64,000 nucleotides of DNA, taken from positions 10,049,730-10,113,729 of the forward strand of contig CAIIXF020000007.1 of NCBI GenBank assembly GCA_903813345.2. The letters run 5' to 3'. The number at the start of each line of letters is the position of its first letter. Positions within the stretch are counted from its first letter, which is position 1. Source of the DNA: Owenia fusiformis. Taxonomy: Eukaryota; Annelida; Polychaeta; Sabellida; Oweniidae. Made by a program: the position numbers and the translations under genes. The notes below the pieces were generated by a model that was given only the letters and a program-made list of their open reading frames with translations, ran no database searches and had not been told where the DNA came from. Shown here in pieces: positions 1 through 64,000 of the stretch.

Positions 1-2017
1 TACATAGGCCAGGCTTAATATAACACCTAACCTTTATTAGTAACTTTGGGCTCAGATATAAATATAATGAATAAAATATGTGCCATTTTCATATATTCAG
101 GCAAAACTTGTAGTTCGCCCTAGACTAGGGCATCAAAAGAATGCAATGTAATAAAATGATTCAATGTAACTGTGTAAAAGAGAAAGCAATTTAGAATTCT
201 ATCAATTTTGATTATTCTCGAAATAAGTATTTGATGACAGAGTATGTAATAATGAAGAAAAATCACACTCTTGCGACAACACAAACACAAAATACTTCCT
301 TTATATCAATAATTTTGCCCTTCAGAATTCTAAAAACCTGACGGATGTGATTACCAATTATTTAATTTTATATACCAATGGTTTTGTTAATCAGAAAAAT
401 CATTTCAGCCAACCTAGCAATTATATAAACATCAATCTGGATTTTCTTAAAGGGCATGTTTTTGTTGCGGAATCAATAAAAGATGAAGACTGAAGAGTGA
501 GCGAAAATGTTATCAGAAAAATACAGCTTCAATCAGAGTTATTTTCCTAGTTAGCCATCAGAAATGGAGAAAATGCTATAAAAATAGATATTTATTGATG
601 TTGAAGAGAAGCAATGACAGATTTAGGATCATTATTTATTTTAATGATAACTTTTTGTAAAATGGATTCTAGTATTGCATCAGTGTCAACGATGAAATAG
701 AGCACAATTTAATTCTCTTTTGTAGCTTGTTTATTAACCAGAATAAGTTAGGTTTTATTACCTAATGCCTAATACTTTGAGATATTGTTCAGTAATCCCC
801 TTGACTTATAAACTGAATACAAAGGGAAATACAAGGATTTGTGTTTATATAGGAATGGATATAATACTTGAAAATGACAAGTTCCTGATGTCCAACATCA
901 AGAGATAGATAATTCAGAATATTTCCCAGAGGGCTGATACTTACAGGTAGTTTCAATTTACCTGTAAGTGCAAAATTACCACACATATAAAGACTGTATT
1001 CCTTATGTTAAGGTACAGTAAAACTTGTCTTACCCGAACACTACTGGACTGGCCAAACGTATTCAGATTGGCGGTTGTTCACAATTCAAGGTTTTTAACA
1101 TGGAAGTATATGGGAGGTTAAAAGAAAAATGGAACCACAAAATAGCATTCACTTTGAAAGGTGTTCAGATTAGATGTTCGGATAATTTATCTGAGATAAA
1201 CATGTTTTACTGTTTATGTAAGCATATCATGTAGGTCGTTTTAAGGTTTTGTGCCTGATTGAGAGAAAAAGTAAAAATTCCATTGTGAAAAGTATATTAA
1301 TGTTCACCAGTATAAGTGGGGCATTAATATGGACTTAATGAGACTGGCTGTGAGACCCTTGATAGCTTTGTATCTAAGGCTGTTGTCTACAAGAGAACAT
1401 TCGCATGGCTAGATTATGATTCCCAAGCTGGACCATTGTAATGAAATAGAGCAGACACATTTTATCAAAATAGTTCTTATTCTTGAATAACTAAGGGTAT
1501 CGTCTACTTAGGGGAAATGACCCATGGGAAGGTTCATATGACAGCATGAATAGTATGATTGATAGCCTTGAAGGACAGGTACTGATGAAACGTATATAAA
1601 ATATGAAACGTAATATATTGAGGGGCCCAGGACACTGGATATCTCTGCAATGCTAAATAAATGCAATGTTGATGTGGAAAGACTAGTTTGGAAATCAAGC
1701 TGCCATGTGTTTGACTTTTTCATATCAGCCCAGGACAGAACCAGGATCAGTGCAGGATTTTCTTTGGTGTTTTAATTAACTGAGATAATTTTCAGTACAC
1801 TTCACATAGCTAATAATGAACATTTTTTAATTCAATATTACACAGGAATTGCAGAAAAGAATGATCATATTTAAGACTTTGATCGATTTTATCCATTTGA
1901 GCCGTTCCCAGGTTTCCCATATCAATTTTTCAGTTATACAATAAGACATTGATATTGTGACTAACTAGCTATATAATGTAATGATTACACTAAATCATAT
2001 TGTCTCTTTTATTTCAG
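1..2017. other. Intron (or upstream part) of the neurabin gene
   Basis: No coding exon was recognised. The stretch ends in a pyrimidine-rich splice acceptor (ATTTCAG, 2011-2017) directly before the first recognisable neurabin exon, so at least its 3' part is intron. The only structure seen is a short MITE at 1016-1212. The N-terminal actin-binding region and the RVxF PP1-docking motif expected of the family must lie upstream of the window. Confidence 0.6.
1016..1212. mobile_element. Short MITE with CAGTAAAAC termini
   Basis: The terminal inverted repeats are CAGTAAAACTTGTC on the left and ACATGTTTTACTG on the right. The left end is preceded by TA; the right flank reads TT, so one copy of the target duplication has probably mutated. 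Related copies in this window are at 16262-16438, 46235-46377 and, much longer, 23244-24103. No coding capacity. A Tc1/mariner-type non-autonomous family is inferred from the TA target only. Confidence 0.55.
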
Positions 2018-2150
2018 GTGACCACCACCCATTCTCCAGATGAATATGATAGGCGTAATGAGGACATTGACCCTGTGGCTGCCTCAGCAGAATATGAACT
2101 GGAGAAACGTATTGAACGTATGGATGTCTTCCCCGTTGACCTCAGGAAAG
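2018..2150 (+). CDS. Neurabin exon: PP1-wrapping segment
   Basis: Opens after ATTTCAG and closes at AAAG|gtatgt (phase 0 to 1). It encodes [16 protein letters not shown], then [14 protein letters not shown] and FPVDLRK. In vertebrate neurabins this near-invariant stretch directly follows the RVxF motif and wraps the PP1 surface, so the exon is the most diagnostic part of the gene. Confidence 0.95.
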
Positions 2151-5100
2151 GTATGTCAACTTCAAGTCAGTAATTTCTAATACTAAATGGATCTTAAATT
2201 TGTATGTAGTTCATAAGTTTTAATTGTGCCACACTCTCTGTCCCTACCCCCAAGAAATAAATAAGGACCCTGTTCATTGTGCTTAATATCAATGAGATGA
2301 CATATGTTTTTGGGCATATTTATTGACCATAAATCAACTCTCAAATAATAATGATATTCAAGTGAAGGATGAATATTTTTCTACTGCAATGCAATGGTTT
2401 GCTTGCAATGGAGCTTTACTTGTCATCAGACACAAAGGCCAATTTTGTAAGAATACTTGAGACTAAAATGATAAAAGTTTAAGTATAATGAGTAAAAAAT
2501 CTAAATATTGTGGTCACATCCCACCACTCTTGCTCTCATATTTAGGTGGCGAAGGCCTTGGTCTCAGTATCATAGGGATGGGTGTTGGAGCAGAAGCCGG
2601 ATTGGAGAAACTTGGTATTTTCATCAAGACACTCACACCAGGTGGCGCTGCTGAAAGGGATGGAAGGTATGTTGTCATTAAGCACAAGCTTCCCATTCAA
2701 TCTACAAATCAATTGTTTTACAATTCTAAATTCAATGATATAGTCTGTAAATGTACACATAAATTTCTAATAGTAAGAACTACCTTGGAATTAAATTACA
2801 GTCGGGCATTATCAATGCATACAGACAAGCATTAGAAGTGATCTGTATTTTCTATTTTATGTTAAAATCAAAATAAAAGAGATGCCATAAACTATGAGAC
2901 GAGTTATTATACATGTATTTCCATAATTGTGTCACAGGATCCAGGTGAATGACCAGATAATAGAGGTTGATGGGAAGAGCCTGGTGGGTGTGACACAAGC
3001 CTACGCAGCATCTGTACTTCGTAACACAAGCGGCACAGTCAAGTTCATGATTGGTCGAGACAAGAACCCGGAACAGAGTGAAGTGGCGAGACTCATTAGC
3101 CAATCACTGGCCCAGGATAAACAGAGAGAGACTGTGAAACAACAGAGACAGGAGCAGCTGCGAAAACTACAGGAGCAGGTCAGTTTATGTACCTATGATC
3201 TCCCCGGCATTGAAACAAGTGGGTGCTGACCTATATGAGATTCTCATTTGAAATAGGATAGCACCCACTTGTTTAACAGTTATAAAACTATAGTATTTGT
3301 ATCCACTTGAAAAAAGGCTATTTGGACCAGTGTGAATGCATGTCAAAACAGTTCAAAAGAGAATTTTCTGCCACTCAAAAAAATCCTGAGAGAACCTAGT
3401 AAGAATATATGGTAGAGAGGAGTGTTCTTAAGTTAATTATCCCATCGAACTAAGTTCGGAGGGATATAGGGAACGCCTCCGTCCGTCCGTCCGTCCGTCC
3501 GTACGTACGTACGTACGTCCGTCCGTCCGTCTGTCCGTCCGTCCGTCCGGGCAATAACTCAAATACCGTTGGCCCGATTTTGTTCATATTTTGTACACAT
3601 ATACCCTATGGGGGTAGAAGTTCTGCTCGAAAGCCGTTTTTCAAAATGGCCGCTCATTTCAAAATGGCGGCCATTTTAGTGACGATTTTACAGTAATTTA
3701 GGTGCAATATGTAAAACTGTAATAGCAATATGTTTTAAATGTAAAAAAAATTATAAAGGACATTAATAATGCTACAAATGTAGATATTAAAAAGCACATG
3801 GCAGCCATCTTGAAAAATGGCGGCCTTTACTCGTCATTTTACGATTTTTGCTGTAACTCTAAAAATAGTGGAGCGATTTTGTTCATATTTGGTGTGTGAA
3901 TACTATAAGCATTGCACACTGTCTAAAGACACTTTTGGTAGAAGGCGGCCATTTTGGAAAATGGCCGCCATTTTAACGTATTTTACTCGAAAAGTAGTGG
4001 AGCGATTTTGTTCATATTTGGTATGTGAATACTATAAGCATGGCACACTGTCCTATGACACTTTTGGTAGAAGGCGGCAATTTTGAAAACAATTTTGAAA
4101 AATGGCCGCCAATTTAATGTATTTTACTATAACTCGAAAAGTAGTGGAGCGATTTTGTTCATATTTGGTATGTGAATACTATAAGCATGGCACACTGTCC
4201 TATGACACTTTTGGTAGAAGGCGGCCATATTGAAAACAATTTTGAAAAATGGCCGCCATTTTAACGTATTTTACTAATACTCGAAAAGTAGTGGAGCGAT
4301 TTTGTTCATATTTGGTATGTGAATACTATAAGCATGAAACAGTCGTCTATTTCTAATGACGCTTTTGGTAGAAGGTGGACATTTTGAAAAATAGCCGCCA
4401 TTTTAACGTATTTTACTATAACTCGAAAAGTAGTGGAGCAATTTTGTTCATATTTGATATGTGAATACTTTAAGCATGGCACATTGTCTAATAAAACTTT
4501 GGGGAGTAGTCCGCCATTTTGAAAAATGGCCACCATTTTTACGTGTGTTATTTTACAAGTATGTGTGCGATTTTTCAAAAAATTTTAGAGGTGGCTACTT
4601 AAAAGCATATTATTTCTTCTGATGACAACTTGGCTAGTGAGCAACCATTTTGAAAATGGTGGCCTTTCTGTTGTGTTGTTTTATGATATTTGCGACTCGT
4701 TTGTAAAAATGCCAGCCATATCTGTTCGATGGGATTCGCTACGCTTTGGCGTTGCCGTTGTTCTGGTTAAAACTTTTGTACTTCAAGTGTGATGACAAGA
4801 TGATATTTTGATGGTAATATTTTGAAAAACAATCGAATTGGAAAGCTCTAGTTCTTCATTGTTCTCATGCATGGGGTTCCTTTTTAGGCTGAGCGGGAAA
4901 AGGATGAGTTGGCCGAGTTGTCCAGGAAAAACCAAGAAGCTGTTCGCTTACAAGAAGTACAGGAGGCTGCTATGGCCCAGAATCCTGGGGGTCCCTCTAC
5001 AGAGGAGGTCAGTAGTTGAATATTACCCAGCTTGCATTGAGGCTTTGAGTGATTTCAGATGATAATCTTGTGCATGATTCTTAGACATGATCCTAATGCT

Positions 5101-8100
5101 CAAATAATGAGCTAAATATAAAACATATTATTTGAAAGTAGGAAAGTTTGGGGCAAGATGGGGCATGAGCAGCAGGAACAGATTATTTTTGTCTCCCTGA
5201 TAACATACATTTCTTAAACTATCCTGGCTCATTGTAATAGACTAATGTGTTGGTGCCAGTTTATTTTGAAGATTGCGTTATCAGAGGAGGCAAATAGGAC
5301 ATGTCCATCTTATCTTGCCCATGGACCATCTTGTGCCAGGTTTCCTTAGTATGTAAGTAAGCAAGGCTATAAAATAAGCCTATGCTGTTGGGAAAGGGTT
5401 AATTAAGACTAACTATGCTCAGCTGAAATAAAACTACAGCTCAGTATGTGTTGTTAAAATATGCAAATTGAAATTAAGTTGAATGATCAATACTAATATG
5501 ATAAGAGGCATGAGTTTGGACTAAAATGATTACTGTCTTAGAAGGTTCATTGGCATTTCATAGAATTTTTACATCTATACAAAGGAACAGGTTATATTTA
5601 GCTGATTTTCATATCAAATTCAATTATTTTTCATTCAAAACTCATTTCTATTTACCCAATGAAACTTCATTGAAAGTAATACTATGGTTTGATTTGTACT
5701 ACTAAATACTGTACAATTTTTGTACACTGGTGAGAGCTTTTAGTTAGTGGGTTGAATGCATGCTTTGTGCATTTTAGCCCATCCCTGCCTTACCACCAAA
5801 ACAACAACGCAACGATGCAGCTCCCATGGAGCAAGAAGTACAAGAACAATCGCATGAAACTTTAACTAACAATGCAACTGCTGTTGAACCACCTTCAGAA
5901 ACTGTAAATAGTGAAGAGAGTGTAGAAAATGTGCCTAGGACAGTTCAAGAGACTCTGACTGAAGACATACAGCCCCAGGCTGTATCCCAATCTAGGACTA
6001 TACCTGAGATTCATACTGAACACACTAAGCCTGGTATACAGGCTGAAGTTAGTGAACCCATTAAGGCTAAAGAGGACCTCGAGTTATTACATGATGAACA
6101 GGATGTCAAAAAGAAATATAGGATTTCTAATGAATATGCTGATCTTTCTTCGCCAGAGGAGGGGACAAATAATGCATACATATCCGAGCCTTTTGATCTC
6201 CCAGAAAGCAGTGGTAGTGAGGATGTTAGCCCAGAGATGGATGCACAGGTTTTATTTATTAAACTGAAGGAGGTAGGGGTACTGAGCATGCTGGGTTACA
6301 CCCTGGTGTGCCAGGTTGCAGAACTTCTTTTCGTAAAGGCCGTGTGGATGGTTGGCATGAGAATTGAAAAATAAATGCATCAAAAGTCTTAATTAATATA
6401 TTTCTATTAAGAAGAGAAAGGTTCATTCAATTCACATCACATAATAGAAAAGATGGATTGACAATGGTACCGGTCACTTAATAGCTTCGTTTTGGAGTTT
6501 TTTTTGTCAAAATGCTTCGTAGTGAAGCAGTTATGCCTGCTGCGTTACTTAACTAAACCAAAAAAGTTCCACAATCAACTATTTTGATAATTTAGAATTT
6601 TCAATCCAAAATGATTAAACTCAAGGGTTTCAGGGTTTCATACTTATACTCACTACAGTATATGCTTATTCTTATGACCTCCATTCACATGACCTTTATT
6701 TATTTCTGACAAAACTGATTAGTTTGTATCTATATACAAACACTTATAGGATTTATGCCTGAATCAAAGATATTATTTTAGGTTTTTATTTAGAGATTGA
6801 TTAAATTATAGTGTGATATTTAAGAAATGAATAAGTTTATAAATAAGAGCTATGCCAATATTATTACTAAAATTGTGTGATTATCAAGCATGGGACTGAT
6901 GATCAATGAATGAGAGAACCCATTTACAGAATGAAATCAAACAATGTCCTACATTCATTGACCTTCAGTCTTAAAGGTGAAGCAAACACCCCATTGTATT
7001 TGCTTCACCATGAGGTTAGTCTTGCATCAAGTCTTAATCCCATCTTCTCTATTCCTCCAATTGTCAAGGAGCATAGTAGTATGGGTAATTTCCTCCCTTA
7101 CTCTTTTGGTGAGGGAGTAACATTGATCCCTCCACACACACTCCATCAAATAGTTCAACCTCCAGTGGGATAGAACTTAGAAGAGTGAGAAATACTCCTT
7201 GCCCTACTTTTATCTCCTCCTCTTACCTCCAAATAAGGATTGGAATAGGGGGGGGGGACAGACTTGATTCAAGACTAACATGAGGGTTATGATTAAGTTG
7301 GCTACTAACTGCTTGCATGTGGTGCTTTTGTGGTATACAGGCGCAGTACAAGAATGCTGTCTCAGAGGCAGAATTAGCCAAAGTACGAGCCAAAGTAAGT
7401 GGACTGGCCAGATTTTACAACCTGCCTTAAAGTTATGCGAATTTATGGCCATCAATTAGTTCGTTGAAAATTGAATTTTTTACTTATTCTTATTTTATTC
7501 TGTATTTGAAAAGAAGATTCTATTAACTGTCCCATTTCAAATATTCAGAGTAAAAATTCCAGAGCTAGGTTTATCACTTTTGCTAATTTTATCAAAAATG
7601 CAAGGTATTTCGTCAAAATCCATCCCATGGTGACATTCTGTATTCCCTTTCATAATGCCTGAGCATATAAAATTCAAAGTAACGATAACTGATACATCAT
7701 TAGCTGTTAACGAATGGCCTGAAATGACTAACTAATGCGTTAGTTTTATAACATATCACCCCATGAGTGTAGAACTAATATTGCATGGCATGTTCCCTAT
7801 TAGATGATTCTCCTTGAGAACTCGGAAGCGCAGAAACGCCACTATGAGAAACGTTGCGAGGAAATGGCTAAGAGGCTCCGGGAAACTGACGAAAAACTAA
7901 CTCAGGCACAGAAAGAAATAGCTGGATATCAGGTTTGTCCCGTAAAGAATTCATATATGCATCTTTATGAAAATAGTATGAATGTGTACAATGTATTTAC
8001 AGCCTATTATATCAGAATGCTCTAATAAAATTGTGGGAGATTATACGAAAAATATTTTTTGAGCATTAAATCCTCACATTGAAGCAGGAAACATGAAGAA

Positions 8101-11100
8101 ATAATGAAGTCTAGTTTTTTTGTTTTTTTTTTTATTTCTGAGATTTAGGTTCCACTCGTCCTTTTTTAGATGTCTTATTGTTCAAAGTGAAACCTTGTAT
8201 TAAATATATGTTCAATTTATGTTCATGATATTCAATTTATGTTCATGATGAAGTGTTTTATATTAGAGGTTTAACTTCATTTTTGCCAACCCTGAGATTG
8301 TCTCATTCCTCAAGGATTATACAGAGTCAAATACATGTCATTGTAAATGTATTTTTATTACTCATAAAAAAGAGCATCTTCTAGTTTTTGGAATGTTTTA
8401 TCTAAATTGCTTTTTTGCATGGTCTGGCATGAAAAAAGTCTGCACCAAATACTAATAATGTTTTTTTTGTTTATTATCCCTGCAGAATAGTGTGAGTAAA
8501 GTTGTCAAGTAAACACGCACAATCACTTATAACTTATAAATAATGTCTATGCCTTCAACACTTGTATACATTTTTGTGGAATTCTAAATATACTTAATTA
8601 TTTTTCAAATTTGTGTCCGTTATATTGATAATACAAAAATCACAAATATCTTCTTGTACAAAAATTATTCTTTTAGTTCGTCCTAACAATTAATGTCTGT
8701 AGTCTTTTGAGAAAAAAATTCACAATGTTGCTCTTTCACCAGATACTCTAGTATACGTATTTTGGTTGCTCTACAACCTGTTGATTCTAATTCTGTATTC
8801 ACAAATTCAAGTATTTGATGTTGATTGTTTTGTGCCTATAATATTGTCTTTTTGTGTGTCTGTCTTATGAAATTGTTAGAGATTTTTTTCTATTTGCCAC
8901 ACTGCACACCTTGTTCAAGTTTTCTCATTATTAGTCACATCAAGAATTTTATAAAACTTGTTTATTTGTACTGCACATCAGAAAATAATGTAGATGTCCT
9001 GGAGTATAACACTTATACATTTTCTGTTGACAACCATGATATTTATAAATGTTTGCTATTTGTCAAAATATAATTTCTAAATTTTGCTTTCATTTTGTTC
9101 GTAATAAGTTGCAATATATTCTTTAAATGATTTTACAAAAACCTTTTTTTCTGACATCTGAAGCAATGTTACATCATGGCCCTCATCAATATCTTCATGA
9201 GTTATAAGACTTCGGAAAATTAAATCATTTTCACCACTTGGTCTCAAATCATTAACATGAATCCAGCAATGGTGTGTTCCTGTTTTGTTTGTCCACGCTT
9301 TACACCTTGTGCACAATGCAAATGCAATGTATTATTGGATTTAGGATCTGCTGGAGGGCTCTCAGGGAGAATACATTGAGCTAGAACGCAAACTGAAGTC
9401 AGACTATGGCACTGTGGAGAGGAAGTACACAAAAGCAAAGAAAATAATCAAAGAATACCAGAAACGGTAGGTACTTGTCATATTATAGTGGGGTATTGGG
9501 TATTCAGAACACTTCTCTGCATAAAAATTCAGTTAAACGAGGTTGTATTTAATTCAGCATTTATTTTCAATATTTGTATCATTTAAGAAAATGTTTTGAT
9601 TCTTTTGTTTTGTACCATGTTGTTTAGATTGATATTTACAACTTATCTAACCATTGATATATTTTCATTTTATTCTGTTGCAGGGAGAAAGAACTGAGTG
9701 AAGCAACTTTACAGCAAACAGAGACAGGTCAACAGTATGAGACAGTTGTTGACTCCTTGAAAGATAGGGTGGGTTTATATACAGCCTTTGTGCATATGGT
9801 TCACTGAACATGCAGGCTCCTCATCATGAGAAGTATATTCAAATATAAAGGCTCCATTGCGTACATGTATTATAATGCCTACAGGGGGCTGTTGCCATTT
9901 GGTACCTTATTTCATATAGTCCAACCCTAGTACATGCATGAACATGTATCATCGGTGTTACCACATTGTTTAAATAATAAAGACTATTGCAATTAAAAGC
10001 ACACAACCTATATTCATTGTTTTGCATTTTGAAGCATTGTCATTGAACAACTTAAATTCACCAATCACATGCACTGTTCATGTATTTTTCCACATGTTTT
10101 GTGACATGCATTGCCTATTGAATGACTGAATCCACGAGACACATTCACTAATTATTTATTTGAGTTTTGTCACATACACTGACTCTTGAATTACCTGTAA
10201 ATCTAACCACCATTTGAAATATTGTTGTATTCATGTGTGATTGCAGATCCAACAGCTGGAGAAGGACTTAGCAGAGGCACAGAGGGCAGCTGGCCTGCCT
10301 ATCCTCATCCCCACAGACCAAACCCCCAAGACACTGCCCCACATCAAACCTATCGCTCCAAGTAAGTTGATTTATTTTGACAAACACGTTTTATACTCCA
10401 GTGGCACGCCAAAATGTTACTTATTACATAGCATTGTTACTCATTTCATATTTCAGTTGCCTTGATAATGTGACACTATAATTTCATATTATTGATTTAA
10501 CTCATTGTATTTCAATTGCCTTGGTAATGTGACAGTATTATGTCATAAACTTGATCTATTTCATTGTATTTCAGTTGCCTTGGCATCATCACTACCTCCA
10601 GCAGACATATCAGATGTCTCCTCAGATGATGAGGATGTCTCCACACCAGGTGAGCAACCATAAGCCAGTTTTGATCACAGGTTTTTTAACTGGGGTAGAT
10701 AATCAGTGAATAAAGGATATCCCCTTTGTCATGTAAAGAAAAATTGACAAATCCAGAAACAGATAGAATACATTGTCTCATTATAAATATTGAAATATTG
10801 ACGAAATCATAAACAGAGAGAGAACATTTGTGACCACTTCCCATCGATGGGAGTAAAAAACTGTGTCTCCAAATACAAGCCTTTAATTATCCCATCGAAC
10901 GAAGTTCGGAGGGATATAGGGAACGCCTCCGTCCGTCCGTACGTACGTACGTCCGTCCGTCCGTACGTACGTCCGTCCGTCCGTACGTCCGTCCGTCCGT
11001 CCGTCCGTACGTACGTCCGTCCGTCCGTCCGTCCGGGCAATAACTCAAATACCGTTGGCCCGATTTTGTTCATATTTTGTACACATATACCCTATGGAAG

Positions 11101-14100
11101 TAGAAGTTCTGCTCGAAAGCCGATTTTCAAAATGGCCTCTCATTTCAAAATGGCGGCCATTTTAGTGCCGATTTTACAGTAATTTAGGTGCAATATGTAA
11201 AACTGTAATAGCAATATGTTTTAAACGTAAAAAAATTATAAAGGACATTAATAATGCTACAAATGTAGATATTAAAGAAGCACATGGCAGCCATCTTGAA
11301 AAATGGCGGCCTTTACTCTTCATTTTACGATTTTTGCTGTAACTCAAATAATAGTGGAGCGATTTTGCTCATATTTGGTATGTGAATACTATAAGCATTG
11401 CACACTGTCTAAAGACACTTTTGGTAGAATGGCCGCCATTTTAACGTATTGTACTATAACTCGAAAAGTAGTGGAGCGATTTTGTTCATATTTGGTGTGA
11501 ATACTATAAGCATGGCACAGTGTCCTATGACATATTTGATATGTGAATACTTTAAGGTGGGACCCGGTCCGTCAGCATACCCAGCACGATACTATTGCTT
11601 AATTATTAATGTAGTTTTTCAAACTCAAAGACACCCATCCATACGAATAATTATGATGTAATAATAATACGAATGTATTTAAACATTCATGTACGAAGAA
11701 ATATTTGCATCTTCGGGCATTTATAGTTGGGAGATTTAGCGTATTGCATTTGAAATATTTGAGCGCTAGTAACGTCATGGTTTCTATGACATGGGAAAAC
11801 AATGGCGCTCAAATTTTACGCGCAGCATCATGAAGTATACGGCGATGAATGATTGAATTTTTCTAAGTCAAATTGTTATAATTCTTTCAAAATATAGTAA
11901 AACTAATTAATCTAAAACACACATATGAAGCATGTTCTACATTTACAGCATATGAAAAATATGATGTGATATAAACACTAGTTGAGTCATGATCATTGTG
12001 TACATGGTTACCGACACGTCACATTTAATGTTGCTCAAAATAATATAATGTTTCTCGTCGCACTATTTATATTTGTAAATACGTATTACTCTGTATTTAT
12101 GTTTAATAAATTCAAAAATGACTTTTGTTCGTTTTATTACTTCGTAAAATTGTATATTCTCTTATATGTAAAACGTTTTAGATTATGCTTTTTATTGGCG
12201 CGACTTTCGTCCTAGTTGTTATCACTTTCGCTTGCGTATGGGCTTCGTCTAGTTATATTTTCTTTGCCTTTTTTACATTTTTTCTATATGAATTGTTAAT
12301 TCGTCATGGTAAAATGTTTGATAAGATATATCTTAACATCCGAGAATTTTTAAACCGAGTGCAACTGGCCCAATGGCAACACAATCAATGCCCAATGTCG
12401 GGAAGTGTGCAATAATGAGTGCGAAGGGGCGTGTCCCCAGGCGTGTTATATGTCGCCAGTTGAGTCCCCGGGGTTGAGACAAATGCTGTATAGGTTTACG
12501 GCGACTGATCGTCGCTAATGAAGGCGTTATGAAGGTATGTACTTAGAATAATTATTAAAATGAAAAACATAGGCAAGTTAGGCTACGTCTGTGAGTCCTG
12601 TGACAATAAAGTGCCTACACAACAGGCGGAAAGTGGCTTGAGACTGCAGAAAAGCCGAACAATCAGAATGCCTGATTTATCAGTAAACTTTAGCTTATGT
12701 CCTATAAGTGCATACTCTTTGATTCTCGAGAAACGTCTCCACGCTCGAATTTCACCTAGGGCCCTATCTATCACTAGTGGATCGCTTTAAAAGTGATACC
12801 ATCGAGAAACGTGTTTGGTCAGCTTCACGATGACATTATTCTTTTAGAAATCGACCGAGAATAGAGAAGAAAAAGATCGATATGTGCCATTTCTAAAACG
12901 TCGAGTTTGAAAACCTGAAAGTGGATTCGAACTGCAAGAAACCCGACCAATCAGAACGCAGCATTTCTTAAGTGAAACTTGAAATTCAAGCAATCGGCTT
13001 TACTCTCGGTTTCCTCCGTTTTCTCGCAGTTCATCACCACAAAAATGGCACCACATTGAAGCTATCTTTCCTATCTAAAGCATGGTATTATTTATTTAGA
13101 AATCAGTCAATAAACAGCGGAGCCATAAAAAGATAAATGCAATTTCTTAAACAGCCAGTTTAAACTGAGAATAGTGGATTCAGACTGCAAAAACTTTATG
13201 CAAAGTATCTAGTTCACTCTGGGTTAGTAGGTCGCATATCTAGGTTAGTAGGTTAGTTCTGTCAAGGCCGCTCGTATATCGCTATATAAACAGATCTCGG
13301 TCAGCTCGACTGCATTATTCCGACTGAAAAACTGGTCATGTCTGGCTATGGTAAAGGTGCCTAACATGAAATATTCGCGTATGGCAATCCACCTCATCGT
13401 ATTCGTATCCACTGTACTTTTCTAGAATCAAAATATTTAGGAAAAGTTTTTGAAAAGATGTTCTATCAAATTAGATGAGTTGTTGAAAAATTAGTAGAAG
13501 AATTCATCAATGTAAATTGATGTTAACGCCCATATGGTAATTTTGTTTTGCAAAATATTTCTTATCACCAATATTGAAGGAAATGAATGAAATGCAATAG
13601 CTTACAATATAACGTACTTTAAAACAAGATATTGAGACTACGATTTTTATTTGATTTTTACAAAACTCTGAGGTAAATTGGCATCATCATGGCGTATAAA
13701 AAATGTTGGAGTTAAAAAACTATCAAGCCATTTTTCTGTTTCCCTGTACTCAGAGTCTAGTTATGAACTAGACGAAGCTCTCTTTAGAGAAGCGGTCTGA
13801 ATAGTAAAGTAATATATGGTTTTCCATAGGATCTTTATGTTTTGTACACACTTCAATGTAACTTGTGTACTCATTCAGTGAACTCAACCATCGTACTTGT
13901 TGCCGCAGACATTGGGTACATCCCGATCGCGCTATTTATTTCGCCAGTCAATAATGACGATGGATATGCTTAACTTTTTTATGTACGCGAGTGCCGACTT
14001 CTTGCTGATGAAACGTGAGTTGACAAAACGATATTACACATCAACAAGCGAGAACAACGTACCGACGTTTATTAACTTGTACGTACATCAATAGTACTCG

Positions 14101-17100
14101 AGCCTTATCGTATTGTATTTTAACTAAATCAAGTCAGACGTGCACAGTTTATTCGACAAAGAAGGCTTTCTGATTTTAATATTAACCGGTGATTACAAAC
14201 GTTTGATGATCACCTTTACTTGAGTGAATTGCCAAAGTGCGCGATCGGCGATCGGCGGAGCTTCTGTTTGCATACATGAAAAATCAAAATAAAGAAGGGC
14301 CATAATAATGGGCAATCTTAGGCCTACATGAAGATAAAAAAGACGATATGATTCAATGATATGATTTAACACAACGTATACGTAATTAAATCTCGGCACA
14401 TGAAAAAAACAAAAGTTTACTTTTAACTTACATCAATACTTAAAATGGCAGGTAGATGAGGCGATGATTTAATTAATAGTTATTAGTTATTTTGCGATCG
14501 GCCGCGGTTGATTTAGCACGTTATTTACGGTCTTTGTACTACGCCTATAGACGTCCTTGATTCTAAAAGACTGTGGGACGCTAATTTTAGTGGAAGTAAT
14601 TCATACCGATTGACTTATATTCAAAATCAACTAACTACATTTGATTTAGCAAGGCTAAACCCCATTATCCTGGGAATCGTCTTTATCTTTGTCGGATCAT
14701 TCAGGTGAGAAATTTATGACGTAATTCAATTGTTCTCTCCGCCAACGGATGGAATTGGATGCCGGTCTTTTCTCAAAATACAAGGTACTTTGACTGAATA
14801 CTGTGACTACAATTTTTGTAATCTTTTTACCAAAAACTAACATAAGCATAATCATATTCCAGATAAAATAATGTGGAAATTTTAAAAAAATCTATCGAGC
14901 CGTTTTTCTGTAAATTGAGATCTCCCGAGGGTAAAGTAAGTTTATGGTTTTCCCATAGGATTACATGTTAAATATGACAATATAAGCAGCATAGGCTCCT
15001 CAAAAATACGATCTTTGAACCTTACTTACTATATCTCAACTTATTTTTTTCTGTTTAAAATTTCTACAGCATATGTACACCACTTGTTTACATACACTGT
15101 GCGATTTTCAGGAAATTCTATCGAGGATATTTTTTGGCTGACGGACCAGGTCCCACCTTAAGCATGGCACATTGTCTAATAAGACTTTGGGGAGTAGTCA
15201 GCCATTTTGAAAAATGGCCACCATTTTTATGTGTGTTACTTTACAAGTATGTGTGCGATTTTTCAAAAATTTTAGAGGTGGCTACTTAAAAGCATATTAT
15301 TTCTTCTGATGGCAACTTGGCTAGTGAGCAACCATTTTGAAAATGGTGGCCTTTCTGGTGTGTTGTTTTATGATATTTGCTATTTGTTTGTAAAAATGCC
15401 AGCCATTTCTGTTCGATGGGATTCGCTACGCTTTGGCGTTGCCGTTGTTCTGGTTTGATTTCATTTCTAGAAATAATACACATTTTAAGAGATACTTTTA
15501 GAAATGCACATGTAAATTAAGAGGTTAAAAGAAAATGCAATTATACATGTTCATTAATTTCATATGGATATATATGTTGCACCACTGTTAATGCATGCGT
15601 GAACGTTATTCTCACAATTTTAGAAGTTATCAAAACTTACATAGAGGTGCAAAAGGTTGAGCCACCAGTCTCCCAGTCTCTTCAGAACCACAATGAAACA
15701 TTCCCTTCAGAAATAACTGACACTAAGTTATTAGACACATCATTAAATAAATCAAAGGCTCGTCTTGCGTCATCAGGGGCTATGGGGGCACGACGCCCTC
15801 CGTCAAAGTTGGCAGGACAAGTGAGTCGGAGTCACCTGGTGTCGAAGATGTGTACTCACAACAAGTCATACTGGCATAAAAGCAATTCCAGGCACTCTTA
15901 TTGTATTAAATATACGATATACTGAATTATATATACACTGTATATATACAAAATATACTGGTATTTGCATGATTTTTCACTTCATATGTACATCTTTCAA
16001 CTTCTTTTGAAGTACAGTGAGTGCTCAGTTGAGATTTTGCTTTTATCACTCTGTATGACTTGACGTGATAGCAGCGTCACACCAAATATAATTACGATAT
16101 TCATGTTCTGTATGTTGTACTTTATTTTCACAGAGAATCCACGTTGTATACTGAAGACCAGTTCAAACTTCGTAAAGCAGGTTGGTGGTGCTAGGTTGTC
16201 ACTTAGTACAAGAATCACTCAATAGATGTCAGAACTGAATTACCTTTAAAGAAATGAAATACAGTAAAACATGTCTTGATTGAACAGATTTGACCAACTA
16301 AAAGTATCCACACCAAAAGTATTAACGAGTACTGACAAAAGGGGAATGAGTGCAATATCCCAAAAATGTTATTTCATAAAAGTATTTGACTTAAAGGAAT
16401 TTACCTTAGTTAGGTGTTCACATGCTCATGTTTTACTGTATTGTATAATGTTCACCTCAGGGTTGAAATCTAGTGAGTGGTCTTTAAGGGACACACCTTG
16501 CATGTTTGTTCTTATTAATTCTGTAATATCATGTATGGGATGAAGTGCAATTTAACAGCAAGTCTGCAGTCTGTTCACAGTGTTGGGAGTTTCACATTCT
16601 TTAACTCATTTGTCTGGGTTTTTTTAAATCAAGTTTTTTCAAAATCTGAAATCAATTTTATAAAGAAGGTTTGTGGAAGTAATTAGTCGAGGTACTCTTT
16701 GCATGTTATATACTTCTAGTTACCAATTACCAGACAAATGAGTTCAGCCTTGCAAAAGTGTTTTCTTATTCAGCAACAGCGTTTTCTTATTCAGCAACAG
16801 TGTTTTCTTATACAGTTTTCAAGGTTCAATGGCAAACACATGAAGACAATGCCTGTTAAAAATAGCACCCTGGGCAGTTCTATCATTCATTCTGCATTGA
16901 TCTTGAATTTTGCAGAATTGATTTTCAAGGCATATTGATATATTCAATGGATGCTGAAACACTATTGCAAGGTTTTTTCAATAATGACTTGTTACTTGCA
17001 TGATATTAATAAACCACAGTTGTTCCTATTATGACTACGTAAACATGCATGGAGTTCTGCATTGCCCTAAGGCTGAACCAGACAAGGTAGGCTCACATGA

Positions 17101-20100
17101 TTTAATACCATATTTGTTAAGTTAGCTACTACCAGTCATTAGCTACTACTGTACCGTTAGAATGATACGCTTGGTTCATCAAGCTTTGTATTTGCCAATG
17201 TGATCCTTCCAAACATAGAGGATCAACCATCTCATTACAAAAATCCTAAGGATTTTGAGTTGTAGAGATCAAAGAATGACAAATAGGCTTATGATTCATA
17301 CACAGTTCTACTTACAAGTTTAAAGCATGTTTTATGATGGATTAACCACAGATAGGTTATCCCTGTGTTCTTAATTTGGCTGTTTAGAGTGTGTATTGCA
17401 TTGTATCAAGTAACAACCATCCACCCTGCTAAGCCCCTAGTCAGACCCTAGCTTCACCTACAGGAATACCTAACATTTCATTCATGTATATAAAGCAGTT
17501 CATCAAAGCTGTACTAATCCAAAGTACATGTTAACTTATTAATTGAGCATGGATTGAATTTTTTTAAAGAATGTATGCTACAAATGATAACCAAGTACTA
17601 AAACGCATGTGTTTATGAATCTAAATATTAGCATGAATATTCAAGCAAAATTTATACAAGATTTTTGTTAATTTATGTTTCTTTTTTTCTCTTTATGAAT
17701 TTTATTAACTTAATTAATTTACGGGTAAATAACTTTGAATCCTTAATTAATTTATGTAAATTACTTCCAAAATCACAAACCAAAAACTCTTTCTTTTCAA
17801 AGCATGTGTAGTTGGACACTGAAAAGTAGTTTTAATATTTCGCAGTAATTCAGAAATGATATTTGAAATGCACATGTTGAAATAGAGTTTAATCACATGT
17901 AACAAGATTAATAATGAAATGCATTTTTGCATACTGCATCAAATTATGTTCCACAATGATTATTTAAATTGGTTGGATGGTTAATAATTGAGGTATGATC
18001 TTCATACACTGTTAGTTTTTGAGTAATATATATGTACAGTGTACGATGTATACAAAAGAGGGAGCATTCAGAGAGGCACTTTGTTGACCATTATCTTCAG
18101 ATACTGATTATGAAATCATTAAACCAAGGCTGAATTAGGTTCTAATTACCAATTCACATTTTTGAATAACTGCGTGTTGTAATCCGCACTCTATCACATT
18201 CCTAATAATATCTGATATCAACCACCCATAATGATTTCTGCACTTTTCTGTTTTTTCATTCTACCAGTAAGTTTAATGATTTTTGATCAGATGCAAATTC
18301 TGTGCTCCTGTTTAAAACAAATGGTGGTTCCTAAAACACCTATTAATTTCACAATAACTTCTACACTATATACATATAATACTCATAGCTAATGGTGTTA
18401 TAAGATGATGCATCATTTGATACAATGCTATGCACTCTTACAGCCTCAGAAAAAGCGGAAAAAGATCGAAGCACCCAAGAAATCTGTCTCAAAACCCTTG
18501 GGTAAAATTCACGACCCTGTACCAAAACCTGGGTTTAAGGATAAGGCTGCTAAAAAAGGTCTTAGTATTAAAGTCGATGATGAATCTTCAAAGACTACTA
18601 GTGGTAGACCCCTCACTAAACTAGAGGAACTCAAACGTGAAATTGGATTAGAAAATCCACCAAGCACTCCACCATCTGCAAAAGAGACCAAGGACACTAT
18701 GTCTGCAATAAGAGCAGCTTTCAAAGAAATTGAAGAACTTGAAAAGGGTGACAGAAGCAAAGGAAAAAGAACAAGTAATGTCTTGGATAAGTTTGGAGGT
18801 GAACCAGAGGTTAAGAAAGAGAAGAAGAAATTGAATTTTGAAGACTTGTGTAAACAATTTCCACTTGATCAATCCAGGAGAAGCGTAAGTCCTGAGCCAA
18901 AATTTATATCAGATGAGAGAAAAGCCTGGATGAAAAACAAGACACCTATCAAAGATAAAAACCTTGATAAATCTATATCTTGTGAAAATATTAAAGATGT
19001 AGTGACTAAAATGGATAATAAGAAACCGAATGAACCCGCAGGGAAAAAACCTGCATGGATAGAAGACAAAACACAAACCAAAGCTTTATCTTCTGAAAAT
19101 ATTAAAGAAGCTGTAAATAAAACAGACAATGTAAAACCAGATACCTCGCCAGAGAGGAAGGCAGATACTCCTCCAAGAAAACAGAAAGCTTATGGCAGAA
19201 CCTCCAGCCTTATTGACACATCAACTGCAAAGAAAGGATTTGGTAGATCAACAAGTCTGATAGAAAATAGTGAAAATGACCTGTATGATCCTGAGTCCCC
19301 TTCCAGGAAGAAAAGAAATAGTTTATTTGATTCTGTATTTGGTAGATTCCAAAAAGATAAGTCAGTCGAGAAAGACAGCATTAAAACTCCTTTGAAAGAT
19401 AGACAATCTCTTAAAGATGAATCCCAAGAATTGATAGATAAAAAATCTCAGAAGGAGCAACCAAAAGCAGATGAATTAACTGAAAATAAAGTTTCCAAAG
19501 TAGCTGAACCAAAATCTCCAAAGTCACCAACAAGTGCAAAACTTGGGTGGCTGACTGACAGATTTAAACCTAAAAATGAAGTTGCTCCTGCCCCTTTGGT
19601 AGATAAATATAAGGATCCCAAATCAGAGAAAGATGTTAGCAAATCTCCAGAAATGGTGAAGAAAAATATGGACTGGACTGGGAAGAACAATAAAAAAACA
19701 GAAGAACCCATTGAAGTTTCAGATGTATCAAAGAAGAACATAGAAGGACCACCAACTAAAAAGCTTGGAAATATAACTGATAAATTTGATAAACAATCAA
19801 CTGACAATGAGCAAAACATAAAGAAATCAGATACAGATAAAAGAATGGATTTAAAAGAAGTTACTGGTACAAAAGACGTTAGTAAACCACCACCTAAAAA
19901 ACTTAGTGGTTTAATGGACAGGTTTCAGTCAGATGAGAAAAAGATTAAAGATTCAGTAAAAGACAAAAAGAGATCTTGGGGAAGTAAATCTGAGCAAAGT
20001 GAAAAGAAACAACCAGAAGCTCCAATGACCAGTATTGACAAAACTAAACAAGTAAAAGTAGATGACAAAAAGCAACCTGATAAAGATGGTATCATTGAGG

Positions 20101-23100
20101 TTGTGGACAAAAGGCCAGCTTGGATGAGAAATCTTGACAGAAGGGAGCCTAAGCAACTTCCATATGCAAGTCCAGCCCCTAAGAGAAAAGCAGAATCTAT
20201 GACTGCTATGAAATCAAAAGAAGATGAAGTGATGAAGGAGAAAGATAAACAATTGGGAGAAAGCATTGAGAATTTATCAAAAGAATTGGAAGATATAAAG
20301 AAAGAGAAACCAAAATTAGGAGGACTTATGAATCGATTTGAAATTGATACTTCAAAATCCAAAAGTGAAAAACTGAATAAGAAAGCAGAACCAAATAAAA
20401 AGTTTGGAGGAATTGCTGAAAAGTTTAACAAATCTCAGCCCAAAGATGATTTGAGGGTGTCAGCTGAATCCCTTGATAAGATCAAGGATAAAGTCATTCC
20501 AAAGAAAGAAGATGATGCTAAGAAGTTAGGAGAAATCAGCTCTAAGTTTGACAAATCAGTAGGAAAAAATGAAAGTAAAGAAGAGCTTAAACCAAAGAAA
20601 TTTGGAGGATTAGCTAGCAGGTTTGAAAGTCCAGCCACTGACAAAACAGACAATGTGAAAACAAGTAAAAAGAAAGATGACTTTATACAAAAGAAGTTTG
20701 GAGGTTTGGCTAGTAAGTTTGAAACTCCAGCCCCTGAAAAAATAGACAATATAAAAGCAGAAAGTGACAAGAAGGATGACCTCAAACAAAAGAAATTTGG
20801 AGGTTTGGCTAGTAAGTTTGAAACTCCAACCCCTGCAAAAACAGACAATGTTAAAACAAGTGAAAAGAAAGATGAACCCAAACAAAATAAATTTGGAGGT
20901 TTGGCTAGTAAGTTTGAAACTCCAACCCCTGCAAAAACAGATAATGTTAAAACAAGTGAAAAGAAAGATGAACCCAAACAAAAGAAATTTGGAGGTTTGG
21001 CTAGTAAGTTTGAAACTCCAGCCCCTGAAAAAACAGACACAGTAAAAACAAGTGAAAAGAAAGATGACCCTAACCAAAAGAAATTTGGAGGTTTGGCTAG
21101 TAAGTTTGAAATCTCAGCCACTGAAAAGACAGACAATGTTAAAACTACAGCTGAAAAGAAAGATGAACCTAAACAAAAGAAATTTGGAGGTTTGGCAAGT
21201 AAGTTTGAAACTCCAGTCCCTAAAAAAGCAGACAATATGAAAACTACAATTGAAAAGAAAGATGAGCCTAAACAAAAGAAATTTGGAGGTTTGGCTGGTA
21301 AGTTTGAAACTCCCGTTCTTGAAAAGGCAGATAATGCTAAAACAAGTGAGAAGAAAGATGAACCTAAACAAAAGAAATTTGGAGGTTTGGCTAGTAAGTT
21401 TGAAACTCAGGCCCCTGAAAAGACAGACAATGTGAAAACAAGTGAAAAGAAAGATGAGCCTAAACAAAAGAAATTTGGAGGTTTGGCAAGTAAGTTTGAA
21501 ACTCCAGTCCCTGAAAAGACAGACAATGTGAAAACAAGTGAAAAGAAAGATGAGCCTAAACAAAAGAAATTTGGAGGTTTGGCTAGTAGGTTTGAAACCA
21601 AAACCACAGAAAAAGTAGATGTGAAAGATTCAAAAAGATTTGGAGGATTAGCGGATAAGTTTGAAGCTAAAAAGAAAACAGATCCAAAAACAGAAATTAA
21701 GCAAAAAACAAAAGAGCCAAGTGACTCTGTAAAAACCTTTTCTGAGAAATCATCTAAAAAAGACCTGGATGTATCATCTATTGACAGTAAATTGAATGTG
21801 ACTGATACAAAGTCAAAAGACAGTAAATCAATGGCAGTAGATAAAAATGATAAATCAACTAAACCAGTAGAAACATTGAAGGAAGTATCTGAAATAAAAC
21901 ATGATAATATAAAGACAACATTACTGAAAAAAGATGAAGAAAAGAAAAGTGTAAACCCTTCAGCAGATAATGTTAATAAAGACACTAAGAAATTGGGCTC
22001 TTTGATGGGCAGATTTGAGAAGCAAACAGAACCTGCAAAACTCAAACCATGGCAGAAATCTAGCATTAAACGAGACATAAACACAAAGCTTAATGTTGAA
22101 AAGGTTTCAGATCAACAAAAGGTTGAACAACCATCAAGTCCTACAAAAAAATTAAAATCAGCCGAAGTTGATTTTGGGAAAGTTGAAGACAATCAGAAAG
22201 ACAGTAAAAAGTCAACATTAGGGCTTCTGACTGGAAAGTTTGATAAAGCAAAATCTGAGACTGTTGAAATAAAGATTGACAAACCAGATTTGTCTAAAGA
22301 TGAAAAAGCTGAAATTGAAACCATTGATGCAACGAAAGTATGGAATCTGAAACCGTTAGACGTTCAGAAAGCTAAGGATAATAGGAATGATCTTAAACCA
22401 ATTTCCCCTAAGGCTTCAGGTTCTCCCAGATCACCTGGAGGAGGAAGCATAAGTTCAATTATGGACAGATTTCAACAAAAATCTGATGTTAAAGTCCAGT
22501 TAAAAGGTGCCAAACCAAAAGCAGTACATGCAACACAGGAGACTGTGGAAATACCTTTAGTAAAAGCATTAAGCAAAGACAGTCCAGTTATTCAAACTTC
22601 TACAGCAATTGGTGGCACGTCAAAGCCACCTTCCACACCCACTACTAATGTGCATACCCAGTCAATGGCAACTGGAGGAATGTCTAACACAGAGGCTACT
22701 GCATCTGGGGGACCTGTCAATGTAGAGCTTCATATGCAAGGCAAAAAGGGAGGGTCAGCTAAAATTGTTGACACTGCGAAAGGCCCTGTTGGTATAAAAT
22801 TAAAGATAGGAAGTGGAGGAGTGTCTGTCATGGAAAGTAACAGAGAGATTAAATTCTCATCATCAGGGTCTGTTGTTTTATCATCTTCAGGGGCTACAGT
22901 TTTGACTTCAGGGGGTACTCCTCTGCAACCAGGTTCTCCTGGGATTACAATAAAGTTTGGTGGGAAGACTCCTCCTGTTGTTAAGTCAAATGCACCTTGG
23001 AAATACAGACTATGAAAATAATGTATTATAAATATAACTGTTTAGGAAATTCCTTAAACACCTTAGTACTCTGTGGGGTTCATTACAAGAAATGAATTAA

Positions 23101-26100
23101 TACGTCGAATTGTCTTGTCATGTATAAACTTGTTCATATATAATGTATATATGTGAATGGTGACAAATAACAGAGCATATTTGGAATTTTCGGTAAAACT
23201 TTTCGAACATATCATGTTTTAGATTTTTCAAATTTATTTTGTACAGTAAAACCTGTCCGATGGAATACCTCTCTGTAGGGAAAACCTATGAACAAGGAAT
23301 GATTTTCAAAAGAACCGAATATTTTTTCATTGACTTACATGTTAACGGACACTCTCTGTAGGGAAAACCTGTGAACAGGGAACAAGGAACACTATTTTGG
23401 GGCAAATTATGAAAATTCACCTGTGAACAAGGAATATGGAATATTGGTGACACTGTATATTCCATTATTTTTCAGAGGTGTGAAAGTTTTAAGCCAATAT
23501 CTGAATATAGAAAGCTTGGATTAATATGATTGAGATTAAGATAAGCCAATTGTTAACATGATGTAGCATCCCACCCACTGTTAATTACCCTGATTTATTT
23601 TAAAACTAGTACTAATCTGTTTGTTACTCATTATCATGACACTAATTCTTCCCTTCAAAAAACCTTCATAAACCGTATCAAATCAGTTGTGATAATCTAG
23701 AGACTGACACAATTGTTTTATGGAGATAACAGATAGTAACTACATGGTCATGTTGAGCCAAATCTCTTTAAATCTTTTACTGGTCCAACTTCTAGATTAT
23801 CAATGATATAAAATGGGGGTGATGAAACTTGAAATTTAGTTCTTAGCAATATATCTCTACACATCATATCAATAATTACATCAACTAGACATCATCAGAC
23901 ACTAGAAGCAGCTAAAATCAACATGGGGAGAACGTAACCAAGTATGGAGCCGGCATTTGTACAATTAATCAATATATATACAAATATGCTTATTCGACAA
24001 GTTTGAGTTTGCTGAAAGTGCGGCCCCTCTCTATAGGGAAAACCTCTGAACAAGGAAACTTTCCTTCAGTCCCAAGAGCATTCCCTGTTCGCAGGTTTTA
24101 CTGTATATATAGCGCCATAATACTAAGCTATGATATTATTTATTGAAGCAATATTACTTTTGCTTATTGTATAAACTTTCGCTGAGCTGTATATTATAAA
24201 TGGCTGGATGTTTGAAACTTGTCAATTTTTTGAAGTGTAAAATTATCAATTATGCTTTTAAAAGACAATATAATTTGTCATCTCAAGCAGTAAGAATAAA
24301 CAAGAAACTATTAGAAAGTACATGTATGTTATAGTTATTATATTTAGTGTCATGTTGTACCGATTTGGTACTTATTAGAAGGCACTGTTGGTGAACAATA
24401 GAAAGTATGAGAAGTTAGCTCTTGGAAAGGACAAGTCTCAGTTTGAAGAACAGTCTCCTGGGCTAATAATTTTGTTATGAAAAATAAAGAAATATCACTC
24501 AAATTAAATTAAGAATATTCAAAAGATGACATTTAAATCTACAAGATGTATAAATATCAAAATTGTCTGAAGCAGGCGTAACGTGCAGTAGACCGATTCA
24601 ATAAAAAAACAAGTCTCGATTTAGAGAAAGAAGTTAATCAGTGTATTGCACTAATAATTTTTCTATGAAAAATATAGAAATATCACCCAAATTAAATCAT
24701 GGATATTCAAAAGAGGAGGATCTACAAGATGTAAAAATATTAACATGCAGTAGACTTTGTTCTCCATACTGAGACTAGTCTTTTATTTTGAGAGCAAAAG
24801 TGTGACCATTATTCGATTGCAAGGAAATAGCTCCTGTCATATTATTATTTTGAAATCAACGATTGAATTGTCACTATGTCAGAAATATCACAACAATATG
24901 CACCCTTTATCTTTCCTATGTTATTCTACATTGTTGAATCTACCCTTGAGATTTCAGACAATTGAGATAAGATATTAATAGTTCTCTATAGGGTGTCTAC
25001 AAAACAAAGACCTAAGACCTAAGACCTACAAAACTAAGACCCCCCACGTTATAAAACTAAGACCCTGTTATAAAACTAAGACCCCCCATGTAATAAAACT
25101 AAGACCCTGTTATAAAACTAAGACCCCCCACGTTATAAAACTAAGACCCTGTTATAAAACTAAGACCCCCCACGTTATAAAACTAAGACCCTGTTATAAA
25201 ACTAAGACCCCCCACGTTATAAAACTAAGACCCTGTTATAAAACTAAGACCCCCCACGTTATAAAACTAAGACCCTGTTATAAAACTAAGACCCCCACGT
25301 TATAAAACTGAGACCCTGTTATAAAACTAAGACCCCCCACGTAATAAAACTAAGACCCTGTTATAAAACTAAGACCCCCCACGTTATAAAACTAAGACCC
25401 TGTTATAAAACTAAGACCCCCCACGTTATAAAACTAAGACCCTGTTATAAAACTAAGACCCCCACGTTATAAAACTAAGACCCTGTTATAAAACTAAGAC
25501 CCCCCACATTATAAAACTAAGACCCTGTTATAAAACTAAGACCCCCCACGTTATAAAACTAAGACCCTGTTATAAAACTAAGACCCCCCACGTTATAAAA
25601 CTAAGACCCTGTTATAAAACTAAGACCCCCCACGTTATAAAACTAAGACCCTGTTATAAAACTAAGACCCCCCACGTTATAAAACTAAGACCCCCCACGT
25701 TATAAAACTAAGACCCTGTTATAAAACTAAGACCCCCCACGTTATAAAACTAAGACCCTGTTATAAAACTAAGACCCCCCACGTAATAAAACTAAGACCC
25801 TGTTATAAAACTAAGACCCCCCACGTTATAAAACTAAGACCCTGTTATAAAACTAAGACCCCCCACGTTATAAAACTAAGACCCCCCACGTTATAAAACT
25901 AAGACCCCCCACGTTATAAAACTAAGACCCTGTTATAAAACTAAGACCCCCCACGTTATAAAACTAAGACCCTGTTATAAAACTAAGACCCCCCACGTTA
26001 CAAAACTAAGACCCTGTAATAAAACTAAGACCCCCCACGTTATAAAACTAAGACCCTGTTATAAAACTAAGACCCCCCACGTTATAAAACTAAGACCCTG

Positions 26101-29100
26101 TTATAAAACTAAGACCCCCCACGTTATAAAACTAAGACCCTGTTATAAAACTAAGACCCCCCACGTAATAAAACTAAGACCCTGTTATAAAACTAAGACC
26201 CCCCACGTTATAAAACTAAGACCCTGTTATAAAACTAAGACCCCCCACGTTATAAAACTAAGACCCTGTTATAAAACTAAGACCCACCACGTTATAAAAC
26301 TAAGACCCTGTTATAAAACTAAGACCCCCCACGTTATAAAACTAAGACCCTGTTATAAAACTAAGACCCCCCACGTTATAAAACTAAGACCCTGTTATAA
26401 GAATCAGTCACCGTGCCTTGCTCTGCTCGCCACAAGGTAGTCTTGCCTCTGGGCCTTGTGTTCCCTAGTAACATACAGATTCTACAAAAGATAGTCTTGC
26501 TTCTGGTCCTTGTGTTCCCTTCTAATATACAGATTCTCCCCACTAACATAAAGATTCTACAAAAGGTAGTCTTGCTTCTGGTCCTTGTGTTCCCTTCTAA
26601 TGTACAGATTCTCCCCACTAACATAAATATTCTACAAAAGGTAGTCTTGCTTCTGGTCCTTGTGTTCCCTTCTAATATACAGATTCTCCCCACTAACATA
26701 AAGATTCTACACATGGTAGTCTTGCCTCTGGCCCTTGTTTACCCTAGTAACATACACATATGGTAGTCTTGCCACTGACCCTTGTTTTCCCTAGTAACAT
26801 GGTGGTTCAAGATTTCAGACCCATCTTTCTCACATAGATTGCTGAACTTATTTTAGTTAAGAATTCCTAATAGAATTAAGAATTAATAGCTGAAACTGTT
26901 CTGTTTGTCCTAGCAAACAATATCCCAATATGCATTTGAAATTCATTTTTGTCTATATGTGTTGACAGTCTGTGATGTCATCATCAATCATCACAATGGG
27001 AATTAGGTGAATTCTATCTGTGACAGTGAGATTATCTATGATGTCACATAGTAGTTTGATTTCTAAGAAATGTGGCAGAGTTCTATCTATGACAGAGATG
27101 CTTTGTGATGTCATCATGAATTATCTCGTTTCCATTGTGATGATTGATGATGTCATCAGAGTACTTTGTGATGTCATCGTGAATTACCTCATTTCTATTG
27201 TGATGATTGATGATGACATCACAGACTGTCAACAAATAGACAGAAGAAGTTGAGAAGTTGAACTACAAGTTGGAAAATTGTTTGCTAGGGCAAAACAACT
27301 CAGTTTCAGCTAATAATTCTTAATTCTATTAGGAATTCTTAACTAACAACGGTTCAGCAATCTGTGCCAGAATGATGGGTCTTAAATCTTGAACTACCAT
27401 TAAACATCACTTCCAAAACAATACCAGCATAAAATGGAGTATCTCTTTTTATGCTCAGCATAAAATGGGACATCACTTTTTATGCCAGCATAAAATGGGA
27501 TATCACTTTTTATGCCAGCATAAAATGGGACATCACTTTTTATGCCGGGCATTAAAAGTGATATAAAAAAAAAATTACTTTTTTTAAAAATCAACAAATC
27601 CGGGTATTTGTTACAGTCCATTTTTATATAATCCGCTGTTGTATGTTACTGGGGAACACAAGGCCCAGAGGCAAGACTACCTTGTGGCGAGCAGAGCAAG
27701 GCACGGTGACTGATTCTTATAGCAGGGTCTTAGTTTTATAATGTGGGAGGTCTTAGTTTTATAACAGGGTCTTAGTTTTATAACGTGGGGGGTCTTAGTT
27801 TTATAACAGGGTCTTAGTTTTATAACGTGGGGGGTCTTAGTTTTATAACAGGGTCTTAGTTTTATAACGTGGGGGGTCTTAGTTTTATAACAGGGTCTTA
27901 GTTTTATAACGTGGGGGGTCTTAGTTTTATAACAGGGTCTTAGTTTTATAACGTGGGGGGTCTTAGTTTTATAACGTGGGGGGTCTTAGTTTTATAACGT
28001 GGGGGGTCTTAGTTTTATAACAGGGTCTTAGTTTTATAACGTGGGGGGTCTTAGTTTTATAACAGGGTCTTAGTTTTATTACGTGGGGGGTCTTAGTTTT
28101 ATAACAGGATCTTAGTTTTATAACGTGGGGGGTCTTAGTTTTATAACAGGGTCTTAGTTTAATAACGTGGGGGGTCTTAGTTTTATAACGTGGGGGGTCT
28201 TAGTTTTATAACAGGGTCTTAGTTTTATTACGTGGGGGGTCTTAGTTTTATAACAGGGTCTTAGTTTTATAACGTGGGGGGTCTTAGTTTTATAACAGGG
28301 TCTTAGTTTTATAACGTGGGGGGTCTTAGTTTTATAACAGGGTCTTAGTTTTATAACGTGGGGGGTCTTAGTTTTATAACAGGGTCTTAGTTTTATAACG
28401 TGGGGGGTCTTAGTTTTAAAACAGGGTCTTAGTTTTATAACGTGGGGGGTCTTAGTTTTATAACAGGGTCTTAGTTTTATAACGTGGGTGGTCTTAGTTT
28501 TATAACAGGGTCTTAGTTTTATAACGTGGGGGGTCTTAGTTTTATAACAGGGTCTTAGTTTTATAACGTGGGGGGTCTTAGTTTTATAACAGGGTCTTAG
28601 TTTTATAATGTGGGGGGTCTTAGTTTTATAACAGGGTCTTAGTTTTATTACGTGGGGGGTCTTAGTTTTATAACAGGGTCTTAGTTTTATAACGTGGGGG
28701 GTCTTAGTTTTATAACAGGGTCTTAGTTTTATAACGTGGGGGGTCTTAGTTTTATAACAGGGTCTTAGTTTTATAACGTGGGTGGTCTTAGTTTTATAAC
28801 AGGGTCTTAGTTTTATAACGTGGGGGGTCTTAGTTTTGTAGGTCTTAGGTCTTAGGTCTTTGTTTTGTAGACACCCGTTCTCTATAGATTCTATCTGTTG
28901 TCAGTTTTTCTATCATAATCTCTATCAATTTACAGAGTTAGGACACCATACTCAAAGGAGTATATTTTTTAGGCTTTTGCCGTTGATACTAAATATGACA
29001 ATGTACATGAACGGATTGATTTGAATTCTTTGGCAATTTAAGTTATACTGAGAAACAGTTTCCTTCTTCAATCTGCCAAATGAACAATGGAACTTCTATT

Positions 29101-32100
29101 GTGACACTTTGCAAGAATTGAACCTGGGTCTATTGGATTGCTGGTCTAGTGCTTTTTGACGATGTCTTCATTTTTGAAATTGATTCATTGCGCAGATAGC
29201 CAAAGGAACATGAAAATCTGGAATATTTGCAAGCTTACATTACATAATCCTTCAAGTGGTGGCACCTTCAATAAATTGCTCTAATCAGATAACATAATTG
29301 TCATCAAATATTGAGTCTATGTAATCATCAATATGATTAGCCAAGTGGAATAGAATTATAGGGCGAGACCTCATATTCCATCCTTGATCAATCAAACTCT
29401 TTTAAACTGGTAAGTACAATTATTTTATTTTTCTGTACTTTATCTTAGATGATTCAAGTGGTGGCAGTCTAGAGTGTACATTTCTCTAAATTCTTTGTTC
29501 TGACATGTTTCTATGATTTCAACCCAATCTAAAATTTATTTATTTATTATTGATATCTGGCAATACAATAAATTTGAGTTGTATTTCAAATGTCAGTTTC
29601 ACATATTGCTCCAAGAAATACCTCAGTTTGAGACAACTCTACTCTTACTTGGAACAGAGATAGTAAAGCCATGTTTCAGACACTAGATTTTTGTCTCAAA
29701 TACTTTGGGTTAAAATGATTGAAACATTACTATGTGCACTATGTATAGGGTAACACAAGGCATGGGTGGTAAGTCCAGTTACAATATTTAACTCAAAACC
29801 AAACTGCAAAATACATATGGTAAACCTTGGTATTATGACAACTAGGCTTACCATAGGTGAAGCCATATTCATTTATTCATATATAATTTAACTGCGTTGT
29901 TTGGTATTGGGCAACACATAAATGATATATTGTTATGTTAAATTACTAAATAATATTTTAAATGCATATGCATTGGTAGCGATGCATCAAAACAGATATT
30001 CTGTGAAAACAAATCAGTCATTATGATCTATTAATATGTGTTATCACTATTTAAATGCGTAACAATAAATAAGTAAATGAGTCAGTCGAGTCTTATCTAA
30101 AATCGTTGTCTATTAAATTGTCAAATATTTATGTTATATACTTTCTAAATATGGCATTGTCATTCTCCAGGTGCCTCAGGAAATGGTAAATGGAGAATCT
30201 GAGAGACTAGCACCCCCACAATCAAGGTATGTTAACAGCTAAGGGGGAGGGGGACTTATGTGTCTAGTTCTGTATTGCATAGAAGTTCAGTTACACATGA
30301 TATAAAGGTTTATGGCCATGTTATACCCGAAATGCTTCACAAAGAATCATGCTTACTGTTGCAATTCTTCAAATTCCATTTACCAGCAAACCTAAATATG
30401 ATATCAATATACAGTGTCAAAGGAACCTCAATTATTGGCAGATCAAAACATTTGGGATCGGGGTATGTATCAAGTTATGTTGGTGCATATTGAGGACTAT
30501 TTGGACCACATTGATTTTTCAATGCTATTTGGTGTCTATTGATTTTGGTGTATTTCAGTGTTATTTTGGTGCATATTCAGTATTTCAGTATTATTTTGGT
30601 GTATTTTCAGTATTTCAGTGCTATTTGGTTCAAATTGAGTATTTCAATGCTATTAGGTGCATATCGAGTATTTCAGTGTTGTTTTGGTGCATATTGAGTA
30701 TTTCAGTGCTATTTGGTTCAAATTGAGTATTTCAATGCTATTAGGTGCATATTGAGTATTTCAGTGTTATTTTGGTACATATTGAGCATTTCAGTGCTAT
30801 TTGGTTCAAATTGAGTATGTCAGTGCTATTAGGTGCATATTGAGTATTTCAGTGCTATTTGATGCGTATTGAATATTTCAAGGCTATTTTGTGCATATTG
30901 AGTATTTTAGTGCTATTTGGCGCATTTTGAGTATTTCAGAACAGTAGCATTTCATTGCAATATTTAAAGATACAAAAGACTATGACAGTGTCTGAATTGA
31001 AAGACATCATACATTTGCATATTTGCTTATTGTAACAATGGTTCTCATGTCACTTAGTGCTTTGAAGTTGCTAAGGAAAGAGGAAGGAGGAAAGTCTAGT
31101 TGAGATAATATTATTATAACCGAAATAGGGATATTCTAGTTTATAACAGTTAACAGATACAGGTGACAGTTACATAATCGTTTGAACCATTTTAGATGCT
31201 ATTGAAGTATTTGCAGTTATCCTTGCATTAAGCTTTAATTGTAGAATTACATGTAGTTGCATCTTGTTCGTATCTTTTTATTATTTAATGTTTTGTTTTG
31301 CGTTTCGTGATGTCACAATTTAGTATTTGTTTATGATTTATGTTATGTTTTAGGATATTACAGGGTGGTCAAATAAAAGGCCATCAGATTGATAGTTGTA
31401 ATGTTACAGCACTTTGAACATCAAGCCCCAGAGGCCAATATTGCGCTGTGGGCAAACCTGCACCTGTCATCCAAAACTTTCATACCTGACTTCTACCTGT
31501 GGGATATGGCAAAGATGAAGTGTACAAAAATGACCTCGGGACAATTACAAACCTCAAAAAGAAGATCATAATTGTCATTCAGGCCATACCTACTGAGGAT
31601 TGCAGTTTGGTCATAGACAACTTGTGCAGGTTTGCCTAAGCATGATGATGGCCACACCTGGGGCATGTTGTTTAAAGTGCTGTAACATTGTGACTATCAT
31701 CAAATATGGTAGGCTGATAGGAAATTAAATGATGTACTACTGTGTCAAATATCAGGGAATAATTTCCTAAAATGACAAAGATATGAGGAAAATACAGGGT
31801 TGCCATTTTTTTACCACCCTGTATTATAAAGCAAGTGGCATGAATATCGAAATATGACATACATACTAAAATGTGGCATCATGAACTTGGTATTTTAGAG
31901 AGTGTGTCAATACAAGAATGTGCCTCCTTCACTGGAAAACTTCAATGGGTGCATTAAGCCCACCATTCAAATCATTCTTACTTATTCCATAGTATCCCTA
32001 CCAAATAAAATTTTTCTATTGAAGCACATTACTAATTGACTCACTCTATGTAAGTTAACTTATTTAAGGCATGTTCTGTACATGTTGTTGTTTGTGAATG

Positions 32101-35100
32101 CCTGGAGCATGGGGCTTAGCAGCACATTGGCTTTCTATGCTTACAGTGAAATCACAGTCATAAAGAAGCCAAGTACAAAGAAAACAAGGGCCCCAGCCCC
32201 TCCAAAAACAAACCCTACTCCAGACATGACAGTCAAATCTGAACCACCCATGGAAGTTACGACTACCTCTGACAAAGTTACTTCTAATTCTGCCATTAAT
32301 GTGCAGACTGTCAAATCTGAAAATCTTTCGCAAAATACTACTACCTCTTCCAAGTCTGACCCTGATGTGCAAACTGTAGTCCCCAAATCAAAACCAGGCC
32401 CTCTGGTAGTAGAGTCTGCTGCTATCGTAGCAACATCTGCTGCTGTTGTAGCTTCCCTTAATGACAGTATTGAGTCCACCCCTCCCCCTGTTCCATCTAG
32501 TCCACCCCCTCCCCTTGACCTTCAAGAATCCTCTACAACTGCCTCCCCAGTGCAGGTGAATGGAGATGTGGCTGAGGAAAGGTAATCAATGAATAGCCTG
32601 TCTTGCATGACTTTTACATAAGTCTGTCATTCATTTTTGTGCATGCTTCTTTTATGGATTTTTTCTATCAGTTTAGTTCAGATTATTATTAAGTTTGCAT
32701 GGCATGAATTTTATTTAATTTTTGTTGCATTTATTGTTTATTTTTGCTCCATATATTGCTTGGATTAAGTACCAGATTAAGGAGACTCTGAGTGTTTATT
32801 TGAGTGTTTTATATCTAATATTGTAAATTATTTACAGATACATGCCTGACGATCTTAGCGAGACGTCAAGTCTCTCATCAACAACTTCTTTCGAACCTTC
32901 CCAGCATTCCTATGAACCATCAAAGCCTCTCTTTCAAAATATGGACTCTGAGATCCCATCTCAGGTTCCAGGTGACGATGTTGAGGACTCAGAAGGTGGG
33001 ATTATGCTGGTCTCCTCCAAAACAATTGGTGACTCTGGTTCAAGTATGTATATTGCAGTTATTATAGATTTCTAGGGGTTGTTTATTCTTGGACTCGTGC
33101 CATTATTCCAAGTGCACTGTATGGAAAGGTTCTTTTTACCACATAAAAATGTTCATATGGATATCCCTTTATTGAATAAGCCTCTGAGTTAATGCACTTC
33201 AGTATAATGTGGGGTTCCACTCATTTATCCATTTGTAGATGCAAAAAGAACACCAGTCTCACACACAGCTCAAACCGTACCGAATATTTTAAATTTCAAC
33301 TATCTTTTATTACATTGGCAAATTTATTTTTGTCGGAGTTGTGCATCAGCCTGGGCATCTGAGAAAAATTATGTTTCTACAAGTGCTTAAATAAAACAAG
33401 AGGAATAAAACCAGCAGTTTGAAAATTTGTTTGTCATTTGAAATATTGTCCAAATCCTTGAAACTCTGAGTCATTTTTTGGGTCAAAATACAGACAAAGT
33501 TACCTCCAGCTAATGTATGGTGACAAATATAAGGTATGTGAAATACAAAAGGTGAAAATATAGCTGATGGAATCATCTTAAGCCTTGTCAAGTTTTGTAT
33601 GTGATGAACTTCATTTTGTTATCAAACATTGGATGGACAGTTTGTTTTTATACCTCAACTTTAATAAGACAAACCATGATGGCTTTGGGATATATTGTAT
33701 TATAAAATGCACAGTTATAGTTTATTGTACTTTTTGTTAGATAATTGCAGAGGCACACACACTCCCACCAAATATATTTTAAAAGTTGTATATGTCACTG
33801 CCTTATCTTTCTATGCATAGATTCTCATAAGATGGATTTATCAGAATAAGGGTCAGATTTATCTCAGATTTATTTTCATGTATGACCGCACACTTATTAA
33901 ATTGATAACCCTCTGATAGCAAAAACAAACTTCGAACTTTTGACATGGCATATTATGTTTAGCTTGCATTCATACAAGGCAAGACAATAACAGCATCAAA
34001 AAAGTTGTTATTTTTGGACTACACCCTCATATTATTGTCCTTAGAAAACATGGCACATCATTTTATGAGAACTATGCATTGAGGAGTCATAACAATAACT
34101 ACAACACATAACCCTTTGTGACCCCATTTCCTCTCTCTCTAGCTTTCTTGCCAAGTCGACCCAAGTTGCCCCGTATATCTGGCATCTCAAAAGGAAGTTC
34201 CCAAGATTCAGGGGGAATCACACTCATGGGATACAAGCCTATAGACACAGGATACAATTTTACAAATAAAGGTATGTTGTGTTGAACTAATGTGTGTTTA
34301 TGGGTTTTGGGTAAAGGTTTTATATACAAGAATTTATAAGTTAAGGTTTTTGATATGTTTTTTGCTACTTTAATTCACTTTTTATTTTTTAGCTTTAACA
34401 ATTTATGACTACCCCAAAATGTCAATTTTTGTAGTTTTTTCAATGAGGGCCATTTTTTTTAATTTATTTTTTTTTATTAAAACATAATAACATTTTTAAT
34501 GGAATATTTGGCTTAGAGGATTTTATATATCATACTGACTTTTACACATTCATCTTAACCAGATAATCTTTAGACTTTAGCATCAATAAATTCAAGAAAC
34601 ACAACACCTGAGCGTCAGACCTTAAACTTACAGATAAACATTATTATTTTTTATTGAATCACAAAACAATAATTAGAATGCAAACTCAGTGCAATAGAAA
34701 TTGAAGATTATTGATTGACTACTTTAAATAAAGTTTCAACTATAAATCTTTTGTGAGAGTGTTCATTTTGTCAAACTGTTTCATTTTTTATGGAAATATT
34801 TGAAAAGTTGTTTATCCTAATGATGTGCCATAGTTCAATCTACAAAACCTTTAATTCATTGAGTCTATCATACCGTTAAACAGGAAGCTTTTTTTGTTTA
34901 CATATCTTATCAAAACGTTGATTTGTTTGAACATAATAAGGTTAGAGGAAGAAAAAAGTCAAGGGTAAAAAAACAATAAAATTTCAGCATTTTTTACATG
35001 CCCTTTCAAAACAAAAATCATAAAACTTGCTAAAAAGTGATGTTAATTAAAAAAGTTGTACAATTAAATACTTGATTTTGTTTCATATACAGATTGATAC

Positions 35101-38100
35101 TGTAAATGTGTAAAATATTTGGATGTCGGATGTCATTTTAACCTCCAGCTAGTAAATATTAGATCATTAAATGTACCAAATAGATTGATTCACTTTCCTC
35201 CCTCATTCCATAATATCATTTTGGTCATAAAACAAGGAAATTAGGTGTCATTAAGAAAACATAATTTCTTGAACATATAATTTAATGTCTCCTCTTTGAA
35301 CATTGTTAGAAATTGTTACTTTCTTTCAATAAAATTTTTTAAAATTTGTGCAGAATATACTTTAGGCAAGGGATGGGTTATCTAGGATATAAATGGTTTG
35401 ATGTCAAATGGTTATAAACATGAAAGTGGTTGACTTTGGGAGATTATACACGCCTTCATATATAAATATTTAAGTCTAGCCTAATGCAACTAAGCCATTT
35501 TGGCTTTGGGAGATACAGGTAGGCAAGAGATTGGGATTCTCTCAATTTAATAAATTGTCTCATTAATTTCATACATTTCATTTGGAGCAGTGTTACAGTA
35601 TAATTCATGATACAAAATATATGTTTATATGAAAATCTTGAGGCTGTTTCATAAGTGCATTTTGATTTGTGGATTTCATTTGTATTTTTCATTGAGACCA
35701 GTTGACCTTGAGTGAGGCTAACAGTTGCAAATGTGTTTATTGTCAAATACAAAATAAACTTTGGTGAAATCTGTCCAAAGTGGATGCTACTGTGATTAGC
35801 TAGACATTTTCATTGTTAACATGCGAATCAATGGAATTTAAAAAAGTGTTCACATTTTCGAGTGTTCATCTTAAAGAGGTGTTCACATATTGAGGATTTA
35901 TTGTATATGGTGCATTTCTCCTGTTTTAGAACCAGCTATAAATTATGAGAGTGCTATGGTAGCAGAGTTGGAGGACGATACTATTACACGGGGCAAATAT
36001 ACAATCTCAGGTGGCGCCACAGGTTTCTCAGAACCAGGACAGGAAACTGACAGCATAAGCAGCGTGAGTGCTATTATGTTTTTTTTATTATTGATGGAAA
36101 TATTAATATTTATTTAAAAATAACAAGAGAAGAAATCCACCCATTCACATGCCTGTATCTGTGTTCATTCTAGATTCTCTGGCTTATTGATATGATATAT
36201 CACATACTTTTTCTCAATAGATTTTTTAATCAATACCAATTCTTGTCATGTCACTTGTTTGAAGGCTTAGAGCTTTCTCTCAAACTGTTTGATGATGTCA
36301 TGTTTTCTACTAAACAGTCAAGTGCATGGCCCCAAAAAATACTAGACCATTACCTCACATTGAAAAAAAATTCTTGTTACGCAGATAAGATTTCTTTTTT
36401 TGCCAGTCTTCGGAACAATTGAAGATCATGAAAAGAAGTTTTGATTTATATTCTGTTACAGTAAGGGGCTATTAATGTTTTTCCTGACAACATCAAACAG
36501 TTTTGAAGTGTGTGCAATTAATAAGCTTACCCTAGGCTTTAAGGGCTTCAATTCCATAAATATGCTCTTTTTTATGTATGTTAGATGTATGAAACTGTCC
36601 TGTCCAATTTTGATAAATTAATGTTGACCATTCTAGATATGTTTTCCATCAAAACTCTAATTGACAATTTTTCATGTAGCATCACTTGCTCAATTACAGG
36701 CTTCGTCACGGCATAGTGGACGGGGTACACCAGGGGGCTCTCCCCAAGTGACTTCAGTTAAGGGGGGCAAAAAGAAGGCCCCAGCAGTGCCTAATGCTAA
36801 AGTATGTTCTCCGTCGACTATAGTGTATGCAGCACCACCTATTAGGCTATTATAGTATGGCGCAATGGTGTTTGAATGGCTTTAGTCTGCATAAATGACT
36901 CATGTTTCTGACTCTGATACCTTTAACTCTCAAAAATGTATGCTTTATGAAAAATGCATGAATCATTTGTATGGATATTCAATTGCTTTCTGAATTGCAT
37001 AATAATACAAGGTAACACTAGAATACCATATGTGTTACTTTTGTGTTTATGTAATTTGGGTCACCCTCTGTATTACTGAGATTGATTTGATTTTTATCAT
37101 GATCAGTGCCAATGGAGCTAGCTACAAAATTGAGTATCAAGTCTATCCCAGTTGCTAGCTTTGCCACTGATAATGTCCATTTGAAAATGTAAAAATTGTT
37201 AAAATTGAACTTTGCCCGTATTACTGTCAAGACCAAAGTGCAGATGTGCCATATTAGGTTTTAACATCAACTCTTTTATACTTTATTCCCAGGGACATTG
37301 GGGGCAAAGCCTTGCTTGATTTTATTTCAGATATGCGTTGTCATACTTGCACAACTTGGCTTCCAAATGTATTGTACGCAGCCTGTTCAGAATGCATACT
37401 TACTTGCACACCTTTTGTATCTACTCTATATGTTCGTTAATGTTTATGTAGTCACATCTTTTAGATATAACTTTTACACAAGATGTTTATAATGGTCAGT
37501 CTGCTCAATATTCATTTATATCAACATGAAAAAGAGTCAGCCTTGATTCAAATCTTTTCCATCCCAAAATATTGTAATTCATTCCGATTAAGTTCAAATA
37601 GAATACCTATAAATGCTGGTTTTAACCAATCAGCAACTTTGGGGTTTATGGTCATTATTGTGTAAGAGCTGCATCTCCTTTTGTATGTTATCTAGGCTTA
37701 ATGCACGAAGGGCTGGGATTTAAAATTCACTATACTTGACATACATTTCATTCTTATATTTCTTATTTCTCCACAATTTCCACACTTTGATGCACAAACT
37801 TGTAACACTAATAGGATAAAGGTGTTATCCTATATTACTTGGGTTCAAAGGTCTTCTAGCCATCATATCTTGCAAAAATAAAGTTTCATAATAGTACCAT
37901 GATGTTATAATAGTAAGAAGCCCTTATCGGAAAAGTTTGAGCTATATATGGACTTGTTTGTATGAATTTGACAATGGCAGTCACACTATGAGGAGTAAGA
38001 AACATATTTTTGCAAGACTGGCATTGTACAAACTATCTTTGGGTGGTGTACTAGTTTCTATTGCATTCTGTTGAGACTCCTTCACTAAACAAAACATCAT

Positions 38101-41100
38101 TACTAAATTGCAGATTTAATAAAATATGTATAACTTAGATATTTACTAAACATTAATATAACATTATATATAATATAAAACCTAGAATAGACAAATTGAA
38201 TTTAATATGACTAATATTTCATAACATTTTTTCGGGTGTTGGATTCATATTTTTTTAGTGTCTAACTTATTTTTTGTTTTCTCATAAAAGTTCTAAAAGG
38301 TTTTATATTTTATATTTATAGTTATAAAAGCTTCACCTCATTTCTTTCTCCATCTTTTTGTAACTAATAACTTGCACTGAATTTATATCGTGTTTACTTT
38401 CATTGTTTTGTTTTGTATTTTCACTGTTTTGTGTTGTGATTTCACTGTTTTATGTTGTAATTACACTGTTTTGTGTTGTATTAAGTGTTGCATGATGATA
38501 TCTGATAGAGTATTCACAGTGGTCAAAAGCTCCTTGAAATAAGTTTTAATCTTAGTTTTTTTATTGAAAAATATATTATTAGTCAAATACAGGTACACTC
38601 TACATGTACGATTAAGAACTTTCTAGATTTGAATTAAGATCATAAAAATTTAGGAGGTTTACATTAACAAAATCACCTTTGAACCTGAATTTAAAAACAG
38701 CATTTAATGACTTTTATTAAGTGTGGCACCTTTACACAATTTTGAATATTGTTGATATAAGGATTCAGCTTTCATTTATACTTCATGACAACAGAATTCC
38801 TTCTGAAAGTGTATCTAAAAATATTTTAGAGAGCCTTTGCTGCTGCATAACATTTTTGGCCCAGTATATTGCACTGCCTGTTATATTACTTCTTCATGCA
38901 CAACCAGTGCAAATGACACATCCAGCAATATGACAAACACAGGAATGAGGCTCCTCTATCGTGTCTATGTTGGTCATTACAAATCCAGTTTTGTCATAAG
39001 TCCATTCAATTCCATATAGCTCAGACTATCAGTATGTGTACTCAAATGAAACACATGGTGAAATAAAAAAGATCATGAATATGTATGTTGTGTTAAAGTA
39101 TCGAAATATGGATGTAGATGTTTGGCCATAGATGCTATGCGGAACCTCACTATCAAGTTTCTATTTGTAATGGTGTTATCAGAAATGTATGTTTTTATAT
39201 ATAACTTGTCATGTTGAGCTGCAGTATATAAAGTATCTATGGTCCACAAGATTTTGGGCACCCGGCATCGGGATTGTGACCTTGGGAAATTAGGAATTCT
39301 CGTAAACTCTCAAACTTGTCACGCTCATTTTCAAAGATATCCAACAGACGTTTCATTTCACGAATATTTGTACAGCAGCGCTTATATGATACATAACCCC
39401 TGCAGCAAACTTCTTGAACCTTGGGGCAAGGTCTAGGAGTGTAATGTGTATAGTAGACTGTCTGGTGGTAAGACACCTGATATTGTTCAGTGCTCGAACA
39501 TGATCTAAGCAGTAGACATATAAAAAGGCTTAATCTAGTCCTGACTTGTCTGTATGCTGTTCTGTATCGAGTCACCACCCTAGACCTTTGTGATGTTAGA
39601 GGTGGGACATTCACCTTGCAACAACACTGTGTGGCATGTAATTGAGGACGGAAGGTTGGAAGTGGCCTTAACCTTACTGACCAACCGGAACCAATCCTAC
39701 AAGAGAATTTTTATGCATTAATGAATTAGGAATATGAATGTTCAAATCATTCTCATTTACCATGTAATAATTAACATTGGACGATCTCAAACTTTTAATT
39801 GACCTATTTGAGTAAATAGCCCTCAGTTTCTTTTTTAAATGAGCCAACATATTCATAAAATAGGCCCAAATTTTACCTTCAGGAAGAAAGGATCTTAAGT
39901 ATTTCAGAGCTCCTCGCCTTGGCAATTTACAAATAAAGATCCCACAAATATCTTAATTATTGTTGAGTCTTTAGAACTCCCTGTGTGGTCTAGTCCAAGA
40001 TTCAAAAGTAATTGACTTTTTTTACCTTCACTACTGATTGTTGATGAACTCCAGGAATTCTAGAAATCAATTCTCTCAAAATGACCTTTTAACTCTATCC
40101 TTAACATGAGAATTACATATTTTAACAAAGTTCAGTAATGAGTGCTGACCCCTTACAACTATAAAGAAAGTACATTATTTTGTATTGAATGTTCAACATG
40201 AATCAATGTCACTATTACCTTCTATGGACTCCAGCTTTGCCCAGGGTCCGACTGCTTCCACTGTCTCCACTGTCAGATCCCCCCTTGCCAATATTGCTAA
40301 GTGCCACCTCCAATTTCTGTTTACTTTCAGCACTGATACTAGCATTGTTCATGATATTATTCAGTCGGTTCAGTACCTCTAACCCCTCTGGTTCCACCCC
40401 TGAGAAAACTACAGAGCGTTTATTCCTCCCACCTATGTCAATATATTCATCCACAAAGTCCTCTGGGATAAAATCCTCAATGTAACTTGCAGGGAAATCT
40501 GCTGCCGATCCATGTATAAAAACACTCTGGATGGCAATTGCAGCTGTAAAGTAAATTCCAAGTGACATTGTCTTCTCTGAACCTAAACTAACCATGGTGA
40601 TATCCTATCTAAGTTGTTTATATATAGTTCTCTGGATAAACATATATCACTCTACAGTACTTTAAGCTAAGAACAACAGGATTCTAAGAATTCAACTTCC
40701 TATTTCTTGTTTTAAGTTACTGTACCAGTAATTTGAAGGTGTATTCATCATAGACAAGACCATTGGTTGTTTTTTGCCATAATCAATCATCTTCTCAGAA
40801 ATTCTGTTTGGAAGGGGATGTTCTGGCCTTTTCGAGGAAATTCATTTGTGAACTGTGAACAATTTACACTGAAGCTATCATAAAAAGTCACCATCAAGCC
40901 ATCAAAACCCAGACTTGTACCATTTTTCATACCTGTTAAAATACATTCTTTTTACCTTACATGAACTATGTTCTTTATCATTTAATTTTTGCACATGTTT
41001 TTAAAAGATCTTCAAGTTGTGCCTTTCTAAATTCTCTTCAGAATAGCAATACCTATTTCTTAAGGGTACTTCAGAGTTGATATTGTTTTGGGATTCTGAC

Positions 41101-43228
41101 TTTGGGAAAACCATGGAACTGAGCAATAAATTTACTAAGGGTGTACAGGCTAGTGGTGTCAATTAACCGCTTGAGCATTAACCGGTTAACCGGGGGTTTT
41201 TACCGGTTAAAGTCGGTTAACCGGCGGGAAATTTGAACTTATAATTTCAAATGAAATCTTCATCTTCGATCTTGAAAGTTGAAAAAATTGGAAAAATGAT
41301 ATATCGGCGTTTATTTTTTACGTTCGTCAAGCTTTACGCTATTCTATGTAAGTAAGAGCGGGAAAGCAATGTGGCAGGGATTAAAGTTGCTGATTGGATG
41401 TTTGTAAGGAATTATCGGACCTATCACATGTATGAGTAGCTCACATGAAACTGACGCTTGAAAAACAAACAGATTAAAATGCAAAGTAAGCGCGGGAAAG
41501 CAATGTGGCAGGGATTAAAGTTGCTGATTGGATGTTTGTAAGGAGTTATGGGACTTATGACATGTATGAGTAGCTCACATGAAACTGACACCATAAAACC
41601 AAACGGATTAGAATGCAAAATAAGCGCGGGAAATAACAGAAGTATACACGGTCAACTAACCGCCCATAAAAACTCAGACCGGTCAAGGCATTATCGGCGG
41701 TTAACCGGTTAACCGGTTAATACTTGACACCTCTAGTACAGGCCTTTCCTTCCCAGAAAAATGATGGCTGAATGTATGTATTCCCTGGATTTTTGGAAGA
41801 AATTCATTAATGTTATTTGAACAATTTACAATAAAGCTTTAGCTGTGACCACTGTCTTACTTACTGTGTGTGTGAACATAACATGTTATATATTATATAA
41901 ATTATTAAAATGAACTTTGTACTAACATGGTCATAATTGTTACGAGTTATTAACAACCACTTATAATAGACAGGCTACCATTGATAAATATATACCTATT
42001 AAAAAGTAATTTTGATTTTTTAGGATTCCAATATTCTAGTCAACCTTTTTTGAGAATGAATAAGGAATAAACAGAGAAGGGGAAAATACAGTCCCACAAT
42101 AATGTTGAATACAATATGTAGGCCACATCACAAATCAGTCCAACCAGCAAGCCAAGTATATGGATGGATGAACAGATCTTTGGAACCATTTCCTTTGTAT
42201 TCTAGACCAGATTTTTGGAGAAAATAGCTGGATTCAGAGTTTCTCTTCAGCTCTTTTTCTAATCAAAAGTGAATCTAGTCTTAGTTTCTACTCCACTGAT
42301 TTATATTTTAGGAAAAACTGTCAAAATACAAATCTAGCTTGGGATACTTGCCAAGTGAAAAGACAAGGCAGGAAACATCTTTATCTCATATTAGTCCACC
42401 TTAATCAATGTAATCATTCAGAATCCAAAATTGGCATTCAATCAATGGAAATATGACAACATCTATTATGTGTTACAGGAGACCTCATCAAAACGCAGTA
42501 AAGACGACACTAGCTGGCAATCCCAGATGGAAGCTGAAGGAGGTGTATCAGACTGGACCAAGGAACAGGTCTGCCAATGGCTCAGTGCTATAGATATGGA
42601 CAAATACGTCCCAGATTTCCTAGCTACTGACATCAATGGGGTGCAGTTGTTGCAGATAGATGGAACAAGGTTAAAGGTACTGTATATGTTTAGTACATTT
42701 CATATTTTGCACAGTTTATATATTACAGTGGTTTAAACATATTCTCCATTGCTTTATTGAAGACAAAATGTTGAAATGTAAGCATTAACTCAAATGTTGA
42801 GTATGTATGTTATTTTATCCACTTTAATGAATTTCAGTGTTTTAATGATTTTTAGAAAAACAAATTGAAGAGAAAATTGTATATTCATGATTACCATGAG
42901 TGCCCTTATAGGCATTTTTATTTTCCATGAGTTTTTCAGTGGTGACATCTTTTTTTCCATGCCCTATACTCGGCTAAAAGTCTGTTTTGAAAATAATAAA
43001 TACACAAATAATTTCCAAACTTAATGATGCATTTTCTCGTTTCAGGAGATTGGCGTATCCAACAGCAATGACAAAACATTTATCAAAAAGAAAATAACAG
43101 AACTTAAAAAACAAGTTGACAAAGATAGAAAATTGAAGGAAAAAGAACAGAAAGCCAGGGAGAAGTTGGAGAAAAAGGGCAAGGTAGAAACAAAGAAGAA
43201 GAAATTTCCATTTATAGGAAAATCATGA
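2018..43228 (+). CDS. Neurabin (PPP1R9 family), SAM-domain isoform, 5'-partial
   Basis: Exons with matching phase: 2018-2150, 2546-2666, 2938-3178, 4888-5007, 5778-6272, 7341-7394, 7804-7932, 9345-9466, 9684-9768, 10247-10361, 10575-10649, 15624-15820, 30171-30226, 32147-32581, 32838-33043, 34143-34271, 35930-36063, 36700-36801, 42479-42676, 43046-43228. They encode 1109 residues in the window. Order: the PP1-wrapping segment with the family signature [14 protein letters not shown], one PDZ domain (about residues 46-130), an acidic Ser/Glu/Pro linker, a coiled coil (about 355-500), a variable Ser/Pro region, and a C-terminal SAM domain with a basic tail. Neurabin targets protein phosphatase 1 to the actin cortex and synapse. 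The SAM domain indicates neurabin-1 rather than spinophilin architecture, although an invertebrate gene would predate that split. The start and RVxF motif are outside the window. The family call is firm; the exact isoform set needs RNA data. Confidence 0.93.
2546..2666 (+). CDS. Neurabin exon: PDZ domain, first half
   Basis: Encodes [18 protein letters not shown] and [18 protein letters not shown]. The GLGLSI loop is the PDZ carboxylate-binding loop. The acceptor is TATTTAG and the donor gtatgt (phase 1 to 2). The wording matches neurabin PDZ domains closely, including the long insert after SIIGMG. Confidence 0.96.
2938..3178 (+). CDS. Neurabin exon: PDZ domain, second half, and start of linker
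   Basis: Phase 2 to 0. Encodes [18 protein letters not shown], then [18 protein letters not shown], completing the PDZ fold, followed by [18 protein letters not shown] and a Gln-rich helix. The post-[12 protein letters not shown] segment is conserved in vertebrate neurabins. Confidence 0.95.
3440..4766 (+). mobile_element. Helitron-like element with microsatellite and tandem core, copy 1
   Basis: The left end is A|TCCCATCGAAC and the right end is ...GTTGTTCTGG|TT, i.e. the 5' TC, 3' CTRR and A|T insertion rule of Helitrons. An imperfect hairpin (GCTACGC, loop TTTG, GCGTTGC) lies 11 nt before the CTGG end. The 11-bp sequence TCCCATCGAAC recurs inverted (GTTCGATGGGA) near the 3' end. A (CCGT)n/(ACGT)n microsatellite spans about 3477-3550. 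About five tandem repeats of 129-147 bp follow (start of the GAGCG core at 3871, 4000, 4147, 4294, 4436), each with a small AAAATGGCGGCCATTTT-type palindrome. No protein-coding capacity, so non-autonomous. It sits in a neurabin intron. Confidence 0.72.
4888..5007 (+). CDS. Neurabin exon: charged helix after PDZ
   Basis: 120 nt, phase 0 to 0, acceptor TTTTTAG, donor gtcagt. Encodes a Glu/Lys/Arg-rich helical segment starting [18 protein letters not shown] and ending GGPSTEE. No domain. A symmetric exon, so it could be skipped without a frame change. Confidence 0.85.
5778..6272 (+). CDS. Neurabin exon: acidic linker running into the coiled coil
   Basis: 495 nt, phase 0 to 0. Low-complexity Glu/Ser/Thr/Val-rich sequence, then [19 protein letters not shown] and [11 protein letters not shown]. 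The last part aligns by eye with vertebrate neurabin FELPENEDMFSPSELD...KFKEL, which fixes the donor at GAG|gtaggg rather than the earlier CAG|gtttta at 6249. Confidence 0.88.
7341..7394 (+). CDS. Neurabin exon: coiled coil start
   Basis: 54 nt, phase 0 to 0. Encodes [18 protein letters not shown], the counterpart of vertebrate neurabin KHAVTEAEIQKLKTK. Acceptor GTATACAG, donor gtaagt. Confidence 0.9.
7804..7932 (+). CDS. Neurabin exon: coiled coil
   Basis: 129 nt, phase 0 to 0. Encodes [18 protein letters not shown] and then heptad-patterned [19 protein letters not shown]. Acceptor CCTATTAG, donor gtttgt. Confidence 0.88.
8486..8491 (+). CDS. Candidate 6-nt microexon of neurabin (AATAGT, Asn-Ser)
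   Basis: AATAGT is preceded by a T-rich tract ending CCCTGCAG and followed by gtgagt, both near-consensus splice sites. The flanking exons (7804-7932 and 9345-9466) meet at phase 0, so two codons can be inserted without disturbing the frame. A TGC next to the acceptor resembles the signal known for neuronal microexons. This is inference: such a short match can arise by chance. Confidence 0.3.
9345..9466 (+). CDS. Neurabin exon: coiled coil
   Basis: Phase 0 to 2. Encodes [18 protein letters not shown], then [18 protein letters not shown]. It matches vertebrate neurabin ...ALEKKYNKAKKLIKDFQQKE in the same position, which confirms that the weak-looking acceptor GGATTTAG is right. Confidence 0.92.
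9684..9768 (+). CDS. Neurabin exon: coiled coil
   Basis: Phase 2 to 0, acceptor TCTGTTGCAG, donor gtgggt. Encodes [19 protein letters not shown] and VVDSLKDR. Hydrophobic heptad pattern continues from the previous exon. Confidence 0.88.
10247..10361 (+). CDS. Neurabin exon: end of coiled coil, Pro-rich linker
   Basis: Phase 0 to 1, acceptor GTGATTGCAG, donor gtaagt. Encodes [18 protein letters not shown], then a proline-containing stretch ending LPHIKPIAP that breaks the helix. Confidence 0.9.
10451..10574 (+). repeat. Tandemly repeated splice-acceptor segment (decoys)
   Basis: The sequence TTTCAGTTGCCTTG that forms the acceptor and start of the next exon (10570 onward) occurs twice more upstream at about 60-bp spacing: intact at about 10451, and with CAG changed to CAA at about 10510. 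Splicing to the first copy would enter an early stop (TTG ATA ATG TGA), so these are decoy or poison acceptors, or simply leftovers of a local duplication. Confidence 0.6.
10575..10649 (+). CDS. Neurabin exon: acidic [15 protein letters not shown] segment
   Basis: 75 nt, phase 1 to 1, donor gtgagc. Encodes [20 protein letters not shown] and DVSTP. Clustered Ser-Asp-Glu suggests a CK2-type phosphorylation region (inference). Symmetric exon. Confidence 0.88.
11556..15157. mobile_element. TTAA-flanked (piggyBac-type) non-autonomous element, 3.6 kb
   Basis: Terminal inverted repeats of 21 bp with one mismatch (GGTGGGACCCGGTCCGTCAGC on the left as 11556-11576, matched by the complement of 15137-15157) are flanked on both sides by TTAA (11552-11555 and 15158-15161). 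The host sequence, a Helitron-like repeat, is known uninterrupted from copy 1, so the ends are certain. No open frame resembling a transposase was found. The interior holds diverged direct repeats: about 13611-13850 resembles 14785-14975, and a repeat family with promoter-like motifs lies at 12590-13372. piggyBac membership is inferred from the TTAA target alone. Confidence 0.78.
12590..13372 (+). repeat. Three diverged ~260-bp units with histone-promoter-like motifs
   Basis: Units starting near 12590, 12831 and 13086 share a core like AGTGGATTC...ACTGCA. The first two carry CCAAT-type ACAATCAGA or CCAATCAGA boxes, the third an octamer-like ATGCAAAG and a TATATAAA box (about 13281-13288). The third is followed about 50 bp on by ATG TCT GGC TAT GGT AAA GGT GCC TAA (MSGYGKGA, stop), close to the MSGRGKGG start shared by histones H4 and H2A. 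The second is followed by ATGGCACCA then a stop. Reading these as captured, broken histone promoter and 5' ends is inference. Confidence 0.35.
15624..15820 (+). CDS. Neurabin exon: last shared exon before the 3' choice
   Basis: Phase 1 to 0, acceptor CACAATTTTAG, donor gtgagt. Encodes [19 protein letters not shown] and ends [11 protein letters not shown]. Both candidate downstream exons (18444 and 30171) begin in phase 0, so this donor is the branch point for the two C-termini. Confidence 0.85.
15821..18443. other. Neurabin intron before the giant exon
   Basis: No coding exon seen. It holds a 177-bp MITE (16262-16438) and a three-copy minisatellite of TTTTCTTATTCAGCAACAG (about 16760-16816). 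The rest is plain AT-rich intron. Confidence 0.6.
16262..16438. mobile_element. 177-bp MITE with CAGTAAAAC termini and TA target duplication
   Basis: Left end TA|CAGTAAAACATGTCTTG, right end CATGCTCATGTTTTACTG|TA. It carries the internal GAACA / GTGTTCACATG motifs seen in other copies of this family. No coding capacity. Confidence 0.68.
18444..23015 (+). CDS. Giant alternative terminal exon of neurabin: [10 protein letters not shown] motif array
   Basis: One uninterrupted frame of 1523 residues, acceptor TCTTACAG at 18436-18443, in phase with the exon ending at 15820, TGA at 23013-23015. It opens with a basic cluster [13 protein letters not shown] that looks like a nuclear localisation signal. 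It is extremely Lys/Glu/Asp/Ser-rich and presumably disordered. A motif [KR][LF]Gx[LI]xx[KR]F[EDQ] recurs about 22 times: dispersed forms such as [44 protein letters not shown] and [11 protein letters not shown], and eleven tandem units of 32-33 residues (about 20600-21600) of the type [12 protein letters not shown]...[13 protein letters not shown]. Pro-Trp motifs recur ([19 protein letters not shown]). The last 150 residues are Gly/Ser/Thr-rich with GIKLKIG and GITIKFGG. It replaces the SAM end. No known domain recognised; function unknown. It could also be a cassette with an internal donor I did not see. Confidence 0.85.
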   Translation, partial: PQKKRKKIEAPKKSVSKPLGKIHDPVPKPGFKDKAAKKGLSIKVDDESSKTTSGRPLTKLEELKREIGLENPPSTPPSAKETKDTMSAIRAAFKEIEELEKGDRSKGKRTSNVLDKFGGEPEVKKEKKKLNFEDLCKQFPLDQSRRSVSPEPKFISDERKAWMKNKTPIKDKNLDKSISCENIKDVVTKMDNKKPNEPAGKKPAWIEDKTQTKALSSENIKEAVNKTDNVKPDTSPERKADTPPRKQKAYGRTSSLIDTSTAKKGFGRSTSLIENSENDLYDPESPSRKKRNSLFDSVFGRFQKDKSVEKDSIKTPLKDRQSLKDESQELIDKKSQKEQPKADELTENKVSKVAEPKSPKSPTSAKLGWLTDRFKPKNEVAPAPLVDKYKDPKSEKDVSKSPEMVKKNMDWTGKNNKKTEEPIEVSDVSKKNIEGPPTKKLGNITDKFDKQSTDNEQNIKKSDTDKRMDLKEVTGTKDVSKPPPKKLSGLMDRFQSDEKKIKDSVKDKKRSWGSKSEQSEKKQPEAPMTSIDKTKQVKVDDKKQPDKDGIIEVVDKRPAWMRNLDRREPKQLPYASPAPKRKAESMTAMKSKEDEVMKEKDKQLGESIENLSKELEDIKKEKPKLGGLMNRFEIDTSKSKSEKLNKKAEPNKKFGGIAEKFNKSQPKDDLRVSAESLDKIKDKVIPKKEDDAKKLGEISSKFDKSVGKNESKEELKPKKFGGLASRFESPATDKTDNVKTSKKKDDFIQKKFGGLASKFETPAPEKIDNIKAESDKKDDLKQKKFGGLASKFETPTPAKTDNVKTSEKKDEPKQNKFGGLASKFETPTPAKTDNVKTSEKKDEPKQKKFGGLASKFETPAPEKTDTVKTSEKKDDPNQKKFGGLASKFEISATEKTDNVKTTAEKKDEPKQKKFGGLASKFETPVPKKADNMKTTIEKKDEPKQKKFGGLAGKFETPVLEKADNAKTSEKKDEPKQKKFGGLASKFETQAPEKTDNVKTSEKKDEPKQKKFGGLASKFETPVPEKTDNVKTSEKKDEPKQKKFGGLASRFETKTTEKVDVKDSKRFGGLADKFEAKKKTDPKTEIKQKTKEPSDSVKTFSEKSSKKDLDVSSIDSKLNVTDTKSKDSKSMAVDKNDKSTKPVETLKEVSEIKHDNIKTTLLKKDEEKKSVNPSADNVNKDTKKLGSLMGRFEKQTEPAKLKPWQKSSIKRDINTKLNVEKVSDQQKVEQPSSPTKKLKSAEVDFGKVEDNQKDSKKSTLGLLTGKFDKAKSETVEIKIDKPDLSKDEKAEIETIDATKVWNLKPLDVQKAKDNRNDLKPISPKASGSPRSPGGGSISSIMDRFQQKSDVKVQLKGAKPKAVHATQETVEIPLVKALSKDSPVIQTSTAIGGTSKPPSTPTTNVHTQSMATGGMSNTEATASGGPVNVELHMQGKKGGSAKIVDTAKGPVGIKLKIGSGGVSVMESNREIKFSSSGSVVLSSSGATVLTSGGTPLQPGSPGITIKFGGKTPPVVKSNAPWKYRL
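20590..21645 (+). repeat. Coding minisatellite: about 11 tandem 96-99-bp units
   Basis: Inside the giant exon, units begin at AAATTTGGAGG(A/T)TTxGC and encode 32-33 residues each. Neighbouring units differ by few substitutions, the outer ones by more, which suggests recent expansion from the centre. Unit lengths are always a multiple of three, so copy number can change without breaking the frame. Confidence 0.88.
23016..24429 (+). other. Likely 3' UTR of the long neurabin isoform, with a MITE
   Basis: Follows the TGA of the giant exon. The first AATAAA noticed is at 24295-24300. A TA-flanked MITE occupies 23244-24103. If the poly(A) assignment is right, the MITE is transcribed as part of the 3' UTR. 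Confidence 0.4.
23244..24103. mobile_element. 860-bp MITE with CAGTAAAACCTGT termini, TA target duplication
   Basis: Left end TA|CAGTAAAACCTGTCCG, right end CGCAGGTTTTACTG|TA. Inside are direct repeats of a segment like CTCTCTGTAGGGAAAACC and GAACAAGGAA (about 23270, 23350 and 24030). Termini match the small MITEs at 16262 and 46235, so this may be a longer relative of the same family. No transposase frame. Confidence 0.65.
24430..24780. repeat. Small inverted and direct repeat unit, MITE-like
   Basis: Left GACAAGTCTCAG and right CTGAGACTAGTC form 12-bp inverted ends with one mismatch. Internally a segment of about 180 bp is repeated in diverged form (24455-24600 and 24635-24765), sharing ATGAAAAATA, AGAAATATCAC and TTCAAAAGA. 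No clear target duplication was seen, so the element call is weak. Confidence 0.35.
25036..26399 (+). repeat. 42-bp tandem array, left foldback arm
   Basis: Alternating half-units end in CCCCCCACGTT and CCCTGTT, each following ATAAAACTAAGA. Sporadic losses of a half-unit (for example around 25685 and 25870) and single-base variants (GTAATAAAA for GTTATAAAA) are shared in part with the right arm. Confidence 0.95.
26477..27640. repeat. Central part of the foldback element
   Basis: It contains about four 75-bp tandem units with TAGTCTTGCTTCTGGTCCTT (26490-26760), the inner inverted arms sharing GAATTCCTAATAGAATTAAG and its complement, a TGTGATGTCATCA-rich centre, and about four 30-bp units of CAGCATAAAATGGGACATCA type (27422-27552). 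No coding capacity. Confidence 0.75.
27723..28838 (-). repeat. 42-bp tandem array, right foldback arm
   Basis: The same unit as the left array in reverse orientation (GGGGGGTCTTAGTTTTATAAC and GGGTCTTAGTTTTATAACG). It is about 250 bp shorter than the left arm, so the arms have changed copy number independently. Confidence 0.95.
28887..30170. other. Neurabin intron 3' of the foldback element
   Basis: Plain AT-rich intron ending in the acceptor CATTCTCCAG. The only structure noticed is a tRNA-like fragment at 29101-29155 on the - strand. Confidence 0.5.
29101..29155 (-). mobile_element. Possible tRNA-derived SINE remnant
   Basis: On the - strand, ACTAGACCAGCAATCCA followed by ACCCAGGTTCAATTC resembles the anticodon arm and B box of a tRNA. 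No A box or complete acceptor stem was found, so at most it is a remnant. Confidence 0.25.
30171..30226 (+). CDS. Neurabin exon: first exon of the SAM-isoform branch
   Basis: 56 nt, phase 0 to 2, acceptor CATTCTCCAG, donor gtatgt. Encodes [18 protein letters not shown]. No domain. The phase matches both the exon ending at 15820 and the one at 32147. Confidence 0.75.
30500..30945 (+). repeat. ~30-bp minisatellite with TATTTCAG cores
   Basis: About fifteen diverged units of the type GAGTATTTCAGTGCTATTTG plus GTGCATATT. Each carries a TTTCAG that looks like a splice acceptor. Located in the intron after exon 30171-30226. Confidence 0.75.
31361..31821. mobile_element. 461-bp mariner-type MITE, palindromic
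   Basis: Ends TA|CAGGGTGGTCAAATAAAAG and TTTTTACCACCCTG|TA, with TA duplications. Inner sequence is also inverted: TAATGTTACAGCACTTT pairs with AAAGTGCTGTAACATTG, so the element folds back over most of its length. CAGGGTG ends with a TA target fit the Tc1/mariner superfamily. No transposase. Confidence 0.68.
32147..32581 (+). CDS. Neurabin exon: Pro/Ser/Thr/Val-rich disordered region
   Basis: 435 nt, phase 2 to 2, acceptor TGCTTACAG, donor gtaatc. Encodes [20 protein letters not shown] near the start and [13 protein letters not shown] near the end. The PPPP stretch may bind EVH1 or SH3 domains (inference). No fold recognised. Confidence 0.82.
32838..33043 (+). CDS. Neurabin exon: Ser-rich region
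   Basis: 206 nt, phase 2 to 1, acceptor ATTTACAG, donor gtatgt. Encodes [20 protein letters not shown], then [19 protein letters not shown]. Likely phosphorylated linker (inference). Confidence 0.82.
34143..34271 (+). CDS. Neurabin exon: basic linker
   Basis: 129 nt, phase 1 to 1, acceptor CTCTCTCTCTAG, donor gtatgt. Encodes [19 protein letters not shown] and [18 protein letters not shown]. Symmetric, so possibly optional. Confidence 0.78.
34272..35929. other. Neurabin intron, AT-rich
   Basis: Very AT-rich with homopolymer T and A runs. No gene, repeat family or transposon end was recognised, apart from GTGTTCAC motifs near 35850-35895 that may be a decayed CAGTAAAAC-type MITE. Confidence 0.5.
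35930..36063 (+). CDS. Neurabin exon: acidic linker
   Basis: 134 nt, phase 1 to 0, acceptor CTGTTTTAG, donor gtgagt. Encodes [20 protein letters not shown] and ends GQETDSISS. Confidence 0.82.
36700..36801 (+). CDS. Neurabin exon: Gly/Ser/Lys-rich linker
   Basis: 102 nt, phase 0 to 0. Encodes [19 protein letters not shown] then [14 protein letters not shown]. The acceptor was placed at AATTACAG (36692-36699) because it keeps phase 0; an upstream CATGTAG does not. Confidence 0.75.
38401..38482 (+). repeat. ~25-bp minisatellite (TTTCACTGTTTTGTGTTGTG type)
   Basis: Four imperfect units within the neurabin intron 36802-42478. No function inferred. Confidence 0.6.
39237..40595 (-). CDS. Secreted cysteine-rich protein, EMI-like signature, nested in a neurabin intron
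   Basis: Two exons on the - strand: 40219-40595 and 39237-39696. They join at AG|gtaata and TTGTAG|G, and the phase matches (2 to 2), giving 278 residues to a TAG stop. A hydrophobic segment [20 protein letters not shown] looks like a signal peptide. It begins at the second Met (40568), which is the likelier start because a TATATAAA box at about 40616-40626 would put transcription at about 40595. A dibasic site (RNKRSV) follows about 45 residues later. Exon 2 is Cys-rich (12 Cys) and contains [22 protein letters not shown] in part; the Y..Y....C....CCRGY pattern recalls the end of EMI domains in extracellular-matrix proteins. Full EMI assignment is not supported. Function unknown; extracellular location likely. 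Confidence 0.68.
40616..40626 (-). promoter_or_regulatory. TATA box of the nested secreted-protein gene
   Basis: On the - strand the sequence reads TATATATAAAC, about 30 bp before 40595. That spacing would place transcription start about 27 nt before the second in-frame ATG (40568), supporting that ATG as the start. Confidence 0.5.
41151..41735. mobile_element. hAT-type MITE, 585 bp, with perfect 8-bp target duplication
   Basis: Ends TAGTGGTGTCAA and, complemented from the right, TAGAGGTGTCAA; target duplication GTACAGGC at 41143-41150 and 41736-41743. Subterminal AACCGGTTAACCGG palindromes occur at both ends. The interior is a 134-bp tandem repeat, two full units (41352-41485 and 41486-41619) and a short third start at 41620, each beginning GTAAGCGCGGGAAA or close to it. 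An 8-bp duplication is the hallmark of hAT transposition. No transposase. Confidence 0.85.
42479..42676 (+). CDS. Neurabin exon: SAM domain, first part
   Basis: 198 nt, phase 0 to 0, acceptor TGTTACAG, donor gtactg. Encodes [20 protein letters not shown], then [20 protein letters not shown] and TRLK. W..EQV..WL...... Y...F....I.G..LL.LD is the SAM signature, matching the C-terminus of neurabin-1. Confidence 0.94.
43046..43228 (+). CDS. Neurabin last exon: SAM helix 5 and basic tail
   Basis: Acceptor GTTTCAG, stop TGA at 43226-43228. Encodes [20 protein letters not shown], completing the SAM domain, then a Lys-rich coiled tail ending [11 protein letters not shown]. Vertebrate neurabin-1 has a similar basic helical tail after its SAM domain. 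Confidence 0.94.
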   Translation, partial: EIGVSNSNDKTFIKKKITELKKQVDKDRKLKEKEQKAREKLEKKGKVETKKKKFPFIGKS

Positions 43229-44100
43229 TAGGAACGTGTAATAGAAATAGCTATGTATATATATTACATTCCATACTTAATAATGGCAGTATACGAGTAG
43301 AAAGAAACCAAGAGATAGCTGGGTATCTGTAGGGCTCATAATATGCAAAGAGATTTGAATTTTAACTGTCTTAGATGTGTGCAAATGTGTGCATTTATTT
43401 CAATGTATGCTCATATGAAGTCTCAATTTTGCCAAGTTAGGAACTTACTGTACATGTCTCTGCATGGAGTTATATGGTAACCAAGTTGTGTTCATGCATA
43501 TGTTCTAGCTCTAGTAAATGTACCAGTGCAATTTCTATGTACTGTCAGCTCGATGAAGTCATTTTGATGTTTTCTTGTCAAAGATCGTGTAAATGCAGAA
43601 CAGTTACAATCAGTAAGAACAAATCGATATTTGACTCCGTATATGGTAAAGCACTTGTAATTTTTTACCAAATAAGGATATATTGGTACAATTATGTGAC
43701 AGTGTCTCTTGCTATAATGTCTCCTTGTTGATTGGTTAATGCATCACCATGGGAACTGCCATTGCAGTTTGAAAATTTCTTCAAAATACATTATCATACG
43801 ACTACTTAATATGAAAATATGTGGATATTAACTCTATTTTGTAATGTTTTAAGAATATATAAAGCAGAAAATGAAATATGTGTACACCTTGCATTGTATG
43901 AGGTCTAAGAAGAATATGGGAAACTATTATGTATCATCATCCTGGTGTTTGATTTCTCAGGTCATCCCTTATATTATCTATTGTGAATGTGAGGTATCCA
44001 TGACGATATTTTTCGATTAACACTTGCATTTGTTTTCTGTCTTTATAACCTGAAAATCTAAGCCTTAATCAATAAAATCCTAGGTTGATATATTTGTTAA
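43229..44100 (+). other. Likely 3' UTR of the SAM isoform
   Basis: AT-rich sequence after the stop. The first AATAAA noticed is at 44071-44076; another lies at 46149-46154, so a longer 3' UTR is possible. Confidence 0.45.
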
Positions 44101-46234
44101 TATTAACTTTATTATGTATTTATAAAATGTATCTCTTTCTGTATGGGTGATAATGACTGGTGTAAGTTGTTCAAGAAATTCCTGAAATATATGAGTTTCA
44201 AATATATGAGTTTCAAAGTTGACCTTCATGTTGTTCAGGAACTGTTATCAGAAGTCATAATTTAATGAAGTTTGATAACAAAATTGTTTACCCAGTTATT
44301 CCTATTTTATGAATGAGGAAGTTGAATTGTGCATTTAATTTCAATCAATAATAATGGGTCTCTGATATTCATTGTGTTACCATGGTAACAATAGGCATGT
44401 AGAATCACAAATAGAGATATTTAATATATAATGTATACATTTAGTAGATGAAACAGTTTAGATGCAATAATATGTATATACATATATATAAATGCTGTAG
44501 TATAATATACATATTGAAAATAAGTGTAACTTCAATGAAAGATTTGACACAAAGTTAGCATTTTATAAGGATTTATACACATACATAGTAGTTGAATTTA
44601 TACATGGGTATGTAGCATTGTACATTCAGAAGCAAAGATTAACATTAAAATGGACTGAGTTCAAACACAATATTTTGGTATACAACATATACATGTATAT
44701 GGTGCAATGTGTTAGATTTCTTGAAATGTGCACCATTTATTATTTGGGTGCATTATCTGTCTATTTAGGGTGCTTTTCCATTAATGCCTGTATGTGCCTT
44801 GTTTGTTTTGATTATTAGAAGAATTTTTATGGAAAATTATTTCAAGATTGACCTTGAGGTTCGTCTAGTTGCTTTTCAGCTGAATGTTACATAGATTTTT
44901 CAGTCTCTTAATTTTTGTCTTTATGTGATGCTTTCCTTTGGTATATGTGTTTTATAAATGGTACTATAGTTTGATATGAAAACATGGGATGCTTGTAAAC
45001 TCATAATTGATTTAGAGTACATTCAACTGCTGTACAATACATTCAACAGCTGTGCAGTTGTACAGTATGTGTAATGTGGTTATCAAATATTTTGCATCAT
45101 TATCTACATACATTCATTTTCAACATTTGCAAGTTGATTTTGCCAAGTGTCACGCATATACAACATATAAGTACATATGGCATCTTAGGAAAACAAGAGA
45201 AACATGTACCCATATCCATTGTAATATTGATGTTGCTATATTTGTGTGGCCATTAAATATTTTTTGTTACATCAACAATTCTTTCATTTTATTTTATATT
45301 TTGTCAGCTGTTAATGTTGTCGCTGCATGTGAAATTATAGGGTAATATGAGAAATGTGTCGTTTTGAATAATGAGAATACCCAGTGTGACTTTGTGTTCA
45401 ACAATCATGAATATACTGTAAGGCAACTTACAGTGGCGCAATCAAATATAATGTTAATATAACTCACTGTCAAAAATGCAATTTCATTTCCCTCCCTTGC
45501 AGAAAAGTTCATGTGTACCATATTGTATTCCACAATTTGATTATTGTATGATTTCTTAGGGATATCATTTTTATTCACTTCAGTTAGTTAAAAAATGTAG
45601 CATTGTGAAACGTTATTGCAAATATATTGAACATGTTTATCCTATGGTGAATAAAATTGATATTGCGAATTTCTACAAGATGTTTTTTTCTGCACAGAAA
45701 GGGAAATCAAAAAATCACTCCCAAATGTTATCACATATTTTATATCACTATATCCTCATAACGTCTATACAAACTAAGCTTGTTCATGTTGTACCTTCCA
45801 AAAGTTGATCATATTCATGATTTCAGGAAAGTCAGTTTCAGATTTTGTGTAAAATATTCATTCTAAATCCACTCAAACCTAAAACAATCTACCGTATGAA
45901 AAGCTGAAACTAATGGTGAATATTGTATGAATGGTAGAAAATAACTGTAATCATTAAAGAAACACTTCGATTGACAGTTGTTCCAAACTGGATTTAAAGA
46001 GAAACATGAAAATGATCAACCTTTCGAATGGATTGTAAACTGTGACAATTTCATTTTAGTTGACAGTTTTATATCCAGTAATGGCTAATGTCTTTACGTT
46101 GCTGAGTGATACAAATAACTCTCACTGCAATGTGCAAGAATATTTCTGAATAAAATATTTATACAAAATATTATAAAAAATATAATAAACATGTTTTATG
46201 TTATGTTCATCACACCTTCAATCAGATGGAAGTC

Positions 46235-46377
46235 CAGTAAAACCTGTTTAGATCCGAACACCTGTCTTACTTGAACACCTCTCAATGTGAACTGCCATAG
46301 ACTCATGTTAAAAAACGTTGAAATGTGGACACCTGTCAATCTGAACACTTAGCATTTGGATTACACAGGTTTTCCTG
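46235..46377. mobile_element. 143-bp MITE with CAGTAAAACCTGT termini
   Basis: Left CAGTAAAACCTGTTTAG, right ACACAGGTTTTCCTG, with internal GAACACCT repeats as in the sister copies at 1016 and 16262. The target duplication is not preserved. Confidence 0.55.
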
Positions 46378-47087
46378 GCTGTGTTATCATTCATCTTGGT
46401 GAACCCATTAAAAAGACTCTATTCCTGCGAATAACCTCTAAAGGCCTCAATGCATACAATGATTTGCTTCTATTTTTCCCACAACCCCAGTTGAGTATAT
46501 TATCCTTAATAAATAAAAAAGTACTTTGTATATATTTATCTAATTTGCTGTTGAATCAATGCTGTGATGTACTTCTTATGTTTGAGGTTACGGAATATAG
46601 ACTTACATAACCTATTAGTGGACTGACACTCTAGTCCAGGATGAAAATGTCACCTAAATTAATGTGTTTGAACAACACAGTTGAACCAGCATTCAAAAAC
46701 CTTTCATTTTCTCAAAAGTTGATTAAGGTGATTGGCACATTCTAATCATTTCCCAAGACACAGTTAATAACATGTGTGATTTCCAGGCAGAGGTTTTGAT
46801 TACAAGGTGGTAGGTAGTATTATATATGATTTTTAACTTCTCCATGCAATGGTTACAGAAAAACCTTAAAAATGAACGGTTTCATTATCCTCATCAATAC
46901 ACCAATTGTTAATGATTATTTAGCATTTTTAATCATTACTCTTTGTGCTTTCAATCCATTTTATCTGTATATGTTGAAACAATTGTCCAATGGGACAGCT
47001 GGGAAATCAAATAATTGTAAATTATACAAAGAAAATCCATTGATATAAATTAACAATATTGGTGTTATCATCCAATTGGGAACCAAC

Positions 47088-47310
47088 AAGTGGGGGCCAA
47101 AATTTCAATTTCAATCTGGGGGGGGGTAGCCCAGGGCCCCCCTCCCCCTTTACCTAGATCCGTCAGTGGGTACTGTATGGTACCATGAAATATGATACTG
47201 TACACTTAAACGGTACCAAATGGTACTGTTAACACTGTACTGCACTATACTCAAATGGTACCATATGGTACCATACTCTTAAAATGTACCATAGGGTACC
47301 GTGATAATGC
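47088..47310 (+). repeat. G-rich interspersed repeat plus GGTACC-rich simple sequence
   Basis: 47088-47170 opens GGGAACCAACAAG and ends GATCCGTCAGTGGG, with runs of G and C between. A second copy with the same opening and a GGATCTGCCAGTGGG end lies at 50749-50862. Next to it, 47170-47310 is a cryptic repeat of ATGGTACCAT-type palindromes. Confidence 0.55.
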
Positions 47311-48154
47311 ATATTGGGGTGTATCATAAAAAATATAATTGCTTTAGATCCATCCCTCAAATGAAAATGAAACTGATATACAACCAAAATGATACACACA
47401 AAAACTAAGGATGAAACGAAAGTAAAACGGATGACAGGTCCCCGACCCAGCCATAAATATTGAACCAGAAAACGAAAGTGAAACAGTGACAGGTCCCCAC
47501 ATTTTTCACTATGACAAGAAGCTATAGTTTATTTTGATTCCTAATTTGAGCAATATTATACAGATTTTCATAGCTAAAACATAGGTATAATTAAGTGATT
47601 TATAATTTTATATTGTTGTGGATAAAACAATGATAATATCCAAGTATATTTGAAATATCATAGATATGTTATTTCTTGTCATGGTAGTAAAGATTGACCT
47701 GTTTTCAAAAAGCGTCAATTTTCAGGTGAGTTTTACCTTAATTATTCTTTTAAATCAACCTACATTGATATGATATGTGGTTGCATGGTAAATGTTACTA
47801 CTTGTGAAGTATTAATATGCAAAGAATATTGTAATCGGTGTTTGGATTGCAGAGAAATCGAGGTGAACTTGTTCAAAATTTTGAAATAATTTCAAAGATG
47901 TCGCTTCCGGGTGTTTTGGCACCTGTGGAATTTCAATATTTTCCAACCATATTTCCAAATTATGATTATTTTATCTTCGAAAAATTTGTTTAGAAGTAGT
48001 AGTTGTAAATTTCTATTAGATTCCCTATCACAAGTGAGTTTTCACTCTTAGATGGGGTTTTGAGATTGAATTGCATCAAGTCGAAATTATCGGGCTCAGC
48101 ATTGGTTCTATCTCAGCTGCCTCTAGTCAGATTGACTGACAAAGCAACCTTTTT

Positions 48155-48245
48155 GGGGTTGGCAGAGAGGGCTTGAGCGCCGGCACATTTGAGTCAGGTG
48201 ATTTGACGCCGTAACCATGAGGTTGCGAGTTCGAGATGCATGTGC
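48155..48245 (+). mobile_element. tRNA-derived SINE-like unit
   Basis: GGCAGAGAGGGCTTGAGCGC (A-box-like, 48161-48180) and GAGTTCGAGATGC (B-box-like, 48227-48239) are about 65 bp apart, the spacing of a tRNA with a long variable arm such as Leu or Ser. The cloverleaf stems are not convincingly paired, so a SINE head or decayed tRNA pseudogene is likelier than a functional tRNA. Confidence 0.4.
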
Positions 48246-50748
48246 TCCTTGTGTTTATTCATCAGTAAACTTTTTTTATGAAGCCTCCCACAAAGTGGGC
48301 AGATCTTTTCGTACTATGGATTGGGTTTGCATCATTCACGTGACTTCTGCTTCCTTGAGCCCCGCCTTTATTATCTTATATGACAATTCAATTACTCAGA
48401 TGCAAGTAAGTAGTTACCAGTTCCGCCACCAGGCGGCTGATTCGGGGGAAATAACAGGGTATTAAAAAATCCCCTTCAACTTGAATATTCATCAGTTTTA
48501 GTGGTTCACTTTTCATATTACCCTTATGTATGTGATAGTTATACAGATGAAAATATGTCCAGTAAAAGAAAATATTATCTGCCCAACACAAGAAAAGATA
48601 TCTCACTTTTTGTGGTTTTACAACATGGGGTCTATGGGGAATCTCCCTGACCTAGAAGTCACATTTTCAAAGAAAATTTAATTTGATAAGTTGATAAACT
48701 CTTTTCAAAACCACATTTCTTGATTTAATTTTACATGTAGATTCCAAATATGACATCAATTTGACTGAATTGTGAATTTTTAATGACGTATATCTAGATT
48801 ATTTCTACTCGCATCTAGGATATTCATCAAGGGGGCCCCATCAGGGCGACTATCAAGTCATCATATACTATGATTGTGATTCGAAGATATGACGTATCAC
48901 ATCAACTAAGACATCAGTCACATAGTGCCCCATCAGCAACTAAACATACAAGCAATGTCAATGTCACATATATGACTGTTGATTCCATATAAATCTGTGA
49001 TGTCATTAATGTTTCCTAACCAGCATTTGGTTTTTATTGGCTATAAAAGGACCAAACAGAGCAGTATTAAAAATATTGTGACAAAATTTGAATCTTATTC
49101 TGAGAAAGATGATCCCTGTTTTCTTGTTAAATATGTCTAAGGTTATCCCAAAGATTTAGTATTAGTAATGGTATCTCAAATAAGTATCTCATATTAGTGG
49201 TGCAGTTCATATATACCAAGTATGCAGCAATTTGCACTGTACTGTATATATTAGTCTGATTGCATATTAGATGGGAAATTAAAATTTTGGTTGCCGAAAT
49301 CTTGTATTTATTGAGAATTCCCTTACCTTTATGTGGAGAGGATAATATGTCTATCTTGTATCAGTTTAGAAAAAACATTTGTTATTTCATTTTGGTTTAA
49401 CCCTAGCCCATTTAATTAACATGGTCTAAAAATGTTGATTTTACTTCCATTCGAATATCTCAAAATTCAACATTCTTCATGTCTAAAGAAATCAGTTGCA
49501 TTCTTTCCCTATTGCAACGAACCTTGTTATTGACTGTTGGCTTTTGGACTGCATCACTTATTACCAGCATAAGCTATTTTCAGTAACTAAGTAACCTAAC
49601 AAGCACAAAAATCTAATAAGCACACGATGATGTCTGTAATAGAGTAAAAATGGGATATTAATGAAGAAAATTGAGTAAACAGAAACTCAGTATAGCTTGG
49701 TTAAGTCATCAAGTTTTTACAAATTTATTTTCTCAAAAATGAAAAATTAAAGATGAGACATTTCACTTCTATTTATTTAGAGTGAAGGGGTTACTTAACC
49801 TCGAAAGTATTTTGGTTGGGGAAAACCATCACTTTAAACTAATGAATGTTTTTGTAACATGTGATATTTGGGTAATGGGGTGAATCAGCGTGAATGAAGG
49901 AGATAGTATAGTATCAATACACGCAATCATCTTGGGAAATAAATTGGCCAATTGGGTAAAGCATCAGAACCAGAGAGTACTTTATAGAATATCGTAGATT
50001 AGAACTCCTGATTTAAACTGTGGAGATAAAGATCTATGATGATTGAATTATATGAGTAGGAATTCATTATGTCTCAGGAGATTTATCAGAATTTGTGATA
50101 ACCAGCAAAATTCCTTAAAACAGGCAACTTTGGTAAAAAAGAACAAGAGAAAATTACCATTACCTGCTCCTTTACATAATATTGAAACCAATCCCTATAA
50201 AAAGGGGGAGAAGAGCAGATCAGAAGAATATCAAGCAATCATTTCAGGGAAAGTATTTTTTTGATGGGGTAGGTTGACTTCCCATGATGCTTACTCCATT
50301 GTCTGACAGATTTTTAATAAACTCTGACACAAACTGAATTGGTACATCTCATCGCAAAATACATTACTTAATAATCCTTTCCATCATGAAAAGCATGTTA
50401 TGGTCGACATCCCTCATAATTTACTTTCATTTCATTGTTGTGATAGAAGTTCAAACATTTAAATGATACACGACTCAGCCCTGGGGATGGGGGTCGTGTT
50501 TGGAAATATGTTCAAATATTGAGAGTGACATTTCGTCATTGAAATTTCATGATTATGATATCATTGGTTAAGGTTTATTTGGTTTAGTTTTGTGGGCATC
50601 TTGCGGTAGGATTTCGGAGTTAGGCATCTGTAACAAATATTAGGTGGTAATATTTTATATGTTAATGCCTTGTACAAGAAACTATTTTGTCTTATAAGTT
50701 GCCTGAACAGTCTCACATTGCATCAATTGGATTCAGGGGAGGATCTGG

Positions 50749-50862
50749 GAACCAACAAGGGGGCAGCCAAAGTTCAAGTCAGAGAAAACAACTGCCGTGC
50801 TCGCGCCAAATTTTGAAATTTTGAGGCCCAAAAAAGGGCCCCCCCTGGGTGGATCTGCCAGT
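50749..50862 (+). repeat. Second copy of the G-rich interspersed repeat
   Basis: Starts GGGAACCAACAAGGGGGCAG and ends GGATCTGCCAGTGGG, matching the copy near 47088 at both ends with a different middle. The family was not recognised. Confidence 0.5.
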
Positions 50863-51329
50863 GGGATAAAGTATACATTTTCTATTCAGCACCAGACTTT
50901 GAATCCAATCAAATTAATCCTTTCCTTAACTATGTAGTCATGAGATCATAAGATGACTCATTAATTTCTGGTATGCTATCTGTATTCATGACACATTCTT
51001 AAGTTTACTTTTGTTAATGATATACTTTGAACAAGTTAAAGTATTGTATTTTCATATGAAATTGCATATTCCAAACTCCCTCACAGATTTTGCTACACCT
51101 AGTACTTTGGAGATCAAAGCCTTCTGGGAAGATGTATTTTCCAATGACATGTAATTATCATCTTGATTAATGTCTTGTTTATCTCCAACCATAGTGCATA
51201 TTTTCCTACCAATGAGTCAATTCATTTACCGTATTTGCCGTAATTGGCGCCCATGTTCCTATTAGCGCCCACCCAGACTTTTGGAGGCCCGAGGGTGAGT
51301 CCCTGGTTGAAGAATCAACGATCATTGTG

Positions 51330-52913
51330 CAGTACTGTCAACCCCTAAAGATTTTCTCGCGGGACAGATTTTTTAGACCCAGTGCCCAAAATTCGCGGGA
51401 TTTTGCGGGACATCTACTAAATTCGCGGGATTTCGCGGGACATTTAAGGGATTTGCGTGATTGCGCTAATAGGCCAACTTTTTTTCTCAAATTCGCGGGA
51501 TTTCACGGGACCATTCGAGGGACAAACACCCTAATTGCGAGATAGTTAACAGGTTTAACGCCAAAAACTTGATAGAGGGACAGATTTTTTAGACAAAGTG
51601 CCCTAAATTTGCGGGATTTCGCGGGACATTTACCTAAATTTGCAGGATGTCCCGGGACATTCAAGGATTTGCGTGATTGGGACTAATGTAAAAGCGTGTA
51701 AAAGTACTTAAATCAAACTTTTAAATACTGATTAATCAAATACAATGCACCGTTGTATTGTAACTTAAATAAACGTCAACACAATTTCACAAAATACGTA
51801 TAGGAATAGTATTAAACTTTATTGTAATTTTTCAAAAGCAAAAACCATGCTTCAGGTGTGAGTACCGTAATCTAACACGAAATTCAAAAATTCGGAACAA
51901 TACTTTGCATTTCTGGCGTCGTGAACAACTATGAAACGCTTACCCCCATAATGTTATATATTAAAATGTACCTATTCATATACTGTAGGCATTTTCTTTC
52001 AATTGAAAGCCCATGATATAGGGGTTCGATTAATCTACATCAAATTATAGGGAATGGGGTTACTTTTCTAGATAGGGTTTGTAGAAAAAACCGGGTACCG
52101 GGTAGTAAATCGTCCATGCTGGGTTCAAACTTGGTACCCGGTCGACGAAATATACGAATATACAACATAATTAGATCATTAGAAAACGTGTAAGTTTTGT
52201 TTTGAATTTACAAAAATGTATGTAACTTCCTTCAAAATTGAGCTAGAAGCTTCAAAGAAAAAGCATTTTAAGGCTCTTTTCGTCCTCTATCACCATGGTC
52301 ATATTTCCATTGGTAATGAAGGGGGGGGGGAGGAAGAAAAGAGCCTTAAATTTGCTTTTTATTTGAAGCTTCTAGCTCAATTTTGAAGGATACATACATT
52401 TTTGTGAATTCAAAACAAATCTTACACGTTTTCTCATAATCTAATTATGTTATATATTCGTATTTTTCGTTTTTTGGGTACCCGTTTTTTGACCGGGTAC
52501 CGGGTACCAAGTTTGAACCCAGCATGGAGGATTTACTACCCGGTACCCGGTTTTTCTACAAACCCTTTCTAGATATCAGCGTCCATTTATTGTAACTCTC
52601 TTATTTTTGACCTACATCCCTATTTTCGTAATTAAAATGAAAGTTGAACCCTTCCTCTTTATTTTGATACCAAACAACAGCATGCTAGGTACTTAAAATT
52701 AGGTAAACTTTACTCCTCAAAAATGCAAAAACTTGGCTTCTTATATAAGATAAGATAATCGCAATATAGGGGATTGCAACAATTTCGGAAATTCGCGGAG
52801 GTCAAAACCACATTTGTGGGACTTCGCGGGACATTGCGGGACACGCGAATAAGCCTAATTTTGATCAAATTCGCGGGATAATCCCGCCATTCGCGGGACA
52901 CTTGACAGCTCTG
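51330..52913. mobile_element. hAT-like element with CGCGGGA repeats, second level of the nest
   Basis: Ends CAGTACTGTCAA and, complemented, CAGAGCTGTCAA; the flanks share ATTGTG (51324-51329 and 52914-52919), so the expected 8-bp duplication is only partly preserved. Subterminal repeats of the kind AATTCGCGGGATTTCGCGGG occur at both ends in opposite orientation. It is itself interrupted at 52075-52565. Confidence 0.55.
52075..52565. mobile_element. Small foldback (MULE-like) element, innermost of the nest
   Basis: A 491-bp near-perfect palindrome. Ends GGGTTTGTAGAAAAA and its complement; perfect 10-bp target duplication TTTCTAGATA (52065-52074, 52566-52575). Arms carry repeated CCGGGTACCGGGTA; the spacer near 52320 is a run of G. 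The GGG termini and 10-bp duplication parallel the 3.9-kb foldback at 24991, so both may use the same transposase source. Confidence 0.82.
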
Positions 52914-55037
52914 ATTGTGGTCAAACGTAAGAAAACAAGTGGGCGATAATAGGGTCCCGACATGTAATTCCAAAACGAGGCTGAGAAAAAAATTCAGCAG
53001 GTATAAGTCAGTGAAAGTGAAACTCCGGCATCTTTTCTCAGGTGGGACTCATATGGGCGCTAGTAAGGACAACTTTTTGAACTGTTTTGACTTACTTTAA
53101 GCGCCCGGGCGCCTACTACGGCAAATACGGTAAGTTGAACCTCGATGGATCAAGATGTTGTACTAGATAGTGTCAATACCCAGATCATACTGTGCATCCT
53201 TGGCCCAAGAGTAATTCATTGCATTACATGATCTGCTATGAAAGCAATGAAGGACCGATCTTGAAGGATGATACTGTGGGCTGTTCACATTTATCCTTGT
53301 ATCATGACTGTGAGGGGCTTCTCCATACGATATATTGTTTTCATACACATATAGTAGGCCCCTCATTGAGCCATGATATCATGACATTGGTACTATTGTG
53401 TTCATTTTATGGAAGTGTTCGCTTGCAGTGGTGTTTACTGTAGAAATACTATATGGGTTCATTTTAGAGGTGTTTTGACAAGGTGTGTAATTTGACAAAT
53501 ATTGACTTCATATAGTGTACATTCAGTTTATAGAAGTGATCACCGCAGAGAGGTGTTCTTCATTCACTCCCTCTAGAATTCCATTTTCCTGTCTTAATTC
53601 TCAATAAGAAATGCCAAGAAATCCCGCAGAATTGGCCTGTTGCCCTTGCAGAATTCACTAATTTCACTTGCAGAATTCAGCATTTTAACTAGCAGAAAAC
53701 TAGGGAGAGTGTTCATTAAATACTTTATGGCATTCACCTACATAGAAGCAATGAAACTGATGAGTGTCCTAATGTATATTATAATGTCTATGTTATATTA
53801 AGTGATACATCACTCTCATAACCATTTCCTGCCTATTACTGTATCCTGTCATTGAGGCATGAAATAGATTAGATGTACAAGACTGAGATGATTTCATCGC
53901 AAACTAGCAATGCTAATTGTTAATTGTAAGTAAGGTTACATATGCAGAAATGAGGAATAAATGTTGCAGGCTAATTTATTAATTATAACAATATAATTAA
54001 CAATCATGGAAATATAATTAATCAGTGAGTTACCTATAAGTGTATTTATAAATCAATCTCGATTTTTCTGTTTTAGTAAGTTTAGATGGTTAACGAAGTA
54101 AACAGTTACTTGCCATCTCTGCACCTTAAGCTGCCAGTATATTAAGAATCAGATATGATCTCATTTATTATATTTTTATCAGTAACATTTTGAAAAAAGT
54201 TGTGAGAATATGAGAAGTATGCTGATTTAGAACAGCTGTGGGCATAAGGTAAATCAGGAAATAGAAGTAGACTAAATCTACAAAATATATTCATGTACTA
54301 TATATAAAATATTTTTCAAGATAAAACAAGAGATAAATGTGAAGCGTTACTAAACATTACCTACAAGTATATACACACATAGTCAATCTAATAATGAGTA
54401 ACTGTTAAATCAACAATTTCAAATAACTGTTATCTTTGTTGGTAAACACAAGAGAACGAGTATCATTCACCTTATATCTCTCAGTTGTCGAGTTCTTCAA
54501 AATTTTAACGGCCCACACAATCTACTTCGGATAGACTTCTTGTCATTTTATAATCTGATTATTTTATATAAAAATATAAAGATGTCATTTAGGGTTTCAA
54601 TTTTATTTTGCCATTTTGACATTTCTATTAAATATTATCAAATAGCTAAATTATGTTAACTTACTTGAAACTGCATTAGAAATATGTGAAATGTTCAAAT
54701 TATGAAAATATGGTGAGGTTATTAAGATGAAGGTCATATTTCAGGGTCAAGCGTTAAAAGTCTAAGTATTTTGACTGCAACAATTTTTTATATTTTTGGT
54801 ATGTGCCTATAAAAGATAAGGCATTTTTGCAAGTTTTTCATATAATTTCAGTTAATGTTGTGTTTTTCTGTTAATGCAAAATTTAAATCTGATCTTTGGT
54901 TTTCTCTGAATCCAAGGATAGCTTTAAATATACCCTTCCCAATAGCCAGGCTTTGTCTCCCCTCTTAAGTTGTGCATGTCCAATCCAACAAATAACTTTA
55001 CATTCATGTTTGTTGAGATTTGTTTTCATTTCCCTGC

Positions 55038-55133
55038 CCTGTGATAGTCAGAGGCTTTTGTATATAAATGATTTGTGTTTTATAAAAGTGATCACACCCT
55101 GTGATAGTCAGAGGCTCTTTTGTATAAATGATT
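55038..55133 (+). repeat. 60-bp direct duplication
   Basis: CCCTGTGATAGTCAGAGGCT followed by TGTATAAATGATTT-like sequence occurs twice (55038 and 55098). No function seen. Confidence 0.75.
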
Positions 55134-55340
55134 TAACATCAGGGTACTTCTAGGTTAACCAATATTATAATCGGTATTATGTTGTTGACTTTTTAATTAT
55201 GATTTACATCAATGAAATATGTTTTATAAAAGGATGTTGAATAATTGAACATGACAATACAGGCCTTAATGTGCTGGAATCGTCATGCTATATATGTCGT
55301 GTTTCATGTTTTATGATGAATGGTTTGTTTTTTCTTGCAG

Positions 55341-55414
55341 ATAGAGCAGAGTTGATCAAGTTTTCATGCCAAGCAACAGAATGCCTGTGGCTGCAGAGGA
55401 TGATTCTGGGATAG
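55341..55414 (+). CDS. MPP2-like exon with the start codon
   Basis: Acceptor TTTCTTGCAG, donor gtatgt, so at least one non-coding exon lies upstream. ATG at 55366-55368 opens [16 protein letters not shown]; an in-frame TAG at 55342-55344 excludes an upstream start within this exon. The second Met (55381, MPVAA) equals the N-terminus of human MPP2 and could be the true start. Confidence 0.85.
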
Positions 55415-58400
55415 GTATGTAAAATATACAGTACACACAACACATGTATTTATTCATAGTAGACATATTGATAAATTGCTCATACTGAACCATTGTTGTC
55501 TTTCATGGGAAATACATTGAATAAAATGCCAGACAAGGCACAATTCTATAATTCTTGTAACTTTTAACAGAGTCGCATCAAACCCCCACAATGTAGATAA
55601 GATGTTAAAACACCTGGGATTCCAAGGGCTCCTTTGTTCCCAAACCATGCCAGGGCATCGTTAAACCTGACTTACCTGTTTAACGTGTTTAAATTATAAT
55701 GTAATGAGAAAAATAGATCTAGTGTTTACTTGTTTCACTATATTTGTAAATTGTATTCATTACATGTGTTACATCTTGCAAGCAACATTTTCTGATTTGA
55801 TAATGTCATAGTTTGAAAAGCAAGGGCCTGTTTAACACAACTCTGAAATTATAGTAGTCATATTACATATTATACGCCTCATCTAAATGTAAAGGCTAGG
55901 TGTTATGGCTTGATATTTCCAGATGAGACACTATTTGTTGCTATGGCAACATCTTATATATTATATATGATTCCAAGAAAATGAACAGGAATATTGTATA
56001 CCATATATAATTTACTATGTATTATTGTCTTAAGTGTTATATTACGTTGGTTCGCCATAAAGTGTTACTGTACATCAGCTTTCGATAATTGGTGATTCAC
56101 TTGATTTATTTGTATAATTATCGAGCCTATTGCTTGGGCCTTTTCAACCGTCCCTTGTAACGCATGGTTATCTATCAAGTTCAGCATCTGGCATTGGCAG
56201 TTTGTAAATCTATCAGATGCATTTCAAAATTTTCCCAGATTTACACATTATGTTGCATTTATGAAAAAATCATAAATGCGAGATGTGAAATTGAATTTGT
56301 GTTTTAATTGTGATTTTTTTTTAATGATATGAGTCTGACTCAAGTTTCGGCTCAAGAATGATTTTGAGAGCTGCAATTTCTCAATAGATTGACAGGAGCA
56401 TTGGCTGAAATATTGACTCTGTCTGGATAAGCGTAGTACATCATGTATTACATACGCAAGTTGCATTCAAATGAAGACATTTATGACTTAATCAAGGAGT
56501 GTATAAATGCTCCCATTTATTCCTCTGCGTCCTAGACGTTGAAAATTCATCTTAGATCAAGGTAACTATTATTCTGCCAGTAGATAATTTTGCAGTCATG
56601 TCAAGTAAATTCAAGAATCTCAAGTTGACCTTTGGATGTTATAGGTCTAAGCTTTAATAAAGCAGCCTAATGGTCCCCTTGATGCTCCTCAATTAATGCT
56701 ATTTAGGTCCATTTTCCTGTTAAATACCCTTGAAAAGGCTTGACTTTGTTCTGTGTAATTTCCAACCATCTGACAGGACGTAAATAGATTTTTAAGAGGA
56801 TGGCATGGAATTTCTGAATTTTCAACAGAATGCATGTAATGCCCAGTTGTTCTAATACTGGAGAGATCACTGTGTTCCAAGTTGATCAAGATTCAGTATA
56901 GACATTAAGTAGAGTCCTTTCTATTAACATACTCCTATCAGGAAACATTATCATACTCTTCAAATCTTTTTCGGCCTTTGTTTTGAAACTTTCAATTCTG
57001 TTAAGGAACTGATGGTTTTTCGCGATGACAGGGGGGGATTATATAATTCAGAATGATTTGAAAGTCTATATCCCATTATCACAATCAATGATTTGTATTT
57101 TGGTCTGGTGCCCATTCATTGTTTTATTATATTAATTTAGGATACAGTTTGTCCTTCATGTTTTTATTTCTTATCTATTTTAGTATAATGAAGCCTGTAA
57201 TGTTATTGATTTTCTGCTTATGTCAAGATAACCCAAATGAATCAGTATGTAAATAGGCACTATTAATTGCCTTTGTTTGACTTTATTGCCGACAATCCCA
57301 CATTTGTCAGCCATGCTACTCCTAATATTAGTTTTGGAATGAGATCCTGGCAAAATTCTCACTTGAAATATATTTTTGGCATATGGTGAACATTTGAAAA
57401 GTTACATTATATGCAATTATCCATATAAGGATATTATTACAATCTCAAGTCTCTTTGTACAAGATTTGAACACACATCAAGTGCATTGCTTTCTGTTCTG
57501 AGGTGCTTTTGAGTATATTTTATCAGTTTTATTGTTGTATTATGTTTTATTATCCCATCGAACGAAGTTCGGAGGGATATAGGGAACGCCTCCGTCCGTC
57601 CGTACGTACGTACGTCCGTCCGTCCGTACGTACGTACGTCCGTCCGTCCGTCCGTCCGGGCAATAACTCAAATACCGTTGGCCCGATTTTATTCATATTT
57701 TGTACACATATACCCTATGGGGGTAGAAGTTCTGCTCGAAAGCCGATTTTCAAAATGGCCGCTCATTTAAAAATGGCGGCCATTTTAGTGCCGATTTTAC
57801 AGTAATTTAGGTGCAATATGTAAAACTGTAATAGCAATATGTTTTAAATGTAAAAAAAGTTATATAGGACATTAATAAAGCTAGAAATGTAGATATTAAA
57901 AAAGCACATGGCAGCCATCTTGAAAAATGGCGGCCTTTACTCGTTATTTTACGATTTTTGCTGTAACTCGAAAAGTAGTGGAGCGATTTTGTTCATATTT
58001 GGTATGTGAATACTATAAGCATGGCACACTGTCTAATGACACTTTTGGTAGAAGGTGGCCATTTTGAAAAGTGGCGGACATTTTGAAAAATGGCCGCCAT
58101 TTTAACTTGTTTTACTATAACTCTAAAAGTAGTGGAGCGATTTTGTTCATATTTGGTATGTGAATACGTATAAGCATGGCACACTGTCTAATGACACTTT
58201 TGGTAGAAGGCGGTCATTTTTCAAAATGGCCGCCATTTTGAAAAATGGCTGCCATTTTAACTTATTTTACTATAACTCGAAAAGTAGTGGAGCGATTTTG
58301 TTCATATTTGGTATATGAATACGTATAAGCATGGCACACTGTCTAATGACACTTTTGGTAGAAGGCGCCCATTTTTCAAAATGGCCACCATTTTAACATA

Positions 58401-61400
58401 TTTTACTATAACTCGAAAAGTAGTAGAGCGATTTTGTTCATATTTGGTATGTGAATATTATAAGCATGGCACACTGTCTAATGACACTTTTGGTAGAAGG
58501 TGCCCATTTTGAAAAATGTTCGATGGGATTCGCTACGCTTTGGCGTTGCCGTTGTTCTGGTTTGATCTGTCATATTGGCGGTTAATCTAATTAGCTGACA
58601 ATGCTGGTATGCAACAATATGATATCTATAGTTTCCTGTGTAATAATGGATTCCGCAAGCTATTAAACATATTCATTATAAAATACTGTATTCTACACAA
58701 TGCGATATGTTTATACAGTATTATATTACATTTGCCTCAGTCATTTTTCAAAAAAGTAATATGGCAAAGGTAAAGGATTAATAAAAGATGAAATCTAGAG
58801 AAATACCCTGAGCTTACCAAATACTACCCTCTGCCTAAAACCAGGCTTTGTTTAGTTTTTTTTAAATCAAGAGTCTGGGATATAACATTCATGGTTAGTT
58901 CAGATGTGATGTTCAGATGGCATATAGAGTGTGATATGAAATTTCATTACTCAAGAATGTTAGGAATAGAAACTTGAGATACATTGATCCATTCAAAATG
59001 CCCATAAGATGCTCTGCTAGATTTTCATCCTCAGCAATACCTTCTGCAATCTCAAAATGGCTAGAGCTCCCCCCTTCTATTAAAACCAAGAAAACTCTTC
59101 ATAATTTCAAAAAGCACCAAAACCCCTCTAAAATTTTGACCACAAGTCAACTCAATCTTTCTAGACGGCATGAGATAGTGGTAAATAAAGTAAGAGCTGA
59201 CTTATTTTTTAAAGCTCAATTTTATGCCCATAATTTTAACTCTGTTGACAGCCCTAATTGTGCTTGTGGCAGCTCTCAAACCTTAAAGCATATTCTTTTC
59301 CAGTGCAATCGCTTAACCTTAGTAAGACAGGATCTCTGGGAAAAACTTTCTGAATTGGAACCTTCTCTCAATAATAATCTTCCCCAGTATGATTTTATCT
59401 CCATTTTGAAAACAGGAAGCCCAAACTTAAGCATAGATGTAAACTCTAAAGCCATTTCACTGATGCTTGACTTCATTATATACAATAGCTAATTCCCTCC
59501 CTCATGTCTCTCTCTCTGATATCCTGTTGTCCTATCACACCTGCTCCGGTCCGGGACCCTGTCTGCCTGCCACCCCCAGCCTCTCACCATTCCTATATAA
59601 TGCCCTCTGGCGATTTAGGGATGCTATTGTAATTGTATTTTAAACTATATCAATGAAATAAATAATAATAATAATTTAAAAAAAAAAAGGATTGATTCAA
59701 GTAATTATGTCCCTGTATTGGAAATATCAGTCAAATATTGGTACTATAATACAATATATTATTTGTTTTAGCCGCGTTTGAGGACATCAAGAGAAACCTA
59801 CACAGGTTGCAGTCTGCTGGGGCTACAGACGAGGACCTGTCATTTCTCAGTGATGTTCTCAATGATCCTGTTATGAATGGACTCGTCCAGGTTAGTGATA
59901 TGACTTATGCCGTATTATACCAAGCTCTGTCAAATACATCTGATAAATATAGCTACGTTGTTGCCAGTGTGACATTCCCTCATGAAATATTTTGAACATG
60001 ATGGTTTATGGACATCTCTGATAATTATATAGATGGCATGCTTTGAACTTTTATATTAGATCCCTCCTTTTACATCATGGGATATTTCACCCTTGAGTGC
60101 CATAGCCTAGAAGAAAATGTACCTTGGACAAATGCTAAAGTAAATGAACCCTTTCCTCTAAATCACTGCATGGTATTACCTGAAATTACAATACAGCCAT
60201 GGAATTCTATACTGTAACATGGAACCCTTTCAAGTAAAGTGTTGTGCAGCTTTAATGGCAGGGATTAGGGATTTTGATATGTGTTCATTGAGTTAAAATA
60301 CTATGATTGTTGAAACTTTATGTAAAACTTTCATTTATAATTTAAACAGGTCCATGACACCCTTGATGAGGCTAGCCTTGAGCCTGTCAGTGCAAACACA
60401 ATTGAACTTGTGAAGAACGTCCTCATGGAGATTGATGGAATTAGCTCAAAGAACAAGAAGGCATCAGACCTGAAAGCAATTCTAAGTAAAACATATGTCA
60501 AAGTAAGTGAATGGAATATCATAAAATAAAATGTTGACATCATATTCAACTTTTAATCTCCACTACAATTTGTCACAAGTGATGAACTCAAGAACCATTA
60601 TATTTTACCTGTTAAAACATTCTGGAAGAAATGGTAAAGGGTGAGCAGTACAGATATACTACTATGATGTGAAATAAGCCTTCATTCTTGACCAAATATA
60701 TGGATTAAATTCAGGCATACTTCATGTTACATAAACTCTAAATATTTCATGCTAAACTCTATTCTAATTGATATTATATTACATACACGTATCAAACTAA
60801 GATTTCACTCTATTGATGTTCCATACAAAATCATGCCACAGCTGTAGAACACATTTTAGTGATACTCCTTATTAATGATGTAATACTGTTGTATGATGAT
60901 TATATTTCCCTATTTTTGGGTCATGTGTATGGCATAGCTCAATCGGGGATAAGTTATATGGCATTGAAATATAATGAACCTTTGTATTTCAGTCTCTGGT
61001 AGAGACACATGATGATATAGCAGCAAAGAACTATGAAGAGTCCTTGTACGATGAATCCTTCAACACAATGTCAATGTCCCAGGCCCCACCCCCTGTGTTT
61101 GCTGCCCCTGCCACTGATGCAGTCAGGATGGTGGGCATACGCAAGAATGGTGATGAACCCCTGGTAAGATCAAATAAGGACATTTATGATTTGTTGTTCT
61201 TGCAATTTAATCTTAATTTGCAATTCAAAAATTTTAATGAAATCGAAGGTGTCTGATGGACTTGAGTATTCTAGTCTTTTTAAATAAAATTAGAAATCCT
61301 CAAACATTTATGTGAAAATAAATTCAGTTATGATGGCTTGTAAGGTTGAAACATTTATGCATTTTTGATGCATTTTATGTACTTATAATACAAAGTTATA

Positions 61401-64000
61401 TTAGGGAATATATTTATTGGCGATTACACAAGCCTATTGAGAAATGCAATTATGATACAGGTGGTTTCCTGGTTTTGCAAATCAAAATATTGTACCATAA
61501 ATGTAATTAATTAAGAGTATTGTTTTCTTGGTGGCGGTTTTTAGGGAATTACAGTTCGTATTGACAACAATAATTTAGTGATTGCCAGGATACTTGCCGG
61601 AAGTATGATTGACCAACAAGGTACTTCTGTCACCAAAGCTCGTTTTTGTTGCTAGGCAACCATTTTATTGCTATGTAGTTATGTTGTTTGTTTTAGGTTG
61701 CCATGTTTGTGTGAAAAATTAATTAAGCTTATGCTTGATTGTAAATATTGCATACACATTTTAATGCTTTCTTAACTATTACCTTTTAATGCAATATTTA
61801 TGATCTTTGCAAATAGAATGCCTTGGTTTTTACTGCACCAATCCAATAACAAAAATAGCAGATGAAATGATGATGTTTAGTGGCACTTTATATGTTGACT
61901 TTTTTATCTAAAACCTGCTTGGTTTCAATTTATAAAATAAACGTTTCCTTTCGTGAATTAGTTGTTTATATTTTATTTTGTTAATGATTGGTGTGTTTAT
62001 GGTCTTTAATGTTAAATAGCATTTTATCAGGTGTTCTTGGCTGTATTTCTGCATCATTCACATTAATTGCAGGATCTTCTACTGATGTAGGGCTGTTAGA
62101 ATGTATAAACATCATTATTAACACAAGTTGATTGAGAGAGGATGCAATTCAATCCCAGCATGCCTTATTTGGCAGATATTGAAATTAAATCCCATGATCC
62201 TCATATTCAGCATTCAGAGGAGTGGTTGAATGTTTGTGTTCTCTCAAATTAACACTGTTTTAGATATGCATCTTAATACTTCTGATAAAAGTAATACCAA
62301 AAAAGTATTACATGGAATAAAAAACATTTTTGGTATTGCTTTTACAAATGTTTTATTCACTTTTATTATTGAGCTTTTGTAAGTGTAGTGGTAAAGCATG
62401 TACTAACATGTATCATGAATGTTTATTGCATTTGCATTATCATATGTTTTATTACGCTTCATTAACCTTACCTTTGCACCAGATTGAAAAGGGAACGAAG
62501 CATGGTGGTTTGTTGCAAAGGTCATGTATGCTCTTGTGTGCCTTACGAGAAAATTCACACTTCCTCGGTTGTTTAAGGATGTAGTACCATACCTAACCAC
62601 ACCATACCATATCATGTCAGATACTAAATCAAACTAAATTAAACAATACTTAATTCATACCAAACAAACTCATACCATAACAGTACCATACCATATCATG
62701 TCATACACTTAATCAAACCATACCCAAAGCAAACCACAGCATATCAAACCATGCCATATCAAATCAAACTATACTCAAATCATACCAAATAAACCCATAC
62801 CAAACCATGACATACCAAAGACATTACAACATCATCCAGGAAACCAATCCTTACAAATATTCTTTTTATTATTTTTGAAAGTTTGCATAAGCGTTTGCAT
62901 ATCACAATATTCTAAAAACTGCCCTATGATTCAGAGCAGAGAGTTGTGTGAATTTTCTAAAGTGTACAATTTATTTAGTTTGGAATGTACATGGGGTGTG
63001 TGTAACTATGTAGTGTTGCTTTTACTGACATCTATCTTTACTGCAGGGTATTACAGTTAAAGTTGATCAGGGGGAAACTGTCATTTCTCGCATATTGACT
63101 GGAGGTCTGGTTGACCAACAAGGTAGATCATCTACTAACATTTTAATGTTCATATCCATCATGTTCTTCCATTTGGTTCATTATTATGATCATGTCATGT
63201 ACAAGGGGAATTCATTCTTAGAGTAATTGAATGTCATTTTTAACTGGTGAGGAGTTTCAAAGTTTAAAGTCAACTACTGCCTGTTTTTGACTAACCAATA
63301 TCATTTATTTAATTAGATTTACAATTGTAAAGCCATAGAGAGTTTTTATATGTTAACTGATTATTTGAACCAATTACATTAAAGATTTCATTAAAATTAT
63401 CAGTAAAATGATTTAATAGTTTGTTATATACTGTAGTAATGGAAAATAGTTAAGTCTACACTTATTATATGATCAAAAAGATGTTGTCATTTCTGTAATC
63501 TTAAAAAGTGAGAATATCAATGTGAAATGTATTCTAATACATAAATGATGTAAGTTTTGGTTGAGTCGTTAACATTTGCCAAAATTTTCTAGGTTTACTA
63601 CACGTTGGTGACATCATCAAGGAAATTAACGGACAGGAAGTGATCTCTCCCGACCAACTTCAGGACCAGATGCAACGTGCTGTCGGGAGCATTACTTTAA
63701 AAATACTTCCAAGTTATGTGGACCATAATATAGTCTCTCAGGTAAGAGGTCATAAAAAACTAAAAATAATTTAAAAAATTTTAGTGGTATTCATTGATAA
63801 CTAGAATTATTATTCCCCTCGAAAAAATCTTTTATACTTTTACTGTAATGTTTGTGTTTTTCTGCCAGGTTTACATGAAGGCCCATTTCAACTATGACCC
63901 CATGAGGGACAATCTGATCCCATGTAGAGAGGCGGGACTTCCTTTTAGAGATGGAGAGATCCTGCAGATACTCAACATGGATGACAATAACTGGTGGCAG
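55341..64000 (+). CDS. MPP2/PALS2-type MAGUK scaffold, 3'-partial
   Basis: Exons: 55341-55414 (ATG at 55366), 59772-59890, 60350-60502, 60993-61163, then either 61545-61620 or 63047-63122, then 63593-63741 and 63869-64000 (continues). Phases agree throughout; 283 residues in the window with one PDZ exon. Two L27 domains (about residues 17-56 and 57-112), PDZ (about 152-232; [37 protein letters not shown]) and the start of an SH3 domain ([22 protein letters not shown]). The order and wording match human MPP2 and MPP6/PALS2, including VRMVGIRK and MPVAA near the start. Hook and guanylate-kinase-like domains should follow outside the window. Such proteins organise membrane and junction complexes; the fly relative is Varicose. 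Confidence 0.94.
57553..58560 (+). mobile_element. Helitron-like element, copy 3, uninterrupted, 1.0 kb
   Basis: Same ends as the copies at 3440 and 10890 (T|TCCCATCGAAC-type left end here preceded by TTAT, CTGG|TT right end), with the microsatellite at about 57593-57657 and four tandem core units with GAGCG starts at 57981, 58135, 58290 and 58436 (146-155 bp). It lies in the first coding intron of the MPP2-like gene. Confidence 0.74.
58974..59690 (+). mobile_element. 5'-truncated LINE: ORF2 C-terminus and 3' tail
   Basis: An open frame of about 170 codons ends TAG/TAA-side at 59492. It reads [20 protein letters not shown], a common closing motif of LINE reverse-transcriptase proteins (compare FIPSAIRLWNSLP), then [16 protein letters not shown], the C.C...H....C zinc-finger-like end. 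A pyrimidine-rich 3' UTR follows and then (AAT)n and poly-A (about 59656-59689). No reverse-transcriptase core is present. Clade undetermined (CR1/L2-like group guessed). Confidence 0.7.
59772..59890 (+). CDS. MPP2-like exon: first L27 domain
   Basis: Phase 1 to 0, acceptor TTGTTTTAG, donor gttagt. Encodes [20 protein letters not shown] and [19 protein letters not shown], matching the L27 of MPP2 (...LDLIFLRGIMESPIVRSLAK). Confidence 0.92.
60350..60502 (+). CDS. MPP2-like exon: second L27 domain
   Basis: 153 nt, phase 0 to 0, acceptor TTTAAACAG, donor gtaagt. Encodes [20 protein letters not shown] and [10 protein letters not shown]...ILSKTYVK, aligned with MPP2/MPP6 AHERLE..KLEAV..NNLELV.EIL. 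Confidence 0.92.
60993..61163 (+). CDS. MPP2-like exon: L27 end, linker and PDZ start
   Basis: 171 nt, phase 0 to 0, acceptor GTATTTCAG, donor gtaaga. Encodes [17 protein letters not shown], a Pro/Ala linker, then [16 protein letters not shown], the first PDZ strand. Confidence 0.94.
61545..61620 (+). CDS. MPP2-like PDZ exon, version A (mutually exclusive)
   Basis: 76 nt, phase 0 to 1, acceptor GGTTTTTAG, donor gtactt. Encodes [20 protein letters not shown] then MIDQQG. It supplies the carboxylate-binding loop end, strand B and strand C of the PDZ domain. Its [10 protein letters not shown] is closest to vertebrate MPP6 (ENNDLVIARIL). Confidence 0.92.
62585..62825 (+). repeat. Cryptic simple repeat (CATACCA / AATCAAACC)
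   Basis: Pyrimidine-poor stretch with many copies of ACCATACCATATCA and AAATCAAACTA variants, lying between the two alternative PDZ exons. No coding capacity. Confidence 0.65.
63047..63122 (+). CDS. MPP2-like PDZ exon, version B (mutually exclusive)
   Basis: 76 nt, phase 0 to 1, acceptor TTTACTGCAG, donor gtagat. Encodes [20 protein letters not shown] then LVDQQG. 15 of 26 residues match version A. Because 76 is not a multiple of three, including or skipping both would shift the frame, so only one can be used per functional transcript. Confidence 0.92.
63593..63741 (+). CDS. MPP2-like exon: PDZ second half
   Basis: 149 nt, phase 1 to 0, acceptor TTTTCTAG, donor gtaaga. Encodes [20 protein letters not shown], then [20 protein letters not shown], the end of the PDZ domain and the LKILPSY linker shared by the MPP family. 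Confidence 0.95.
63869..64000 (+). CDS. MPP2-like exon: SH3 domain start, reaches window end
   Basis: Phase 0, acceptor TTTCTGCCAG. Encodes [20 protein letters not shown] and [15 protein letters not shown]. The ALYDY-like HFNYDP and the WW pair are the SH3 core. The frame is open to the last base of the window. Confidence 0.95.

Follow-up and report, generated by a model that had tools for sequence, protein, structure and literature searches.

Introduction

The Xin-repeat proteins (XIRP1/2) carry short F-actin-binding repeats in series. The SFM, a nine-residue F-actin-binding motif that is found in Lifeact and ITPKA and is helical when bound, was published in 2026 with the consensus V(P1)xxL(P4)xxxF(P8)E(P9) (PMC13364712). 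According to the accessible part of that paper, mutation of P1 and P8 abolished co-localisation with actin, and P4 and P9 tune the affinity, which is about 2 uM for Lifeact and ITPKA and 6-12 uM for five other SFM proteins. The same text tests Val at P1 and calls Val, Leu, and Ile interchangeable, a set that leaves Phe outside. Neurabin-1 (PPP1R9A) is named in a figure legend, and among the references cited for SFM proteins tested by truncation are one on neurabin and one on spinophilin (refs 67 and 68), to judge from the range of numbers given. SFM repeats are mentioned in PLEKHG3, SORBS1/2, and SSH2. The motif is argued to have arisen de novo, not by exon shuffling or domain duplication, and a late origin is inferred for the proteins traced, for which no motif-positive orthologues were found in Mollusca (PMC13364712, as far as its text was accessible).

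Here we describe a neurabin locus of Owenia fusiformis in a window of 64,000 nucleotides, on the + strand of which all of the exons and motif copies below are located. The SFM was already known, and its serial repetition has precedents; what is new is to find such an array on a putative alternative last exon of neurabin.

Results

The neurabin gene and its putative alternative C-terminus

The neurabin exons of the window were identified by comparison with P0001, a partial public Owenia protein model of 1958 aa in which neurabin is joined to the first 775 residues of the tail described below. P0001 maps in order on one chromosome, from an N-terminal exon approximately 22 kb before the window to the tail exon. 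The exon at 2018-2151, an exact match to P0001 residues 788-832, encodes the pre-PDZ region (Pfam PDZ_5, PF17817, at P0001 749-819), the PP1 docking region of neurabins. It is followed by the PDZ exons 2545-2667 and 2936-3178 (P0001 residues 832-952, with a Pfam PDZ match on P0001) and by the post-PDZ and coiled-coil exons 4888-5007, 7804-7932, 9345-9467, 9682-9768, 10247-10360, and 10577-10649, which match P0001 exactly and, for several of them, were also found by cross-species tblastn; the coiled coil was assigned by similarity to other neurabins. The pre-PDZ region, the PDZ domain, and the coiled coil thus belong to one gene with the tail.

Two exons precede the tail. The conserved exon 15645-15820 (phase 1 in, phase 0 out) was matched in tblastn by four of the five query neurabins (Lingula, Tubulanus, Lineus, and Mytilus, not Crassostrea P0126) and is expected to be the route to the SAM isoform. 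The 47-base exon 16134-16180 is the tail entry in P0001 and has the same phases, so that it cannot follow exon 15645-15820 in frame. The conventional C-terminus lies far downstream, with a SAM exon at 42479-42676 (Pfam SAM_2, E 4e-09; SAM_1, E 4.9e-07) and the last coding exon at 43046-43228. The SAM exon was also matched in tblastn by four of the five queries, the exception being a Lingula isoform without a listed SAM domain.

The candidate alternative last exon (18444-23015) lies within a frame that is free of stops from 18393 to 23012 (1540 codons); the runner-up among the stop-to-stop frames listed for the window is 323 aa long and is antisense to the repeat of the tail. The acceptor ...cttacag|CCT at 18444 leaves 1523 codons before a TGA at 23013-23015. 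The first-pass annotation of this DNA had proposed this uninterrupted frame, acceptor, stop, and length, all of which our ORF reading bore out, and had assigned the exon to neurabin as an alternative last exon, in agreement with the fusion in P0001 and with the intact SAM exons downstream. Its junction 15820|18444 does fit in phase, as it had stated; however, P0001 joins 16180|18444 instead, and the acceptor is compatible with both upstream exons. P0001 breaks off inside the tandem block of the tail and not at a splice site, an ending that a fragmented short-read assembly could produce. Since P0001 is partial, the end of the tail is placed from the DNA sequence alone. The Owenia gene set was built from RNA-seq, and 31,678 of its 31,903 transcripts are RNA-supported, a figure that describes the whole set and not P0001 itself (PMC9977687, as far as accessible).

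The tail has a mass of about 169 kDa and is rich in Lys (20.2%), with Ser at 9.7%, Glu at 8.3%, and Asp at 7.9%; its pI is 9.6 and its net charge +97. Searched against the O. fusiformis genome, the tail as a whole gave a single match among the 31 candidates scored.

An array of SFM-pattern motifs

The tail contains 20 strict copies of the pattern [VILMF]xx[LIM]xxxF[EDQN], or 22 if Lys is allowed at the last position (18699-22475). The first bases of P1 are at 18699, 19542, 19764, 19902, 20316, 20403, 20526, 20601, 20697, 20796, 20892, 20988, 21084, 21183, 21282, 21378, 21474, 21570, 21639, 21993, 22218, and 22449; the copies at 18699 and 19542 have Lys at P9 and hence fall outside the strict 20. 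Eleven copies form a block of tandem units of 32-33 residues each (20601-21596), with a consensus ending in (x)EKKDEPKQ, and Tandem Repeats Finder reported a period of 96 and 10.6 copies at 20572-21598. The pattern count therefore confirmed the earlier estimate of about 22 copies with eleven in tandem.

When the tail was shuffled 5000 times, the mean number of strict motifs was 0.233 and the maximum was 3, versus 20 observed; with the tandem block removed, nine copies were left against a shuffle mean of 0.13 and a maximum of 3. Among 30 spacings tried on the tail, that of the SFM gave 20 matches, two others gave four and one, and the remaining 27 gave none. Over the 22 copies, P1 is Phe in 13, Leu in seven, Met in one, Ile in one, and never Val; P4 is Leu in 17 and Ile in five; P8 is always Phe; and P9 is Glu in 14, Asp in three, Gln in two, Asn in one, and Lys in two. 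Under the published Val/Leu/Ile equivalence, P1 fits in eight of the 22. Gly occupies P2 in 19 copies, as in the ITPKA motif VGELRLLFE (PDB 9gob, 9hm9, 9qgk), and 14 copies have Gly-Gly at P2-P3, which should weaken a helix.

Constraint and predicted structure

Within the 11 tandem units, pN/pS was 0.15 in P1-P9, versus 0.41 in the 11 preceding and 0.64 in the 11 following residues, and the two lowest values in 25 sliding windows (0.12 and 0.15) were both on the motif, which is thus the most constrained part of the units. Since pS was also lowest in the motif (0.160, versus 0.284 and 0.363 in the flanks), part of this signal may be due to homogenisation of the sequence or to constraint at the DNA level. 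For the 11 dispersed copies, pN/pS was 0.53 against 1.11 and 1.02 in the flanks, a weak comparison because the copies are saturated and the flanks non-homologous.

For a motif peptide of 36 residues, AlphaFold2 predicted a helix of four residues at P4-P7 (LASK; block mean pLDDT 72) and a second helix outside the motif, with an overall mean pLDDT of 64. In a modelled stretch of 260 residues with eight motifs, no helix covered P4-P8 in any of the eight (mean pLDDT 53). The chain is predicted to be mostly unstructured, as had been supposed in describing the array as borne on a long disordered tether.

Comparison with other neurabins and repeat families

We compared the locus with 120 long neurabins, those listed among the 398 matches to the pre-PDZ region. 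An N-terminal SFM pattern was found in 118 of the 120 (shuffled mean 2.8, maximum 7), including neurabins of molluscs, a brachiopod, nemerteans, arthropods, and an annelid; as a sequence pattern it reads IRDLKSRFQ at residue 62 of P0001 and VSKMKERFQ at the equivalent site in Crassostrea. Beyond residue 250, the 119 neurabins other than P0001 hold four strict matches in all, and none holds more than two. The strict density per 1000 aa is 13.1 in the tail, 0.021 in these 119 beyond residue 250, and 0.016 in a MUPP1-dominated background set of 118 mostly multi-PDZ proteins (P0003-P0120, among the 120 of 2982 matches listed from a PDZ-region search). Among the matches listed from the pre-PDZ search (120 of 398), P0001 is the sole entry named Owenia, and no other annelid was recognised among the named entries, some entries being unnamed. 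A second candidate shared motif, W...SSEN, was rejected, as it occurs in the tail and in only two of the 120 neurabins, both Lingula isoforms.

Used as the query of a word-based protein search, the whole tail matched P0001 alone, and hence no tail in any other species, among the 7985 candidates sharing most words that were scored, a selection in which low-complexity words may have crowded out tail relatives. Pfam gave no actin-binding repeat in the whole tail (E up to 1) or in the repeat block (E up to 10), the WH2/beta-thymosin, nebulin, cortactin, and Xin repeats included; the matches to DUF2205, IcmW, and SseC were below the cut-offs and were taken as chance. A PDB sequence search with the tail found two RNA-polymerase chains (E 0.75 and 0.82), and one with Lifeact found designed proteins only.

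Discussion

Relation to known systems

The tail motif shares with the SFM a hydrophobic residue, Leu/Ile, Phe, and a mostly acidic residue at identical spacing, and both are short motifs in a disordered chain; the Owenia tail differs in having some 20 copies in one exon, 11 of them strictly tandem, and a P1 that is mostly Phe. Like neurabin-1 and spinophilin (PPP1R9A/B), the Owenia gene has the N-terminal SFM pattern, the pre-PDZ region, the PDZ domain, the coiled coil, and SAM exons downstream, but its alternative C-terminus would put an SFM-pattern array in place of SAM. As with the ankyrin giant exons, a single very long exon would add a disordered stretch by alternative splicing. The giant exons of neuronal ankyrins sit inserted within the protein, whereas the Owenia exon, in which a motif array can be recognised, would form its end.

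The Xin consensus has Val and then Phe-Glu-Thr at a distance matching the SFM. The Xin-repeat paper is ref 73 of the SFM paper, within refs 53-73 for SFM proteins tested by truncation (PMC13364712, accessible part), which makes Xin a probable earlier array of SFMs and a probable precedent for their serial repetition. The tail repeats differ from Xin in having Leu/Ile at P4 and in sitting on neurabin. The lack of a Pfam Xin match within the limits given above makes membership of the Xin family less likely, but not likeness of mechanism.

Proposed function and alternatives

We consider it probable that Owenia neurabin uses 18444-23015 as an alternative last exon, giving a multivalent F-actin-binding isoform that carries PP1 and PDZ cargo along actin. 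Besides its one N-terminal SFM pattern, this isoform would still have the pre-PDZ (PP1) region, the PDZ domain, and the coiled coil, and the SAM-containing downstream part would be replaced by a disordered, positively charged tail with some 20 SFMs. Each SFM would probably fold as it meets the hydrophobic cleft of an actin subunit. A motif on its own would bind in the micromolar range, and many in series, their number doubled if the coiled coil dimerises, could give high avidity. The isoform might then line or cross-link actin filaments and keep PP1 and PDZ cargo there. Among the partners suggested earlier for the array (actin, PP1, or another cortical protein), the SFM spacing makes actin the likeliest, and nothing supports PP1.

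It is rather unlikely that the exon is a genuine neurabin terminus whose array binds microtubules, membranes, or another protein, the likeness to the SFM being coincidental. The strong positive charge would favour any acidic surface, Gly-Gly is frequent, Phe at P1 lies outside the Val equivalents named in PMC13364712, and the motif core lacked a helix in all eight modelled copies; against this, P4, P8, and mostly P9 match the SFM, P1 is hydrophobic, the spacing is exact, and no other binding repeat was found by Pfam in the tail. The naming of PPP1R9A in the accessible part of the SFM paper and the N-terminal pattern of the listed long neurabins also argue for actin.

Nor do we expect the tail exon to be internal or seldom used, with most transcripts reaching the SAM exons and those that carry the tail stop being degraded. 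This is improbable given that 1523 codons are open, that within the tandem units the motif shows fewer amino-acid changes than the linkers, and that the tail is present in the public Owenia model, with no other Owenia-named entry among the 120 of 398 matches listed, even though the SAM exons are intact and conserved and the nearest AATAAA lies approximately 1.28 kb 3' of the tail stop (none within 1.2 kb; variant hexamers are nearer). A separate gene with its own promoter within a neurabin intron could start at the ATGs of the long frame, at 18405 and 18408 (5' of the acceptor) or at tail residue 86; we regard it as very improbable, since P0001 links neurabin to the frame through the 47-base exon, the acceptor phase is right for two upstream exons, and strand and gene order are kept.

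Building on the multivalent actin-binding isoform that we favour, we tentatively propose, as a possibility short of an even chance, that in Owenia the ancestral single actin motif of neurabin was turned into a dedicated actin-coating domain, whose period of 32-33 residues would let one chain pass from each subunit of a filament strand to the next. Splicing would then convert a SAM-linked, one-motif scaffold into a PP1 carrier that lines filaments. Such a carrier would be a natural multivalent Lifeact, produced by tandem duplication independently of the Xin repeats.

Significance

The first-pass annotation had ranked the tail as a candidate for an undescribed system. The motif has the spacing of a class that was described in 2026, with PPP1R9A named in the describing paper; no account of such a neurabin tail was found in the literature listings searched. 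The locus bears on the evolution of the SFM: the N-terminal pattern in neurabins of the groups named above, molluscs among them, and an array grown by tandem duplication are to be set beside the late de novo origin inferred for the proteins traced in PMC13364712. The array is also a natural experiment in multivalency, with near-identical copies, at fixed spacing, of a motif that binds weakly when single, and the protein that bears them also targets a phosphatase. If the isoform is real, a one-grip neurabin could become a many-grip actin binder.

Host gene and structure of the tail exon

Parts of the window align collinearly with neurabins from other phyla: the pre-PDZ region, the PDZ domain, the coiled coil and then downstream exons. 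The ...RRPPSK exon (15645-15820), the SYEPS exon (near 32.9 kb) and the SAM exon (42479-42676) were each matched by four of the five query neurabins; for the SAM exon, the fifth is a Lingula isoform with no SAM listed. The tail exon (18444-23015, + strand) lies between position 15820 and the SYEPS exon. A public record, P0001 ("unnamed protein product, partial [Owenia fusiformis]", 1958 aa), shows 100% identity across its tail portion and runs upstream of it through neurabin exons; therefore, the neurabin-tail join is already present in a database record. P0001 maps in order on one chromosome, starting about 22 kb before the window, and its weaker matches elsewhere in the genome are confined to its PDZ region. 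It skips a 198-codon open stretch at 5778-6371 (...[27 protein letters not shown]) that matches a conserved neurabin segment and is probably an optional exon of the gene.

P0001 passes from 10577-10649 through a 47-base exon (16134-16180) into the tail. The 47-base exon has the same phases as 15645-15820 (1 at the start, 0 at the end); therefore, either may precede the tail, and an in-frame succession of the two is impossible. The junction 15820|18444 proposed in the first-pass annotation is possible by phase, but the record enters the tail from 16134-16180 instead. P0001 covers 775 tail residues and breaks off at 20768, within the tandem block rather than at a splice site, consistent with repeats having interrupted the assembly of the transcript. 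According to the Owenia genome paper, RNA-seq underlies its gene set, to which P0001 may belong, and 31,678 of 31,903 transcripts have RNA support (PMC9977687).

The + strand frame at 18393-23012 has 1540 codons free of stops and is closed by TGA at 23013-23015. The second-longest stop-to-stop frame among those listed (323 aa) is the antisense of the tail repeat. From the acceptor at 18444, the exon encodes 1523 residues (168.8 kDa, pI 9.6, 20.2% Lys, net charge +97), and the whole tail had one match in the Owenia genome containing the window (31 candidates scored). Eleven head-to-tail units of 32-33 residues form a tandem block (20601-21596, +), and additional motif copies are dispersed on both sides of it. 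The open exon, its own stop and the eleven units had been described correctly at first pass. AATAAA was absent within 1.2 kb of the tail stop, a stretch in which variant hexamers are present. The tail has two copies of a W...SSEN motif (residues 159-225), which is also present at residue 467 of Lingula P0122 and P0123; with the pattern used, it was absent from the other 118 of the 120 long neurabins among the matches listed.

A short satellite ([14 protein letters not shown]) forms arrays shortly 3' of the tail exon, at 24982-26440 (+) and 27680-28900 (-). A Lys/Pro/Thr/Ser-rich open stretch (32147-32581), following an acceptor whose phase is incompatible with 15820, is possibly another cassette exon. 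Open stretches at 59750-64000 (+) resemble, by eye, exons of another scaffold gene, possibly MPP/PALS1-like.

Identity of the repeated motif

The first-pass motif, [KR][LF]Gx[LI]xx[KR]F[EDQ], is spaced like the short F-actin-binding motif (SFM), V(P1)xxL(P4)xxxF(P8)E(P9). The earlier proposal of an array of short binding motifs, possibly for actin, was right in kind and can be narrowed: the tail most likely carries SFMs predicted to bind F-actin. The SFM was defined from ITPKA-actin and Lifeact-actin structures; mutation of P1 and P8 abolished co-localisation with actin, P4 and P9 tune the strength of binding, and affinities were about 2 uM for Lifeact and ITPKA and 6-12 uM for five other peptides (PMC13364712). 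In the same paper, PPP1R9A is among the alignments used according to a figure legend and is missing from the matching section 8 list, and references 67, on neurabin I, and 68, on spinophilin, belong to the block given for SFM proteins tested by truncation (PMC13364712).

Gly occupies P2 in 19 of the 22 tail copies, as in ITPKA (VGELRLLFE in PDB chains 9gob, 9hm9 and 9qgk). P1 is Phe in 13/22 copies and Val in none, and sections 6-8 and 11-13 of the SFM paper name no validated P1 Phe (PMC13364712). Gly-Gly at P2-P3 (14/22 copies) disfavours a helix. For a 36-residue motif peptide, AlphaFold2 predicted a helix of four residues at P4-P7 (mean pLDDT 64); in a model of a 260-residue stretch, none of its eight motifs had a helix over P4-P8.

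The strict pattern [VILMF]xx[LIM]xxxF[EDQN] occurs 20 times in the tail, against a mean of 0.233 and a maximum of 3 in 5000 shuffles; with the tandem block excluded, nine copies remained in 1187 residues (shuffled mean, 0.13). Among 30 spacings tested, that of the SFM gave 20 matches and two others gave 4 and 1. The density of 13.1 per 1000 residues compares with four matches in 189,449 residues beyond residue 250 of the 119 other long neurabins and four in 243,960 residues of a MUPP1-dominated control set (118 proteins), both among the matches listed. Among the tandem units, pN/pS was 0.15 for P1-P9, 0.41 for the preceding 11 residues and 0.64 for the following 11, and the two lowest of 25 nine-codon windows (0.12 and 0.15) sit on the motif. 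Because pS itself is lower in the motif (0.160 versus 0.284 and 0.363 in the flanks), homogenisation may contribute to this signal.

Precedents and proposed mode of action

Xin proteins consist of many actin-binding repeats in series, which makes it probable that SFM arrays in themselves have existed before. The Pfam Xin model did not match the tail. The motif class is already published and serial repeats have precedents: SFM repeats are named in PLEKHG3, SORBS1/2 and SSH2, and reference 73, on Xin repeats, is part of the block given for SFM proteins tested by truncation (PMC13364712). Non-exhaustive searches found no such tail in other species; as far as they show, the novel element is the presence of an SFM array in neurabin, encoded by a predicted alternative last exon.

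The linkers in the tandem block are 23-24 residues long, and neighbouring subunits of one actin strand are 5.5 nm apart, a distance that such linkers could span. Serial weak contacts, with two chains per coiled-coil dimer, could allow filaments to be lined or cross-linked in a tight and dynamic manner, and the tail isoform would carry PP1 and PDZ partners along. This isoform would lack the SAM domain, so that splicing would exchange the contacts of that domain for avidity towards actin.

A probable ancestral motif in the neurabin N-terminus

The neurabin set comprised 120 long neurabins, Owenia included, listed of 398 matches (278 further unlisted). Among those listed, 118/120 carry one or more SFM patterns within their first 250 residues, compared with a mean of 2.8 and a maximum of 7 after shuffling of the N-termini; ants, bees and moths are heavily represented, and the 118 are therefore not independent events. 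The pattern is missing from P0150 (a partial record) and from P0238. The form VSxxxxxFQ is found in 116/120 of those listed. Owenia P0001 has IRDLKSRFQ at residue 62, where its distance from a preceding Tyr equals that in the Crassostrea protein. Among the matches listed (P0001, P0121-P0239), the N-terminal SFM pattern is present in molluscs, a brachiopod, nemerteans, arthropods and Owenia. In the Tigriopus record P0121, the pre-PDZ/PDZ stretch is present twice, an apparent duplication in the gene model or the assembly. The presence of an N-terminal SFM pattern in 118 of the 120 listed neurabins contrasts with the late origin reported for the other proteins traced in the SFM paper (PMC13364712). 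If made, the tail isoform would combine one ancestral SFM with about 20 new ones.
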